Assembly: GCA_008711295.1 (NCBI GenBank)
Contig: VUYV01000763.1
Location: 16,564 to 80,563 of the forward strand
Direction: 5' to 3'
Source of the DNA: Anarhynchus alexandrinus
Lineage: Eukaryota; Chordata; Aves; Charadriiformes; Charadriidae
DNA length: 64,000 bases
The translations under genes were made by a program, and so were the position numbers. Positions 1 through 64,000 of the stretch are shown here, piece by piece. Each line of letters begins with the position of its first letter. The stretch's first letter is position 1. Below the pieces are notes generated by a model. It made no database searches. It saw only the letters and a program-made list of their open reading frames with translations, and had not been told where the DNA came from.

Positions 1-68
1 AATATTATTTTTAAATAAGATTTGTTTGCCTTCCCCGGGGGGAGCGGGCGCGAGGGGCGGCGGGAGGA
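1..68 (+). promoter_or_regulatory. KLF5L: KLF5L proximal promoter / 5' UTR (partial)
   Basis: The window opens only 68 bases before the start codon, so most of the promoter is outside it. An AT-rich stretch with a TATA-like word (TTAAATAAG, about 11-19) is followed abruptly by GC-rich sequence with a GC box (GGGGCGG, 54-60), the kind of site bound by SP/KLF factors. If the TATA-like word works, the 5' UTR would be only about 25 nt; it may equally be plain 5' UTR of a longer leader. Inference from motifs only. Confidence 0.35.
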
Positions 69-233
69 ATGAGCAGCGGGCTGGTGCTGCGCACCCCGCT
101 CCCCGAGGACGCCTCGGCGTTCACCCCGCTGAAACCCGTCACCATGTCGGGGGAAGCCGCCGAAGACGCCCCCGTCTTTGAGGACATCAAAGCCCCTTCT
201 CGGACCTTGGAAAACCCGCCCGACCTGGCGCAG
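69..233 (+). CDS. KLF5L: KLF5L coding exon 1
   Basis: Encodes residues 1-55 in exactly 55 codons and ends at CAG|GTAAGG, a near-consensus donor, in phase 0. ATG at 69 has G at -3. I chose it over the in-frame ATG at 144 (codon 26) because residues 18-24 (F-T-P-L-K-P-V) lie between the two and match the F-x-x-L-K-P-V of the KLF5 N-terminus. The ATG at 144 has a stronger Kozak context (ACCATG), so an N-terminally shorter isoform is possible. The exon lies in the CpG island and is 18 kb from the next certain exon. Confidence 0.88.
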
Positions 234-3200
234 GTAAGGCGGGGGCCGGCGCTTTGCCCTGGGGCGGCGGGAAGGGGTCAGCTTTGCCCCTTCAGGTGCA
301 CGGAGGCTGCGAATGCCTCCCACAAACGCAAACGTGGTTTTTTTNTTTTCTTTTTTTTTTTTCTTCCCCCTCTTTCTCCGGCTTTTCTTCGAAACGCCCG
401 TTTTGGAGGAAAGCCTGGGTTTTGCTCGCTCCCCGCAATGGGGTCTCGGTCCCTCTCCCCCCACCTCTCCCCAAGCGGGGCCGGCAGGTGAGGGGGCGCC
501 GAGGGTCTCTGCGGCCGCCGCCGGCTCGTTGGGAAAGACGCGGGCAACGGGATCGCCGTGTCTGTGCGTGATGGGGGGGGGGGGGGCGAANGAATGCTCC
601 TTGAAATTCCCCGGTCTTGTCCCCCCCCTCCCTCCCGCCGTGCGCTATGGAGATAAAGACCCGGATAAGCGACTTCGGGGCATTACCTGCCTCTTTTGCT
701 CGCCCACCCCTCTTGCTCGCCCACTCCTGTCCTGGGCCATGGCAGGAGCACGGTCAAGCCCTTCTGCCCGTCCCATGGAGGGCTCCTCACCGGCGTTTTG
801 GGTGATGGACCCCTTGTCCCACCACGAAGAGCCTTCAGCTGCTCTTCCCGGTGGGAAAAGGGGCTGATCCAGACCTGCCCCCACCCCGCTGCCACAGCTT
901 CGTCCCCTTTTTCCCCCCAGGAAGAATGGGGCGAGCTGGGGCACGGGGTGCCCGGTACCGCCGGCGGCTAATGATTAACCCCGCGCCCCACGTCCCCAGC
1001 GCCATTTTGATCGGGGCGGGAGGGCGGCTCCGGCCCCTCGCTCCACGGCCGCCCCGCAGGGACCCCCTCGCCCCGGCTGGGACCCCCGGGAGGGCACCCC
1101 CATGGTGGGGTTGGGGCTGTGTCTCCACGGCCCGCTTCCCCTCTCCCGGCAGCACTGGTGCCCCAAGGGCCTGTTTTGGGGCTCCGTCCTTCCGGGGGAG
1201 GTGGTGAGATGAAGGCAGCGTCTCCATTGCCGTATTTCCATATGATGCCCCGGTGATCCGGCATCCACCAAGGCCACGAGGGGTGGTCATGGATGTGGGG
1301 GTCAAAATGGGGGGAGAGGGCCACGCAGCACCCTCCTCCTTCCTCTACGGTGGTCCCGGCTCGGTGCTTCTCCCCGTAACCCCGTGGCTGACAGAGTCCC
1401 TGCCCCTCTGCGCTGGGTTTGGGTGGGTTATCTGAAGTCGGAGGGTTGGGTGGTGGCTCTTCAGAAAGGTGTGGGTTATCTCCAGGGCCGGTGGCCGGTG
1501 GGAAAGGGTGGCAGCTCTCTGTTTGTTCTGGGGGGAGGGTGAGGTTTGCTTTCTCTCCGCCTTTGTAGCCCCGGCTGCCGGGTGGGATTAGGCAGCGGGG
1601 CTGGTGCTCACCCCACACCTCGGCCATGGCCATGGCCAGCCCCATGCCACCTCTCCTCCTCATGGGGGACATGGGGATGCAGACCCCACCCATGGTTGGA
1701 AACACCTTCACCCCACCACACCACCCTTGCTGCCCTTCAAAGGGAAGAGGGGTTTCTCACCCCGGTTTGGTCCCTGGGGCAATGCCACCCCATGGCTGTT
1801 TTTCTCCGGGGTGGAGGCAGCTGAGGGTGGGCCTTGGGGGGGGTGGCCCACCAGAGATGTCATCCCTTTGCCATAAGACAATCCTGTGTCCCTTTATGGA
1901 CCATGGGGTCCCTGGGATGGCGGCGGGAAAGCTGCGGGGCTGGAGCTGAGCACCAGCTCACCCATGCATCACCCGCTCAGCCCCCAACAGCTGTGGGAGG
2001 ACTTCTTTGCAAACCCACCCAGGGTGAAGCCTTATGGGTGGCAAAACCCCGACAGCCCAGGGCTGGACCCCACATCTCCCGGGGAAGAGTTTTCCGTGTG
2101 TTTGGTCCCCTTTCTCGTTGGCTGTGGTCGTTGTAGAAGAGATGCTGAGGAAGCTGCCACAGCTGGAAGGTGGAAAAGCTGAATGGCTGCAGGTCTGGGA
2201 AAGCCTTCGCTCCGGGAGGGCGTTTATCGGAGCAGTTTGACAAGACTTATGGAAAAGGCTGTGACCTGTCAGAGCTCCAGCACTGGCTATCGCCCACGGG
2301 GCATTTCCCGCTGCTCCAGCTCTCGGGACTTGTGTCTCCCCCATCTCCCGGCAAAGAAAGGAGCAAACTCGCAGCTAATCTCTTTATCTGGCCGGTTGCA
2401 AAGTCCTCCCCAACCCCTTCCACCCCCCCTACTCCTTCCACTCCCTCTACAAATCGCTTTTCAAACAAGAGTGGATGGTGGGAGCTATTTGCCGTGGAAA
2501 ATTTTATTCGATCTGAGTCAGGTGGAAATGGATCCTTTGTGGAGTTTAAGCTTAGTTTTTCCCTTTTCTCTGCCTTTCCAGCCACCCTGCCCCTAATTAA
2601 AAAAACCAACCAAACAAACAAAAAACAAACAAAACAAACAAAAAAGAAAAGAGGCGAGAAAAGGGCTTGTGAGAGAAAAGCACTTTTCCGTTCTGATTTG
2701 AGTCACATCGGCCAGAAACAGAATTTCCCCCTTCAAATCTCAGCAGGCCGCTGCTAGAAGGAAGCTAAAAAATAATAATAAATGAAACCAAAAGCACGGC
2801 ATGTTCGGGGAAGGGAAACATTTCAGAAGAAGAGGAGGAGACATTCCCTTTACATGGCTGTAGGCACCCCCCGATGAGCAAAGGACCGGGGGGACCACTG
2901 GGCCTCATCTGCTGCTCCCACCTTTCCTGCACTGTGGTCTCCAGGTCTGACCGGCCAAAGCAGCTCCCAGGTGGTGGTTGTTACCTGGGGGTGACCTGGG
3001 GCTGGGGAGCCCTCCTGGGATCATCTGCTGCTTGTCAGATGGGTGACTGTGTCCCTCTGGGCTGGGCTTGACCTCATAGTAGATGAGCTACCCCACTGCC
3101 AAGTCATCTAAGCCACCCCATCACTCCTGAGCCTCCTGGAGCCACATGTGGCTTCATGCCATGGTCTCCCTTGGGTGTAAGTGTGGTCCTCAGTGGTGCA

Positions 3201-6200
3201 AGCCCGATTCCTGCCCTCTTGTGAGAGCTGTCCCTGGGCTGTGGTGATAGAAAGTGAGATGGTGAGAACAGACCCAGGTTTCCACAGTCCTGGAGCTGTT
3301 TCTAGAAGGAAGGTTGCCAGCATGGTTGGGAAGTAGATGGCACTTCCCCTGCTCCCTGCCCAACATGTGCAGGACAGGAGCTGGCTCCTAATGCTCCTAG
3401 AGTTGTGAGGAGCACAAGGTGCTGGTGAGGTGGAAGTGGTGGCCTACACTCGTCTCCATGGCTGGGTTGGCTAAATTAAGGGGGGGGTGGGGGTGGGGGT
3501 GGGGAATGGGGGCTATCGGAGGTGTTGGCCCTACCATTGCCTGCTGGGTGTAATCGCGTGTCCTCAAGGATTCGGGAAAGCCGGTGCCTATCTCAACGGG
3601 TGATACCAGCCATGAATTCAGAGCTGCTGTCTGATGTTGGAAGCTCAGTTGGGTTTGCAGCAGCCTTGAGTGAGGTCAGGACCTGGTGAAGAAGCTGCTG
3701 GGAAGAGAGATGGACAAACCCCACAGCCTGTCTCCTGGTTTAACCCCTTACCTAGCTGTAAGGGCAGTTGTGTTGAGGCTGGTGAGCACCCAGTGGGAAC
3801 AGAGGCTGTCGTGGGTGACGAGGAAGATCCTGGTGAGTGCGGCTGGAGGTAGCCCCAAGCCAGCTCGTTCTTCATTGCCTCCTTTTCCTTGGGTGGGCTA
3901 TGATGCTGCAAGCTGAGAAAGGAGAGAAAACGGCTCCTCTTGTGTCCAGTAAGCCCAGCTCCTGCCCCACAGGCAGTTGCTCAACCCTGTGCTTGGTGCA
4001 CCTCCCTTCTGCCCAGCCCGAGGGCTGGGTGGGGGGCTCGCATAGGAAGAAAACAGCTCCAGCATCTGGGAGGTGCTTGAACAGATTAGATGGTATCAGG
4101 ATGGTGCTGTTCCCCGAGAACTTTTCCTGGAGCTTCAGATCCTCCGTACCAAAACCGACATTTCCCAGACCCTTTCAATGGAGTGGACGTAGGTGCCATG
4201 GTGTTCCTCTGACTTTATTCTGGCAGGGATTTTGCTTCTGGTATCACAGGAGAAGCCGGGCCAAGCAATTTGAGGTGTGCTCCAGCTTTCTGGACAATGC
4301 TGGAACTGTTTCAATCCTGCTCTGTCCCTGCGGCGTCCTGAGTGCTGTGTCCTGCATCTCATGGGTCTGAGGCCCTTTGGCCACACCCCTGTCATGAATG
4401 TGGCTGTGCTGGGGTGGTGACGAGATGGTGGCTCTCTGTTGGACCAGGGATGGGCTTTCCTGCTCCCTGGTGCTCCAGCATCTTGCACAGCCCAGTTGGA
4501 ACCAGGGTGATGGTCTTGCTCATCAGACGTGGTTTGTATCGGGGCCAGGGAGGAGTCCTGCTCCACTTTATTTATCAGTAGAGATGTACAAGTCCACAGC
4601 ACAGCTGTCAAGGGGTGATTCATTTCCTTGGGCTGTCAGGAGTTGCACGCAATGAAGGAATTCAGCTTTTCTGTGGGGAAAAGGGAGATGGCAGCTTTGG
4701 AGTGTTGCTCTGGGCCTGTAATGAGATGCTGACAGCTCGTTGTGGCTGGGGATAGCTGAACCCGGGCATCTTCCTGCAGCTTAATATCCCTCCTTGGGTG
4801 CTCAGAGGGGACTGAAAATATTGCGTCCTCTCCTGGGGTCCTCCTTGTGCCCAGCACGCTCAGGAGAATGCGGCCACGCTGCTGAACGTGGCCCCGGGTA
4901 TGGGGACACCACAGACACGGGTTCAACGGTGTAGTGCCGGTTTTTGAGGCCGTGCCCGTGTTTGAGGACAGACCTTGAGCTCACGGTGTTGCAAGGTGGA
5001 GGTGTTACCCTGGACGGTGCTGGCGCAAGGGGACGACGCAGACTCTGCGCTGCCATGTGTGGGATGAGCTGCGATTCACAACACTGGTGGGAGCCGCGTG
5101 CCACCTTCGGTCCTCACCCATCCTTCGCTCCGCCAGCTGAGCAGGGAGCGGAGCTCCGGCCTCTGCCAGGATCCCACATTTACAACTGTGCAAACAGGCG
5201 TGGAAACGGAGCGGGCTGGCGCGATCTGCCGAGGATTCGGTGACTCAGTCCCTTCTTCCGCTTTCCGACCTGCTCGGTCCACGTAATGGTGCTTTTGTGG
5301 GCAGTCTGAAGTCGTGGCTCTTCCCTTCCCTCTTGGGTGAGCGGGAGGCTCTGCCCTCTGGGATCCTCCTGGCTTTGCGGAAGGGTTCAAAAACGTCCAT
5401 GCGTTCCCACAGAAGCGTGCAAAATTCATTTTCGAAGTGCGCCAGCGAGGCCTGAGCGGGCTCGAGGGGCGTGCGGAAACAGATTGGCGACACGGAGGTG
5501 TCACGTCAAAGGCCGGGCGAGGAGGAACGGGCTCGCTTCACCCCTCTCAGCACAAGTCAAGATGGTGGGTTGGCAGCCGGTGCGGCTGAGCCCTTGGTGG
5601 CCTCTGGCTAGAGGGATCTCACGCGGGAGGGATCCTTTCAGGCTGTTTTGCTTTGGGGTCAGCCGGAGCCCGATGCTTCCAGGGCCAACCCGCAGGTTTG
5701 CAAGTCTGATGGGCTTTCTGTCTGGCAGGTGTCTGCAGGGCCACGGGAAACTAAGCTAGAGTCCCCAGAAAGGGTGAATGTGTCCCTCTACTCTTGCGGG
5801 AAGACCCTCAGGGACAGTCCCCAGGCAGGACGTCTGCCCACCGCAGCCTTGTGTTGGTGGGGGGGCTCATTGTAGGTCAGATCCTGTTGTGGGAGCAGGT
5901 CCAAAGTCAGCGGGGAGCTCGCTACGGCTCAGCAGGCTTTGGATAAAACCAGTGTTACCGGTGAGGCAAAGACCGGGAAATTTGGGGCATCTCAGCCACT
6001 GTGTTTGTTATTTTATTTTATTTTTTTTTATTTTAATTTTTTTAATCCCCCAAACCCACAGACTTCCCCGTGCGAGCGCGGATGCGCACGCAAGCGCTGC
6101 TGGAAGCAGACGGAGGTGTAGGATGAAACGACTTGGCCGAACTTTGAGCTCGTCGGAGCACAATGGCTTTGTCCCGGTGGTACAAAGGCCGATTGTTCTG

Positions 6201-9200
6201 CTTGGGGGAAGTTTGGCTCGGCAAGGTGGGGAGCGAGAGAAAGGGACCGCGCCGAGAAAGACAAAGATTACAGGTGTGCTGTTCCTCATCCTCCTGCGCA
6301 GCCCTCGCTGGAACCTGTTTTCCACTCGCCGCCATGGGAGGGGATGCAAATTAGCTAGAAAACCATTTTGGTTTGGTGTTTTTTTTTTTTTTTTTNTTGG
6401 AACGCTGAAAAGGCAGGTATTTAAGGGAGGAAACGAGCAGGGGACTCCGACTCCATAATACATGCAACGGATTTCCCTTTATCGCTCTTCCTGAACGGTC
6501 TGTGGGAAGCAAACACAGTCATCTGAAATTACTCACGAAGGTCTAAGGTAGCACATTTCTGGCCGGTGCATCATCAACTGTGAATTTTCCCCTCTCAAAC
6601 CTGTTTGGTCAGCTACCTACGCTATTCTGTTCTCCTTCCCTGGTCCAGTGAGTTCTTTTATCTAACCCATCCACTGCAAATAATCACACTTACGACCGTC
6701 TTGTTAGCTGAGCCCCTTGATTAGAATATTTGCTTTTCTTGTGCTCCATTGGTGAATTACATGAGTCACAGGGTACAGCTGGTGTTTGGGGATTGGATAA
6801 CTAATGTTTACAATTCAGATGTTCTCAGAACTTGAGCTAGCACGAAAACTCTCAAAAAAACCCCCATGGGCTGTTTACCACATCAAAGAGGTTCAGCCCC
6901 TTCCAAGCTCCGACTGAAACTCAAACAAAGAATCTTTCATTAAGTTCAGAAATGCTCGGAGAATTCTTTGAAAATTATTATTTTCAAATGTTCTTTTTTT
7001 TTTTTTTTTTTTAATGTGATGGGGACCTTCAAGTTTCCACCAAGGACAGGATTTGCAAGTATTAAAATGCATTTAATGACCTTGCTCTTTGTAGTATTTC
7101 CAGTACAAGCAAGAGAAGAGAATGGCAAGAAATTGGTCCCAGCATAGCTGGTCTGAAAACGCCGGTACTTATCACTTGCAGGAGAAAATAATATTATCCA
7201 TGGGTTATCACGCCTATCGCATCTAAGGCAATTTGTTTCATGAATCTGAACCCGTCCCTGGAGAGGGCAGAGGGATTGTGGGTACCTTCTCACCAGCCAA
7301 TTCAGCCCATTTTGGTGCTGCCTGCTGCAACATCGTCATTTTCCATTTTGCTGCTCCTCAAGGACAGTCTAGGGAGCTGAGCCCAGGGGTGGCTGAACAT
7401 ATTCAACTGAAAATCCTTCTCAGGAATAGAAGGTTTGGTGGTGTTCTCAAAAAAACGTGGAAATGACCCAATTTTGTTAAATTGAACGGAAAAATTGGGG
7501 CATCTCCCCTTCCCGCCCGATCGTTCAAAATGCTGTTGTTTTAGGACGTAATCTTTCATTCTGAGCAACTTTCAATATCTGGTGTTTTTGTGGTTCTGCG
7601 CCGTGCTTTTGGGAGATCTCAAAATCATTAGCTTGGCGGACTGACATCACCTCTGGGACACAATGAGTGTCACAGCCCTCGTGTTTCCCAGGGGTTGGCA
7701 AGCCCCAGGCTCCAAAATGCTCTGGCTGGAGCTTCTCCAGGGCTTGGTGCCTTCTCCAGGGGAACTGTCAATTGCCGGTTATCGGTGTGTGCCATCATCG
7801 GTTGCTCTTAATTAACAGCAATTGGCAATTCATCTCTATACAGGGAAAAAGTGGAAAGAGAGGGTTTAAGCTGAGGGAACGGATCTTGAGGAAACTCTTT
7901 GAGGCTTTCTGGTCTCCGGACCTGCTCCAACGTCCCCCTCGGTCCCTGATTTGGGCCGTATCTTCTTGGGTTTGTACCTCGCCGGCTGCTGTGCAAGCTT
8001 GCAAGAAAGAAGTTGTCCCGAAGACCTACTCGTGCAGACACAATGTTTTCGCCCGCCTTAGGGTTTGGTTTGTTTTGCTTTGCTAACTGGTTTGGCGAGG
8101 AAGTTGAGGGCCACAAGGACGGTGGGATTTGCTGTCCGCACGTGAAACCTGACCTTGCTTTTCCCAGACGTGCACGGGGTGTTGGGTCTGCCTTGCGTGT
8201 TGTAGGGGGAAGAACAGGCTTTTTTGGCCTGTTTTATCGCTCGCCGAATGCCAGGAGGACTTCACAAGCCCCAGCAAGCAGCGGATGACTCACTCCGCCT
8301 CTGTCAGACCCTGCCCTGGGAATGAGCTGCTTTTCTTCCGATCGGAGGAGGTGAGGTGATGAGTGTGAGCTTTTAGATGGTTTCAGTGAGGTGGAATGAA
8401 TCCCACCTACAATCCAGCTGGGGAAGCTCCTTATGAGCTCTCTTATGAGCCTCTCCCATGTCACACTCGGTTCAGGACCCACGGCACCTAACCAGAGGGG
8501 AGTTGGAAGGCTCAAGAACAAGCCCAGCAATAGCTAGAAATGGGTGGATAAAATTGTCCAGGTCATCCTGGGAACGGTGACATCTGAGAGCCTCCATCTT
8601 CTCAGGTTCAGGGGAGAGGCTGTGCTGGAGCAGAGGCTGCAACCGAGAAGGAGATATGGAGCTGCAGGTGGGCCTGCTTCTAGTTGATGGTACCAGCAGG
8701 GGCTGCATGGCTACCCAAATTCAACTTTTTATTGTATGTGTGCATAAACCGGGGGAACGCTTGAGTTCCTGCATGCTTTGGCTGGGGCTGAAGTAGCTCC
8801 AAGCCTCCTGGTCTTCCAGGAGTTGAAATAACACTGGATCGTTTCATCTTGCCAGACGAACCACCCAAATGGCCATACCAGTTCACACCAAAAGTCTACT
8901 CAGCTCAGCCTCCTGCCTCCAACAGTGGGTGCCCACTTAGCTTGACAGAGAACCTCCAGTTGGCTTTGACGGGCTTGACCTCAGCCTTCGCTAAGCAAGA
9001 GCAGCTCAGAAATAGAAAGCTGTGTATGAAGGCACGACTCCCTTAAGCCCTCATGTCCTCCTCTTCCACACTTGGAGCTGCTCTCCTGCCCGGACAGAGC
9101 AGGGAGCAATGGGTGAGGACAGACAGACACCTGCCTTCAGGCTCCATCCAGTGCTGAGGTTGTGCGTGGTAGTTCTGCAAAAGGGGAAACCAGTGCGGAG

Positions 9201-12200
9201 CTGCTCTAATGTCAACCTGGGACCCCCCGCCCTCGTCTAGACCCGCCTAAGGCCAGATGGGCTGAATGGCCACCGTGTTCAGTGAGGCCTAGAGATGGCG
9301 TAGCTGGGCCAGAGCCTTCCCCAAGCTCAGTGTCTCCAAGGTCTACCCTGTGAGTTATTTTTCAGTCCATTTATGGCTCTGGTTTTGGAAAGGTTTCTGC
9401 TTGCTCTCCTAAAGCCCGCTGCAGCCTGGCTGCTCCAAGCTGCTCCTCTTCCAGGCACTTGACCTTGGAGTTGGATGAGGGTGTTTCTCCTGGTTTCCTT
9501 GGCCTTTGGGATTGCTGACTGTAGTGGCACGATTTCTGTGATAAATAACCGAGGTAGATTGCCTTTGAGTGAGTCTTTATCAGTTGTCAGAGGAAAGGAA
9601 TAGCAAACAGAGTCAGCAAGTCTGCTGGAAATGTTGCTGCCTACCGGCTCAGCCAGAGGCCAGCCAACCTCCCAGCTGCCCACATCTGCCTTGGTGGTGA
9701 CTCTTGGCCTCAAGGAAATTCCTTGTTTCTCAGAGGTGGTAGTTACCTTGGGTCGTTCAAACGCAAGGGCAGGAAAGAGTATGGCAATAACCCTCCAGAG
9801 CAGCTCCTGGGCCATCCATGATCTCCTGGCAGAAACCTGGAGAAAGGGTTTATCTTTGTGGCCTTGTCCTGCTCCAGGAGTCGCTCTTGCAAGTGGAAAG
9901 GTGTGAAAGCCGGTGGGATAGATCATCTCTGGCAGTCTTCTCTGTGGGCTCCAGAGAGAGCTTGCACAGAGACTTCAGCTTACGAGCCCGCTTTCCAGGT
10001 GGCCAAAGCTGGTGAAGATGAATCTCGCCCCACTGCATGCCATGCAAACACCGCTGAGTGCTTCAAGGGCAGCACTGGTTTCTTGGAGTTGCTCCTGACC
10101 TCTTTGAGATAGCGCAAGCAGAGCAGTCCACCTTCTGCCGCCCAGCACCCACCTAGACAAGCGCAGAATTCGGCTCTGCTGCCCGCGACGGCGCTTTGTT
10201 ATTTACCCCAGCGAAACACTTGGCCCTGTGTGTACTCGAAAGGAAGAGTCCCGGGGGTTTCTTTGCTAATCCCGTTTTTGCAGAGAGTTCCAGAAGACTT
10301 GAGGAACAAACAGAAAATAACGTCGATCGAGGTCAATATCAAAACCAAATGATCAGAGAAACAAATATTTACTCAGGTCAATATTTAACTAGCAGACAAT
10401 AAATGCTGATATTGAACCAAATCTGTATATAAATACGGTCTATTTATAACGTGTGCCTTTAAAGGGGCACTGCCAGGTACTTGCCATGGCTTTTGATTGA
10501 TGATTATCCTCCCCATTGTTTGCTGATTCCCTTGGAGGCCGGAGTTTCATGCAGGTGCACGTATGAGAAAAAAAGGCAGTACTGTGTAATCCCAGGACCC
10601 GGACAACCGGCGCAACCGTTGTCCCACGCACGCCTGTGCCGGAGAAGTGTCCCTCACCCCAAGGAGGGGACATCCCCCCTGCCTTGCACCTGGAGCGGGG
10701 GTCCTGCCGTTCCCCCATCCCTTGAACCCTCCCCACCTCGCAGGGTTTGTGCCACTGGTTGACCGTCACGGGCGAAGCACCCCTCTCCCGAAATGCTCTT
10801 TGCGTCGGGGACCAGTGCAGCGTGGTGGCTGGGGCTAGCTGTGAGCGGGAGCCAGAGACCCAGCTGGGATGGGGGGCAGCGGGCTCGATGCCCCCCAGCA
10901 TCGCGGAGAAGGATGGGGAGGGGACACTGCGGCCCAGCAGGGGCTAGCGCAGGGCTGGGAGCTGCCATGAACTGGAGAAACTTCTCCCCCCTTGGCCTCC
11001 CCGAGCCCTTTCCCCCCCCCTCAACCGCTCCCTCTGCCAACTTTACAAGCTCATTGCCTGTTTAGCAAACATTGATTTCTCTCCTTGTTCTCTGCTGCTG
11101 CCCGTGTGGTGACAACATCTGATGTTTCTATGGCGGTTTGTTATTTATCAACTTCAGATTAGAAAGCATTTAATCATGGGAAAGACACGTCCCGCCTCCT
11201 GCCTCGGCAGCCTTGTGCTCTTCTGACGATGCTCGTGGTTGGTCGCTGGCAAAACGGCACGGTTGGCTCCAGCGCCGTGTCTTTCTGCGTCCTCCCAAGA
11301 AACGTTTGTCTCGGACTCTGCGCGTGTCCTGATAACACCTCACTCTGCCTTTCATCTGAACAAGGGATAGAGGTCTCCAAGGCAGGAGGCTCCTGCAGGA
11401 TTTATGAAGGTTGGCAGATGGTGGAAGGGAGACTCGTGTCAGTGCCTATTAGCCACCGGAGAATCCACTCTGGGGAGAGCTGGGGGAAGCAGGGCTTCGT
11501 TGGCGGCTTTCTTCAACGAGCAACCCCAGGGATGGGGGTTTGATGGTTTCACAGTGCTGGGTGTTCCCCACCATGCAGCTCTTTCAGAGGCTGCCGAGGT
11601 TATCTTGTCCTCTAGGGAATTTCGGTCGCCAGGTCCCGGGGTCGGATGTGCCAGTGCTGATTGTAACATGGTCCTGCTGGTCCAGTGACACAAACTGGTG
11701 TCCAGTGGCCTTCTCTGGAGTGGACAAAGTGTTCGTTCTAACCCCTTTGCTTGTTTTTTGGTGGTTTTTTTTTCTTCGCTTTCTTTTCTCTGGCAAGTTG
11801 AAAAGACTCTCCTCCGTGGTCAGAAATAGCTGCTATGACTTTGAGGGGAAAATGCCCCAAGAGTTCAGCGCTTTTATTGTATGAAAGGCTGTTCTTACCA
11901 ACTGTCCCTTCCTGGCCAAACNCGACTGTCCATTCCTGGCCAAACCAAAGATCCCAGTTTGGACACCTCTTGTCCCGGTTTGACACTTCTAAACTCACAG
12001 AAGTTTTGTCGGTGTCTGCGTTGCCTGTATTTCCCCGTTGCTCACTTTTTGCCTGAGCTACTGACCTCGGACGCCCATGACGGCCGCTGGAGCCCTTGTC
12101 GATGCGGATGGTGGAGTCTGGGGTGTGCCCTCCTCCACACCTTGAATCTCATCTTCATCTTTGGTGATTGCAATGATGGCATTGCTAGTGACCATAGGGG

Positions 12201-15200
12201 ACACTGGGCCACTGAACCCACTGAAGACCTAGCGGCTCTTCAGCTAGAAGGCCCCGGAGGCTTTCTCCATCCAGTCATGGTGGGTATCTCTTGCAGTATT
12301 GAGATGAACCAAGCTCCCTGGCTATGTCATAAGTTCACTCCTTCTCAAAAAGGCAAGAAAATGGTTAATTCCGTGCCTGTGGCTGGCAGACAGAGAGGAA
12401 GGGATGGGCTGATCGTTCCAGGTCATTGCTGTCTGATGTGAGCCCACCGCAGTGTCCTCAGCTGCCCTCTCCGGAGTCGCCCCAGGCAGGGCTGCAGCCT
12501 GCTGCCAGGACCCGCTTGGGGCTGGCGGAGGAGTCTGCAGAGACCCAGTGTCTACGGGGCTTCCTCCTGGTGGGGCCCGCTTTGCCCTCAATTGCTTCCT
12601 TTGTATTTGTGCTGCTTACCATGGCAGGTCCTGAATGCAGAGGGCTGGCAGGGCAGAGGGTTTTGTTACTCTTCTGGTGTGGTTGACGCCAAAAATGAGG
12701 GATCCAGCAGCTGGACCACCCCTTGTGGGCTCAAGCATTACCTGCGAAGGAGCTTGGCTGAAGTACGCAGGTGCTTCTGAAGCTGTTTCTGGCAGCTGAT
12801 GGGGGCGATGGCACACAGCTTTCAACTCCAAAACCCTTGTAGCTCTGACCTGGAGATTTCATGTTTAAGCATCTCCTCATGCTTCCAGGCATGAAGACCA
12901 CATGGAGTCCAGTGGCTCTCCAGGGATGGCAGCTCTCAGCATCCCCAGCCTGTTTGGTACCCATCCTCTCCAGTCCATGTGGCTCTGTGGTCTATCGTGG
13001 CCTTGCAAGGAACATCCTCCATTTGGATGCGACTCCCAGAATATGAACAACCCCAAAAATGGGGAAACTGCGTCCATTGAGTTGGTTTTGCTGGCTTTCT
13101 GTGAGGGAGAGGGAAGCCTGGGCTGGTTTCTAACCCTTGCTGCTCTGACTGACCAGCCTGACAATTTGTGCGTGACCCCAAACTGGGAGGGCGAGAAAAG
13201 GCTTTACCCCAATCTTGTTGAACAGGAGAAATGGCAGAGGCTAGGGTGAAACCTGGTGGTTGTGGAGGAGAAAATGGGCACACTGGAAGCGAGCAGGCAG
13301 CAGCAGCTGCAGGAGAAGGACGGGGAACGAGAACGGAGCACAGGCTGATGCTGAACCCACAGAAGGCAGATAAATACTGCTTTGGGTTTTGGAGATAACT
13401 CTTCTTTTTAAACTTACTTGGTGCTGGAGGACTGCAGCCTATTTTGGGCACTGACCTTGGAGAAACGATCCAGGTCTGGGTGAGAGATCTGAGAAGAGCC
13501 CTCAGCCCTCTGTGGAAAGCTGGTGGGAATCGAGGCGGGAGAAGAGAGGCCTGCAGGACATTTGCAAGAACGCTGTAGTGCATATGGGGAATGAAAAAGG
13601 AGATTTAAGTCCCGGCAAAGTCTTTCCACCTTGGAGATTGCTAAGCACAGGAATGGGTTAGCTGAATGGTTAGCTGAAGGCAAACTGCAGAGAAGGTCCC
13701 TGGGGCGGCCAAGGTGGTTGGGGTACCTCCTCCTGTGCCTGAGGGGGTGAGATTCCCTCAGGTTCTCTGTAGGAGCCTGGCAGTGGTGTGATGCTGAGAG
13801 CACCACCTCAGAGGGGCTGGATCTAGCTTGTGGTGCTGCCACACTTCTGCCAGGAATCACGGTCCGTCTGGGCTCTGGTGGCATGGCTGAGGCTCTTCCT
13901 GGGGAAAGCTTCTCCTAGCCTTGCTCTTGCAGATGCCATGGCCTATGGCTCGGGGAGCTTGTTAGATGTTGGGCAGAGGAGAGGAGTTGTGCCTGAGGCC
14001 CTGGGCATGCAGCTGAGCATGGTGTGTCCTGGCTACCACAGCACCTCGTGGTGGGTGTCCATTCTGGGGTGCCCCAGGTCTGCACCAAAAAAACCCTTCG
14101 TGCATGACTTGAGTGAGTTGAGTGTTGTGGGCTCAGCCCTTGATTGCCTGCGCTGGTGGTTTCCAGCCTGTTCCCAGGACACAGCATGAATGTTTCTGCC
14201 TACCCTAAGGTAGCTTTTGTAGACGGGAACCCCATGGGAACCAGGAGAACTTACTGGTTTGACTGGGCTGGAAATCTCTGGAGGTCTTTGCGCCATGGCT
14301 CAAAGCCTCCTCTGGAAAGCTCTGTGTTTCTTTCCCCGTGAGAAGCCCAGAGTTCACCAAACGTGCAGCCAGGCCGAGCTGCTGCCCGGGTTCTCCGAGA
14401 TGCTGTCCTCCTTGGGCGGGCTCCAAAGGCCGCGGCAGATCCCGCTCTGCCTCTCGGTTAGGATTAAGACAAAAAAACAGAGACTGGCTGTGGGAGATGG
14501 GAACTGAGCCCCTGCTCATCCCCGTGGTGGGCTGCTCCGTCCCTCCTCCCACTCCGCTCTGGGACAGGAGATGTTGAACAGGAAAGAAAGACCAAAAAAA
14601 AAAAAATTAAAATAAAATCCCTGTTAGTGAACAGAGAGAAGGTGATGTCAAAGCATGGCCGGGTGGCAGGAGGCACTGGCGATGGCGGTGGGGACCTGTC
14701 TGCTGACAGGGTGGGCAGATCAAGGTCCTGGGGGCTATGAGGGGCTGGGAAGAGGGATGGGGGGTCATGCCTGTCATGGCTGGGGGTGGTTGAGGAGGCC
14801 GGTGGGGGGGTGGTCGCCCCACTAACTCAGCCCTGTCTTCCCCACAGCTGCACCCCATGAGGATGGAACAGCGGATGCCGCCGCTTATTCTCGAGGTGAG
14901 GCGCTTTCCTCATCCCTCCCTCCGCATGCTTCTGTCCCCGCTGGTGAGAGGTACCGCTACACCCCTGAGAGACTGAGCTGGGACTGCCCCCCACCCAGCC
15001 AGACCCAGTGCAGGCCACCCAGATCCACTGGAGAGGACATGGTGGCACCCCCGCTCCCTCCTTCCACCCTCGCTGCCATCTGGGCATTGTTCCTCCTGCT
15101 CATGGTGTCTCCATCTGTGCAAGCCACCGGGGCACCTGCCTATGTCCTCCATGTCCCCGTTAACTGGGTCCCCACCAACTGTGAAAGGAGCTGTGAGCAG

Positions 15201-18200
15201 AAGGAGCCAGGTAGGGACACCTGCATTCAGGACACTTGAGTTGAATCCCACCCAGATGTGTCAGCACTTAGTCATCCCGGTTGTGCTGACTGTGGGCTGA
15301 AGAGTTGGTTTTGGATCGTGAGACCCCACTTTGGAGTACTGCCTCCAGCTCTGGGGCCGCCAACATCAGAAGGACATGGACCTGTTGGAGCAGGTCCAGA
15401 GGAGGTCACGGAGATGCTGCGAGGGCTGGAGCCCCTCTGCTGGGAGGACAGGCTGGGAGAGTTGGGGGCGTTCAGCCTGGAGAAGAGAAGGCTTCGGGCA
15501 GACCTTAAAGCCCCTTCCAGTGCCTAAAGGGGCTCCAGGAGAGCTGGGGAGGAACTCTGGATCAGGGAGAGGAGCCATGGGATGAGGGGGAACGGTTTTA
15601 CACTGAAAGAGGGGAGATTGAGATTAGATATAAGGAAGAAATTCTTCACTCTGAGGGTGGTGAGCCCCTGGCACAGGTTGCCCAGAGAAGCTGTGGCTGC
15701 CCCATCCCTGGAGGTGTTCAAGGCCAGGTTGGACGGGGCTTGGAGCAACCTGGGCTGGTGGGAGGTGTCCCTGCCCAGGGCAAGGGGGTTGGAACGAGGT
15801 GATCTTTAAGGCCCCTTCCAACCCGAACTGTTCCATGATTCTATGATAGAGCGTTGGCTAAGAGGTGCTCAGGGAAATGGTATTAGATGTCAGCACCCAG
15901 CATGAGCAGTGCTGGAGCAGACTAGGGTTGCTAGGCGTTTCTGGGCCACAAACAAGCAATAAGCTCCCCTTTCTCCTCCTTGGAAGGACGCTAGGTCCCT
16001 CGGGGTGGTGTGGGACCTGTGACGCAATCAGCAGCATTATGACACTCTGGATTCCAGTGGGGTGAGACCCTCACCGTCCCGGTCCTGCACGCACCGGTGG
16101 GGCTGCAGCCATGGACAGGGCTCTTATCCATTCCTGCCCGTTGAAAGCCCATCACTTTTGGTCTGCTGACCACCTGCCCCTTAACACCCTCTTTCTCCAG
16201 GACCCTGGGGCTGCTCTGGGTCAGAAGTGGATTTATCAGACTTTATCACACTTTTGTCTGCAGGTAGGGGTGGTTGTGAGAGAAAAGGAGGCTGAGAGAC
16301 ACCGAAGGGGGAGGGGGGCAGGCAGCAGAGAGGCAGACTCTGGCTGAGAATGCAGGTTTTGGGGCTGAAATTAGGGCCCTCCACGCCTTTAATATACCTT
16401 CCCGGTCACCTGCCATATAAGGACCCACTGGAGTTGTGGGGTGGAGACCTTCCCTTGGGAACTGAAGGTGAGAAAGTGAAATGCCAGAGATAAGGGAAGT
16501 GTGGAAGTGAAAAGGCATCCGACACCTTCCCCCTGCCCCCACTCCTGGCAAGTGGGTCATTTCATTGCTCAGGTATGTCCGGCATTCGGCGCCTCTGGTC
16601 CTGCCTCCAGCAAGCTGACTCCCAAGGGTAACCGTGAAATCCCAGCTCCAGCGCTTTGCCGTGGTTCTCCCATGGGCAGGAACCCCAGGTAGATGGGAGC
16701 AGAGAGCAAACCAGGGCTTTGGACCAGTCTGCGAGGACTGAGGGTCTCCGATGCCCTTCCCTGCCTCCCGCTGATGCCGTAGCTTTTAGGGTACACCTGA
16801 GTGAGGGGTCTCCTCACCGCAGCATGACCAGGGGGGTGCTGCTGGAGGCGGTTAGGTGAGGATGTGGCACGAAGTGAGCTTGCAGTGCCAACACGCAGCT
16901 TCCCTTCACCAGGGCAGGGACTTTTCAGAGCACAGCGTCGAAAACATGGTCCCGGTGCAGTGTGCTCGGTCCCAGTGCGGCGGAGCGCTTCCCACGTCCA
17001 GCTGCTCGGAGCTTCTCCCCGTGTGGAAGAGGGTGTATCTGTGGCATGTACCCGTATTTGGGTGGAAGCCAGCTTACCCATGCGTTGCCAGTATGGCTCG
17101 CGGAGGTGCAAAGGCTCTTTGAATTAGCCAGAAGCGCAGGTGATGTGTTTCGCTGGAAAGGGCGAGGAAATCTCTTGGGTCCCGTCCAGCTTTGTGAAGA
17201 GCAATGAAGTTGCAGCAGGGATGACTTTGGCCCATTGCACTCCGGTGACATAGTTCAGAGCTGTAAAACCCGCGGCTCGAGCGCGCAGGGTGTGGGGTGA
17301 GATCAGCTTGCTCTCCTGAAGTGCGCTGTAGGCTCTGCCAGGGAAACCCGGTGGTTTTGCCAGCTCCTCTACATATGAATGAGTCTACGAGGGCTTTGCA
17401 ATGAGCTTGACACATGGATAACCACATAATTAAAGGCTGTAGCTTTACAGAAGAGCATTAGCGCTGGTATCTTTAACCACAAAGAGCAGAACTTGAGTCA
17501 TCAAATGCCAGGGGATGAATTTCCTAGCGGATTGCTCCATCAGGTTGCTGAATTGTTGGGCCTGGATCCAGTGGGATGCCGCATCAGACGTGAACCAGGA
17601 GGGGAAGACACCTGGCAAGCGGTGATCGTCTGAGCTAGAGGTCCTGTTAGCTTGGAGGACCCGGGCTTGTCGAAACAGCTCTACGAAACTAGAACGAAAG
17701 CAAAGGTTAGGTGAGGGCTGAGACGCTTTACCAAGACAAGGCAGTAATGGTACGCCTGGCAGTTTCCATTTTAGCCTCGCAGTCCACTGAATTAGTGGCA
17801 ACGTAAATTAGATTTCCTGGACTATAGCCCAAATTATTCTCAATGCATTAAAGATATCGTCCTAGAATATTCTCAGTTAATTGAGGATATTGTCCTAGAA
17901 TAAACCACAACACACCTCAGGCTGTTGAGTTTAAAGGAGACCGGAGTCAGCACGTCGAAGGTGGGCTGCGGACCCAACATGCCCAAAGCGTGAGGTTGAC
18001 TGGAGCAGAGTTTCTGAATTCATCCTATTTCTAGTGCTAAATTCTCTTGTTTGTGTGACCAAAGCTTCGTACCTAAAGCTCGGCTCTTCTTTATCAGGCT
18101 GTATTTCGCCCGTAACTGCATCCCCTGCCTAGCTTGCCCTTTGTTATCAGCGCAGATAGGTAGGAGGGAAGTGGGACAGAGGACAGTGATTCACTCCTGG

Positions 18201-21200
18201 GGAGTTTGTGGCTGAGTCAGAGACTGAAGCTAAACCACTGCAGCCTGTGACTCCTGGGCCGTTCTTGCTGCTCTTGCGATTTCCTGCTAGCTTAAGTACT
18301 CGTTGGGCATTGGACTCCCACCACCAGTGTGTCAAGGTCACCCTTCACAAGTTCTCTTGTCTGTATTTTTTGCCACAGGGACGGTCCGAAATGGATAAGT
18401 ACCTTTCCAACGAGGTGCCACCCATCCCAATGATACCAGACAAGAAGTACCGCCGGGAGAGCGCCTCAGTGGTGGATGAGTTCTTCTCCACAGAGAAGCC
18501 CACTTCTACTCCGTACAGCGTGAACATCAACGTGATTCTGCCAGACACGACGCACCTCCGCACTGGACTTTACCGGCCACCCAAACCCATGACGCCATTC
18601 CCACAGATCAAAACGGAGCCTGGCACCAGCTTCGCCCAGCCCTGCTCTTCTCCCTCTGGCTCCACACAGACCCTGCCCGACTTCACCAGTGTCTTCAGCA
18701 TGCCCCAGTCAGTGGCAGTGAACAACATCTTCATTAAGCAGGAGATGCCCTCTGAGATCCCCTTATCTGCCAATCCACAGCAACCCCAGCTTTACCAGAT
18801 GCCTCTTGGCAACGGGAGCGCTGACATTACCACTCTGACATCCTCCTCCAACAGCACCACAGCCATCAACAGTCTCAGTGGTGTCACCATGTCCACAGGT
18901 AACACCATGTCCAGTGTGGTCCACAGACCTGTCCAGCCAGGAGGGCCAGTTAAGCAGTACCCACATGTCTCCCAAGGACAGGGAAACTTCAACATCTCAG
19001 GGCAGTTCTACCCTGCTCCAGGGGTGAACCTGCCCCCTTCACCCCCCAACTCGCAGCCTGGCAGCCCAGAAAATCAACCCGAGCTCATCAACACCATCTC
19101 TCCCCCACCATCCTATGAAGCCACTTTTGGACTGAAGTTGGTCCAGTCATCGCAGGTCCCCCCAGTCCCCAATGGCCTTGGGACCCTCTCCCAAGGGCAC
19201 ATTGTCATGCAGCCCCCCAAATACAACAGACGCAACAACCCTGAGCTGGAGAAGAGGAGAATCCACCACTGCGATTACCCAGGTATGCTCAGGGTTGATG
19301 TACCGGGGAGGGTGTAGGCGGTGTCTCTTCTTGACACACTGAGGCTGGGGGCCAACCTTTGGGTTGAATCCAAAATCACTTGGTCTGCATGACGAAGGGA
19401 GCTATGGAGCTGGGTGGGGAGCCCCAGGGAAGTGGGGTTCCTACCACCACCAAGGGAGCAGAAGCGGTTGATCCTGCCTGCGCTGGCTGATGCCTTTTTT
19501 TCTCCCCTTCGCACTCTGGCGAAAGCCCGCCTGACTCTGAGAGGCAGAGAGCTCCTGCAAAGCGCAGGGGTGCTCCTGGAAATCTGCTGCCTTAGCTGCC
19601 TGTTTCGCTCTGGTCTTGCCTAACCCCGAGCGGCCACGTGCTCTCCGCAGGTGAAGCCATCCTGGCTTTCTCACTGACCTTCCCTTTCCCACTCTCCCAT
19701 AATGGGTGGCAAACCATCAAGTGAATTCCATAAGCAGCCTTCAGCAGGGAAGTGGTGGAGTCGCCGTCCCTGGAAGTATTTAAAAGACGGGCAGATGTGG
19801 TGCTGAGGGACACGGTTTAGTGGTGGGTTTGGCAGCATTAGGTTGATGGTTGGACTTGATGATCTTAAAGGTCCCTTCCAACCTAGACAAATCTATGATT
19901 CTACGGTCTTTCTCTGTAGCCCAAATTCTCTTCTTCCAAAGAGGCAATGAGCTGAATATCTCTGTGTCGTATCCTTCAGTGTACTGCATCAGAATAGTGT
20001 GGAAAGGCACTTCAGGGCAACGATCAGCCCAGAGCTGAAGCTGTTGTGTGCCATGAGCGTGTCCATGAGCACGGACATCTCCTCCGCCTTGGCAGGAGGA
20101 GATCTCACAGGGTTTCCTGCACCGTGTACAGAGAGCTTGTGGGACCCACAGCTGCAAACCCTCATTCATGCCGCACAGGAGAGAAGCAACCATGTCCCTA
20201 GCGAGAAACCCCGGTGAAACCAGCGTGAGGGCTTGAAAATCATGACTCCTCGTGCAGGGACACGCACCTCCCACTTCCTGGGCCGAGCCCCAGCCATCGA
20301 GCTGTTGGGGATTAGCAAACACTTTTCCCATGGGGGTGTGTGTGTGTGACCTGAGGAAAGTCATTTCACAACTGCCTCCTGCAAGATTTATGTGCTCCTT
20401 CCGTGGCATGAGCGTGGCCGGAGTAGGTCAGCCCAGAGGCCCGTCTAGCCCAGATCCTGTCTCCAGCAGTGACCCGAGCATGTGTATAAGAATAGGACAT
20501 GTTTAGAGAGATCTTTCTGTGCTTACACCTTCCCACCCTCTGGCAACCTGCAGCCAGATGAGGGACTTTCTGCGCCAGAAGCTGCACCCACGTTCTTGTG
20601 GTTAACGGCTTGTGGTGAATTTTTTTACCTTCTGCTGGTCACGGTGGGAGACAGATTAAGGGTGTCAGTGGACCGCCGCTCTGAGACAGACCCCTCCGCT
20701 CATGTCAGAACGGGTCAGAGCGAGAGCCTCATCCTGTAGGATGCGTTACCAAGGCAAAACTCGCCTGTTTTCAGCCGGATTTTGGCCTGCATAGGAAGGC
20801 AGGGACGCATCTGCGGTGTTAAAAAAACCCCCACAACCTGCGCTGAATAAACACACCGGGTGGCTCGATAGCGTGTACGTGCAGAGGCAGAGGAGGGCTT
20901 CTTCTAATCCTTCACACTGAGGTTCAGCTAGAGGTGAAACCGGTCAGGACTGATGGCGGGGGCAGCAGGTCTTACCGCCGCGGTCTGCGTGAGGAAGCGA
21001 CAAGGAGGCATGCCGAATTCGCGCCGGGAACTGGATGAACAGGGGAGACCTGTTTGCAAAGCCCCCATCCAGGTTTCCAGGTGGTGGCCCCAGCACTTTT
21101 TTCCTCTGCGCGCTCACGGGGAAATGAAGCTCAGCCATGCTCTGCTCTCTGGGCTGCTCCCTCCGGGTTTGGAAACTGCTCCGGGTTCTCACCTGGCTTT

Positions 21201-24200
21201 GTTTCCATGCCCAGCGGGGAGACAGTCCTTGGTCTCACGCATACTCATCTCTCTCCCAAGTGTGAGGGACCTCCGAGGCTTCAGAGCATCAGAAGCACAA
21301 CTGAACTGGGTCACCAACCCTTATCCCTCCTACCACGGGGAGGGGAACGGCAGCCAGCTGCTCCCGCGCCTCCCGAGCAGGACGGGACGGAGAGCTGATC
21401 TCCTGCGAGAGGCTTCTTTAGGTGGTGCGGAAACACCGGGATGAAAAATTATGACCATGTTGCTTATGCAGGTCATAAAAATGCAAATTCATATTTTAAT
21501 ATACTCGCCAAAACACAATGAAGCAGGGCCATAAAGGCAGCAGGAGAAGCTTTTCTAAGCTTTATCTAACTGAAACGAGGAACTAGCAAACGAGCCACTT
21601 TGCGACGCCCGTTGTCGAAGCTTTTGCCAAAGTCACGGCGTTTCTGTTAAGAGCCTTTCTTTGATTCCCCAACATAAGGTTGACAACGAACAATTCTATG
21701 ATTAAACCTGTTGTTGCTGATCTTCTAAAAAAAAACCCAACCAAACCACCTCCCCACCGGCTTTATGCTGGATCGTGAAAGCCAGTCTGCGGCTCCGCAG
21801 CGTACCTGGCGTTTCCTGCTTCCTGGAACATTTTCACCACATCTGCCGGGGCTGGGACGATTACAAAAGACATCTTCCCTCCAGCCTTGCGGTAGCGATA
21901 TCAGTTACGTCTGGAATCCAGAAAAGACAATTGGCAGCACAAAGCCAGCAGCTAACGGTGGTGAATTTAATGATTTCATCCTGCCTGGAAGACGGGGTTG
22001 AAGAAGGGGGGATTGGAGAGTCTGTGCCTCATTCTTCCCCCGTCCCCGCAACGTAATTCCAGGCACAATGCCCATAGAATCATAGAATGGTTTAGGTTGG
22101 AAAGGACCTTGAAGATCATCGAGTTCCAACCCCCCTGCCATAGGCAGGGACACCTCCCACCAGACCAGGCTGCCCAAGGCCACGTCCAGCCTTGAACACC
22201 TCCAGGGATGGGGCCTCAACAACCTCTCAACAACCATGGGTGTCAGGATTGTGTGGCAGTAGGTGGAGTGTTGTAAAGGTCTGTCTGTCTGTCTTGGAGA
22301 ACAAATGCTCTTTAGTTACGGCTGAAACAAAACGGGTATAGCCAGGCTTAGAGTGCTCTTCAGGCCCACTCTGTCCCTAACCTCAGATATAAATGTTTCT
22401 GGATTTGTTTGAGCAAGGGCCCCCTTCTCACAGGGAAGTTGTGACTTTTCTGGTTTTTTGGGTTTTTTTTGCAGGTTGCTCCAAAGTTTATACCAAGAGC
22501 TCCCACCTGAAGGCACATCAGAGGACTCACACAGGTAAGAGCGCCACACCACGGGGAAACTCTGCCCGCCTACGCTTCGTACGCCGTGCCTCTTCGTGGC
22601 GGCGATAACGTTCGCTGAGTTGATTACCGTAATCTAGGGTGGTCATTGGGGTAAGGAGCACAGTGAAGTCTATTGATATTAAAGTTAAAAAAAAGTCCAA
22701 TGGTTGCACTGGTTTATAGCGCCTGTACACTGCTGCGTGCGCTTGCTTGCCTTCTGGAGGGATGGTCTAGAATTTAGGAGAACTCTTGGAGGCTCTCGGG
22801 TCGATAGATTGGGAGGAGGAGATGCTTCCAAAACCTCCATCACTCTGAGCTCTTCCTTTGAGATCTCCCAAATCCTAGCCAGGTCTGATCCTGCTGAGCC
22901 TATGGAAAGGTTGGTTAAAGGCATGTGGTGCATATATATGACCTCTGAGGAGACAAGGGCTGTCTCTTTTGTGGTTCCCAAGGAGAGGAAGGAACCCCTC
23001 GTATCTCCTTGTGTACCAGCCACACAGACCGCTCGCGTCCAGTGCTTGTCCCCTGAGCATCTCCGGTGGTGTGTTGTTGGAGCAGCCAAACAGACGTACA
23101 GAAGGGCTCCAAACAGACGTGCAGAAGGTCTGTGCCCAAAGGCAAAGGTGCTGTGGGCTGCCCGTGCGGGTGTCAAATGGGTCACGAGCACAGAGGAGCT
23201 CCCACCACAACCAGCTTCCCGGGGTAGACCTATCCCAGTGCCACTTGTGCATTCAAGCACAGGTCTTCTCATTAAGGCATTTATTATACCTGAAACTTTA
23301 TCAGATCCCCAGGTAGTCCAGGAACCATCAGTGCCCTCATAAATCTCTTTTATAGAAGGGCTGATCTTTACTGAAAGCAATTAAGCTGGCCCAGAGTTCA
23401 CTTTTCTTTTTTATTAACAACGAACAAACCCCATCCTGCGGCTGGGAATCAGCTCTCGCACTTGGCTCCGTTCCGTTTTCGTCTTATCAGCCCTTCGAAC
23501 AAGCCAGCAAAGAATTTTTCTTTGTGCGTGAGGTACAATATTTTTTTGGCAGTGCCTGGGTAGGAGGGGGCTGGAGAACAACATGGAAGGGGTGGAAGAA
23601 AGGAACAGGAAGGACATTGTCCCGGCTCCGAGAGCTGGGTGGTGATAAGCCTTTGTCACCACAGCAAACTGTATTCAGGGATACGCTGGGGCTCTCGCGT
23701 TAAAATTAAATATCTCTTTTCCCCTTCCGTTCAGAGCACGGGTCTTAGCTCTGTGCCCAGAGCGGCGACCCGTCTGAGACAGGCACCGTCCTCACAAGTC
23801 ACAATTTAAAGATGTATCCAGGCAGACCTGGGTGTTTGTTGAACCCAATAAAACGCAGCCTATTTCCCAGTAACTGGGCTGGAAATCCGAGTGCGTTTGC
23901 CTCCTTCCACTTCACCGGCTGTAAGAGGGAAGGGCGGAGAGAGGCGAAGGAGGACGTGACCTGTGTAGGCAAGAAAACCGGTGGTGTTGTGGAGCGGGCA
24001 GAAAGAAGGGAATCCCAAACAGAGAGACATGCGTAGACAGGCTCAGGCTGTCTGCATCCATGATTTGAAGCCTTGCGTTTGGCTTTTGAGGCTTCAGCCT
24101 CGCTAAGCACAGCAATGGCAGGGCCCGTCCCAGCTCCTGCCAGCTAAGTAGTTCTCAGCCTGGAGAAGAGAAGGCTCTGAGGAGACCTTATTGCAGCCTT

Positions 24201-26825
24201 CCAGTCCCTAAAGGGGCTCCAGGAGAGCTGAGGAGGGACTTTATACAAGGGCGTGTAGTGATAGGATGAGGGGGAATGGCTTCAAACTGGAAGAATGGAG
24301 ATTTAGATGAGATATGAGGAAGAAATTTTTCCCTGTGAGGGTGGTGAGCCCCTGGCGCAGGTTGCCCAGAGAAGCTGTGGCTGCCCCATCCCTGGAGGTG
24401 TTCAAGGCCAGGCTGGATGGGGCTTGGAGCAACCTGGGCTGGTGGGAGGTGTCCCTGCCCAGGGCAGGGGGTTGGAACTGGATGATCTTCAAGGTCCCTT
24501 CCAACCCAAACCATTCTAGGATTCTATGATAAGTACGCTTGATACTGCTTCAGCTCCACCACTGGAAGGGTTAATAAGGCCCTTTCTTGCCATTCCTCGC
24601 CTGATGGGAGCTGGGCTGAGAAGTACATGATCTCTAAGATCTTTTCTTGTGGTTTGCCCGTTGCCATGGGCTGGGTTGTATTCATCTCCTGGAGACACCA
24701 TTCATTTCCTGGGTGCCATTGTGAGATTAAATATATAACCCGGTGGCTGCTCACCCGCCTCCTGGGGGCTGGGAATGCCAGTTTGGGTCCTTTGTTTGAG
24801 CTTGCCCTGCCGTGCTGTCCTGGGAGATGGAGCCAGCTCCTGGGACAATGGAAAGCATTTTGTTTCTATCCTGGAGATCAACCTGTTATTGTTTGAAACT
24901 AAAGGGCCTTGGTAGGGTTGACCCAGCCAGGTGACCCGGCTGGGACAATGTCTGGGGCTGCGCAGTGCAAATCCCGCCTTTGTCTTAGCATGCTAACGCA
25001 AACCCCGAGACCCCCAGCGTGCCGTAAAACTTGACTTTAAGTTCTGTATTTACCTGAGCCGCCTAAAATACACCTTTCTCCACCCCGTGGTGCAGAGCTC
25101 AGGGGCTTTTTGAGGAGCGGGACGTGGTCTTGGTGGCCGGTCTCCTCCAGGTTCGCGTGTCCAGGCTTTCATATTTTGTCCGGTGCGCGCAAGACACCGT
25201 AGATCTTGCCCTGGCTGAACGTTTTGTGTTTCCTGGCCAAATCCACCGACTTGCCTAAGCCCACAGGCTGCGGGGAGGAACGGCCGCGGGGCGGGAAACG
25301 TGTCGGAGCACGACACACATGCCGGTGCACGCACGCTGCCATGTGTACGTGCGTTCGCGCCGCGATGGTGCGCTCAGCCATGGGCCGATGAAACGGTAAA
25401 TATTTGAGGTCGGGAAAAGTCAGCACATTCCCTGAACTCTGCCTGCTTGTTCAGGCTGTTAAGAGCGAGGGCTAATATTTGAGAGCACCCCACCCATGCG
25501 CGGAGAGGGCTGCAGCCAGGGTTCAGCTCTCCAACCCGGGCACGCAGGGAGCTGGAAGCCAACACGGGCTTTTCCAGTCCAGTTCCCAGCTGGCTGAGAA
25601 GTTGCACAATTTAATTGATTTCAGTGGGGGAAGAGGTGTGTATGGGCAGGATGGGGGTGGGGGTGGGGGGAGAGAAGCGGGGGGGTTGGGGTGGGGAAGA
25701 GGGCAGAGGCATTACGTCACCCAAACGCTCTGGAGGAAAACACGGTGTTTTGTGTACAGAGAGCTGCAGGGCTGAGCTTCCAGGCAGAGGGCGTCGGATG
25801 GTGGTTTCAGAGACGGGCGGCTTTGAGGAAAATTTATATGGCGTAACCCCCTTCTTCCGTAACCCACTGCTTCCTCCTGATGCCCCCTCCCCACCACTTG
25901 TGTGAGCAGCAACACCTTTCATAGGAATTTTTGGCTTTTTAGTTAAAAGAAACCAAACCCAACAAGCCTCAGATATTTTTTTGTGTTTTTTTTTTAGCCA
26001 GAAATGCTCCAAAATCCAATAGGAACTTGAAGGGCACTAGAAACCAAGCCTCGAAAGCAAAAGCCCCCCCACCCCCACCTTGTGTGAGCAGCAACACCTT
26101 CCATAGGAATTTTTGGCTTTTTAGTTAAAAAAACCAAAACCAACAAGCCTCAGATTTTTTTTTTTTTTTTTTTTTTTTATTTTCTANNNNNNNNNNNNNN
26201 NNNNNNNNNNNNNNNGAATCTTTGGCTTTTTAGTTAAAAAAAACCAAACCCAACAAGCCTCAGATATTTTTTTGTGTTTTTTTTTTAGCCAGAAATGCTC
26301 CAAAATCCAATAGGAACTTGAAGGGCACTAGAAACCAAGCCTTGAAAGCAAAAGCGGGAGGGGGCACGTGGACAAGACCTGGCTACTGCAGCTCAACAGT
26401 TTATGGTCCCTTGGTGGCTATGGACTGTGTGCAGCGAGTGAGCCCTGGTCCCATAAATCACCCGCGTGGCCACTAGCCCTGTCCTGCAGCGGGGCAGCCC
26501 TGGGTGCCCTCCAGGGCCTCCCGAGGAGGATGGACACCTCTGAGAGGCCGGGGGTGGGTGTTTGGGAGGCCGGGCAGATGCGTGGCCACGTAGGTTCTTG
26601 CATGGCTCTAACCTGTGACCTGTGGCTCTTCCCCCGCAACCCGCAGGTGAGAAGCCCTATAAATGCACCTGGGAAGGCTGCGACTGGCGCTTTGCCCGCT
26701 CCGACGAGCTGACCCGGCACTATCGGAAGCACACGGGCGCCAAACCCTTCAAGTGCTTAGCCTGCGGCCGCTGCTTCTCCCGCTCCGACCATCTGGCTCT
26801 CCACATGAAGCGGCACCAGAACTAG
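69..26825 (+). CDS. KLF5L: Krueppel-like factor 5-like (KLF5L), four coding exons, 435 aa
   Basis: Sequence-specific nuclear transcription factor of the SP/KLF family, which binds GC/CACCC boxes through three C-terminal C2H2 fingers. CDS is join(69..233,18379..19282,22475..22534,26647..26825), 1308 nt with stop. Residues 1-55 carry an F-x-x-L-K-P-V motif like the KLF5 N-terminus. Residues 56-350 contain the KLF5 hallmarks KKYRR-SASVVD (77-88), THLRTGLY (113-120), two SUMO-type sites I-K-x-E (132-135, 174-177), a Ser/Pro cluster (276-285) and a PPxY-type PPPSY (297-301). Fingers: C353/C358/H371/H375, C383/C388/H401/H405, C413/C416/H429/H433, joined by TGEKPYK and TGAKPFK linkers. The end, RHQN, is typical of KLF5. 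Exon layout and phases match KLF5. The N-terminal half differs too much to be the bird KLF5 orthologue as I know it, so I call the paralogue KLF5L; if wrong, it is KLF5. A candidate extra exon would make it 451 aa. Confidence 0.92.
2598..2652. repeat. A-rich (CAAA)n simple repeat
   Basis: Interrupted CAAA/CAAAA units after AATTAAAAAA. Simple repeat in intron 1. Confidence 0.8.
3480..3504. repeat. (GGGGGT)n G-rich repeat
   Basis: Four runs of four or more G separated by single T bases, so it could form a G-quadruplex on the + strand. Short microsatellite in intron 1. Confidence 0.7.
6009..6045. repeat. (TTTTA)n / T-rich simple repeat
   Basis: TTTTA units followed by runs of T. A second poly-T tract with an N at 6396 lies 340 bp downstream. 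Confidence 0.7.
6440..6950. promoter_or_regulatory. AT-rich candidate conserved element, intron 1
   Basis: A CpG-poor, repeat-free block in a GC-rich intron. It contains an AP-1 site (TGAGTCA, 6762-6768) and homeobox-like ATTA/TAAT words. I cannot measure conservation; the call rests on contrast in composition only. Confidence 0.25.
10290..10560. promoter_or_regulatory. AT-rich candidate enhancer, intron 1
   Basis: Sharp AT-rich island with repeated GGTCAATAT-type words (AGGTCAATAT at about 10331 and 10376), TATATAAATA and CTATTTATAA MEF2/TATA-like words, and a TGATTGATGATTAT homeobox-like cluster. No coding frame of note. Function inferred from motif density only. Confidence 0.3.
11045..11190. 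promoter_or_regulatory. Short AT-rich candidate element, intron 1
   Basis: Unique AT-rich stretch with forkhead-like words (GTTTAGCAAACA near 11060) and TTATTTATCAAC, between GC-rich flanks. Composition-based guess. Confidence 0.2.
11901..11945. repeat. Two-copy 24-bp tandem repeat with an N
   Basis: ACTGTCC(C/A)TTCCTGGCCAAAC occurs at 11901 and again at 11925; the N at 11922 sits in the junction. A small duplication in intron 1. Confidence 0.65.
14848..14895 (+). CDS. KLF5L: Candidate in-frame 48-nt exon of KLF5L in intron 1
   Basis: A branch-point-like CACTAAC (14820-14826) lies about 22 nt upstream of a pyrimidine-rich acceptor ending CCCACAG (14841-14847). The 48-nt segment then ends in GAG followed by the donor GTGAGG (14896). 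The segment is a multiple of three with no stop in the phase-0 frame, so it would fit between exon 1 (ends phase 0) and exon 2 (begins phase 0), adding [16 protein letters not shown] between residues 55 and 56. It also holds three in-frame ATGs that could serve a downstream promoter. I know of no such exon in mammalian KLF5. It may be alternative, lineage-specific or a chance arrangement. Confidence 0.45.
15318..15847 (+). mobile_element. CR1 LINE fragment 1 (subfamily A, + strand)
   Basis: A 5'-truncated CR1 retrotransposon. It begins in the GAGACCCCAC / CTGCCTCCAGCTCTGGGG region near the end of the element's ORF2, and has the typical GGAGAAGAGAAGGCT, GGTTGCCCAGAGAAGCTGTGG and GGAGGTGTTCAAGGCC blocks and the terminal ATTCTATGAT. 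Coding capacity is lost. Confidence 0.95.
17832..17901. repeat. Two-copy 33-35 bp imperfect tandem repeat
   Basis: ATTCTCA...GATAT(C/T)GTCCTAGAATA appears twice, the GATAT cores starting at 17853 and 17886. It lies in an AT-rich block (17740-18140) about 500 bp before exon 2. Confidence 0.65.
18379..19282 (+). CDS. KLF5L: KLF5L coding exon 2 (regulatory region)
   Basis: 904 nt, residues 56-356 plus the first base of codon 357. The acceptor is a T-rich tract ending TTTGCCACAG; the donor is CCAG|GTATGC. This exon holds nearly all of the Pro/Ser/Thr-rich regulatory region: the acidic/aromatic start [27 protein letters not shown], two I-K-x-E sites, [15 protein letters not shown], and the basic run before finger 1 (NRR at 338-340, EKRR at 346-349). 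In KLF5 the corresponding motifs are known for sumoylation, FBW7 phosphodegron recognition and WW-domain ligase binding; the functions here are inferred. The reading frame stays open upstream into the intron for 171 nt, but with only a GTG, no ATG, so I do not extend it. Confidence 0.95.
19732..19903 (+). mobile_element. CR1 LINE fragment 2 (older type, + strand)
   Basis: 3' end of a different CR1 type: GGTGGAGTC.CCGTCCCTGG, GGTTTAGTGG, GGTTGATGGTTGGACTTGATG and ATCTTAAAGGTCCCTTCCAACCT, ending ATCTATGATTCTA. More diverged than the subfamily A and B copies. Confidence 0.9.
20400..20590 (+). mobile_element. Possible ancient dispersed repeat remnant
   Basis: GTCTAGCCCAGATCCTGTCT, CCAGCAGTGACC, TATAAGAATAGGACA and a TGGCAACCTGCAG / GACTTTCTG block resemble, in order, a dispersed repeat I remember from bird and reptile genomes (around TCTAGCCCAGTATCCTGTCT). 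I cannot name the family. Needs a RepeatMasker search. Confidence 0.4.
21430..21720. promoter_or_regulatory. AT-rich candidate element with octamer, intron 2
   Basis: A unique AT-rich block containing the POU octamer ATGCAAAT (21481-21488), AT-rich homeobox words and a GATA-like TTTATCTAAC. Composition and motifs only. Confidence 0.25.
22074..22230 (-). mobile_element. CR1 LINE fragment 3 (subfamily B, - strand)
   Basis: Starts with the reversed CR1 tail ATAGAATCATAGAATGG and GGTTGGAAAGGACCTTGAAG. It carries the subfamily B markers CTGCCATAGGCAGGG and CTGCCCAAGGCCACGTCC. Only about 160 bp of the 3' end remain, with a 5-bp deletion before CCTTGAACACC. Confidence 0.93.
22475..22534 (+). CDS. 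KLF5L: KLF5L coding exon 3 (zinc finger 1)
   Basis: 60-nt exon flanked by a T-rich acceptor ending TTTTTTGCAG and the donor ACAG|GTAAGA. It completes codon 357 (Gly), encodes residues 358-376 and gives the first base of codon 377. It supplies C358, H371 and H375 of finger 1 and the conserved [12 protein letters not shown] core. A separate 60-nt exon here is the standard structure of KLF5 and its closest relatives. Gln372 stands where KLF5, KLF4 and KLF2 usually have Leu in H-L-R-T-H. Confidence 0.95.
23086..23131. repeat. Two-copy 23-bp tandem repeat
   Basis: CCAAACAGACGT(A/G)CAGAAGG starts at 23086 and again at 23109. It lies inside a stretch of intron 3 that is open on both strands. Confidence 0.7.
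24152..24530 (+). mobile_element. CR1 LINE fragment 4 (subfamily A, + strand)
   Basis: Begins at CTCAGCCTGGAGAAGAGAAGG, runs through AGGAAGAAATTTTTCCC, GGTTGCCCAGAGAAGCTGTGG and GGGCTTGGAGCAACCTGGGC, and ends ATTCTATGAT. Marker CTGCCCAGGGCAGGG places it in subfamily A. Confidence 0.95.
25090..25390. other. CpG-rich patch in intron 3
   Basis: Rich in CpG (GCGCGC, GGCCGCGGGGCGGG, TTCGCGCCGCG) in an otherwise ordinary intron. Could be a small intragenic CpG island; no first exon is recognisable beside it. Confidence 0.35.
25650..25697. repeat. G-rich tract, possible G-quadruplex
   Basis: Several runs of four or more G (GGGGGTGGGGGTGGGGGG, then GGGGGGG and GGGG) within 48 bp on the + (transcribed RNA) strand. 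It could form a G-quadruplex in DNA or pre-mRNA. Confidence 0.5.
25898..26355. repeat. 182-bp tandem repeat, about 2.5-3 copies, broken by a gap
   Basis: Copy 1 starts at TTGTGTGAGC 25898, copy 2 at 26080 (period 182). A third, partial copy resumes after the gap at 26216 with TTTGGCTTTTTAGTT and ends near 26355 at GAAAGCAAAAGC. The units are nearly identical, differing mostly in poly-T length and a C-rich insert. The N run probably marks collapsed or unsequenced copies, so true copy number is unknown. The array lies about 290 bp before KLF5L exon 4. Confidence 0.9.
26187..26215. other. Assembly gap (29 N)
   Basis: A run of 29 N following a long poly-T, inside the 182-bp tandem repeat. Isolated Ns elsewhere are at 345, 591, 6396 and 11922. 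Confidence 0.99.
26647..26825 (+). CDS. KLF5L: KLF5L coding exon 4 (zinc fingers 2 and 3, stop)
   Basis: 179 nt after an acceptor ending AACCCGCAG, finishing codon 377 and running to TAG (26823-26825). Finger 2 has the invariant KLF sequence [19 protein letters not shown]. Finger 3 is [14 protein letters not shown], with an additional cysteine (C419) where KLF5 has Ser and KLF1/2/4 have Ala. DNA-contact residues of the RSDEL and RSDHL helices are intact. The protein ends in RHQN. A gapped tandem repeat lies about 290 bp upstream, so the assembly near this exon deserves checking, although the exon itself is clean. Confidence 0.95.
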
Positions 26826-27012
26826 GAGCCGCCTACGTTCGCCACGTCTCCGAGAGCAGCTGAAACTCCTTTCTTTTCCGAGGGGGGGGGCCTCTCCTCT
26901 TCTCCTACGTAGGAACAAACCCATGCTGTGATCAACCGGCAGGGCCGGGGTGGCCGGCAAGCCCCCTCCGCAAGCCCTGTCCCCAACTGTTTCTGGTTTT
27001 AAAAGAAATCTA

Positions 27013-27018
27013 ATTAAA
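27013..27018 (+). terminator. KLF5L: Possible proximal poly(A) signal ATTAAA
   Basis: ATTAAA about 190 nt after the stop codon, followed by an A run and AT-rich sequence. The hexamer is a common variant signal, but the downstream sequence is not clearly GU-rich. It would give a very short 3' UTR. Confidence 0.25.
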
Positions 27019-28910
27019 AAAAGAGTTATAATTACAGAGTGATCTCATGACGAGGCTCCCGGCGGCACTGGGGCGATCGACCTTGGATTCCAAAGGGCTT
27101 TCTTCTAGCAAACCTGCTATTTATTTGTCACTCAGGAGCAACGGTCCTTCGTGCCTCGAGCTCGTTGGGAGTTTTTTTGGACCCCTTTCAGGGCGCTGCC
27201 TTTGGCGAGCCCGAGGAGGGTTGCGCGGGGTCGGTCGCCTGGCTGTGCGTGAGAGGTCTCGCTTCAAACCGTCGGTGCAATCCTCGTGGGCTGCCCCACG
27301 GCGCGGCCGTGGATGTGGCACCTCTGACGGGCGAGAACAGGAGCACCTACGTGCCCAGGGCTGCTTGGGTTGACAACCCCAATCTCTGTGGGGGCATAGA
27401 AGGAAGGGCCTACGACGTACTCACCTGACGTGCCTTCAAGCAAGGGACAGCACAAAAGCAGATGACAATGGCCATCATCTGTGTCCCGTTGAGCCCAGCT
27501 GCGGTTTCCTGGCAGCCGGCTCACTCGGGGCTGCAAATATCTGCCCTGCTTGGCCAAGTTTTTTGGTTGTGTCCTTAGCATTTCTGCTTCCGAGATGAAT
27601 TTTGACTTCGGGTGTCTCTGGGAGGACCAGCGTGGGTCCTGAAGACGCCCAAGGGACTGCAGAAAAGCCACCGATAAAGCTCTGGTTTCCCAGAATACAC
27701 TGTGCCTTTCTCCAAAAAAGCACTGGGCAGGCTGTGCTCATGCCTTGAACACGCACACAAGGAGTCAGTCATCGCCAATCACACCAGTCTCTTGCTGTTG
27801 CCATTTCATCACGTTCAGACAGAAAAGAAAAAAGCATCTTTGAAACAAATTCCAATAAATCCTGCTGTTCAGATTGTAATCGTGTTACCTACCTCACAGG
27901 TTCTCCATAGGGCACCTTCCCTCTTCTTCCGTGGGGTGCCGTGACGCCGTGGGACACACCAGCCATTCTTCAAAGTCTACCGGGGGTTAAACTTAGGCAG
28001 AACAAGAACCAGGCCATGCCAGTTTAACCAGCAGCCGTGCAGGTAATAAATAAATCAGGAACAAATAATGGGGCCGGTGCATTCAACAGAATATTGATTT
28101 CCCCCACGCCGTCCTCCTCTTTTATTCTTCCTCGAACAAATTTTAAGTAACGCGCAGATTGATGTGCGTCTGCAGCATCAACTGAAAGGCCACATGGAAC
28201 CGTGGCATCTTCAGGCGGTGGAAATTCGAAGGCCACCCCTCTCTGCTATTGCCTGACCCCACATTAGCCGAAAACCGCAGCTGGGTTCCTGGTTGTCCTT
28301 TGCCTTCTGGTCACACCTGTGGCTGGTGTGGCGTGGCAGGAGAGGAGGGCAGGAAGGATTTGGTGGTTGGGTGCATGGTGTGGTGTAGACTTTGGGGTGG
28401 ATGAGTGGTGCAGCGCTGCAGCGAGCCCTTTGTGTGGCTCTTTGGCAAGAAGCCTCCTCCTTTCTTCATGTCACCAGGGAGGGGTGGGAATGGAGGGGTG
28501 AAGTCAGGTCACCGAAGTGCTGGGAGCCGGCTTGGGTGACTTTCCCTGACGGTGCGTGGGAAGGGCTTTCTAGACCTCAGCGCTAGGGCCTTTGCCTGGC
28601 TGGAGGGTTTGATGGCGACACCCTCTTGACACCGTGTTCAAGTGAGGATTGGAAAGTCTGGCTCATAAATCAGCTTTTGCTGACCACGTGTATGTCCTCC
28701 ATGGCCTTTTTCCAACTCTTTCCTTGCTTGTCATCACAGATCACTGGGGATCGGCGGGTGTGGAGCAAATGGGCTCGTTTGCTATCTACCTTGTTGGCTG
28801 TGGGGTCTGGCTCCTCCTCAGGGCGCAGAGCAGGACCATGCCGATGCCACCACTGTGACTTGGGCTCCTTCTTTTTCCCAGCTCACCTTGGAGGCTGGGT
28901 AGAACCATAT

Positions 28911-29049
28911 CATAGAATCATAGAATGGTTTAGGTTGGAAAGGACCTTGAAGATCATCGAGTTCCAACCCCCCTGCCATTGGCAGGGACACCTCCCACCA
29001 GACCAGGCTGCCCAAGGCCACGTCCAGCCTGGCCTTGAACACCTCCAGT
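28911..29049 (-). mobile_element. CR1 LINE fragment 5 (subfamily B, - strand)
   Basis: Reversed CR1 tail CATAGAATCATAGAATGG, GGACCTTGAAGATCATCGAG, and the B marker CCCAAGGCCACGTCC, ending at ACACCTCCAG. It lies within the probable KLF5L 3' UTR, in antisense orientation. Confidence 0.93.
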
Positions 29050-29690
29050 ATGAGTGAGTAGGGCGTGCAGTGACATCTCCCCCCAAAAAATGGGGGGGTA
29101 GGAGTAGTGCGTGGCCTGAAGCCTCTGTGCAGGGGTCAGTTTTACCTCTTCTGCTTAGAGATGGGTCTGGAGAGGCTCAGGGAAGGCCTCCAATTATGGA
29201 AAAAGCCCTCGGAGAATGGCGGCGGGGCATGGTGTAGGAGCGTGCGTGTCTGCCGGCACGGGCGGGCTGAGCTCACGCCAAAGGAATTTCAGGGTTGTGT
29301 GGAGATGCCTCAGCCAGTCCCCGCCGGTGTCTCCAGGAAGCTCTGGCTGGCTCGGTGGGGCTGGTGGGGACCCAACGCGGCCGTGCTGGGACCTGCTGGG
29401 CTCCACCCCGCTCCGCTGGCGCCCGTTCAGCTCCTCGGCGGGTGAGCCCTGGCACGGCGAGCCTGCGGCACCGTGGTCCCCCCCGCGGCAGCCCCCAGGG
29501 CTGTAACTGCAACCTCGACGTGGGAAGATGGTGGGTTTTTTTGGTGCATCTGTTGTGGTTGAACCTCCTAAACGTGTGAGCCGAACTACAGGGCACGGGG
29601 TCAACCCAGCCACCGCGTGGGCCATCAGGCTGGGCATGGGGTTAGCCCTCACCTGTGGCCCTCTCAGAGGCATCTCATTGCCCCCTCTCT

Positions 29691-29713
29691 TTTGTTTGTT
29701 TGTTTGTTTGTTT
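29691..29713. repeat. (TTTG)n microsatellite
   Basis: Five TTTG units in the probable 3' UTR. Confidence 0.8.
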
Positions 29714-29936
29714 CTTCTTTTTTTGGAGAAGGAAATGTCTGCTCCCACCATTTCCATCTCTCGCTTCCTTGTTGTGCTGATGGAGCCGAAAACCTGTTCG
29801 CTGAAAAACAGTACAAAGCCAAAACAACCAACAGGCAGCTTTAAACCTTAGGGGAATTTTAAATAATTTTCCTGATGATCCTGTTTTTTTTTCACTACAG
29901 AAAAAAAAATGCATCTGCTCATCCTCATATAGACTA

Positions 29937-29972
29937 TGTATATATATGTGTATATATATATTTTTTTTTTTA
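29937..29972. repeat. (TA)n and poly-T tract
   Basis: TATATATATG TGTATATATA followed by a T run in the probable 3' UTR. A 22-base poly-A lies further on at 30613-30634. Confidence 0.75.
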
Positions 29973-30614
29973 ATTTGATCAGGGGGGCAGAGGAAGAAGT
30001 GTCTTAACAAAAGGGCACCCCGATCCGGTACCGCTTCCCAAACAGCACCGCTGCTCTGCGTGCAAAATGCATGACGCGGTGCAAATGTTTTACTAGTGCA
30101 AAGGCAACGCTTTAAAAGACAAAAAAACCCAAAACAAACACACCAAAAAGTCGGAGGGAAAGCCGCAGCAAGCCTCGGCCTTCACTTCTCCGTGTTTGTG
30201 TGTGCGCAGAAGTGGACAACCGCTCTCGGTGGCCGAGGGCAGTTATTCCCCGGGAGGAAGCCCCCGGGGAGATGGGGAGTGATGCTGATGGACCAAAGCC
30301 CCTCTTTGCTTCGGGGGGGGGACACGTCCCGGAGCCGAGCGACATAGCGGGGGGTGTGCGAACCTCCATCCCCGGTCCCCTGGGACACTCGGGTGATGGG
30401 GACATTGGAAAAGGTTTGCAAGCCCCGGGGTGGGGGGGGGCTTTGCAGAACAACTGTCAGCCCGGCCGGGCGGTGGGCACTTTGTCTGCCTGTATCATAG
30501 CGGGGTAGGGGGAAAAAGAAAATCGCTGTAAATAGGAAAAGAGCACTGTATCGCTTCGCGGGTCTGCGTGGATTGAAAGTGATCGTTTACTGTCCGAGAT
30601 GAACACAATGTGAA

Positions 30615-30645
<31 letters not shown>

Positions 30646-30768
30646 TGGGACCTGGAAAACTTGGGTGGAAGTTTTATTTTTCCGGTGATGCTTTCGTTTG
30701 TTACACAACCCCTTATCCCCCCAGCCCCCGAAACTCCCCTACAACTATTAATCTATCTCGTATTTTGT

Positions 30769-30774
30769 AATAAA
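30769..30774 (+). terminator. KLF5L: Probable distal poly(A) signal AATAAA
   Basis: TTTTGTAATAAAATTTTATCA context, followed 10-60 nt later by a T/G-rich stretch (GTGGAGACGTGGTC, then TTTCTTCTGTTCCC), the layout of a vertebrate cleavage site. The GC-poor 3' UTR-like sequence leads up to it. Cleavage would fall near 30785-30795. Confidence 0.5.
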
Positions 30775-30790
30775 ATTTTATCACGTGGAG

Positions 30791-31866
30791 ACGTGGTCTT
30801 TCTTCTGTTCCCTCCTGTTGCCAATGCTCTTTTTGCCTTTCCCTGCTGCTGCCTGCACGTGTGTTGGCTTAAAAAAAGGGGGGGAGAAAAAAAAAAAAAA
30901 GCTTTTTTATGCGTTTGGATTAGGAAAGTGGGTATCGGAGCAGGGGAAGCATCCGTGGCTGGTATAAACCTGGAGCAACGCTATTAGTGCTCTGAGCTGA
31001 TGCTTTGGAGGAATGGCGAACCCTTTCTCAAGCTGCAATGCTGTGCAAAGAAAAAGCAAGGGCAGGACACTTCTTTTTTTTTTGTTTTTTTTTAAATCCC
31101 CTCCGCTTTTACTACGCGCTCCTGTTTTTTTTTGCCCTGCGATGGGCGCAGGGACCATCCTCCGGCCAAGGGGGGTCCGAGGGAGCGGGAGCCTCCTCCT
31201 TCCCGGGGCAGGGAGAGGGGAAGGGAGGAGAGACGGGGGATGCACGGCGGAAGGGCCGGGCTGGGGACGCGGCGGTCACGATCCCCCTCTGTGTCCTTCT
31301 GTGTATATACACACACACGTTTGTACCTATGCAAACAGGCGGCAGGGGTTCGGCCAGGGCTGTCGAGCGTTTTGCATGCACCCACCCGCACGCACATATG
31401 CAAACACATACAAATACACACACACACACATCTATATAGATATATATAGGCTGAACTAATCAGCTCTTTGTAAGCCATTCCTGGCAGGATCCCATCTGCT
31501 TTCTCCAGCATCTTCCTTGCGATCGCTTCCCGCAGCCGCCTCCTGGCCCGGCTACGCTTGCAGGACCCTGACTCTTATTCCATGTTAAAATCAACAACCC
31601 CCTATTTCTTCCCGAAGGTTTTGCATTTCAGCTACATTTTTCACGAAGAAAATCCTCTTTCCCTACTGATTATGTTCCCTCAGCTCGGACTTCATTATGA
31701 TGCTGACACGAGTTGTTTTACATCCTTCTCCTCTGGCTTTTAGACCCCGTTGACAGTCCCCAGGTGTTGCACTGTTTTACTTTCCAAGTCCTTCTCCTCC
31801 CTCAGTTGTTTCCAGATTTCACCGTCACTTGAAAAATAACTTTGGGAGCGAGATCTAGTTAAGATT
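30791..31866. other. Intergenic, no gene seen
   Basis: Downstream of the probable KLF5L end. Poly-A and poly-T tracts, short (AC)n at 31306-31320 and (CA)n/(TA)n at 31416-31448, then plain unique sequence. No coding signal. Confidence 0.6.
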
Positions 31867-32410
31867 AGAATCATAGAATGGTTTGGGTTGGAAGGGACCT
31901 TGAAGATCATCCAGTTCCCACCCCCTGCCCTGAGCAGGGACACCTCCCATCAGCCCAGGTTGCTCCAAGCCCCGTCCAACCTGGCCTTGAACACCTCCAG
32001 GGATGGGGCAGCCACAGCTTCTCTGGGCAGCCTTCGCCAGGGGCTCACCACCCTCACAGGAGAGAATTTCTTCCTAAGATCTCATCTAAATCTCCCCTCT
32101 TCCAGTTTAAAGCCATTCCCCCTCGTCCTGTCACTCCATGCCCCAGTAAAAAGTCCCTCCCCAGCTCTCCTGTAGCCCCTTTAGGGACTGGAAGGCCGCA
32201 ATAAGGTCTCCCCGGAGCCTTCTCTTCTCCAGGCTGAACGCCCCCAACTCTTTCAACCTGTCCTCATTGGAGAGGTGCTCCAGCCCTCAGAGCATCTTGG
32301 TGGCCTCCTCTGGCCCTGCTCCAACAGGTCCATGTCTTTCTGATGTTGGCGGCCCCCGAGCTGGAGGCAGCACTGCAGGGGGGGGTCTCACCAGAGCAGA
32401 GGCAGGGAGA
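31867..32410 (-). mobile_element. CR1 LINE fragment 6 (subfamily A, - strand)
   Basis: From the reversed tail AGAATCATAGAATGGTTTGG through CTGCCCTGAGCAGGG, CTTCTCTGGGCAGCC and AGCCTTCTCTTCTCCAGGC to GGTCTCACCAGAGCAGAG, about 540 bp. The longer end reaches the terminal part of ORF2. Confidence 0.95.
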
Positions 32411-33777
32411 GCAGGACATCGAGCCACGCACCTTCTCTTGTTGCCCGTTCCCTGCAGATTGCCTGCGCGGAGCCGGATGGAGCGCCGGGCAGTGCTGGGT
32501 GCCTGGGAAGGGTCCAGCCGCAGGTCTCCATGGCGTGTTTGATGCTGGGTGCTGCGACAAACCTGCACAGCCCATAGGCAGGAGAGGCTGGGGGAGAAAC
32601 CAGCACTGGGAACTGCTCCTTCTCTGCGTGGCTGGTAAAGGGGAGAAGAAACCTGTCGTTATTTGCTGACTTCAACTCATGAACAGCCTCAGTTTTACCT
32701 TTCCAATTTCTTCTGCCTGTAAATAATGTCAGAAGTGGTGGGGAGGGACGCTGGGGACTCCCATCCTTGTGCATGGGGATGTCAGAGCCACCTGCAGGGA
32801 GGGAGGTTTGGGGCTGGAAAGGAGACAGGAGTTTCTGTGGAGCGAGACGTTAGGAAAACATGGGCTAGTGGCTGAAGCCTCTGGGAAGGTCTGGAGGCCA
32901 AAGAGAGCCTTGTGGAGATCACCATGGACCTGTCACAGACTGACCGCTGGGTACAATACACCTCCTTTGAAGCCATCTCCTGCTCTGCAAGTATTTGTGG
33001 AAACTCATTTTTTGATGTATGGTCTCGTGTTGGCCGGTATGGATGGAGCCAGGATGCGGTTCATCTTTGCTAAATACATTCCCATGGAAAGAGGCATCAC
33101 GTGCTCGAACACCTGACCATCTCCTTGAACCCCCTCCTTCCACCCAGCATGTCCTTTGGCACGCCGCTGTACTCCAGACTTTGCTCTGGTAGCACAGACA
33201 AGCTGTTCCTGGTGAGATCACGAAGGTGGTGAATAATGGGGAAGATCTGCCATGATGTGAAGAAAGTCCAGAGAGCGGCTATTTTATTGCATGCAAAACT
33301 GAAGTGTCCTTCCTCAAAGGAGCTGCAGTGGGGAAAACCCTGGAGAGGGCATCAGAGAGTGTGGATGGGGCTGCCATGGCTTCTCCTCCTTGGTGGCATT
33401 GTTGTCACGTGGGATGGGGACCCTCGTGTCCCAGAAAGGCTTCCTGTAGCCATGGGCCACAGCTGGAGGTGGGGGAACAACTCAGGAGGTGGTGAGAGGG
33501 GCTCACATTTTGGGTCAATCAAGCTAAAAATGCCCCTGCAGGAAAGCACCGGTCAGGTTTCCAAACCATCCTTTTTTGGAAAACAGCATGTCAAGTCCAC
33601 CTGCAGCTCTCTGCTCACTCATCTCCACCTCCGTTGCCAAAGGTGATTTGTACCATCCCCAGTTTTGAGGGACAGGGCTGGCTGGAGCGTGTTAGTGGTG
33701 CTGAGGACAGCAGGTGGGCACCAAGGTGGCCACGGACTGTCCCTGCTGGGGCACAGGTCTGCATATCCCCTGGTTCC
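32411..33777. other. Intergenic, no gene seen
   Basis: Unique sequence between two CR1 copies. Short open frames occur, without splice context or resemblance to a family I know. Confidence 0.55.
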
Positions 33778-34197
33778 TCATAGAATCATAGAATGGTTTA
33801 GGTTGGAAAGGACCTTGAAGATCATCGAGTTCTAACCCCCCTGCCATAGGCAGGGACACCTCCCACCAGCCCAGGCTGCCCAAGGCCACGTCCAGCCTGG
33901 CCTTGAACACCTCCAGGGATGGGGCCTCAACAACCTCTCGGGGCAACCTGTGCCAGTGCCTCACCACCCTCACAGTGAAAAACTTCTTCCTAATGTTCAA
34001 TCTAAACCTGCCCTCTTCCAGTTTGAAGCCATTCCCCCTCGTCCTATCACTCCATGCCCCAGTAAAAAGTCCTTCCCCAGCTCTCCTGTAGCCCCTTTAG
34101 GGACTGGAAGGCCGCAATAAGATCTCCCCGGAGCCTTCTCTTCTCCAGGCTGAACACCCCCAACTCTCTCAGCCTCTCATCATAGCCTCTCCTCATC
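33778..34197 (-). mobile_element. CR1 LINE fragment 7 (subfamily B, - strand)
   Basis: Reversed tail TCATAGAATCATAGAATGG, CTGCCATAGGCAGGG, CCCAAGGCCACGTCC, GGGGCCTCAACAACCTCTC, TGAAAAACTTCTTCC and CTTCTCTTCTCCAGGC. About 420 bp of the 3' end. Confidence 0.95.
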
Positions 34198-35241
34198 CTA
34201 GCCCTTTCCCTGCCCAGGCCTCCAGTCCTGGTCCTTTGTCCTGGGGGTGGTGATGATCTGCTTCACCCATGTGGCATCACAGACCTGAGAAGACCCTGCT
34301 CCGGTCTGAGGGTCAGCTGCTGACCCAGGGGTCATCTCGAAGTCAGGCTGGGATGTCCCAGGAAGACAGAGTCTCTTTGGGTGCTGGGGATCTGTTTTGT
34401 GTTGGGCATCCCTGAGGGAGAGATGCAAGACCTTGCTCAGGTCCCTTTGGGTCAGGTCCCTTTAGGTCTCTCCCGGAAACACAAAGGAGAAAACAGCAAT
34501 TAAAAAGAAAACCCTCTTTCTCCAAACAGTGACAAATCTGGGACGCGGCTCAAAGTGGAGCTGGAATTTCAAGCTCATCTCCCAAAGGGTTCTCAGCAGA
34601 GCGGGCCTCATCCTGCTGAAAGCCTTTCACCCTGCAGACCCGGCCAGTGAGAGGACCCCCTTTACCCACCCCATGACTTTCACTGCCTGCAGTGTCCCAC
34701 CACAAAGCCGACAGTACCGTCTTCGCCTTGTTTGTGCTCCGGTGATGAAGCAATGCAGCTGTAAAACCCTGGTTCGATCGCATTGACCGTTCCTGCGCAG
34801 TTATGGGGCTGTTAAAGCTGCAGGAATGCCAAGATCGCGGCTGGTCAAGGACAGGGAGGGGAGGAGGAGGTGGAGGAGGGGGGGGATAAACACTAGAGGT
34901 GAAAGCCTGTAGGAGAGGATCCTGCCACATGGCATGGCCAGGAGGTGAAGGCACCAACGGGTGAGGACTCAAGGGTGCTCTGGGTCTTTTTTGCTTGGCG
35001 TCCAGAAGGAAGCAACGCTGATGCCACCGTGCCATGTCTAGTACCTGGAAAGCAATGGGAGTCACCAAGGCAGGAGGGTCTGGTGGGCTCGGTGGAGATG
35101 GGCAGCTTGGTGGGGGAGGCTCAGCGAGTGTCTTGTCTCCCTCTGCCCCCTGGGGTGATTTCGGAGGGGAAGGTTGGAAGGTCCCACTGCTATGGGACAG
35201 CGAAGCACCCACACAGTGGCACCCTATGCCCAAGGCATGGT

Positions 35242-35296
35242 GGGGTGGGATGGGATGGGATGGGATGGGATGGGATGGGATGGGACGGGACGGGAG
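35242..35296. repeat. (GGGAT)n pentanucleotide repeat
   Basis: Eight or so TGGGA units with two GGGAC variants at the right end. Reads as a His/Pro/Ser repeat on the other strand, which creates a misleading open frame. Confidence 0.9.
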
Positions 35297-37478
35297 AAAA
35301 GCTAACCCAGCTTCCCCTGGGGTCTGGAGAAGATGCCACGGATGCCCACCTTGCATCCCCAGCCTGGCTGAGCAGCGCTGGCGTTGCAGTGAGCCCAGCG
35401 CCGACCTCTGCCCGCAAACCCCTGCCGAACCCGGCAGTGACTTTCAGAATGGTTTTATTTTTGAACTTTATTGTCCCTTCCCCCCCAAGTGACTAACCCC
35501 GCACATCTCCCCCGCGGCAGATAGCTGTCTCCCCAAGGTTATTCTGTTTGATGTTTTCATGGCCCGGGCTGTAAAGTTATCCATTGACTCGGGAAAACAC
35601 AATTAAGAGAGAAAGAGCTGCCGGGCGGGTTATTCAGGTATCTCTGCAGCTCAGCAAAGGATTTTGGTGTGGGCCAGAGATGCGGCTACCGGCGGGTACG
35701 GCAAAACCTCCTATGGCACCCCAGGGCTGGGACAGTGCCTGGCAGACAGGGGATGGGGACCAGCTCCCGTGGTGCCGCTGTCAGCCCCCACCGTCCCCTC
35801 GCCTGGAAAACACGAGGGCTGGGAAGGGAGTGCCAAAAAAGGCAGGCTAAATTTTGGGGAGGGCGACAGAGGTGCGTGCGCCGGTGGCTGCTCCCACCCC
35901 GGTGGGAATGGCCATGTTTGCCGTGACAGCAGCCGCGAGCGCTGCCCTTCAAACCCAGACCTTATCTGCTTTATCCTGAGGACTATCAACCCCTCGAGTC
36001 TCCCCGTGGTGCCCTATCATGGAGCCAAAGCCAGGACTGAGCCATTAAAGTTAACTATTACCCAAAGTGAGTGTTTATTTGGGGTAATACAGGCCCGGGG
36101 GAAAGTGAGGGAGGGAGAGGAGGAAGGCTCTTGTTTCTTTTCTACAAGATATCGCCAGCCCCGCAGCGCTAAAGTGGTGCTTAAACAAGATGAATGCTTA
36201 AATAACAGATGGCAAACAGCGCTGCCGGGAGATGGGATGGGAGAGCCCCGGCCACCGCTGGCCGCTGAGCTGTGGCCAAGCGGCTGGGACGCCTCATTGT
36301 CTCCCCAGCCCACGGGGAGCCCCGTACAGGAGGGGGTTGTCTTGTACTGGTGGGAGGGAAAAGTCCCTACAAGCTTTTCCCTGGCTTTTTGTCATCGGGC
36401 AGCTTTGGGGAGAAATCCTGCCTTTCCAGATGTTTTCTCCTTCCACCCACAGCGCATCTCCAGCCACGTTGTGTCTCCACCCGCGTGACTGCTCATCCCA
36501 CTCCCTAACCCCATCAGCCATGAAGAAGGAGCCAGGGCAGGGAGCATCCACATCCAGACCTTTCCTTTGGCCGTAGAGGGGTATCACCCATCTTCAACTC
36601 TGAAGCTGCACATCCCCGAAGCAGAGGGATCCCCAATCCCAAACCTGCCCCGGACATGTTGCTACCCCAGAATATAAGTCCTTTTTCTCCACTCCCAAGA
36701 CCATTTCTTTCCCTCTTCTCTCCCCGGAGGGGACCCCGTGCGAGTTGCTGCTGTAGGGCAGAGGACCTGCTAGCCAAGATGAGAAAGGGACCCTTCCCAT
36801 AGCTGCTATGGCGAGTTGGTTTGGGATAAAAATGGTCCCAGGTTCCCCCTGCTGAAATTGTAATAGTGCACAGAGATGCTGTGGTCTTGGTGTCACCACT
36901 GTGGTGGTGGCTTTATGGACTGGTGGGGATTTTGCAAGGATACAGGGCAGTCTGCACAGCCTGAGCCCTGGGGGGAGGTTTGAAGGAGGATCCTGATGAG
37001 GAACCCACGGGCAGCTCTGGAAGGATCTTGGGAAAACTGTGGAGAGCAGAAGAGCAAGGAAAGTGTCCAGTGCCTTCGGGAAGGATGGCAAAGAGCGGTG
37101 ATGGGATGCAGAAGGGTGAAAGCAGTCTGTGAAAGCCTTGTAAGGGATGGGGATCTGCGGAAGCAGGTGGCTTTTGATGGGATGCAAGGCTCAGGCAGTG
37201 GGAAAGCAGCAACACCCAGGCTGCAGGACCAGCATGGAGGCACTGGGGCACAGAGGCCAACTGGGAGAGACGAGCCACCGCAGTGGGAAGGCGTCAAAGG
37301 CACTGAGTTCAGCCAGTGTGTGACCCAACCCATGGAGTGCTCACCAGCTGGGCAAACCCCCCAAACAGCGAGCCTGGGGGAGCAAAACAAGCTGGGGGCT
37401 ACCACCCACGGTGATGGAGAGGCATCCCTGCAGGTGCTTGACCTCGATGGGAGCAACATCTCCAACGCGGGGAAGCGC

Positions 37479-37528
37479 TGGCAGCGCTGATTTCACAGGG
37501 GTTTGGCAGCGCTGATTTCACAGGGATC
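37479..37528. repeat. Two-copy 25-bp tandem repeat
   Basis: TGGCAGCGCTGATTTCACAG occurs at 37479 and 37504. Confidence 0.8.
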
Positions 37529-37839
37529 TTGCCTTGCTGCGAGCAGCTGGTGCAGTGGGAAGGGAGTGACTGGGAAACCCCAGGCTTGCTGGTGGCTTTT
37601 GCAGCCCCATGAGTACATCCCATCCGTCCCTGTCCTCCCTGGGGTCACGTCAGAGTGCTCCCTGGTGGGAGAGGTGGGGAAGGGCAGGGACATCCCCATG
37701 CTTTTCAAGTGCCAGGACCTGACATGACCCGAGCACCACCAGCACCCGTGACCACTGCATCAGGATCCTTCATCCTCCTAGTCCTTCCCTTGGTTGGTGC
37801 ACGGTCCCTCCTGGGCACATGGCAGCAGCGAGGAGGCTT

Positions 37840-38370
37840 CTGAGACCCCACCTGGAGTACGGCGTCCAGTTCTGGAGCCCCCAACATAGGAAAGACATGG
37901 ACCTGTTGGAACAGGGCCACAGGAAGCCACACAGATGCTCCAAGGGCTGGAGCACCTCTCCGATGAGGACAGGCTGGGAGAGTTGGGGGCATTCAGCCTG
38001 GAGAAGAGAAGGTGACAGGGAGACCTTATTGTGGCCTTCCAGTCCCTAAAGGGGCTACAGGAGAGCTGGGGAGGGACTTTTTACTGGGGCATGGAGTGAT
38101 AGGATGAGGGGGAATGGCTTCAAACTGGAAGAAGGGAGATTTAGATGAGATATTAGGAAGAAATTCTTCATTCTGAGGGTGGTGAGCCCCTGGCGCAGGT
38201 TGCCCAGAGAAGCTGTGGCTGCCCCATCCCTGGAGGTGTTCAAGGCCAGGTTGGATGGGGCTTGGAGCAACCTGGGCTGGTGGGAGGTGTCCCTGCCCAG
38301 GGCAGGGGGGTTGGAACGAGATGATCTTTAAGGTCCCTTCCAACCGAAACCATTCTATGATTCTATGATT
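37840..38370 (+). mobile_element. CR1 LINE fragment 8 (subfamily A, + strand)
   Basis: Starts at CTGAGACCCCACCTGGAGTA, passes GACATGGACCTGTTGGA and GGTTGCCCAGAGAAGCTGTGG, and ends with the tandem tail ATTCTATGATTCTATGATT. About 530 bp, well preserved. Confidence 0.96.
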
Positions 38371-40439
38371 CCCACAGCGTGCCGAAACAACACTGTTCCC
38401 AGGAGTAACCAAATCACATGCAGGAGGGCTCACCTGAACCCTCTAATCCTGTAATCCGTCACCAAGGAGACCCGGACATTACCTGGCACGGTGGGAAGCA
38501 GAGGGGCCCCAGAATGGGAGAATCAGTCCCTGACACCCCTGCCAAGTCCTGTCTCTTTTTGGCTCACCCCGATGCTCCTGCCAGACAGAGCAGGGCCGGT
38601 GGAGGGACCGGAGAGAGGTCTGCTCTGCTCCTCCAAGGAGGAGCCGCTTCAGCAAACCGCTCCAGCACCCTCCTTGCAACTCATCCCAGCCTCCGGCTTT
38701 CCAATCCATTCCCACACCGGTGCCCCTGGCCCGGGCATCAGCAGTGTTTAACCATCCCCACTTCCCAAAGCACCTTTCTCCGGGGTGTCTTTGTGGCACC
38801 ACGAGGGTGGGAGGTGTCCCCCAGGGCTGGCTTTGGTTTGAAGAAAATGGGCACCTTGGACTGGGGGGTCTGCTCTGCCCCTAATCTCATTGTGGGTGGG
38901 CTGGAGAGGAACACGGCTGGGTGTGATCAAACTGGGTAAGATTTTGGTGAAAAAATCCCCACTGGCACCAGGAAGGGTGTGAGGTCCATAAACCAGGTGG
39001 AGAACTGTCCCGTTGACACTCAGATCTATCTCAAGCACCAGAAAGATGGTAAAGGGGGGGGACAAACCCTGAGCTGGAGAGCATCAGAGGGTGCAAAACA
39101 CACAGGGGGATGTTTGCCTCTCTCCAGCCACCTGGAGATGCACACCGAGCCCGGGCTCGTCGCCGACAGTCCCTGCATGGCCAGGAGGGGACATGTGCCA
39201 GGAGACCCCCCTCGCCACACCATTCTCCTCCTGAACACACCAGGCTTTCTCCCGTGACAGCGAAAGGTGCAGGGGGAGGAGAGCAAACTCGTAGATAGTT
39301 TATATGAGAAAGGATTAATCCCACCCTGCACGGGAACCTCTTTTCTGCTCCCACCATCTCCCTCTGACTCACCAGGGCACTCGAGCCCCTGCAGCCCACC
39401 CTGGGCACCGGTAGTGATGTCCACTGAAGCTCCCACCACTTCCCACGGGACACCAGTTCAGCTGAGCCAACGCAGAGACCTTGCAACTCATTGCACTGGT
39501 GAACCGAATTTTTCCAGCGGTTACATCAGTCTCTGTTGGTCTCTCCATCTGTACTGGGGACCTGCATCACCCGGGCTGATTTTTGGGGAAAGAACCTGCA
39601 AAAAGAGACAACGGCTGGGTGCTGCCCCCGCCGTGAACAGAAACGCGGAGTGCCTGGGGGGCACGGCGGTGCCGGGGAGCTGCCGCGGAGGGGGAGGCCA
39701 ACGCAAACAGGCACGGTGACGGCAGCGCCGGCGCTCCTCGCCTTGTGGGAGGGGGACGTGGAGCCAAACATGCTCTGATCAAACCAACCAGCCACGGGGC
39801 TGCACGTCCTCCAGCCCATCCCGGCGCGACGGAGCCTGGGGGGGCTGCGGTTTCACCATGCCGGAGGAAGGGGTGACATCCTCGCTCGACGGCTGTGCAT
39901 TTTGGGAGGGGGTCTCGTTCCTGGGGGTGATGCCACCCCCTTCGCCCAGGGCAGGTCTGCGTGCTCAGGAGGAGCTGATGGATCCACCAGTCGCCCCGGT
40001 GTGAGGAAGAGCAGAGGCAACCTGCCTCCCTCCCGCATCTCCAGCCAAAGGTGAGCCAGGAGCCACGATCTTCACCCCTGGCTCCTTCTCCTTCCCCAAA
40101 CTCATCCGCTTCATCTCTCGGCTCCGGCTGCTGATGCCATTCGTCTGCGCAGCACTTGGGGCAGCAGAGCCCTGCTCTTGGCTGGAGCTTCAGCCGTACG
40201 TCCTTGGGAGCTGGGCCAGCCCAGGGGGAGTTTTGGCGGAGGGGACAGCAGAGGTGATACCTGCCCAAGGAGCTCTTCTTCCTCCCCACCGGCTTCCGAG
40301 CAAGGGTGTGGAAAGCTGCAGGATGGCGGGCAGTGTTTTCCACTCAGGTCCATTCGCAGCGGAGCTCTGTGGGAGGATGCTCAGACAACCACCAGGGCAG
40401 CAGCATCGCAGGAAATAAGAGTTCAGAGCCTGAGCAGGA
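38371..40439. other. Intergenic, no gene seen
   Basis: GC-rich unique sequence between two CR1 copies. Open frames on both strands have no recognised similarity. Confidence 0.55.
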
Positions 40440-41209
40440 AGGACGACCCCCAGGAAGGTGCAGGGTCCTGCATCTGGGGCGGGTCAACCCCCGGTATCAG
40501 CACAGGCTGGGGGATGAAGGGATGGAGAGCAGCCATGGCGAGAAGGACTTGGGGGGGAAAAGCTGGATATGAACCAGCAATGATCACTGGCAGCCCAGAA
40601 AGCCCCCGGCATCCCGGGCTGCATCCCCAGCAGCGTGGCCAGCAGGGCGAGGGGGGGGATTGTGCCCCTCTGCTGCGCGCTGCTCTGGGAAGACCCCCCT
40701 GCAGTGCTGCCTCCAGCTTGGGAGCCCCCAAAATCACAAGGACATGGACCTGTTGGAGCCAGAGGAGGCCGTGAAGATGCTGCGAGGGCTGGAGCCCCTC
40801 TGCTGGGAGGACAGGCTGGGAGAGTTGGGGGGGTTCAGCCTGGAGAAGAGAAGGCTCTGGGGAGACCTCAGAGCCCCTTCTAGTACCCAAACGGGGCTCC
40901 AGGAAAGATGGGGACAAAGTTTTTAGCAGGACCTGTTGCAACAGGACAAATGCTAGTGGTTTTAAACTAAAAGAGGGAAGATTTAAACTAGATCTAAGGA
41001 AGAAATGTTTTACACTGAGGGTGGTGAGGCACTGGCCCAGGTTGCCCACAGAGGTGGCGGGTGCCCCATCCCTGGAAACACTCCAGGTCAGGTTGGAGGG
41101 GGCTCTGAGCAACCTGATCTCATTGAAGATGTCCCCGTTCATTGCAGGGGGTGGGACTGGATGGCCTTTAAAGGACCCTTCCAACCCAAACTATTCTATA
41201 ATTCTGTGA
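40440..41209 (+). mobile_element. CR1 LINE fragment 9 (longest, with ORF2 3' end, + strand)
   Basis: The longest CR1 here (about 770 bp). It begins with ORF2 coding sequence (GGTCCTGCATCTGGG, CAGGCTGGGGGATGAAGGGA, GCAGCCCAGAAAGCC, CTGGGCTGCAT) and continues to a diverged 3' part (AAGAAATGTTTTACACTGAG) and the tail ATTCTATAATTCTGTG. Frameshifts and divergence make it non-functional. It belongs to neither of the two main subfamilies seen here. Confidence 0.93.
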
Positions 41210-44200
41210 AGTTCAGCGACTCAGCTCCACATTCAAAGCCCATCGCTCGGGCTCCCACGGCTGCTCCGGGCGGGAGAGCAGTCAGAAGTATAAATTGCAT
41301 AAACGTGCAATCCTGGAAGTGGAGGAATATGAAGCGGAGAGAGGTCCTGGCTGTGGAAGGGGCTCAAATCACAGCCAAAGCTCTCATTTAAAGCGTCACC
41401 CAGGAGATGGATGGCACCGGCAGTGCGCGTCCACACCAGCAGGTTTGCTCAGGCTCCTGGCAGAGATGGCAAAGGTGTTGGGATCTTTTCCTTCGCTGGG
41501 AAAGGCGGAGGTCGGAGCAGTTCAGGGGGGTCTGGGGGCTGCCCTGGCCTTGCACCCCCAGCTCTGCCTGGGGCTGGTAGACGGGGAAAGAGTGGGGGGG
41601 GGGATGGTGGCCCTGGCTGTCCTGCTGTGCCATCTAGTGGGATGCTGGCCGTGCTCCCCGAGTGGGAAAAATCCCTCTGGAGCAGGGGACACCAACGCAG
41701 CCCCCTGCAACACCCCAGCAAGACCCTAATTTCACATATCCCAGCACAGCGGCAGAACAACCCCACTTATCTTTCGGCAATTTCTACCCCGCAGCTCCTT
41801 CCATCCGTGGGGAGGGGACACCGGGGCAGGTCCCCTCTGGCAGGACGAGACGGGGCACTGCCGGTCCAGCCCTCCCCATCCCACGCTAGCACCGGCTACG
41901 CGTGGTCACCCAGGAGGGCCAGGAAAACAAATTAAAAGCCTCTAATCCCATCGCTTGCCTGCTTCCAGGAGCCGCCTGGAGAGCAGCATTTAATAAGAGA
42001 ACATCACCGCCCTCTCACTAATTGAATGTGCTTTCAGAGTCCGCTCCAAAGGTCCGCGTTTGCTGCCCGCACCACCAGAAAACAGCCGGCGCGCATCCCT
42101 CCACCACCGAGGACCAAAGCAGAGCTCCCACCTCCACCAGCGAGTGCCAGGGCACAGCGTGCTTCTCATCCCCTTTCCCCAGGGCAAATGTGTTTGGGTG
42201 TATCCAGAGAAGCAAACCTGGGGCAAAACGCAGCAGCGTTTGGAGGAAAAAAGCAGCGCAGGAGGATGTGGCTCAGGTGGGGGGGAGCTGCGACTCCTCG
42301 CAACCCAGTTAGGATTTCAGCCGGAGGGAGGTCTTGCTTTCCTGCAGCCAGCAGCGTTCCTGTGGAAGGAAAAGCGGATTTATTGGTTTTCTTATCTGCA
42401 GCAGATAGAGTTTGGCTTTGAAGAGCCACTTTAAAAGCAAGAAGTCTGTTGTTAGATCTCATCAAAGCGAGATGCTGCCACTCAAAACGCTTCGTTTCAG
42501 TGAGGTGCCACGAGGATGGGTAAACTTTCTCAGACATTAGCAAGCGTGTCGAGCAGCAGGCTTCTGGGCAGAAGACGGATCTCTAGCCTCTTCCACCACA
42601 TTATCAGGCATTTACTGCAGAGACGCAGCAAACGTCCCCATTTCACGTGTAGGAACAAGACCTGCCTCACACTGGAAGCCTCAGAGCTGCGGTACGAAAC
42701 ATCCCGGAGTCGCCCATCAAACGAGAGCTTGCCAAAAAGACCACAGGTGGCCGCTGTGAGGGCAACCCTTCCTGACGCTGATGGCTTCAGCTTTTTTGGC
42801 AAGAAGCATTTATATGCTGGCTCAGTGGCTTGCTGAGAGCTGGGAGGACCCTTCCCCTGGGTTGGGCCATGGCTCCTGTAGGACGTGCTGTAATTAACGC
42901 TATCCATCATGAGCAGTGACAAGGCTCGTTGGGAAAGCGTGATTAGGTTGCACCAGCTATTGTGTTACCCTAAGGGGGGGGTATCCCTTTTGAAATATAG
43001 CCCCATCATTAGATCTGGGGCATTAATTGAACACTAAGCCCCACAGATAATCCTTTCGGAGCTGATCGATCTTCTCTCCAGAGCTTTCACCCATTTGCTG
43101 GAAGAGAAATGGAGATGTATTTCGCTTGGTCCCAAAGACCTCCCCAGACCGCCTGCACCAGCACCACCACCCCACAAACAGATTCAGAGCCCACCTTGAT
43201 ATGATGGGGGGATGTGCGTGTCTCAGAAACACATCAGCCTGGAGATGCAGAGGGTCCAGCAAAGCTCTGCTCCGACCCAGCTGGGTGTGCGGCACTCAGA
43301 GGTGAGCAGAACAGAGCCGAACCAGACAGGTCATCACGCTGGTGAGAGCCGCCCGGGTGACTCCAGTGCCTGATCCTCAGCCATTCCCAAACCGTCGCTC
43401 AGTGCAGACCCAGCAGGGAAAACCCATCGAGCTCTGTGCGGCTGTGGGGTCGAGCAGGGAAGGTCTGCACGGTCAGCAGACATCAGGGAGTTCTTGGCAG
43501 ATCATCTCTCTTGTGTTAAGAGATGGGTTTTACTTCTCCTTTAAAACAAGTGGCACTAACAGTCCTGCCAAGACCAGCCCTAGGAGAAAACAATGGCAGC
43601 TTGCTTGAGATGTGCTAATAGGGGAGACATCGAAGATACACTCTCCACAGCGTGGTGGTGAACAGGACTCCACATACATCCCATCTTTCAGATGCTTTAA
43701 GGTCTCCTTTGCTCAGGCAAAGCTTGCGTCCCCATCCCAGTCCAATCCTGCTGCTTTAAGGTTATGCCAAGGCCATGGGAGGTTTTGCAAAACATCCTGA
43801 ACTTTTCTTTGAAGCTCGTTTGGTCTCATGGTCCTCCAGGGCTTTCCCATTCCTCCTCTAAGAAGATTCATGAGCTCTGCCACGGAGTGAAGGACACAGC
43901 TGTCCTCGCTGGATTATACCCACAGGGAGGGCAGACTACAATTAATAACACTCATCAGCAAGGAACAAAACAGGGGCTGGGCACAGCATCAATTAGCCTG
44001 CATCTTGGCTGGATGGCATTTAGGGGAGGACACGGACAGCTTTGAAATATGGGCAAGGAGCTGCTGGCGGCAGCTGGTCTCTGTTAACCCCTTCTGCAGC
44101 AAGCTGCGATGGTGGTGGTGATGGGGGGCATTGCCTGCAGGACCCCCCCAGTCCAAGTTTTGGAAGGTCAGTTTTGGAGCTGATGCGTCCACGTTCCTCT

Positions 44201-46219
44201 TGAACAGCTCAGGAGGAGACAGCTAATGCGTTTATGGATAAGTAATGCAAAAAACCAGACTGCAAGAGGAGTTGAAGGTGGAAGCAGCAGGAATAAGGAG
44301 TCGCTGGAATAGGTGGGCATCAGCCTTCAGCAGGACAGCCCGAAGGGCCCGTGCAGCTCTGGGAACCCTTTTACTGCACAAATGCTCACCTAGGGTGGCC
44401 TTTCTGCACAGACCATCAAGTTCCCACTCACCAACATGACCTCCCGAACCACCCAGTGCTCCAGCAGGAGGTGTTCAGCATGTGGCACCACCACAGACTT
44501 CCACACAGCTCTGGTTCCAGCATCTAGGTGGTGTTTACTGGAGACCAGCTCTTGCCAAGAGCCATACGCAGCCCAGAGCTATGCATTAAATGAACTGTTT
44601 TACTTGCAGCGGGTGACTGCCTCCAGCAGAGGAATTAGAGTTGCTCAGCAGAGCAGCCCCGCTGCTCCGCTGCCGAAGAGAATCACCGTGTCCTTTCACC
44701 GAGGACTTGATGTTCAGTATTTCTCGCTATGATTAAATTAGATTAACATACGCTTTGGGGAGGAAGTGAAAATCTTTAGGGTTTCTAAAGGGAGGAGGAG
44801 TTTTTGGAGAAGGCTGGGTTTGTAGACCTGGGGTCGCCGGTGCCCTTTGGTCCTCCGACCTCAGAGGGACAACCTCTGCTCGCACCAAAGGGACCGCTGC
44901 GGTTTGGGGGGCAGCGCTCTGGAGGATGGGAAAACACCGATCCCTCCAGTGCGGGGAGGTGAGCTGCACTAGTGCACGAGTTCACAGTGCCGAGAACCCC
45001 CAGCTAATGGCTTTCAATAACACAGCACTGAAATATTAAAGTAATATGGTCTTTATTTCAGAGTTTTTATTACATTCGCCAGGCTCAGAAAGACACAGTG
45101 AAAAACAAAAAAGACTGGCTGGTAGAATCCTATTAGACCCATTAATCACCATCAAGTGCGAATAGATGTGTACTACCTCCCCGGTGATATTAATTACCAC
45201 AGCCATTGGGGGAGAGAGCAACCCAGCCCTGACCCCCGGGGTGGTACAGAGCGGCTGCACAGCACTCAGCCCTTCCCTGGCAGGTGCTGGGGCTGCTTTA
45301 AGCTCTCCTTGACCGTCAAAAAAGCTTCAGCCACCAGACATGGCTGCTCCCATCATCTCTCTGAACCCACACTTGCTTGAGTGAGCTCCACATTTCCCTT
45401 TCCAGCATGAAACTCCCTTCACCCACCGCTCCTCTACAGCGGCTTTGCCTGCAGGAGCACACAATGACTGTAACAAGGGAAAAAACATCCTCCACTTCGG
45501 GTACCACCACCAAGACCAGCACAGCAGAAGCAATTCCCACCCTGGTGCCTCTCCTCACCTGCGTTTGAGTCTCTGGAGGCAGCTCCAGGAGCCAGATGCT
45601 GCACAAGGAGAAGCCTCAGGCATTAAACCTTCTGGAGCTCCCCAGTAGATCCATCCAAGGGCACAGCCAGCAGGGCAGGGAGCTGGTCCCACCATCTCCA
45701 GGCAGACCAGACATGGGGATATCAGCTGGAGTCTGCAAAACAGATCACCAGACAAACTCATGGTGATGAGGCAGGTCCAAGGTTGAGCTGGGAAGTTACC
45801 CCGTGGGTCAAAGTCTGGATCAGGAGTAGCAATGGCCAAGGACAGAGACAGCTGCAGGTGAACTGGAGACCAGCACCCCTACAGCACTGTCCAGGGAGGG
45901 AGTGATGGCCCCAAGCTGAGCTTAAATAGGCTCCTGGGACCATGGGTGTGGGTGGAGGCCACAGGTGAGGATGTTCAGTGTCATCAAGACCAACTAGTGC
46001 CTTCAGGGCTCTGACAGTCAGCTGTGAGGTCTGACCAGGTTGCTTAAGGCTTGATCCAGTTGGGTCCTGGAAACGTCCCAGGGTGGAGGTGGCACAGCCC
46101 CTTTGGGGATGTGCCCCACTGTCCCACTGTCCTCTCTGTGACAAAGCCTTTTGTATCCAGTGTCTCCCACTCTTGTTTCTTTTGTGTCCATTGTCTTTCA
46201 CCCTCTTGCCATGCGCTGC
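41210..46219. other. Intergenic, no gene seen
   Basis: About 5 kb of unique sequence. The left part (41400-42350) is GC-rich; AT-richer blocks lie at 42440-43030 and 44990-45215. No splice-supported coding exon found. Confidence 0.55.
44990..45215. promoter_or_regulatory. AT-rich candidate conserved element
   Basis: Unique AT-rich block with homeobox-type words (CCATTAATCACC, GATATTAATTACC) and AATATTAAAGTAATAT, an imperfect palindrome. Composition-based; no conservation data. Confidence 0.25.
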
Positions 46220-46490
46220 TGTGATAACCTGGCTCCATCTCCTCAAGCTCTTTTCCCAGGGGCTGGAAAGCTGCTGTCAGGTCCCCCAAAGCCATCTCCT
46301 CTCCAGCCTGGGCAAGGCCCAGTCCTGCACCCCTGTGCAGGGCAAGGGCTCCAGCCCCTGACCACCTCTGTGGTCCTCTGCTGAAGTTGCTCCTGTTTAT
46401 CAATGTCTTTCTTTGTATTGGATGCCCAAAACTGGACAAAATATTCCAGACGTGGTCAAACAAAAGGGGGATAATCTCTTTTCTCAGTGT
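46220..46490 (-). mobile_element. CR1 LINE fragment 12 (old, - strand)
   Basis: A diverged CR1 read in reverse: GGTCCCCCAAAGCC.TCTCCTCTCCAG, AGGGCTCCAGCCCCTGACCA, CAATGTCTTTCTTTGTATTGG, CCCAAAACTGGACAAAATAT and TTCCAGACGTGGTC. Lacks the 3' tail and is clearly older than subfamilies A and B. Confidence 0.8.
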
Positions 46491-46548
46491 TCATACTGCC
46501 CAGGTATGCTTTTTCTGTAGAAGGGCCATTTTTGGAACTTTCTCTCTC

Positions 46549-46572
46549 CATCCATCCATCCATCCGTCCGTC
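46549..46572. repeat. (CCAT/CCGT)n microsatellite
   Basis: Four CCAT units followed by CCGT variants. Confidence 0.8.
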
Positions 46573-46798
46573 CTTGATCCATCCATTATTACACCGTGGA
46601 GCAGAACAGCACATTCTTCAGAGTATGTCCCTGCTGTGTGATCCCACTGAATCCAGCCTGGCACATTGAGGATCTATGCATAGAGGCTGGAGTGGGGACA
46701 ACCTCAGGTTGGCAAGGGGGGGCTTGAAACAACGCTTCTCCCGCTAGAAATAACTCCCTAAAACTCTTCAAAGTCTTCAGTGTACTCTTATGAAAATA

Positions 46799-47133
46799 TG
46801 GCCTTCCAGTCCCTAAAGGGGCTACAGGAGAGCTGGGGAGGGACTTTCTACTGGGGCATGGAGTGATAGGACGAGGGGGAATGGCTTCAAACTGGAAGAG
46901 GGCAGGTTTAGATTGAACATTAGGAAGAAGTTTTTCACTTTGAGGGTGGTGAGGCACTGGCACAGGTTGCCCAGAGAGGTTGTTGAGGCCCCATCCCTGG
47001 AGGTGTTCAAGGCCAGGCTGGACGTGGCCTTGGGCAGCCTGGTGTGGTGGGAGGTGTCCCTGCCTATGGCAGGGGGGTTGGAACTCGATGATCTTCAAGG
47101 TCCTTTCCAACTTAAACCATTCTATGATTCTGT
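46799..47133 (+). mobile_element. CR1 LINE fragment 10 (subfamily B, + strand)
   Basis: Begins at TGGCCTTCCAGTCCCTAAAG, with GAACATTAGGAAGAAG, GGACGTGGCCTTGGGCAGCC and CTGCCTATGGCAGGG, ending ATTCTATGATTCTGTG. About 335 bp. Confidence 0.95.
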
Positions 47134-50100
47134 GTCCATGTTTCTGAGATGCTTAGAGGCTGGCTTTAAGTGTGGTAGATGTCAAAACATACAAAAAGCC
47201 CCCAAGTATTTCATGTGTCATGAATGGATTTAGGCTTAGGTTTTGGGTTTTTTCTTTGGTGTAGGACTGTAGTTGGCAACATCTCCAGCCCAGGCAGCTC
47301 TTCCCACGGTGTGGCAACAGACCCGTCCTTCACCCAGGAGCTGGCAGAAGCCTGGGGACTTTTTACAAGCCCCCTCCTACCTGTGGGTCCCCAGGGAATG
47401 GGGATGAATGGTCCCCGTGGTACTCCCGTTGTCCCTGCATCCCCATGGCCACAACCAGCTCCCTTGCTCCCAGTCACTGCTGCTCCTGCGGGGGCTTAAT
47501 GGGGTCCATCGTAACGAGGGGTGCGTGGGACACCCCCCAACCTGCAGCAGAGCAAGTGACCCTCACTGCTGGCAGCGGTGGATGGCCAAGCGACCGCAGA
47601 GACCTCTCCTATTGAAACCTGCGACTGCAAATGCGGCTTTGCGGCAGCGGCGCCGTTTGCTGCGTGTCCTCCGTGCTACTGAGACGTAAAATAAATTTAT
47701 TTTTTTTTTCTTTTTCCTTCCAGCCTCCGCCTGTGGAGGAATCGTCAAGGTCGTATTTATATTTATTAGATTCATCTTAACGGCTCCCAGGGAGTGCTGC
47801 GCTGACACCCAGAACAAATCACCGTGCCGGGGAAGGACAGGGAGAGTTACCGGAGGGTTATTCAGGAGAGCGGGTGCTCAGTGACCACCAGCGAGCAGGC
47901 ACGGTGAGCACGCTGCATTTGCCCTAGGAGAGCCTCCTGCTCCCCGTGTCATGGTAAGTCAGAGGAGCATCTGTGCTCGACCGTCAGCTCAACTCGGGAC
48001 TGCTGGTGATGGAAACTGAAGGGCAGAGCTTCCCACTTTGTCCCAGCTTAGTTTTCTCCATGGTGTGAACCTCCGTGCTCGGAAATCTCATCCACAGCAA
48101 AGATCTGGAGGCTGCAAGAAATGTGGTTGAAGTCTTGGGGCTCAGGCAAGGCAACGGCTTTGAGACCCCTGAAGAAAGGAGGGAGCCTCTCTCCAAAGAG
48201 ACACTGGTTCCTCTTCCCAGAGAGGCTCCTGCCTGTGGCCCAAGTCCCTGGGCTTTGTGGGGCTGCTGGGCACGGACGGGTAGACACCAAAATCACTTCT
48301 GAAAATGGGGATGAGCAATGAGCGTCGTTTAGGGCTGTTGTGGGTAGAGGAGGGACACAACACCTGAATCCGCTGACTTGCTTCTGAGTCTGAAGCTCCT
48401 GCCATCCACATCTGCCAGGGGAATGAGGGATCTAAATCTCTCGTGTCTGCTTCTAGGTGTTTGTTCTGGTTTGGCAAATAGCCTCCTGGACCTCTTCAGC
48501 TGTACCTTCAGCATCCCAATGAGCTCCTGCAGGGAGGCAGTGGTACAGGGCTGTGCAACCACCCTGCCATCCTATGGGGCACCTAGGCCACCATCTCAGC
48601 CACAGGATCACCTTGTGGGACGGAGGATTTCACAGAAGCCTCATAACTGACTGCAGTTTCCCTACAAAAACCTAACGATGTATTTAAGTAGTGTGGTGAA
48701 CCGGTGTTTAAATGTCACAGAGCTTTAGCATAAGGAGGACACTTAGCACGAGCCCATCATAAGATCCTTTGCTATATATAGAAGCGGCAATGGCCTTCTA
48801 CAACGGGAGCAAGACCCTTCCTTTATCAGTGGGAAAGTGGCAGAAGGACTCTTAGTCGTGCTTGCCAGCAGTTCAGCCTCATAGCTTGGACTAAACCCCA
48901 GGATTTTTGGTCTCCAAGGGTTTGTGCTGCCCCTAACGCTTTTTTCCTTGACTTTGCTGGAGGAGGCACCACCCAGGGTTTGTCACGCCACTGCCTGGAG
49001 TCAGCTGTATGCCAGGGATCCGTGCTCAAAGGATCACATCCCTGGGGCCCTGTTTGACCAGGGGAAGAGGAATGACAGTAGAGACAATGCACTTTGCAAA
49101 GCCTTTTAGGAGCCAAGGGCAGACGTACCAGCCAGGAGGCGTTTTCCCGTCAAACCCCGACTTCTCCAAAGTCCCAGAAAAGCTCAGCTTTCAGGGAATG
49201 GTGCAAAATGCAAGGAGAAAAGACAATATTCTCACTTTCTCCTTTCCCTGGGCTCCAGATCCATCACAAGCCTTGCTGTAATGGGCCACAACTCACGGGT
49301 GAGTTTATCTCTGGGGACTTTCCCTGGGGAGCTGGGTGGGAAGAGGTGGGTGCTGGGGACCCTTGGCATGCACTGAAGCACCAAGTGCCGCAGCTCCTGG
49401 GGTGGCCACAGCACCAGGAACGGGTGAGGGGGTTTGGGAAGGGCCAGGAGATGACGTGGGCACCTGGCCATGACTGGAGCAGTGCTGGGAGGTCTGCAGG
49501 GGAGCCGGTGGCAGCTTTGGGGTGCTGCGATCTCCCGCACAAGGGTGCCCGCGGCAGCTCTTTCCCCTGGAGGGCTTCACATCCCAGAGGAGATGCTTGA
49601 GATTTCAGCTTGCAATGTTTAAAGATCAAAGCCTGCCCGCAAGCCTTCATCCCAGCAGGCAGGGGGAAGAGGGGTGGGCAGACAAAGCGGCAGCAGATGC
49701 GGTGACCTTTGCATCCTGGGCGAAAAGAAGTTGGAAGTAAAATGCCAGCCCCATCAGGCTGCTTTGCATCCAAATCTGCCGCTCGCTCCCGCTGCTCTTC
49801 AGAGGTGCTGGGAGCCTGCGCTGGCCTTGATCTGCTCCTGCTATTTGTTTCAATTGATTTATTTTTAGATTTGTGGTGGGGAAGACAGCAATAAATAAAT
49901 AAATAACCTCCCATCCCCACCCCCAACATCTCAGATCCCGGTGAGCTCCTTGCAGACTACCAGCTCTGCAGGGTGATGGAAATCATCTCCACCCTTCCTC
50001 CCCAGCAACCCGTCCATCACCCGCTGTGCTCAGCCTTCAGAACAGAAGGTCTGTGGGGTCAGCAGCTGTCCCCCTGCTTCATCTTGTCCTGCTAAACTCC

Positions 50101-50147
50101 GACACCCTTGGGTTTGGCAGCCGTGCTGGGTGGAGAGCCCTCTTTCA
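47134..50147. other. Intergenic, no gene seen
   Basis: Unique sequence with an AT-rich patch near 47680-47780, another at 48650-48800, and (AAAT)n at 49890-49906. No coding exon recognised. Confidence 0.55.
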
Positions 50148-50782
50148 TGGAATCATAGAATCATAGAATGGTTTGGGTTGGAAGGGACCTTGAAGATCAT
50201 CGAGTTCCAACCCCCCTGCCCTGGGCAGGGACACCTCCCACCAGCCCAGGTTGCTCCAAGCCCTGTCCAACCGGGCCTTGGACACCTCCAGGGATGGGGC
50301 AGCCACAGCTTCTCTGGGCACCCTGCGCCAGGGGCTCACCGCCCTCACAGGGAAGGGTTTCTTCCTAATGTCTAATCTAAATCTCCCCTCTTCCAGTTTC
50401 AAGCCATTCCCCCTCGTCCTATCACTCCATGCCCCTGTAAAAAGTCCCCCCCCAGCTCTCCTGTAGCCCCTTTAGGCACTGGAAGGCCGCAATAAGGTCT
50501 CCCCGGAGCCTTCTCTTCTCCAGGCTGAACAGCCCCAACTCTCCCAGCCTGTCCTCATCGGAGAGGTGCTCCAGCCCTCGCAGCATCCTCGTGGCTCTCC
50601 TCTGGACACGCTCCAGCAGGTCCATGTCTTTCCTATGTTGGGGACTCCAGAGCTGGAGGCAGTACTCCAGGTGGGGTCTCATGAGAGTGGAGTTAGAGGG
50701 GTAGAATCACCTCCTTTGACCTGCTGGCCACACTGCTTTTGATGCAGCCCAGGATGTGGTTGGCCTTCTGGGCTGCGATCGC
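50148..50782 (-). mobile_element. CR1 LINE fragment 11 (subfamily A, - strand)
   Basis: From a double reversed tail (GGAATCATAGAATCATAGAA) through CTGCCCTGGGCAGGG and CAGCCACAGCTTCTCTGGG to the ORF2 end region (GATGCAGCCCAGGATGTGGT). About 635 bp. It stops at a GCGATCGCC-containing short duplication. Confidence 0.95.
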
Positions 50783-51719
50783 CCAAGGCAGGCCGCGATC
50801 GCCTGCCTTGCCATGGCGCTGACTGCAGCAATGTGGTAGAGCTCTCCCGAGGCAGCAGAGCGGTGACGTTACTTCTCGGGTGCCTGTGCCTGTGATCTGC
50901 TGGGTCCGCAGGTTTTCTTGCGGATCCTCCCCACGCGATGCATGGGAGACCTATCGTGCCGGTGGCCGAGACCACGCGTTCCTCTTCCCGTGGGCCTGGG
51001 AAGGGAGCACCGCTTCTCTGGGCCGAACGGGACCGCCATCTTGGGAGTACACTTCCCTCCTGCATCCCGATATTCCACCTGCGCCCCCTCCATCTCCCTC
51101 CTCCCCTTGAGCTGCCGACCCCAGGGTGTATCGAGGCTGCTGGCATCGCATCGGGACCCGGGCACAACCGTTGCGTCCCCACAGCAGTTAGAAACCTTCG
51201 CTCTCTTTCGTTTGAATCACAGCCACCGTCACTTGCCCAGTATTTATGGAGCCCTACCTTGCACGCTGCATATTGAAAAAAAAAAGGGGAAAAAAGTCCG
51301 TCTCTGCTGACTGGCCTGTAGGAAACGAAGGGCAGAGTCCTCTGCACCAGCTCGCTCTTATCTGCACTGCAGCTCGCTGTTGCGTTACTCTGCGCTCGCT
51401 CGGACGCCGCCGAGGCAGGAGAGCATTTGCAGCGCTGGGCCCAGCCCAGCCGGGAGGGCTGCTCGGCACGGACAGCCCCGAAAGCAAGGAAGAGCCCGGG
51501 ATGATCGCTGTTAAACAGGGAAAAAATGAAACGCCCCGGGAGAGGATACCCTTCGGCCTCATTGAATAAACACGCCCGAGAGGATTTCTGCATAAAACAG
51601 AGCTTTGCGGCGCAATCTCAGCGGGATTTTGGTCCAGAACAGAGCTGCAAGGTGTTGCTGCTGCATTTTAGGATGCTGCTAGTGTAGTAGGTTATAAATG
51701 ACTTGATATGAGCAGAAAT

Positions 51720-52010
51720 CAGGGCTTGTCCTCACTGCGGGGAGGGGGGTCAGCAGCAGGGGCAGCGTGCCTGAGGCTGGGGGGTGATGGGGGGTCGGTC
51801 TGGGCACCCACCATGGCCGGACCGTGTGTCTGGGACGCAGCGCGGAGCCAGAGCGGAGCTCGGGGACACTGGGAGCAGCGAGGGGCAGGCGGGACCCCGG
51901 CTGGGGGGATGTTTCGGGCGAGGGTCCCCGGCGTCGAGCCGGTGGGAGCGGCGGTCCCCAGGCACTGCCTTGCCGGGCGGGCGGCTGCTTTCGTGAGCAG
52001 AAAGGGAAGT
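51720..52010. promoter_or_regulatory. GC/CpG-rich patch, possible CpG island
   Basis: About 290 bp with many CpGs (GGCGTCGAGCCGG, GGGCGGGCGG, GCGCGGAGC) next to AT-rich flanks. It could be a promoter or enhancer of an unannotated transcript; no first exon could be joined to it. Confidence 0.3.
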
Positions 52011-52329
52011 CGCTTGGAAGAAGGGAGGCGAGGTTCATAAATCAGGGACTGCGGATGGCACGAGTGGCATTTACGGCTCCCCCAGCACCGGGGAATGATG
52101 CAGAGCTCGGCTCTGCTCCCGGAGCATTTCGGCACCTCCTGTCCCCTACCTGCTGCCGCTATTCATCCGAAACCTCGATTCCTCGACTGGGAAATGCCAC
52201 CTTGTGCTGTGCCCTCACCTTCTGCCTGGCGGAGGGAGTCGTGCCCTTTCCCCGCTCACCCACACCTCCACTTCTGGTGGGGCTGATGGAGAAGGCTCCC
52301 GCAGGTGGCTCTACACATGGTTGCTTTAA

Positions 52330-52610
52330 ACCGAAGCAGAAGAAGCTCTTGAATTTATAATTCTATAAGCACTTGACAGATCCTTATCTCCCAAAGAGGG
52401 CAGAGCTCTAATCACAACACACCACCCGACAGGTATTTTTTCAGATTTAATAACTTCAAGGAATACCGGTTAACCCCGGGCCACACCTGCGGTGGCCATA
52501 TCTTTCCGAGATCTTTGGCAGCATTGGCCACCTTGCAAGCCTTTCCCTCAGCCAATATTTCCCTAACTTATCGTGGTATCACCTGTGTTCTGCTAAAATA
52601 ACGGCGTTCT
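52330..52610. promoter_or_regulatory. AT-rich candidate conserved element
   Basis: Contains CTTATCTCCC (GATA-type), TCTAATCACAAC, ACACCTGCGG (E-box-type) and AATTTATAATTCTATAAG. Unique sequence, no reading frame of note. Composition-based. Confidence 0.25.
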
Positions 52611-53312
52611 TCCATCATGCAGACAGAGCTGGGTGAGGGAGGGCGTCAGCTCCTCTGGGAACGTCTGGTCACAAAAGAGAAATTTAGGACAAGAGATTTG
52701 GGAAAACTCTGTGTAACTCTGCAGACGTCCTGGAGACTGAAACGTTCAAGCAGAGAGGTCAGGTTCCTCAGGTGTAGGAGACCCTCCTCTCCCAGTTTGA
52801 TGCCCTTTTGCTGAGCTGGGAAGGGTGGGCATGTTCTCTGAGGACCAGGAGCATCCATGCAGCACGTCCTGCAATGAGCCAGTTTTCTGTGACCTGAGTT
52901 GTCTAATTGAGGCAGGAGAAAAGGTTCTTCCCTGTCCTGGTCCCATGGCATCATCCAAGTATATAAAATCCTTCTCCCTGCTAGCACTTTCCGTAGCATC
53001 ACCGCTTGAAACAACCGCAGTAGCTTGGGTGGGGTTTTTTTTTTCCATCTGGGGGGCGTGCGGCTGTGGGATGTACGCCTGTCCCTTGTGCCGTGGAGGG
53101 ACCACCCGCCCGCCACGAACACCCGGCCCGCTGTGGGACAGCTCTGCGCCCCTGTCTGATCACCCGGCCGCGCGTGCCTCGAGTGCGGCAGCGGGCAGGA
53201 CCTCTCTGGGTCACCTGTCCTGTCCTACGCTCCGTTTTACAAAGACGTGCTGCGAAATGGAGCTTTTCGCAGGCTGGAAGAGGAAAATTCAGTTAAACAA
53301 TAAACTGTGGGT

Positions 53313-53345
53313 TGGGTTTTTTCGTTTTTTTTTTTTTTTTTTTTC
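53313..53345. repeat. Poly-T tract
   Basis: GGGTTTTTTCG followed by about 22 T. Confidence 0.8.
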
Positions 53346-53570
53346 AGCAGCGTCTGCTGCGTGATACCTCATCGGCGCGTGCTGCAGGAGTGGCAGGGCT
53401 GCATCACTGAGCTCTACGGAGAGCCACCAAGGCAAGGGAAGGTTTTTGATATCCGCTGCGCCGGCAGCCTGCTGGAAAAGCCTCCTTGGAAAGCTGCCGG
53501 GGGCTCCTGCTGTAATTAACCCCGCCGGCGGGTGGTCCCCGGGGAGCCCGAGCATCGAGGCTGGGTCTGC

Positions 53571-53648
53571 TGGGGAGAGCAGGAGCAGCATCACTACCGC
53601 GGCGTTTCTGGGGAGAGCGGGAGCAGCATCATTACTGCGGCGTTTCTG
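53571..53648. repeat. Two-copy 39-bp tandem repeat
   Basis: TGGGGAGAGC(A/G)GGAGCAGCATCA(C/T)TAC units start at 53571 and 53610; each ends in GCGGCGTTTC. Confidence 0.85.
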
Positions 53649-54666
53649 GGGGTCTCTGTGCATGGGGTGGGGGGGGAATGTGGGTCAGCGCACCCCGGGG
53701 TGCTAACGAGGGCGTCGGGGGCTCTGGCAACGAGCGGTCCCCGCAGATTGAAAGGCTGTAGAAGGGAGCGAAGAGGGCGAAGCGCTTCCGGGCGCAAACT
53801 CCTGTGCTTCTGAGAAGGGAGATTTGGGTCCAATTTGGCGATCTGTTTTCAATTAAGCAGAAAGGGAGAGCTGCCCGGGGGGAGCAGTCCAGCGCCCATG
53901 GGTGGGATTGTGGGAGGGGGATGTGTTCCTTTGGTGGGGTTTCACCTTTCCTGCTTGGATGGACCCACCTCCATGCCGGGAGGACGATGTATCCAGGGAA
54001 GCAACCTTCTCTGGGGGATTTCCCCTTCTCCTTATTGCAAACGCTGAGATGGTTTGTGGCTTCTCCTGACCCTGCTTTCAGCAGGGAGCCTGGGATGATC
54101 CTGCCTCTCCAGGGTCCCACAGTTCCCATCCCACCTTTTCCTTCCCTCTGCCTTTTTTTTACCTCCGGCTACACACTTCAAGCAGGCGGTACTCTGCCAG
54201 AGGAGACCTCCTCCACCCAACGGAGAGGAGCTGCCGGGTTGGGGGCTCCTGGGCTCATTCAGCCCCATGGACCATGCAAACGGTGACAAACTGCTGGGAC
54301 CAAACAAGCCTCCAGCTGGAGGCAGCACCGGGTGCGTGATTAAATTCCCAGGCTTGGCAAAACAGGGCAAGGGAAAGCTGCCTGGGAAGCCCCTGGTGGG
54401 AAGCAGTGCGTGACTTCAGAGGGAAGGTGGTCCAGCTTCTCGCACCACCGCCCACCCCCTGGGAAACCTCAGTTTGCAGTAGCACGACCCCTCAGCCAAG
54501 GCACGAGAAGAGAGAGGAGGTTTGGGCTGATGAAGCAGAATTTAGGGGCTGGTGTTGTTTGGAAACTGCAGCAGAAGGAAACCGCCCGCGTCACCCCAGA
54601 GCCCTTCACGTGGCCCGAAGCGCAGCATCGTGTTGGAGGTTACTGGAGTTCTGCGCTTTATGGGGC

Positions 54667-54705
54667 CCTTTAAAATGACAAAAAGAGCAGATGTCATTTT
54701 AAAGG
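54667..54705. repeat. Perfect 14-bp inverted repeat, 11-nt loop
   Basis: CCTTTAAAATGACA (54667-54680) and its exact reverse complement TGTCATTTTAAAGG (54692-54705), separated by an 11-nt A/G-rich loop. It lies in an AT-rich block. Function unknown. Confidence 0.85.
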
Positions 54706-55447
54706 AAGAAAATGTTGCCCCGAAGCCAGGAAATCCTGAAGTGTCGTAAGAGAAGATCAAATGGAAGCACTTAAAGAAATGTCAACAAAAGACATCCTGA
54801 CACTTTCAAAAAGGTTCCCCTCATGTTTTAGACCAAAGCTATTTGTCAGGTTTGACCTCAGTTTGCAGTTACTGAGGTCTCTCTGCCCTCCCTTCCTTTT
54901 TGGGCAAAATTCCCAGCAGCCAGAGATGTCACCCACCCCTGAGGAGCAGCAAAGCCAGCTGGGGAGCCAGCTGTGTGTCCCCGGCTCCTGGTCCTGGGGC
55001 CAGCTTCTGGCCCCCTTCACCAGCCTCCCATCTCCAGATGGACCTGGCAGGGCTTGGGGAGGACTTCCAGCTCAGCCCTTTCTCCTACTACTCCAAAACG
55101 TTTCGTAGACTCTCCCCAAGGCTTTTTCCTTTCGTTTTTGCCTCCGGCTCAGAAAAAGATGCTTCCTATGGCAGATGAAGCAAGTGGAGAATGAACGCCG
55201 AGACCCAAACATTGTTTGCTTCACAGTGCAGCGGGGGAAATTCAGATTGCTCTAAGAAGGTGTTATTTTGTTCTCTAAACTGTTCCTGGCTGTGCTTTAG
55301 CAGTGGAAATCACTTAACACACCTTGAAACACACCGTTGCTGCTGATGGCCATCCCTTCCTGACCACCTCCTGAGACTGAGCTGGCTTTGTTTGCTCTAG
55401 GGCAGAGTGGAGCTGTGCTGCCTCTCTGGGGACCAGTTCCCAATACG

Positions 55448-55485
55448 ATATCCCAACAGGATACGTTGGGATATATCCCAACAGG
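55448..55485. repeat. 10-bp inverted repeat plus direct repeat
   Basis: ATATCCCAAC (55448-55457) pairs with GTTGGGATAT (55465-55474) across a 7-nt loop. The left arm with its AGG (ATATCCCAACAGG) then recurs directly at 55473-55485. Confidence 0.8.
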
Positions 55486-56469
55486 GTGTGCTCCCAAAAG
55501 TCAGCGTGGCTGAGGATGCCCTGTCTGGGGGGAAGCCAGGAGAGGGGATATGAGCGCTGTCATGACCAAGGACCCCATGGTGCCCATGCCAGAAGGTGCA
55601 CCCCACGGCCGTGCCAATCCTTGGGGATCAATCACCCATCCCAATTCACATGGGGTGAAGCTGATTTTACTCACAAGCAGAGGTTCAGACTATGAGCATC
55701 CCCCCTCCATGGTGGGTCCTTCCCACCTGCCACCCCGAGCTCCATCCTGGAAGATTATTTCTCTGGAGCCTTTGCCATCACTGGCCGCTGGTCCTCCTGC
55801 CTCTGGTGGAGTTTCTTGTTCCTTGGATTTCCCAGTTTCTCGGAGCGTGCTGTAAAGAGGAGGCTGGAGCAGAGAGAGAGAGACCAAAAAGAGCAATCAG
55901 CCAGCAATAACCTCATGGAAGAGAACATCACATCTCCTCCAGAGCAGAAAACACATGGGTGAGAGCTGGTGAGTGATAACACCCGTGCACTGGTGCAGGG
56001 CTAAGGTCCAGAGTAGGGAGAGATAAAACTTGGTAGTCCCAGCATAACTCAATGCCAAGATCACTCAGAAAGCCGTTAACCCTCATTATCGCTGACCTGC
56101 CACTAACCTGCGCCTCCAGGATGCTGCACCTGTAGCCACAGCAAAAATGTAATTTCCCAAGCCCTGGACACCCAAGGGCTTGATCCCAGCTGAGACAGCT
56201 GGAGGGGAAGAACATCATGTCGTGCCACCTCTGGCCAAGTCCACTGGCAACTTCCCCAGAGTACTTGGCACTTCGCCCTGAACCACAGAGAACTTTAAAT
56301 CTATGAATTTTCAGGGGAAGGAGAAGCACTGCGAGACCCCAGAGAGGTGGTTCCCTGCAGGGAATCACTCCACCGAAACACACACACACCGCAAGACCCA
56401 CACTTTGGGAACCGCTGGTTGCTTCTGCGCTCGGAGCGTGTCAACGGCAGATAACTCACATCTGCTTCT

Positions 56470-56790
56470 GAAGGCAAGAGATTAGTCTAATTTAGTAGGA
56501 GCTTAGATATCAGCAAGGAAATCTAATTACAAGGATGTGTCAGGCTCATTGATCACTTTAAATGGCGATACGAGAAGTTTGGCCCATTGCATAAGAACTG
56601 CAGTGTGTCTCCACGCTGCGCTCTTTTATCAGGGGAAGTTGCTTCCCCAATTAGCTCGTATTGACGGGAGTGCAGCGCTGTGCTGACGACAGCGTGTGGC
56701 TTGTGTCATATTAAAAATATAATTTGTGCTTACTGGAAATAATAAAAGGCAATTCCAGAAACGCTCGGTGGAAATGCACTAGATTCCAAG
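56470..56790. promoter_or_regulatory. AT-rich candidate conserved element
   Basis: Long unique block with homeobox-type words (AGTCTAATTTAG, TCTAATTACAAG, CCCAATTAGCTC), a GATA-type CTTAGATATCAG and a TTTTATCAGG. Its density of such words is among the highest in the window. No conservation data. Confidence 0.3.
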
Positions 56791-59399
56791 GGGCTTTTCG
56801 CAGTGAATGGGATGTCTGCGCCAGACAGACCCCCAGCGCTTCCAGTGCCTCTGGCTAAGGGAGGACGTGAGGCGGGGATGTCACAGCCCTCTGTGTCCCT
56901 CTTCCCAGCGCTCCCTCCAGCAGGCAAAGTGCCAGGAGCTCTTCTGCCACCAGCAAGTCCGTCAGCCCGTTTCAACCCTTCTGTGCTCCGTGTGGCGGGT
57001 GATGCTCGTCTTAACGAAGCCACAGCCCTGCCCCTGCCAGGGCAGCTTTCAGGCTGGCAGTAACACGCTCGCAGCTTTCCTTGCGGTGGTTTAACGCTTC
57101 TCCAGACTCGACAGCAAAAACGGGAGGAGGAGTGCAGAAAGTGGCAACCGAATGGAGCCTTTCTGGACCTCAGAGCAGGGCCAGGCTTGCATGAAACCTG
57201 TTACTTATTGCCCGCCTCCCCTCTGGATCTGGAGTGTTGTCAGAGGGGCTTGGTGGGGTTTGCATGGACAGACTGTAGCTCATCCCGAGCAGCTGTGGGC
57301 TGGAGACCACGCCAAAGCCTCTGAGGTCCATGCTCAGCTCTCAGACTGGTTCAACCTGTGACCTTGGGCAGATACCAAATAGCCCAATGTGCCTCAACAT
57401 TTTGCTAGCTCAAGGGGACAATATTCTGTTTTCTTTTGTTCTTTGTGTGCGCAGATATCCCCCAAGAACCCGTTCCTTCCCACAAGCTCAGCACACCCAG
57501 TGTCACCTCATGGCTGGGGCTACCAAATGAGGGTGGAAGGAAGCCAGGCACAATGTTGTGCGGCTCCAGATGGCAGGACATCCCGCTGCTGGGGAATTAG
57601 AGCTGCAAATGTCTCTGGGTGCTGAGAAGGGAGAAGAATGTGGGCAACAGAGGGCTGGAGGGTCTGTCACCTTGCTGCCTGCTGCCCTCAGAGCTTTGAG
57701 CCTTGACCAGGGGTTGCCTCATCTGTTTGCTCATGTGTATGCTACAGAGCATGACCTGTCATCTCCAGAAGGGTCCATCCAGAGGAAGGGGTGCCAAGGC
57801 TTTGGGCATGGGTCTGTGTCTCCTTCTATGGGCACAGAGAGCCCCTCAGGACAAGAGGAAGGACTGCGCAGCCTCTTGGCAAGGCTTGGCCACATGGGTT
57901 TGGATGGAAGTTGTCCTGGGTCTCCCTTCCTCATTCCATCTCTGACGTATCTCCTGCAGAGAGGCTCATGGGGAAGGAAAACGTCTTATAGGACTGAGCC
58001 CAGCGTCCCCATGGCTGCACCCAGGGAAGTGTGGAGCACCTTGCGCCCCACTATACCCAGCACATGAGCCCCACTGGCTCCTGTAGGGTCTTTGTCCAAC
58101 AAAGCAGACTCAGCCCTTAAGGTCTCCCATCACAGCAGCACCCATGGGGAGAAGAGACTCAAAAAAACGTCGTTTGCCAAAACTCCCGCCTGCTCCCCGA
58201 CACACAGCGCTTAAGAAAGTCTGAAACCAGCTCACCCTGCCCTGCTGCAATGTGTCATAACAGATTCACAACCAGTCCCTTGCCCGTTTCTCAAGTATTT
58301 TTACACCCCGCTGACTCTCTCCAGGGTCGGCAGCCCCCAGCCAGGGGCACCGGGCACCTCCGTGGGGACAGGGCAGGTCTGGGGTCCAGCCAGGACCAAA
58401 CCATCTCCTATAGAAACTCAGCCCTTCAACATATGCAAATCCACTCAGATTCAAAGTTTACGTCCTCCAAGAAGAGATCATCACAGCCAGACAGAGGAAA
58501 AATAAAGTCTGTCAACATTTACACAGCAGAAACTGTTTTTCTGGGGCTTTTTGCTCCCCCGGGGCAGGAGGGTTTTATTGTTTTGCGCAATGCCTCCGCA
58601 CAAGGAACAGTCCCCACACACAAACCCATCGTTTCAGAGTTACCACCGTCTTGATTTGGAGTGCAGTATCTTCCCAGGGACACATTGTCACCCTGCGAGA
58701 AGAAGAGAAGCAGACAGGAAACCATTTAAAAAGATAAAACAAAGCTTAGTCAGTCAGGGACCCTGTTGATACTGAGTCAAGATGCATTTTGGATGAGCTG
58801 TTGTTTTATAGATGGGCTGATGTCTGTTCAAGACAAGAGTCCCGCAGCGTGAGGGAGACGACGAGGACGGAGCAGTTCAGTAATGGGTTTTAGTGTGTAT
58901 CGCCACAGCTCCCGCAATGTCCAACGAAGCAAATGATTGCATCTGCGGCATCAATCATTTAGTGTCATTAGACAAGAAGCTCTGTCACAAGATGAGCATC
59001 TCCTGCTTGGAAAATAAGTGTCTCAGCTTTGCCTTGGTGCTGATGCATCAGCGGGGGACCCATTATCCGGTGACAACGGTCTCCAGCCAGCATCATTCCC
59101 TCCTGGAGGAAAACAGAAACACAAGAACCCTCTTTGCTACCCAGATGTGCTCGTGCAACGGGTATTTAATCTTTGAATTTGAGACGTACAGGGTGCCGCG
59201 TGGCCCAACAGTTTATCACCAAACTGCAGGAAAAGCCAAACGCCTCCTGTGCTCTGCGTTTGCTCCATGAGGCCGCTGCAGTGAGCTGGTGGCCGGGCAA
59301 AATGGGTCTCGGGGAGACAAATCGAAGTCTAAAATGGTTGCGAGGGGATGGACCACAGCGGAACACCCCTGATCGCACCTGACTTGTCTCTGGGCAGGA

Positions 59400-59800
59400 T
59401 GATTAAACTCCCCGTATTTGAGAACAGTCAGTGACACACATTCCTTTATTCGCTAACACTCGGTTGAGTCCCCAGAAAGAAACTTTTCTAGTTACATCAG
59501 TCGCCGAATGAGGTTTAGTAATTATTCACGGCCCTGAAATAATACATACCCCTGATCCGGCAGTCGCCATCCATAAAGGCATGGTCAAAGGCATGAGCTA
59601 TTATCCGAACATTCGCTCTCCTCGGGAAGCTCATTTCCATACAGAACTGCACCTTGTGCAATATATCTCCAGGAGCGATCACTTAATGCCTCAGCTCCAG
59701 GGAACGGGACCAAAAAAGTGAGTGAAAACTATTGATCTGGTTTTAAGTAGAGCTGTATCTATTAATCTAGGACCACTAATCACTGGGGGTTTGACAAGAA
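59400..59800. promoter_or_regulatory. AT-rich candidate conserved element
   Basis: Unique block with GTTTAGTAATTATTCACGG, ATTTCCATACAGAAC, a GAGCTATTATCCG and TGATCTGG/ATTAATCTAGG words. No significant reading frame. Composition-based guess at a distal enhancer. Confidence 0.3.
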
Positions 59801-62800
59801 CATGAGATTTCCAGTGCCGCATTAACACTCTCCATCCTCTCGGGCAAAGCCCGAGGAAGACGGAGATGCTTTCACAGCTTTGCCTAATGGCGTGCACAGA
59901 GCGGTCTCGGAGGCATCGGCAGGCAGGAAAGCCTTGCAAGAGGCACCTCTCCCCGCACACCCAAACACACATTATTCCTGGTGTCTGACAACTTCTTTGA
60001 CCAGAAGGATAACACGGAGGAGATGTTCCTGGGAAGCCCCAAGGGCAATCTTCATCTCAGTGTCATCCCCATGAGCCCAGACTGGATGTGGCATTATGAA
60101 GGTGGGAGCACGGTGGCTTCATGTCTCCTCAGGAGGAATTTCTCCCTTCGTCGTTTTCATCTTTTGGTAAGCCAAAAGTGACATAATGAAGCTCAAGACC
60201 AACCAAGCTGGGGAGTTTTGCAGGGATTAAAAAAAAAAAAAAAAAGCAGCAAAGAAACTCCTTGTTGGTTGAATTTATTTCTCAACTATTTTGTAGATAA
60301 GGTGGGCTATAACACCCTTAGCGAGCAGCAAGGGGGTACAAATGAGGACACAGACTTAAAGCTGAGCCCAGGTGAGCTAGGAGGAGAAGGAGCACCCATC
60401 CCCCTGCTGCTGCCAGGAAGGCAGAAGGAAGCAGAGTTTACCGGAGGGTGTTTTTAACTGCTCTGAGACTCGGCTGTGATTTTCCAAGCCAGCCATAGCG
60501 GTGCCTGCGTTGCTTGATTACAGAAGCACAGCCAAAATGTCAATGCTTGTTTTTACCCATTTTCCTCAGCTTTCGAGGGGACAACTGCCTGAGCAGGGCA
60601 GTGGAGGGTGGGGAGAGTCAATTCTCTAAGTGAAAAGAAAATCAAAACCAACTGAAGCAGCAATAGAAGAGACTACCACAAGCTATCGAGTGACCCTCCA
60701 AGAAAAACTCCTAGATGTTTTCCGCTGCTACTCTTACCCCTGGCAGAAACCCATCTTGCAGAGCTGTGACTCGTCACTGCTATTCTGCCTCTGCTGCCAG
60801 CCTGGGTCACGTCCTTCCTCTCTCATCCCCAACCTCAGCTCCCCAGTCTTCCCTCCTGAGAGCCTCATAAGCATAAAAATATCTTGGCCAGCTTCTTGTT
60901 TTATGCATGAGCGAAGTCTTTGGAAGAAAGGAGAAGACATTTCAATATGTTGCGTAAGCTGAAGTCACTCTCAGTGATGCTTTCCAGCTCACCCCAGTGC
61001 TGTGGTCCTCTGCCCCACCAGCAGCCAAGAAAAAGCTTGCACTGGGCTGGAGCAAGCTGCCTGGACGTCTGGCTGTAGGACAGCAGCTCCTCCAGCAACT
61101 CTCACTAGGGCAATGTCCAGCAAGGAGGTCAGGGTGGAGCTGTACAAGGCACTTCTCCAGAGGGATGCATCAAGCTTTGGTTGTCCCATCACAGCTTGTG
61201 CCCAAATACAGCCCCCTGTCTCTTTCCGCCACGTCCTGCCACTGCTGTCACCTCTCCTGGGTTGGGCTATCATGGAAACCAACCTCCTTCCAAAATTTCA
61301 GTTTTATTCCAGCCCTCAGACCAGCCTGCTCTGACAGCTCCTCTGTCTTCCCACTTTGTGGTCCCCATTAACCCCATCTGGGTCTTCGCCAGCCTTTCAC
61401 GGCAGGGGCAGCAGCCCATCTCTCAAAGCTAACACTGGAGACCTCAACTTCTGCTGCTGCAGCAAGCGATATGGAGCAAGATCTGGTGGGCACCAGCAAG
61501 CTGGGCTCTCCCTGTTTTGGCTTCGTTGTCTGTTCTCAACGCCACAAGCTCTGGGGCTGTCCTGTCGGCTTATATGACCAAGGATTTTTATTAAGTGTTA
61601 TTGGGCCTCACCAGCAGCCTTTCCTCTGAGAGCTGTAACCTGCCAAAAACGGTGGTCAACAGAGGAGAACCTAGAATGAATCCTCAAGGGTTATTGATGG
61701 CAATGCTGAGTCCTCAGATCAGTTCTTGTGTTCTCCAGGCTGATGTGCCCAATCTGCTGGCCCAGGCTGGGCCACTGGTGCTTCTCGTGGTGCTTTTGCA
61801 AATACAAAGTTAAATCTTCGCCACGTGTGCTCATGTTCTGGAAAACCAGATCACTGGCTATTGGTTACCAGAGTTCAATAACGACTTTCTTAGCTCCATT
61901 TTTTATGGTGAAAATGAGACCACAGTCCTACCCATACCCAGAGCTGTTGGTGGGAGCAGATGCCCCTTCTGCAGCAGTCTCCCAAATGCCTTCTACCTTT
62001 GTCCTCTCCCCCTGGGTTTGTGGAAGGGATGGGTTGCTCTGCCCTGACATTAAACAATTGTGATTGGAGGCTCCAGGTGACTGGATGTGAGGTTTCTTTG
62101 AATCGAGAGAAGACAACACCTCACCCCAAGGTTTTCTACTCATCTATTCACTTTTTTCCTTCCCATTTCCAGGCCTTTCTGGTTTCTCTTTAAGCCTTCT
62201 TTGGGCCCAACAAGCTGTATCTCCTGTTTCTCTTTGACATACCCGGGTCCATCAGCCACATCCCAGCTCTTGTCATCGCAGCTCAGGTTCTTCTCCAGCC
62301 TCCCTGAGTGGTCAGGAATCAGGTGAAACACTTCCAGTGTTTTGACAATTTAATTCCACAGACTGTCTACACATTCTGCAGGAGGGATGGCCATTTAATG
62401 CAGTGGTGAACAGCAAGTTGTCACCCAACTCTTCCTCCAGAAGAAAACAAATTAAAGCAGGTCTGGCCCTGGGTTACAGCTGCTTGGCACAAGCTCCTTC
62501 AATGGTCTGGGAAACAAATTAGCACTCAAGAACTCCCTTTCAGAGGATCATATGCACAGGGGTCTGCTCCAACCTGCCGTTTCCTCCCTCGTTAACCCTC
62601 ATCCTAACGGTGATTTTTCCAGAGCACCTTCAACTCTGGGCCCCGAGCCAGCCACATCACCAATGATCCCGCTCACTCGGCGCGTACGTTCAACGGCTTC
62701 CGCTCAAAATGAGTGGAACTTAGAATCCAAACCCCAGACGTGCACATTTTCACTGGTGTGCCCATGGAGTAGAATCATAGAATCAGGAGCACCAGGAGAG

Positions 62801-64000
62801 TTACGTCACAGAACATCTGCTCGTGTGGATATGGTAGAACAGACCTATTAAAATTACTTTTTAAATTTTTTTTTTAAAAAAAAAGCATTTTTTTGTTTTG
62901 TACATTGGTCCTGCAGGCAGGGAAATGGCTCACAGGGGTGTACTGTGCCTTTGACTCCCGGGACACATGGCCTGAAACCATGACCAAGGATGGATGCCAG
63001 CAGTAGGGTGGAGGCTCTGCCCAGGCAGCACATCCCCTTGCCAGAGCTGTGCCTCACTGCCGTAGATGAAAACGGCTGGTTTTTTTTTTTTTACAGCCCT
63101 GGTGAATTATAAGCATAATCAGCGGCTGCAAAGGTTGTTCTGTGCTTCTGTGGGAGCCTTTCCAATGCTAATGCATGCGGCAGGCAGGGAGCAGACTTCT
63201 TGATTCAAAAGAGGGACTCTCAAAGCCCTGATTTCATAAAGTCACCTTCCAGTTTCTCTGCCAGAGGTGGCTGCCGACTTTAGCGCTGCTGATTTACAAA
63301 CAGCTGGGAGCAACCAGACCTTCGAAGGCTGTTGATCTTTACAGCCTACCCCACAAAGATGAAGCTTTTTCTTTTCTTCGCTGTAATTTTGCTCTATTTT
63401 CCTGCCCAACAGGGAAACCATCCCACTGGAAGCTGACTTGGGACCTCCAGCTTTCGCTTTGGCCCTTCCCAGTTGGCTCACGCTTTGTCCAACGACGGTC
63501 ATTGGGTTGTTCTGGCAAGGTCCCAGGCAGCGTTCCTGGGACTACGTACAGGGCTGCTGCCCCCAGAAGGGTGAAGGCTGTTTTGGCTGCACCAGCAAGG
63601 GAAGAGTCCTTAAATCTCAGCCAGTTTCCCCTTCTGCTGGGTTAGTTACAGCCAGCTTTCAAAATATTGCTTGGCTGCATGACATTAAAAGACCTCCTGT
63701 CCAAAGTTCTCCGTATGTCCTTCCTCTCTCTCCCTACACTCCAAGAAAAGACGAGAGGTGGGTTAACTGCAGGAAGATGTGCTTCCCCCTCCCAGCCCAA
63801 AGTCATTGGTGCTGTCATTCTGCACAGCAATGTCATGCACAAAGAGCTTGTTCCATGCTTCTGTTGGCTGAAGTAATCCACATCAGCCCGGAATTTAACA
63901 TAATCCACCTTGAAGACTGTGAGGGATGGATGAAAGCATCAGCTGAGGGTTGTATTTCCTCAGCAGACAGTTCCTCTGGAGAGAAATCCCTTTGTTCGGC

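Follow-up and report, generated by a model that had tools for sequence, protein, structure and literature searches.

We propose that a 48-nt segment in the first intron of KLF5L, at positions 14848-14895 of a 64,000-nucleotide stretch of the Anarhynchus alexandrinus genome (hereafter the window), is a real, optional coding exon of that gene, a reading in which related proteins at the same junction give us high confidence. The segment is on the forward strand and would be read in phase 0-0 as LHPMRMEQRMPPLILE. The coding exons that surround it lie on the same strand, at 69-233 (exon 1; 55 residues, ending in phase 0 at the donor CAG/GTAAGG, with 73 or more tblastn matches at E≤0.01), 18379-19282 (exon 2; beginning GRSEMDKYL and ending in phase 1), 22475-22534 (exon 3; the first zinc finger part) and 26647-26825 (exon 4; zinc fingers and the stop codon TAG). 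When joined, they encode a complete protein, of 435 residues if the 48-nt segment is omitted and of 451 if it is included. Exon 2 also contains an internal donor, CAG/GTAACA at 18898/18899, which coincides with the point from which the chicken X7 and pheasant X5 models pass to exon 3, losing the PPSPP and PPPSY segments.

The segment reads CTG CAC CCC ATG AGG ATG GAA CAG CGG ATG CCG CCG CTT ATT CTC GAG; its phase-0 frame is free of stop codons, its length is a multiple of three, and the frame fits both neighbouring exons. Of the remaining frames, one is interrupted by a stop codon and one, though open, does not fit the phase of the neighbours. Upstream, the branch-site motif CACTAAC (14820-14826) places the branch A at 14825, 22 nt from the last intron base, and is followed by a pyrimidine tract and acceptor (CCCCACAG, 14827-14847), after which the exon begins with CTG; an extra AG occurs at 14829-14830, between the branch site and the acceptor. 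The donor, GAG/GTGAGG, follows at 14896-14901. Consensus splice sites thus flank the exon on both sides: a vertebrate weight matrix gives 9.9 bits for the acceptor and 10.2 bits for the donor, and the same matrix gives 10.3 bits for the exon 2 acceptor and 11.5 bits for the exon 1 donor. In all of these particulars, the length of 48 nt, the open phase-0 frame, the acceptor, the donor and CACTAAC with its A at 14825, the original prediction was exact. A duck gene model, P0004, reads PTN at the branch-site codons (...LPTNPALSVPQ, compared with RPTNSALSSPQ in the window), and its upstream residues are consistent with a conserved branch site (CCNACNAAY) and pyrimidine tract.

Several features of the surrounding intron were also considered. 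The region 14640-15060 matches itself alone in the genome, in a search that skips very common words, and a repeat origin for the exon was rejected for this single-copy sequence; at 15320-15500, beginning about 430 bases downstream of the exon, is what we take to be CR1-like repeat sequence. Two Rfam matches both fell far under the gathering score and a structured RNA was rejected, and a bacterial promoter and terminator scan of 14000-15000 is uninformative for bird DNA. The 150 nt that precede the exon are rich in GGTGG and GGG, at levels equalled in 2.1% and 0.7% of 720 intron windows, respectively; this density of splicing-factor motifs was picked after looking and is a hint only. An open frame in another phase runs from 14826 to 15239, through the exon and into a signal-peptide-like stretch (TLAAIWALFLLLMVSPSVQA), probably by chance.

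The splice grammar of 14848-14895 is unusual yet inconclusive alone, because two decoys in intron 1 share it. This intron holds five acceptor/donor pairs that score at least as high at both sites, of which three keep the frame and are free of stops, namely 14848-14895 and the decoys at 296-487 and 8168-8350. There are zero in-frame open pairs at these scores on the reverse strand of the window. Twenty control stretches of 10 kb from the same genome, whose GC content of 0.33-0.51 is lower than the 0.55 found here, held 12 pairs per 400,000 bases (both strands), with 0 in-frame and open. Markov copies of intron 1 (n=60) had a mean of 0.017 in-frame pairs versus 3 observed, and none of the 60 combined an in-frame pair with a branch motif; CACTAAC itself occurs in 99,103 copies on the two strands of the genome.

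The decisive evidence for the predicted exon is, in our judgement, homology. A protein search with exon 2 identified 729 proteins at E≤0.001, and the best 120 of the 729 were examined; region searches with turtle and caecilian proteins had 101 and 79 candidates, of which 8 and 20, respectively, reached E≤0.001; seven proteins in each of these two sets carry the cassette, and one protein was added. Among the resulting 121 KLF5 or KLF5-like proteins (the best 120 of 729, plus the one added), 14 carry the cassette. They comprise nine birds (P0004 duck, P0005 grouse, P0086 chicken, P0088 pheasant, P0010 crow, P0013 canary, P0052 flycatcher, P0012 blue tit and P0121 budgerigar), one bird-like assembled contig (P0022), two turtles (P0015 and P0021), echidna (P0033) and a caecilian (P0037); nearly all are gene models, and none comes from Anarhynchus alexandrinus. 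The cassette lies between exon 1 (...DLAQ) and exon 2 ([AG]RSEMDKYL), directly before the exon 2 residues, and in 12 of the 14 it is preceded by exon 1 sequence ending AQ or TQ. Its length is 15 residues in grouse (LHPMRMEQRMPLTLE), chicken, pheasant, duck, the turtles (LTPLRMEQRMQLTME), echidna (LDPVRMDHRLQLAME) and caecilian (LNPVRMDHRLLLPLE), and 16 in the window, crow (LHPMRMDQRMPPLILE), canary, flycatcher, blue tit and budgerigar. Since all 14 of the proteins have a cassette of 15 or 16 residues, the frame is kept. The isoform X1 records from Centrocercus (P0005), Corvus (P0010), Mauremys (P0015) and Tachyglossus (P0033), gene models that their sources call KLF5, share the peptide family, the junction and the frame with the segment described here. 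An alternative 16-residue cassette at this junction had been predicted from the window alone, and both the cassette and the conservation of its frame find support at the protein level in birds, turtles, echidna and caecilian.

Comparison of the DNA with these proteins leads to the same place. When ten-residue cores, taken from the start of the turtle, caecilian, echidna and grouse cassettes, were slid along the window, 14848 ranked first of 127,942 six-frame positions for all four, with scores of 41, 32, 30 and 54 against runners-up of 27, 25, 23 and 23, a lead of 7 to 31 points. The proteins in hand were also compared with window positions 1-18378 by tblastn (E≤0.01), which gave a total of 96 matches, in exon 1, 14848-14895, 10187-10337 and 4286-4429. 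Ten of them fall at 14848-14895 and derive from ten bird or bird-like cassette records out of the 14 cassette proteins. The segment match of the two turtles, echidna and caecilian does not reach E 0.01 in tblastn, and these four non-bird cassettes have their first rank at 14848 in the sliding comparison only. Neither decoy, 296-487 or 8168-8350, has a match at E≤0.01 among the proteins in hand. The matches at 4286-4429, on the minus strand and from three frog or frog-like proteins (E 0.003-0.009), were taken as chance.

The cassette is a short arginine- and methionine-containing segment with the consensus L-x-P-[MLV]-R-M-[ED]-[QH]-R-[ML]-...-E. Across 11 aligned proteins L1, P3, R5, M6 and R9 never change, and neither do a later L and the final E; P0004, P0012 and P0121, whose other parts differ, were omitted from this alignment. 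Identity to the window is 14/15 in grouse and 15/16 in crow, canary and budgerigar, and it falls to 10/15 and 11/15 in the turtles, 8/15 in caecilian and 7/15 in echidna. Exon 2, at 69-80 of 90 in turtles, caecilian and echidna, is more highly conserved than the cassette; the caecilian values (8/15 versus 71/90) illustrate the faster divergence of the latter. Relative to exon 1 the picture depends on the lineage: the cassette is better conserved in birds (14/15 versus 43/55 in grouse), about equally conserved in turtles, and less well conserved in echidna (7/15 versus 35/55) and caecilian (8/15 versus 38/55). Conservation in related species is thus found at the level of protein. The squamate, frog, salamander, lungfish and ray-finned fish records among the best 120 of 729 have no cassette, although isoforms that carry it may be hidden in these groups, because each 90% identity cluster is represented by a single member.

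Inclusion of the exon is probably optional, judging from the models available. Exon 1 is joined straight to exon 2 in five bird models (P0001, P0003, P0006, P0011 and P0017), three of which are named isoform X2 and one isoform 2-T2; since others include the cassette, both forms have been modelled. Inclusion is further represented by the intron-free P0022, a 1,668-base contig whose source label, lgn, we take to denote contigs assembled from raw reads. Its single reading frame takes in exon 1, the cassette and exons 2 and 3, and continues beyond the last of these. Because it lacks introns although intron 1 spans 18 kb in this bird, P0022 is best explained as spliced, partly processed RNA or cDNA; a partly processed gene copy is a possible alternative.

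Were the exon instead constitutive, it would nearly always be included and the skipping records would be incomplete models. The grouse protein P0005, which represents the largest cluster (428 member sequences), carries the cassette, as does canary P0013, which is itself named isoform X2. The members of the P0005 cluster are not individually visible, and the five bird models skip the cassette cleanly, most of them under isoform names; we therefore consider constitutive use unlikely.

Another reading is that the segment serves mainly as an alternative first coding exon, with transcription starting in intron 1 and giving KLF5L without the 55 residues of exon 1. This earlier suggestion has weak support: in-frame ATGs are present within the exon at 14857, 14863 and 14875, the second of them in good context (A at -3, G at +4), and in two models, duck P0004 and blue tit P0012, the cassette follows a different 5′ sequence. 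The upstream part of P0012 matches 10187-10337 on the forward strand (E 5e-7 and 1e-6), an intron 1 stretch that, tentatively, the blue tit model splices onto the 48 nt as an alternative first exon. That match, however, spans two frames, and the donor there, GAG/GTCAAT, looks poor; P0004 simply continues from intron sequence into the exon, as a faulty model might; and exon 1 sequence precedes the cassette in 12 of the 14 proteins. Because the match changes frame and its donor seems poor, use mainly as a first exon seems to us improbable. The stretch at 10187-10337 is single copy, P0012 is its sole tblastn matcher (two matches), and an AT-rich segment follows it; it may be a conserved regulatory element or a second promoter.

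That 14848-14895 is a chance pseudo-exon, an exon-like intronic stretch that is never used, might be argued from the two further in-frame pairs in intron 1 that match its splice scores and from the completeness of KLF5L without it, but homology makes this very unlikely, since records from birds, turtles, echidna and caecilian have a matching peptide at exactly this junction and neither decoy is matched by a protein at E≤0.01.

The gene that carries this exon groups, by its exon 2 sequence, with KLF5L of other birds and apart from a second gene on another contig of the same genome (C140:1514445-1515314), which we take, on the basis of mammalian sequence, to be KLF5 proper. The two share an overall plan and differ in sequence: exon 2 of the second gene begins TRCEMEKYL and is 49% identical to that of KLF5L. 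In an exon 2 tree of 28 rows, whose deep forks are weak, the window gene falls with four bird rows (99/99), and over 282 columns its exon 2 is 98% identical to that of a gull; in a different part of the tree, the C140 copy joins three cartilaginous fish rows (100/99) on a long branch. The marsupial records P0094, P0095 and P0104 are without the MDKYL segment, and the two of them included in the tree share a long branch (0.71). The 29.7 kb fetched around the C140 gene, of which 1,164 bases are N, contain no outstanding cassette match, the best scores of 25-28 being comparable to window noise of 23-27; the best echidna score there, 28, is antisense and lies 2 below that of the true site (30). 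Exon 1 of the C140 gene was not located in these 29.7 kb. Reading the C140 gene as KLF5 makes mammalian KLF5 paralogous to the window gene. The contrast originally drawn with mammalian KLF5, as a gene of four coding exons and no such cassette, hence compares paralogues, and the echidna record P0033, which groups loosely with the window gene, has the cassette.

Cartilaginous fish records (P0096, P0099, P0100 and P0101, with P0097, P0106 and P0108 similar) also have an in-frame insert just before EMDKYL, after exon 1-like sequence, which differs from the cassette in being about 33 residues long and unrelated in sequence (ANIFLGEDTIK...). Among the matches listed for window positions 1-30000, none is convincing for this insert (best E 0.099, outside intron 1) or for an insert in Lerista. 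We speculate that the exon 1/exon 2 junction of KLF5 and KLF5L is an old switch point, at which an exon of 15-16 residues dating from the tetrapod ancestor and the unrelated insert of cartilaginous fish would each modulate the N-terminal region next to EMDKYL, with inclusion regulated by tissue and possibly tied to a second promoter in intron 1 that gives KLF5L without exon 1. The cartilaginous fish records may not be KLF5L, because the tree groups them with the C140 KLF5 copy; this placement weakens the idea, which we consider improbable.

For the optional exon itself, the simplest scheme is that the spliceosome would include the 48 nt in some transcripts, yielding 451 residues, and skip them in others, yielding 435. 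Inclusion would insert 16 residues in the N-terminal half of the protein, directly before the conserved EMDKYL segment, where they would probably add or alter a protein-binding motif and leave the zinc fingers untouched. A motif that would change the protein contacts of the N-terminal half is the most economical idea. AlphaFold prediction on the 11-row alignment gave a mean pLDDT of 40.1, with very low confidence in the cassette region, too poor to show function. A weak helix at P0005 residues 69-80, starting at the last two cassette residues, was not used, and a MAPK docking motif was dropped because the pattern does not fit.

KLF5L seems to be little studied. In the accessible portion of a survey of chicken KLF genes, 14 genes are reported, with KLF5 on chromosome 1 only and KLF5L absent (PMC11394431), and a match for "KLF5L" in the accessible portion of PMC2817890 is a misreading of Klf5-loxP. 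We found no description of the 48-nt exon of KLF5L in literature titles or abstracts. The exon is already contained in automatic gene models. The four-exon picture derived from mammalian KLF5 is not transferable to KLF5L, and with a conserved optional exon, constructs or antibodies built on one isoform may miss the other.
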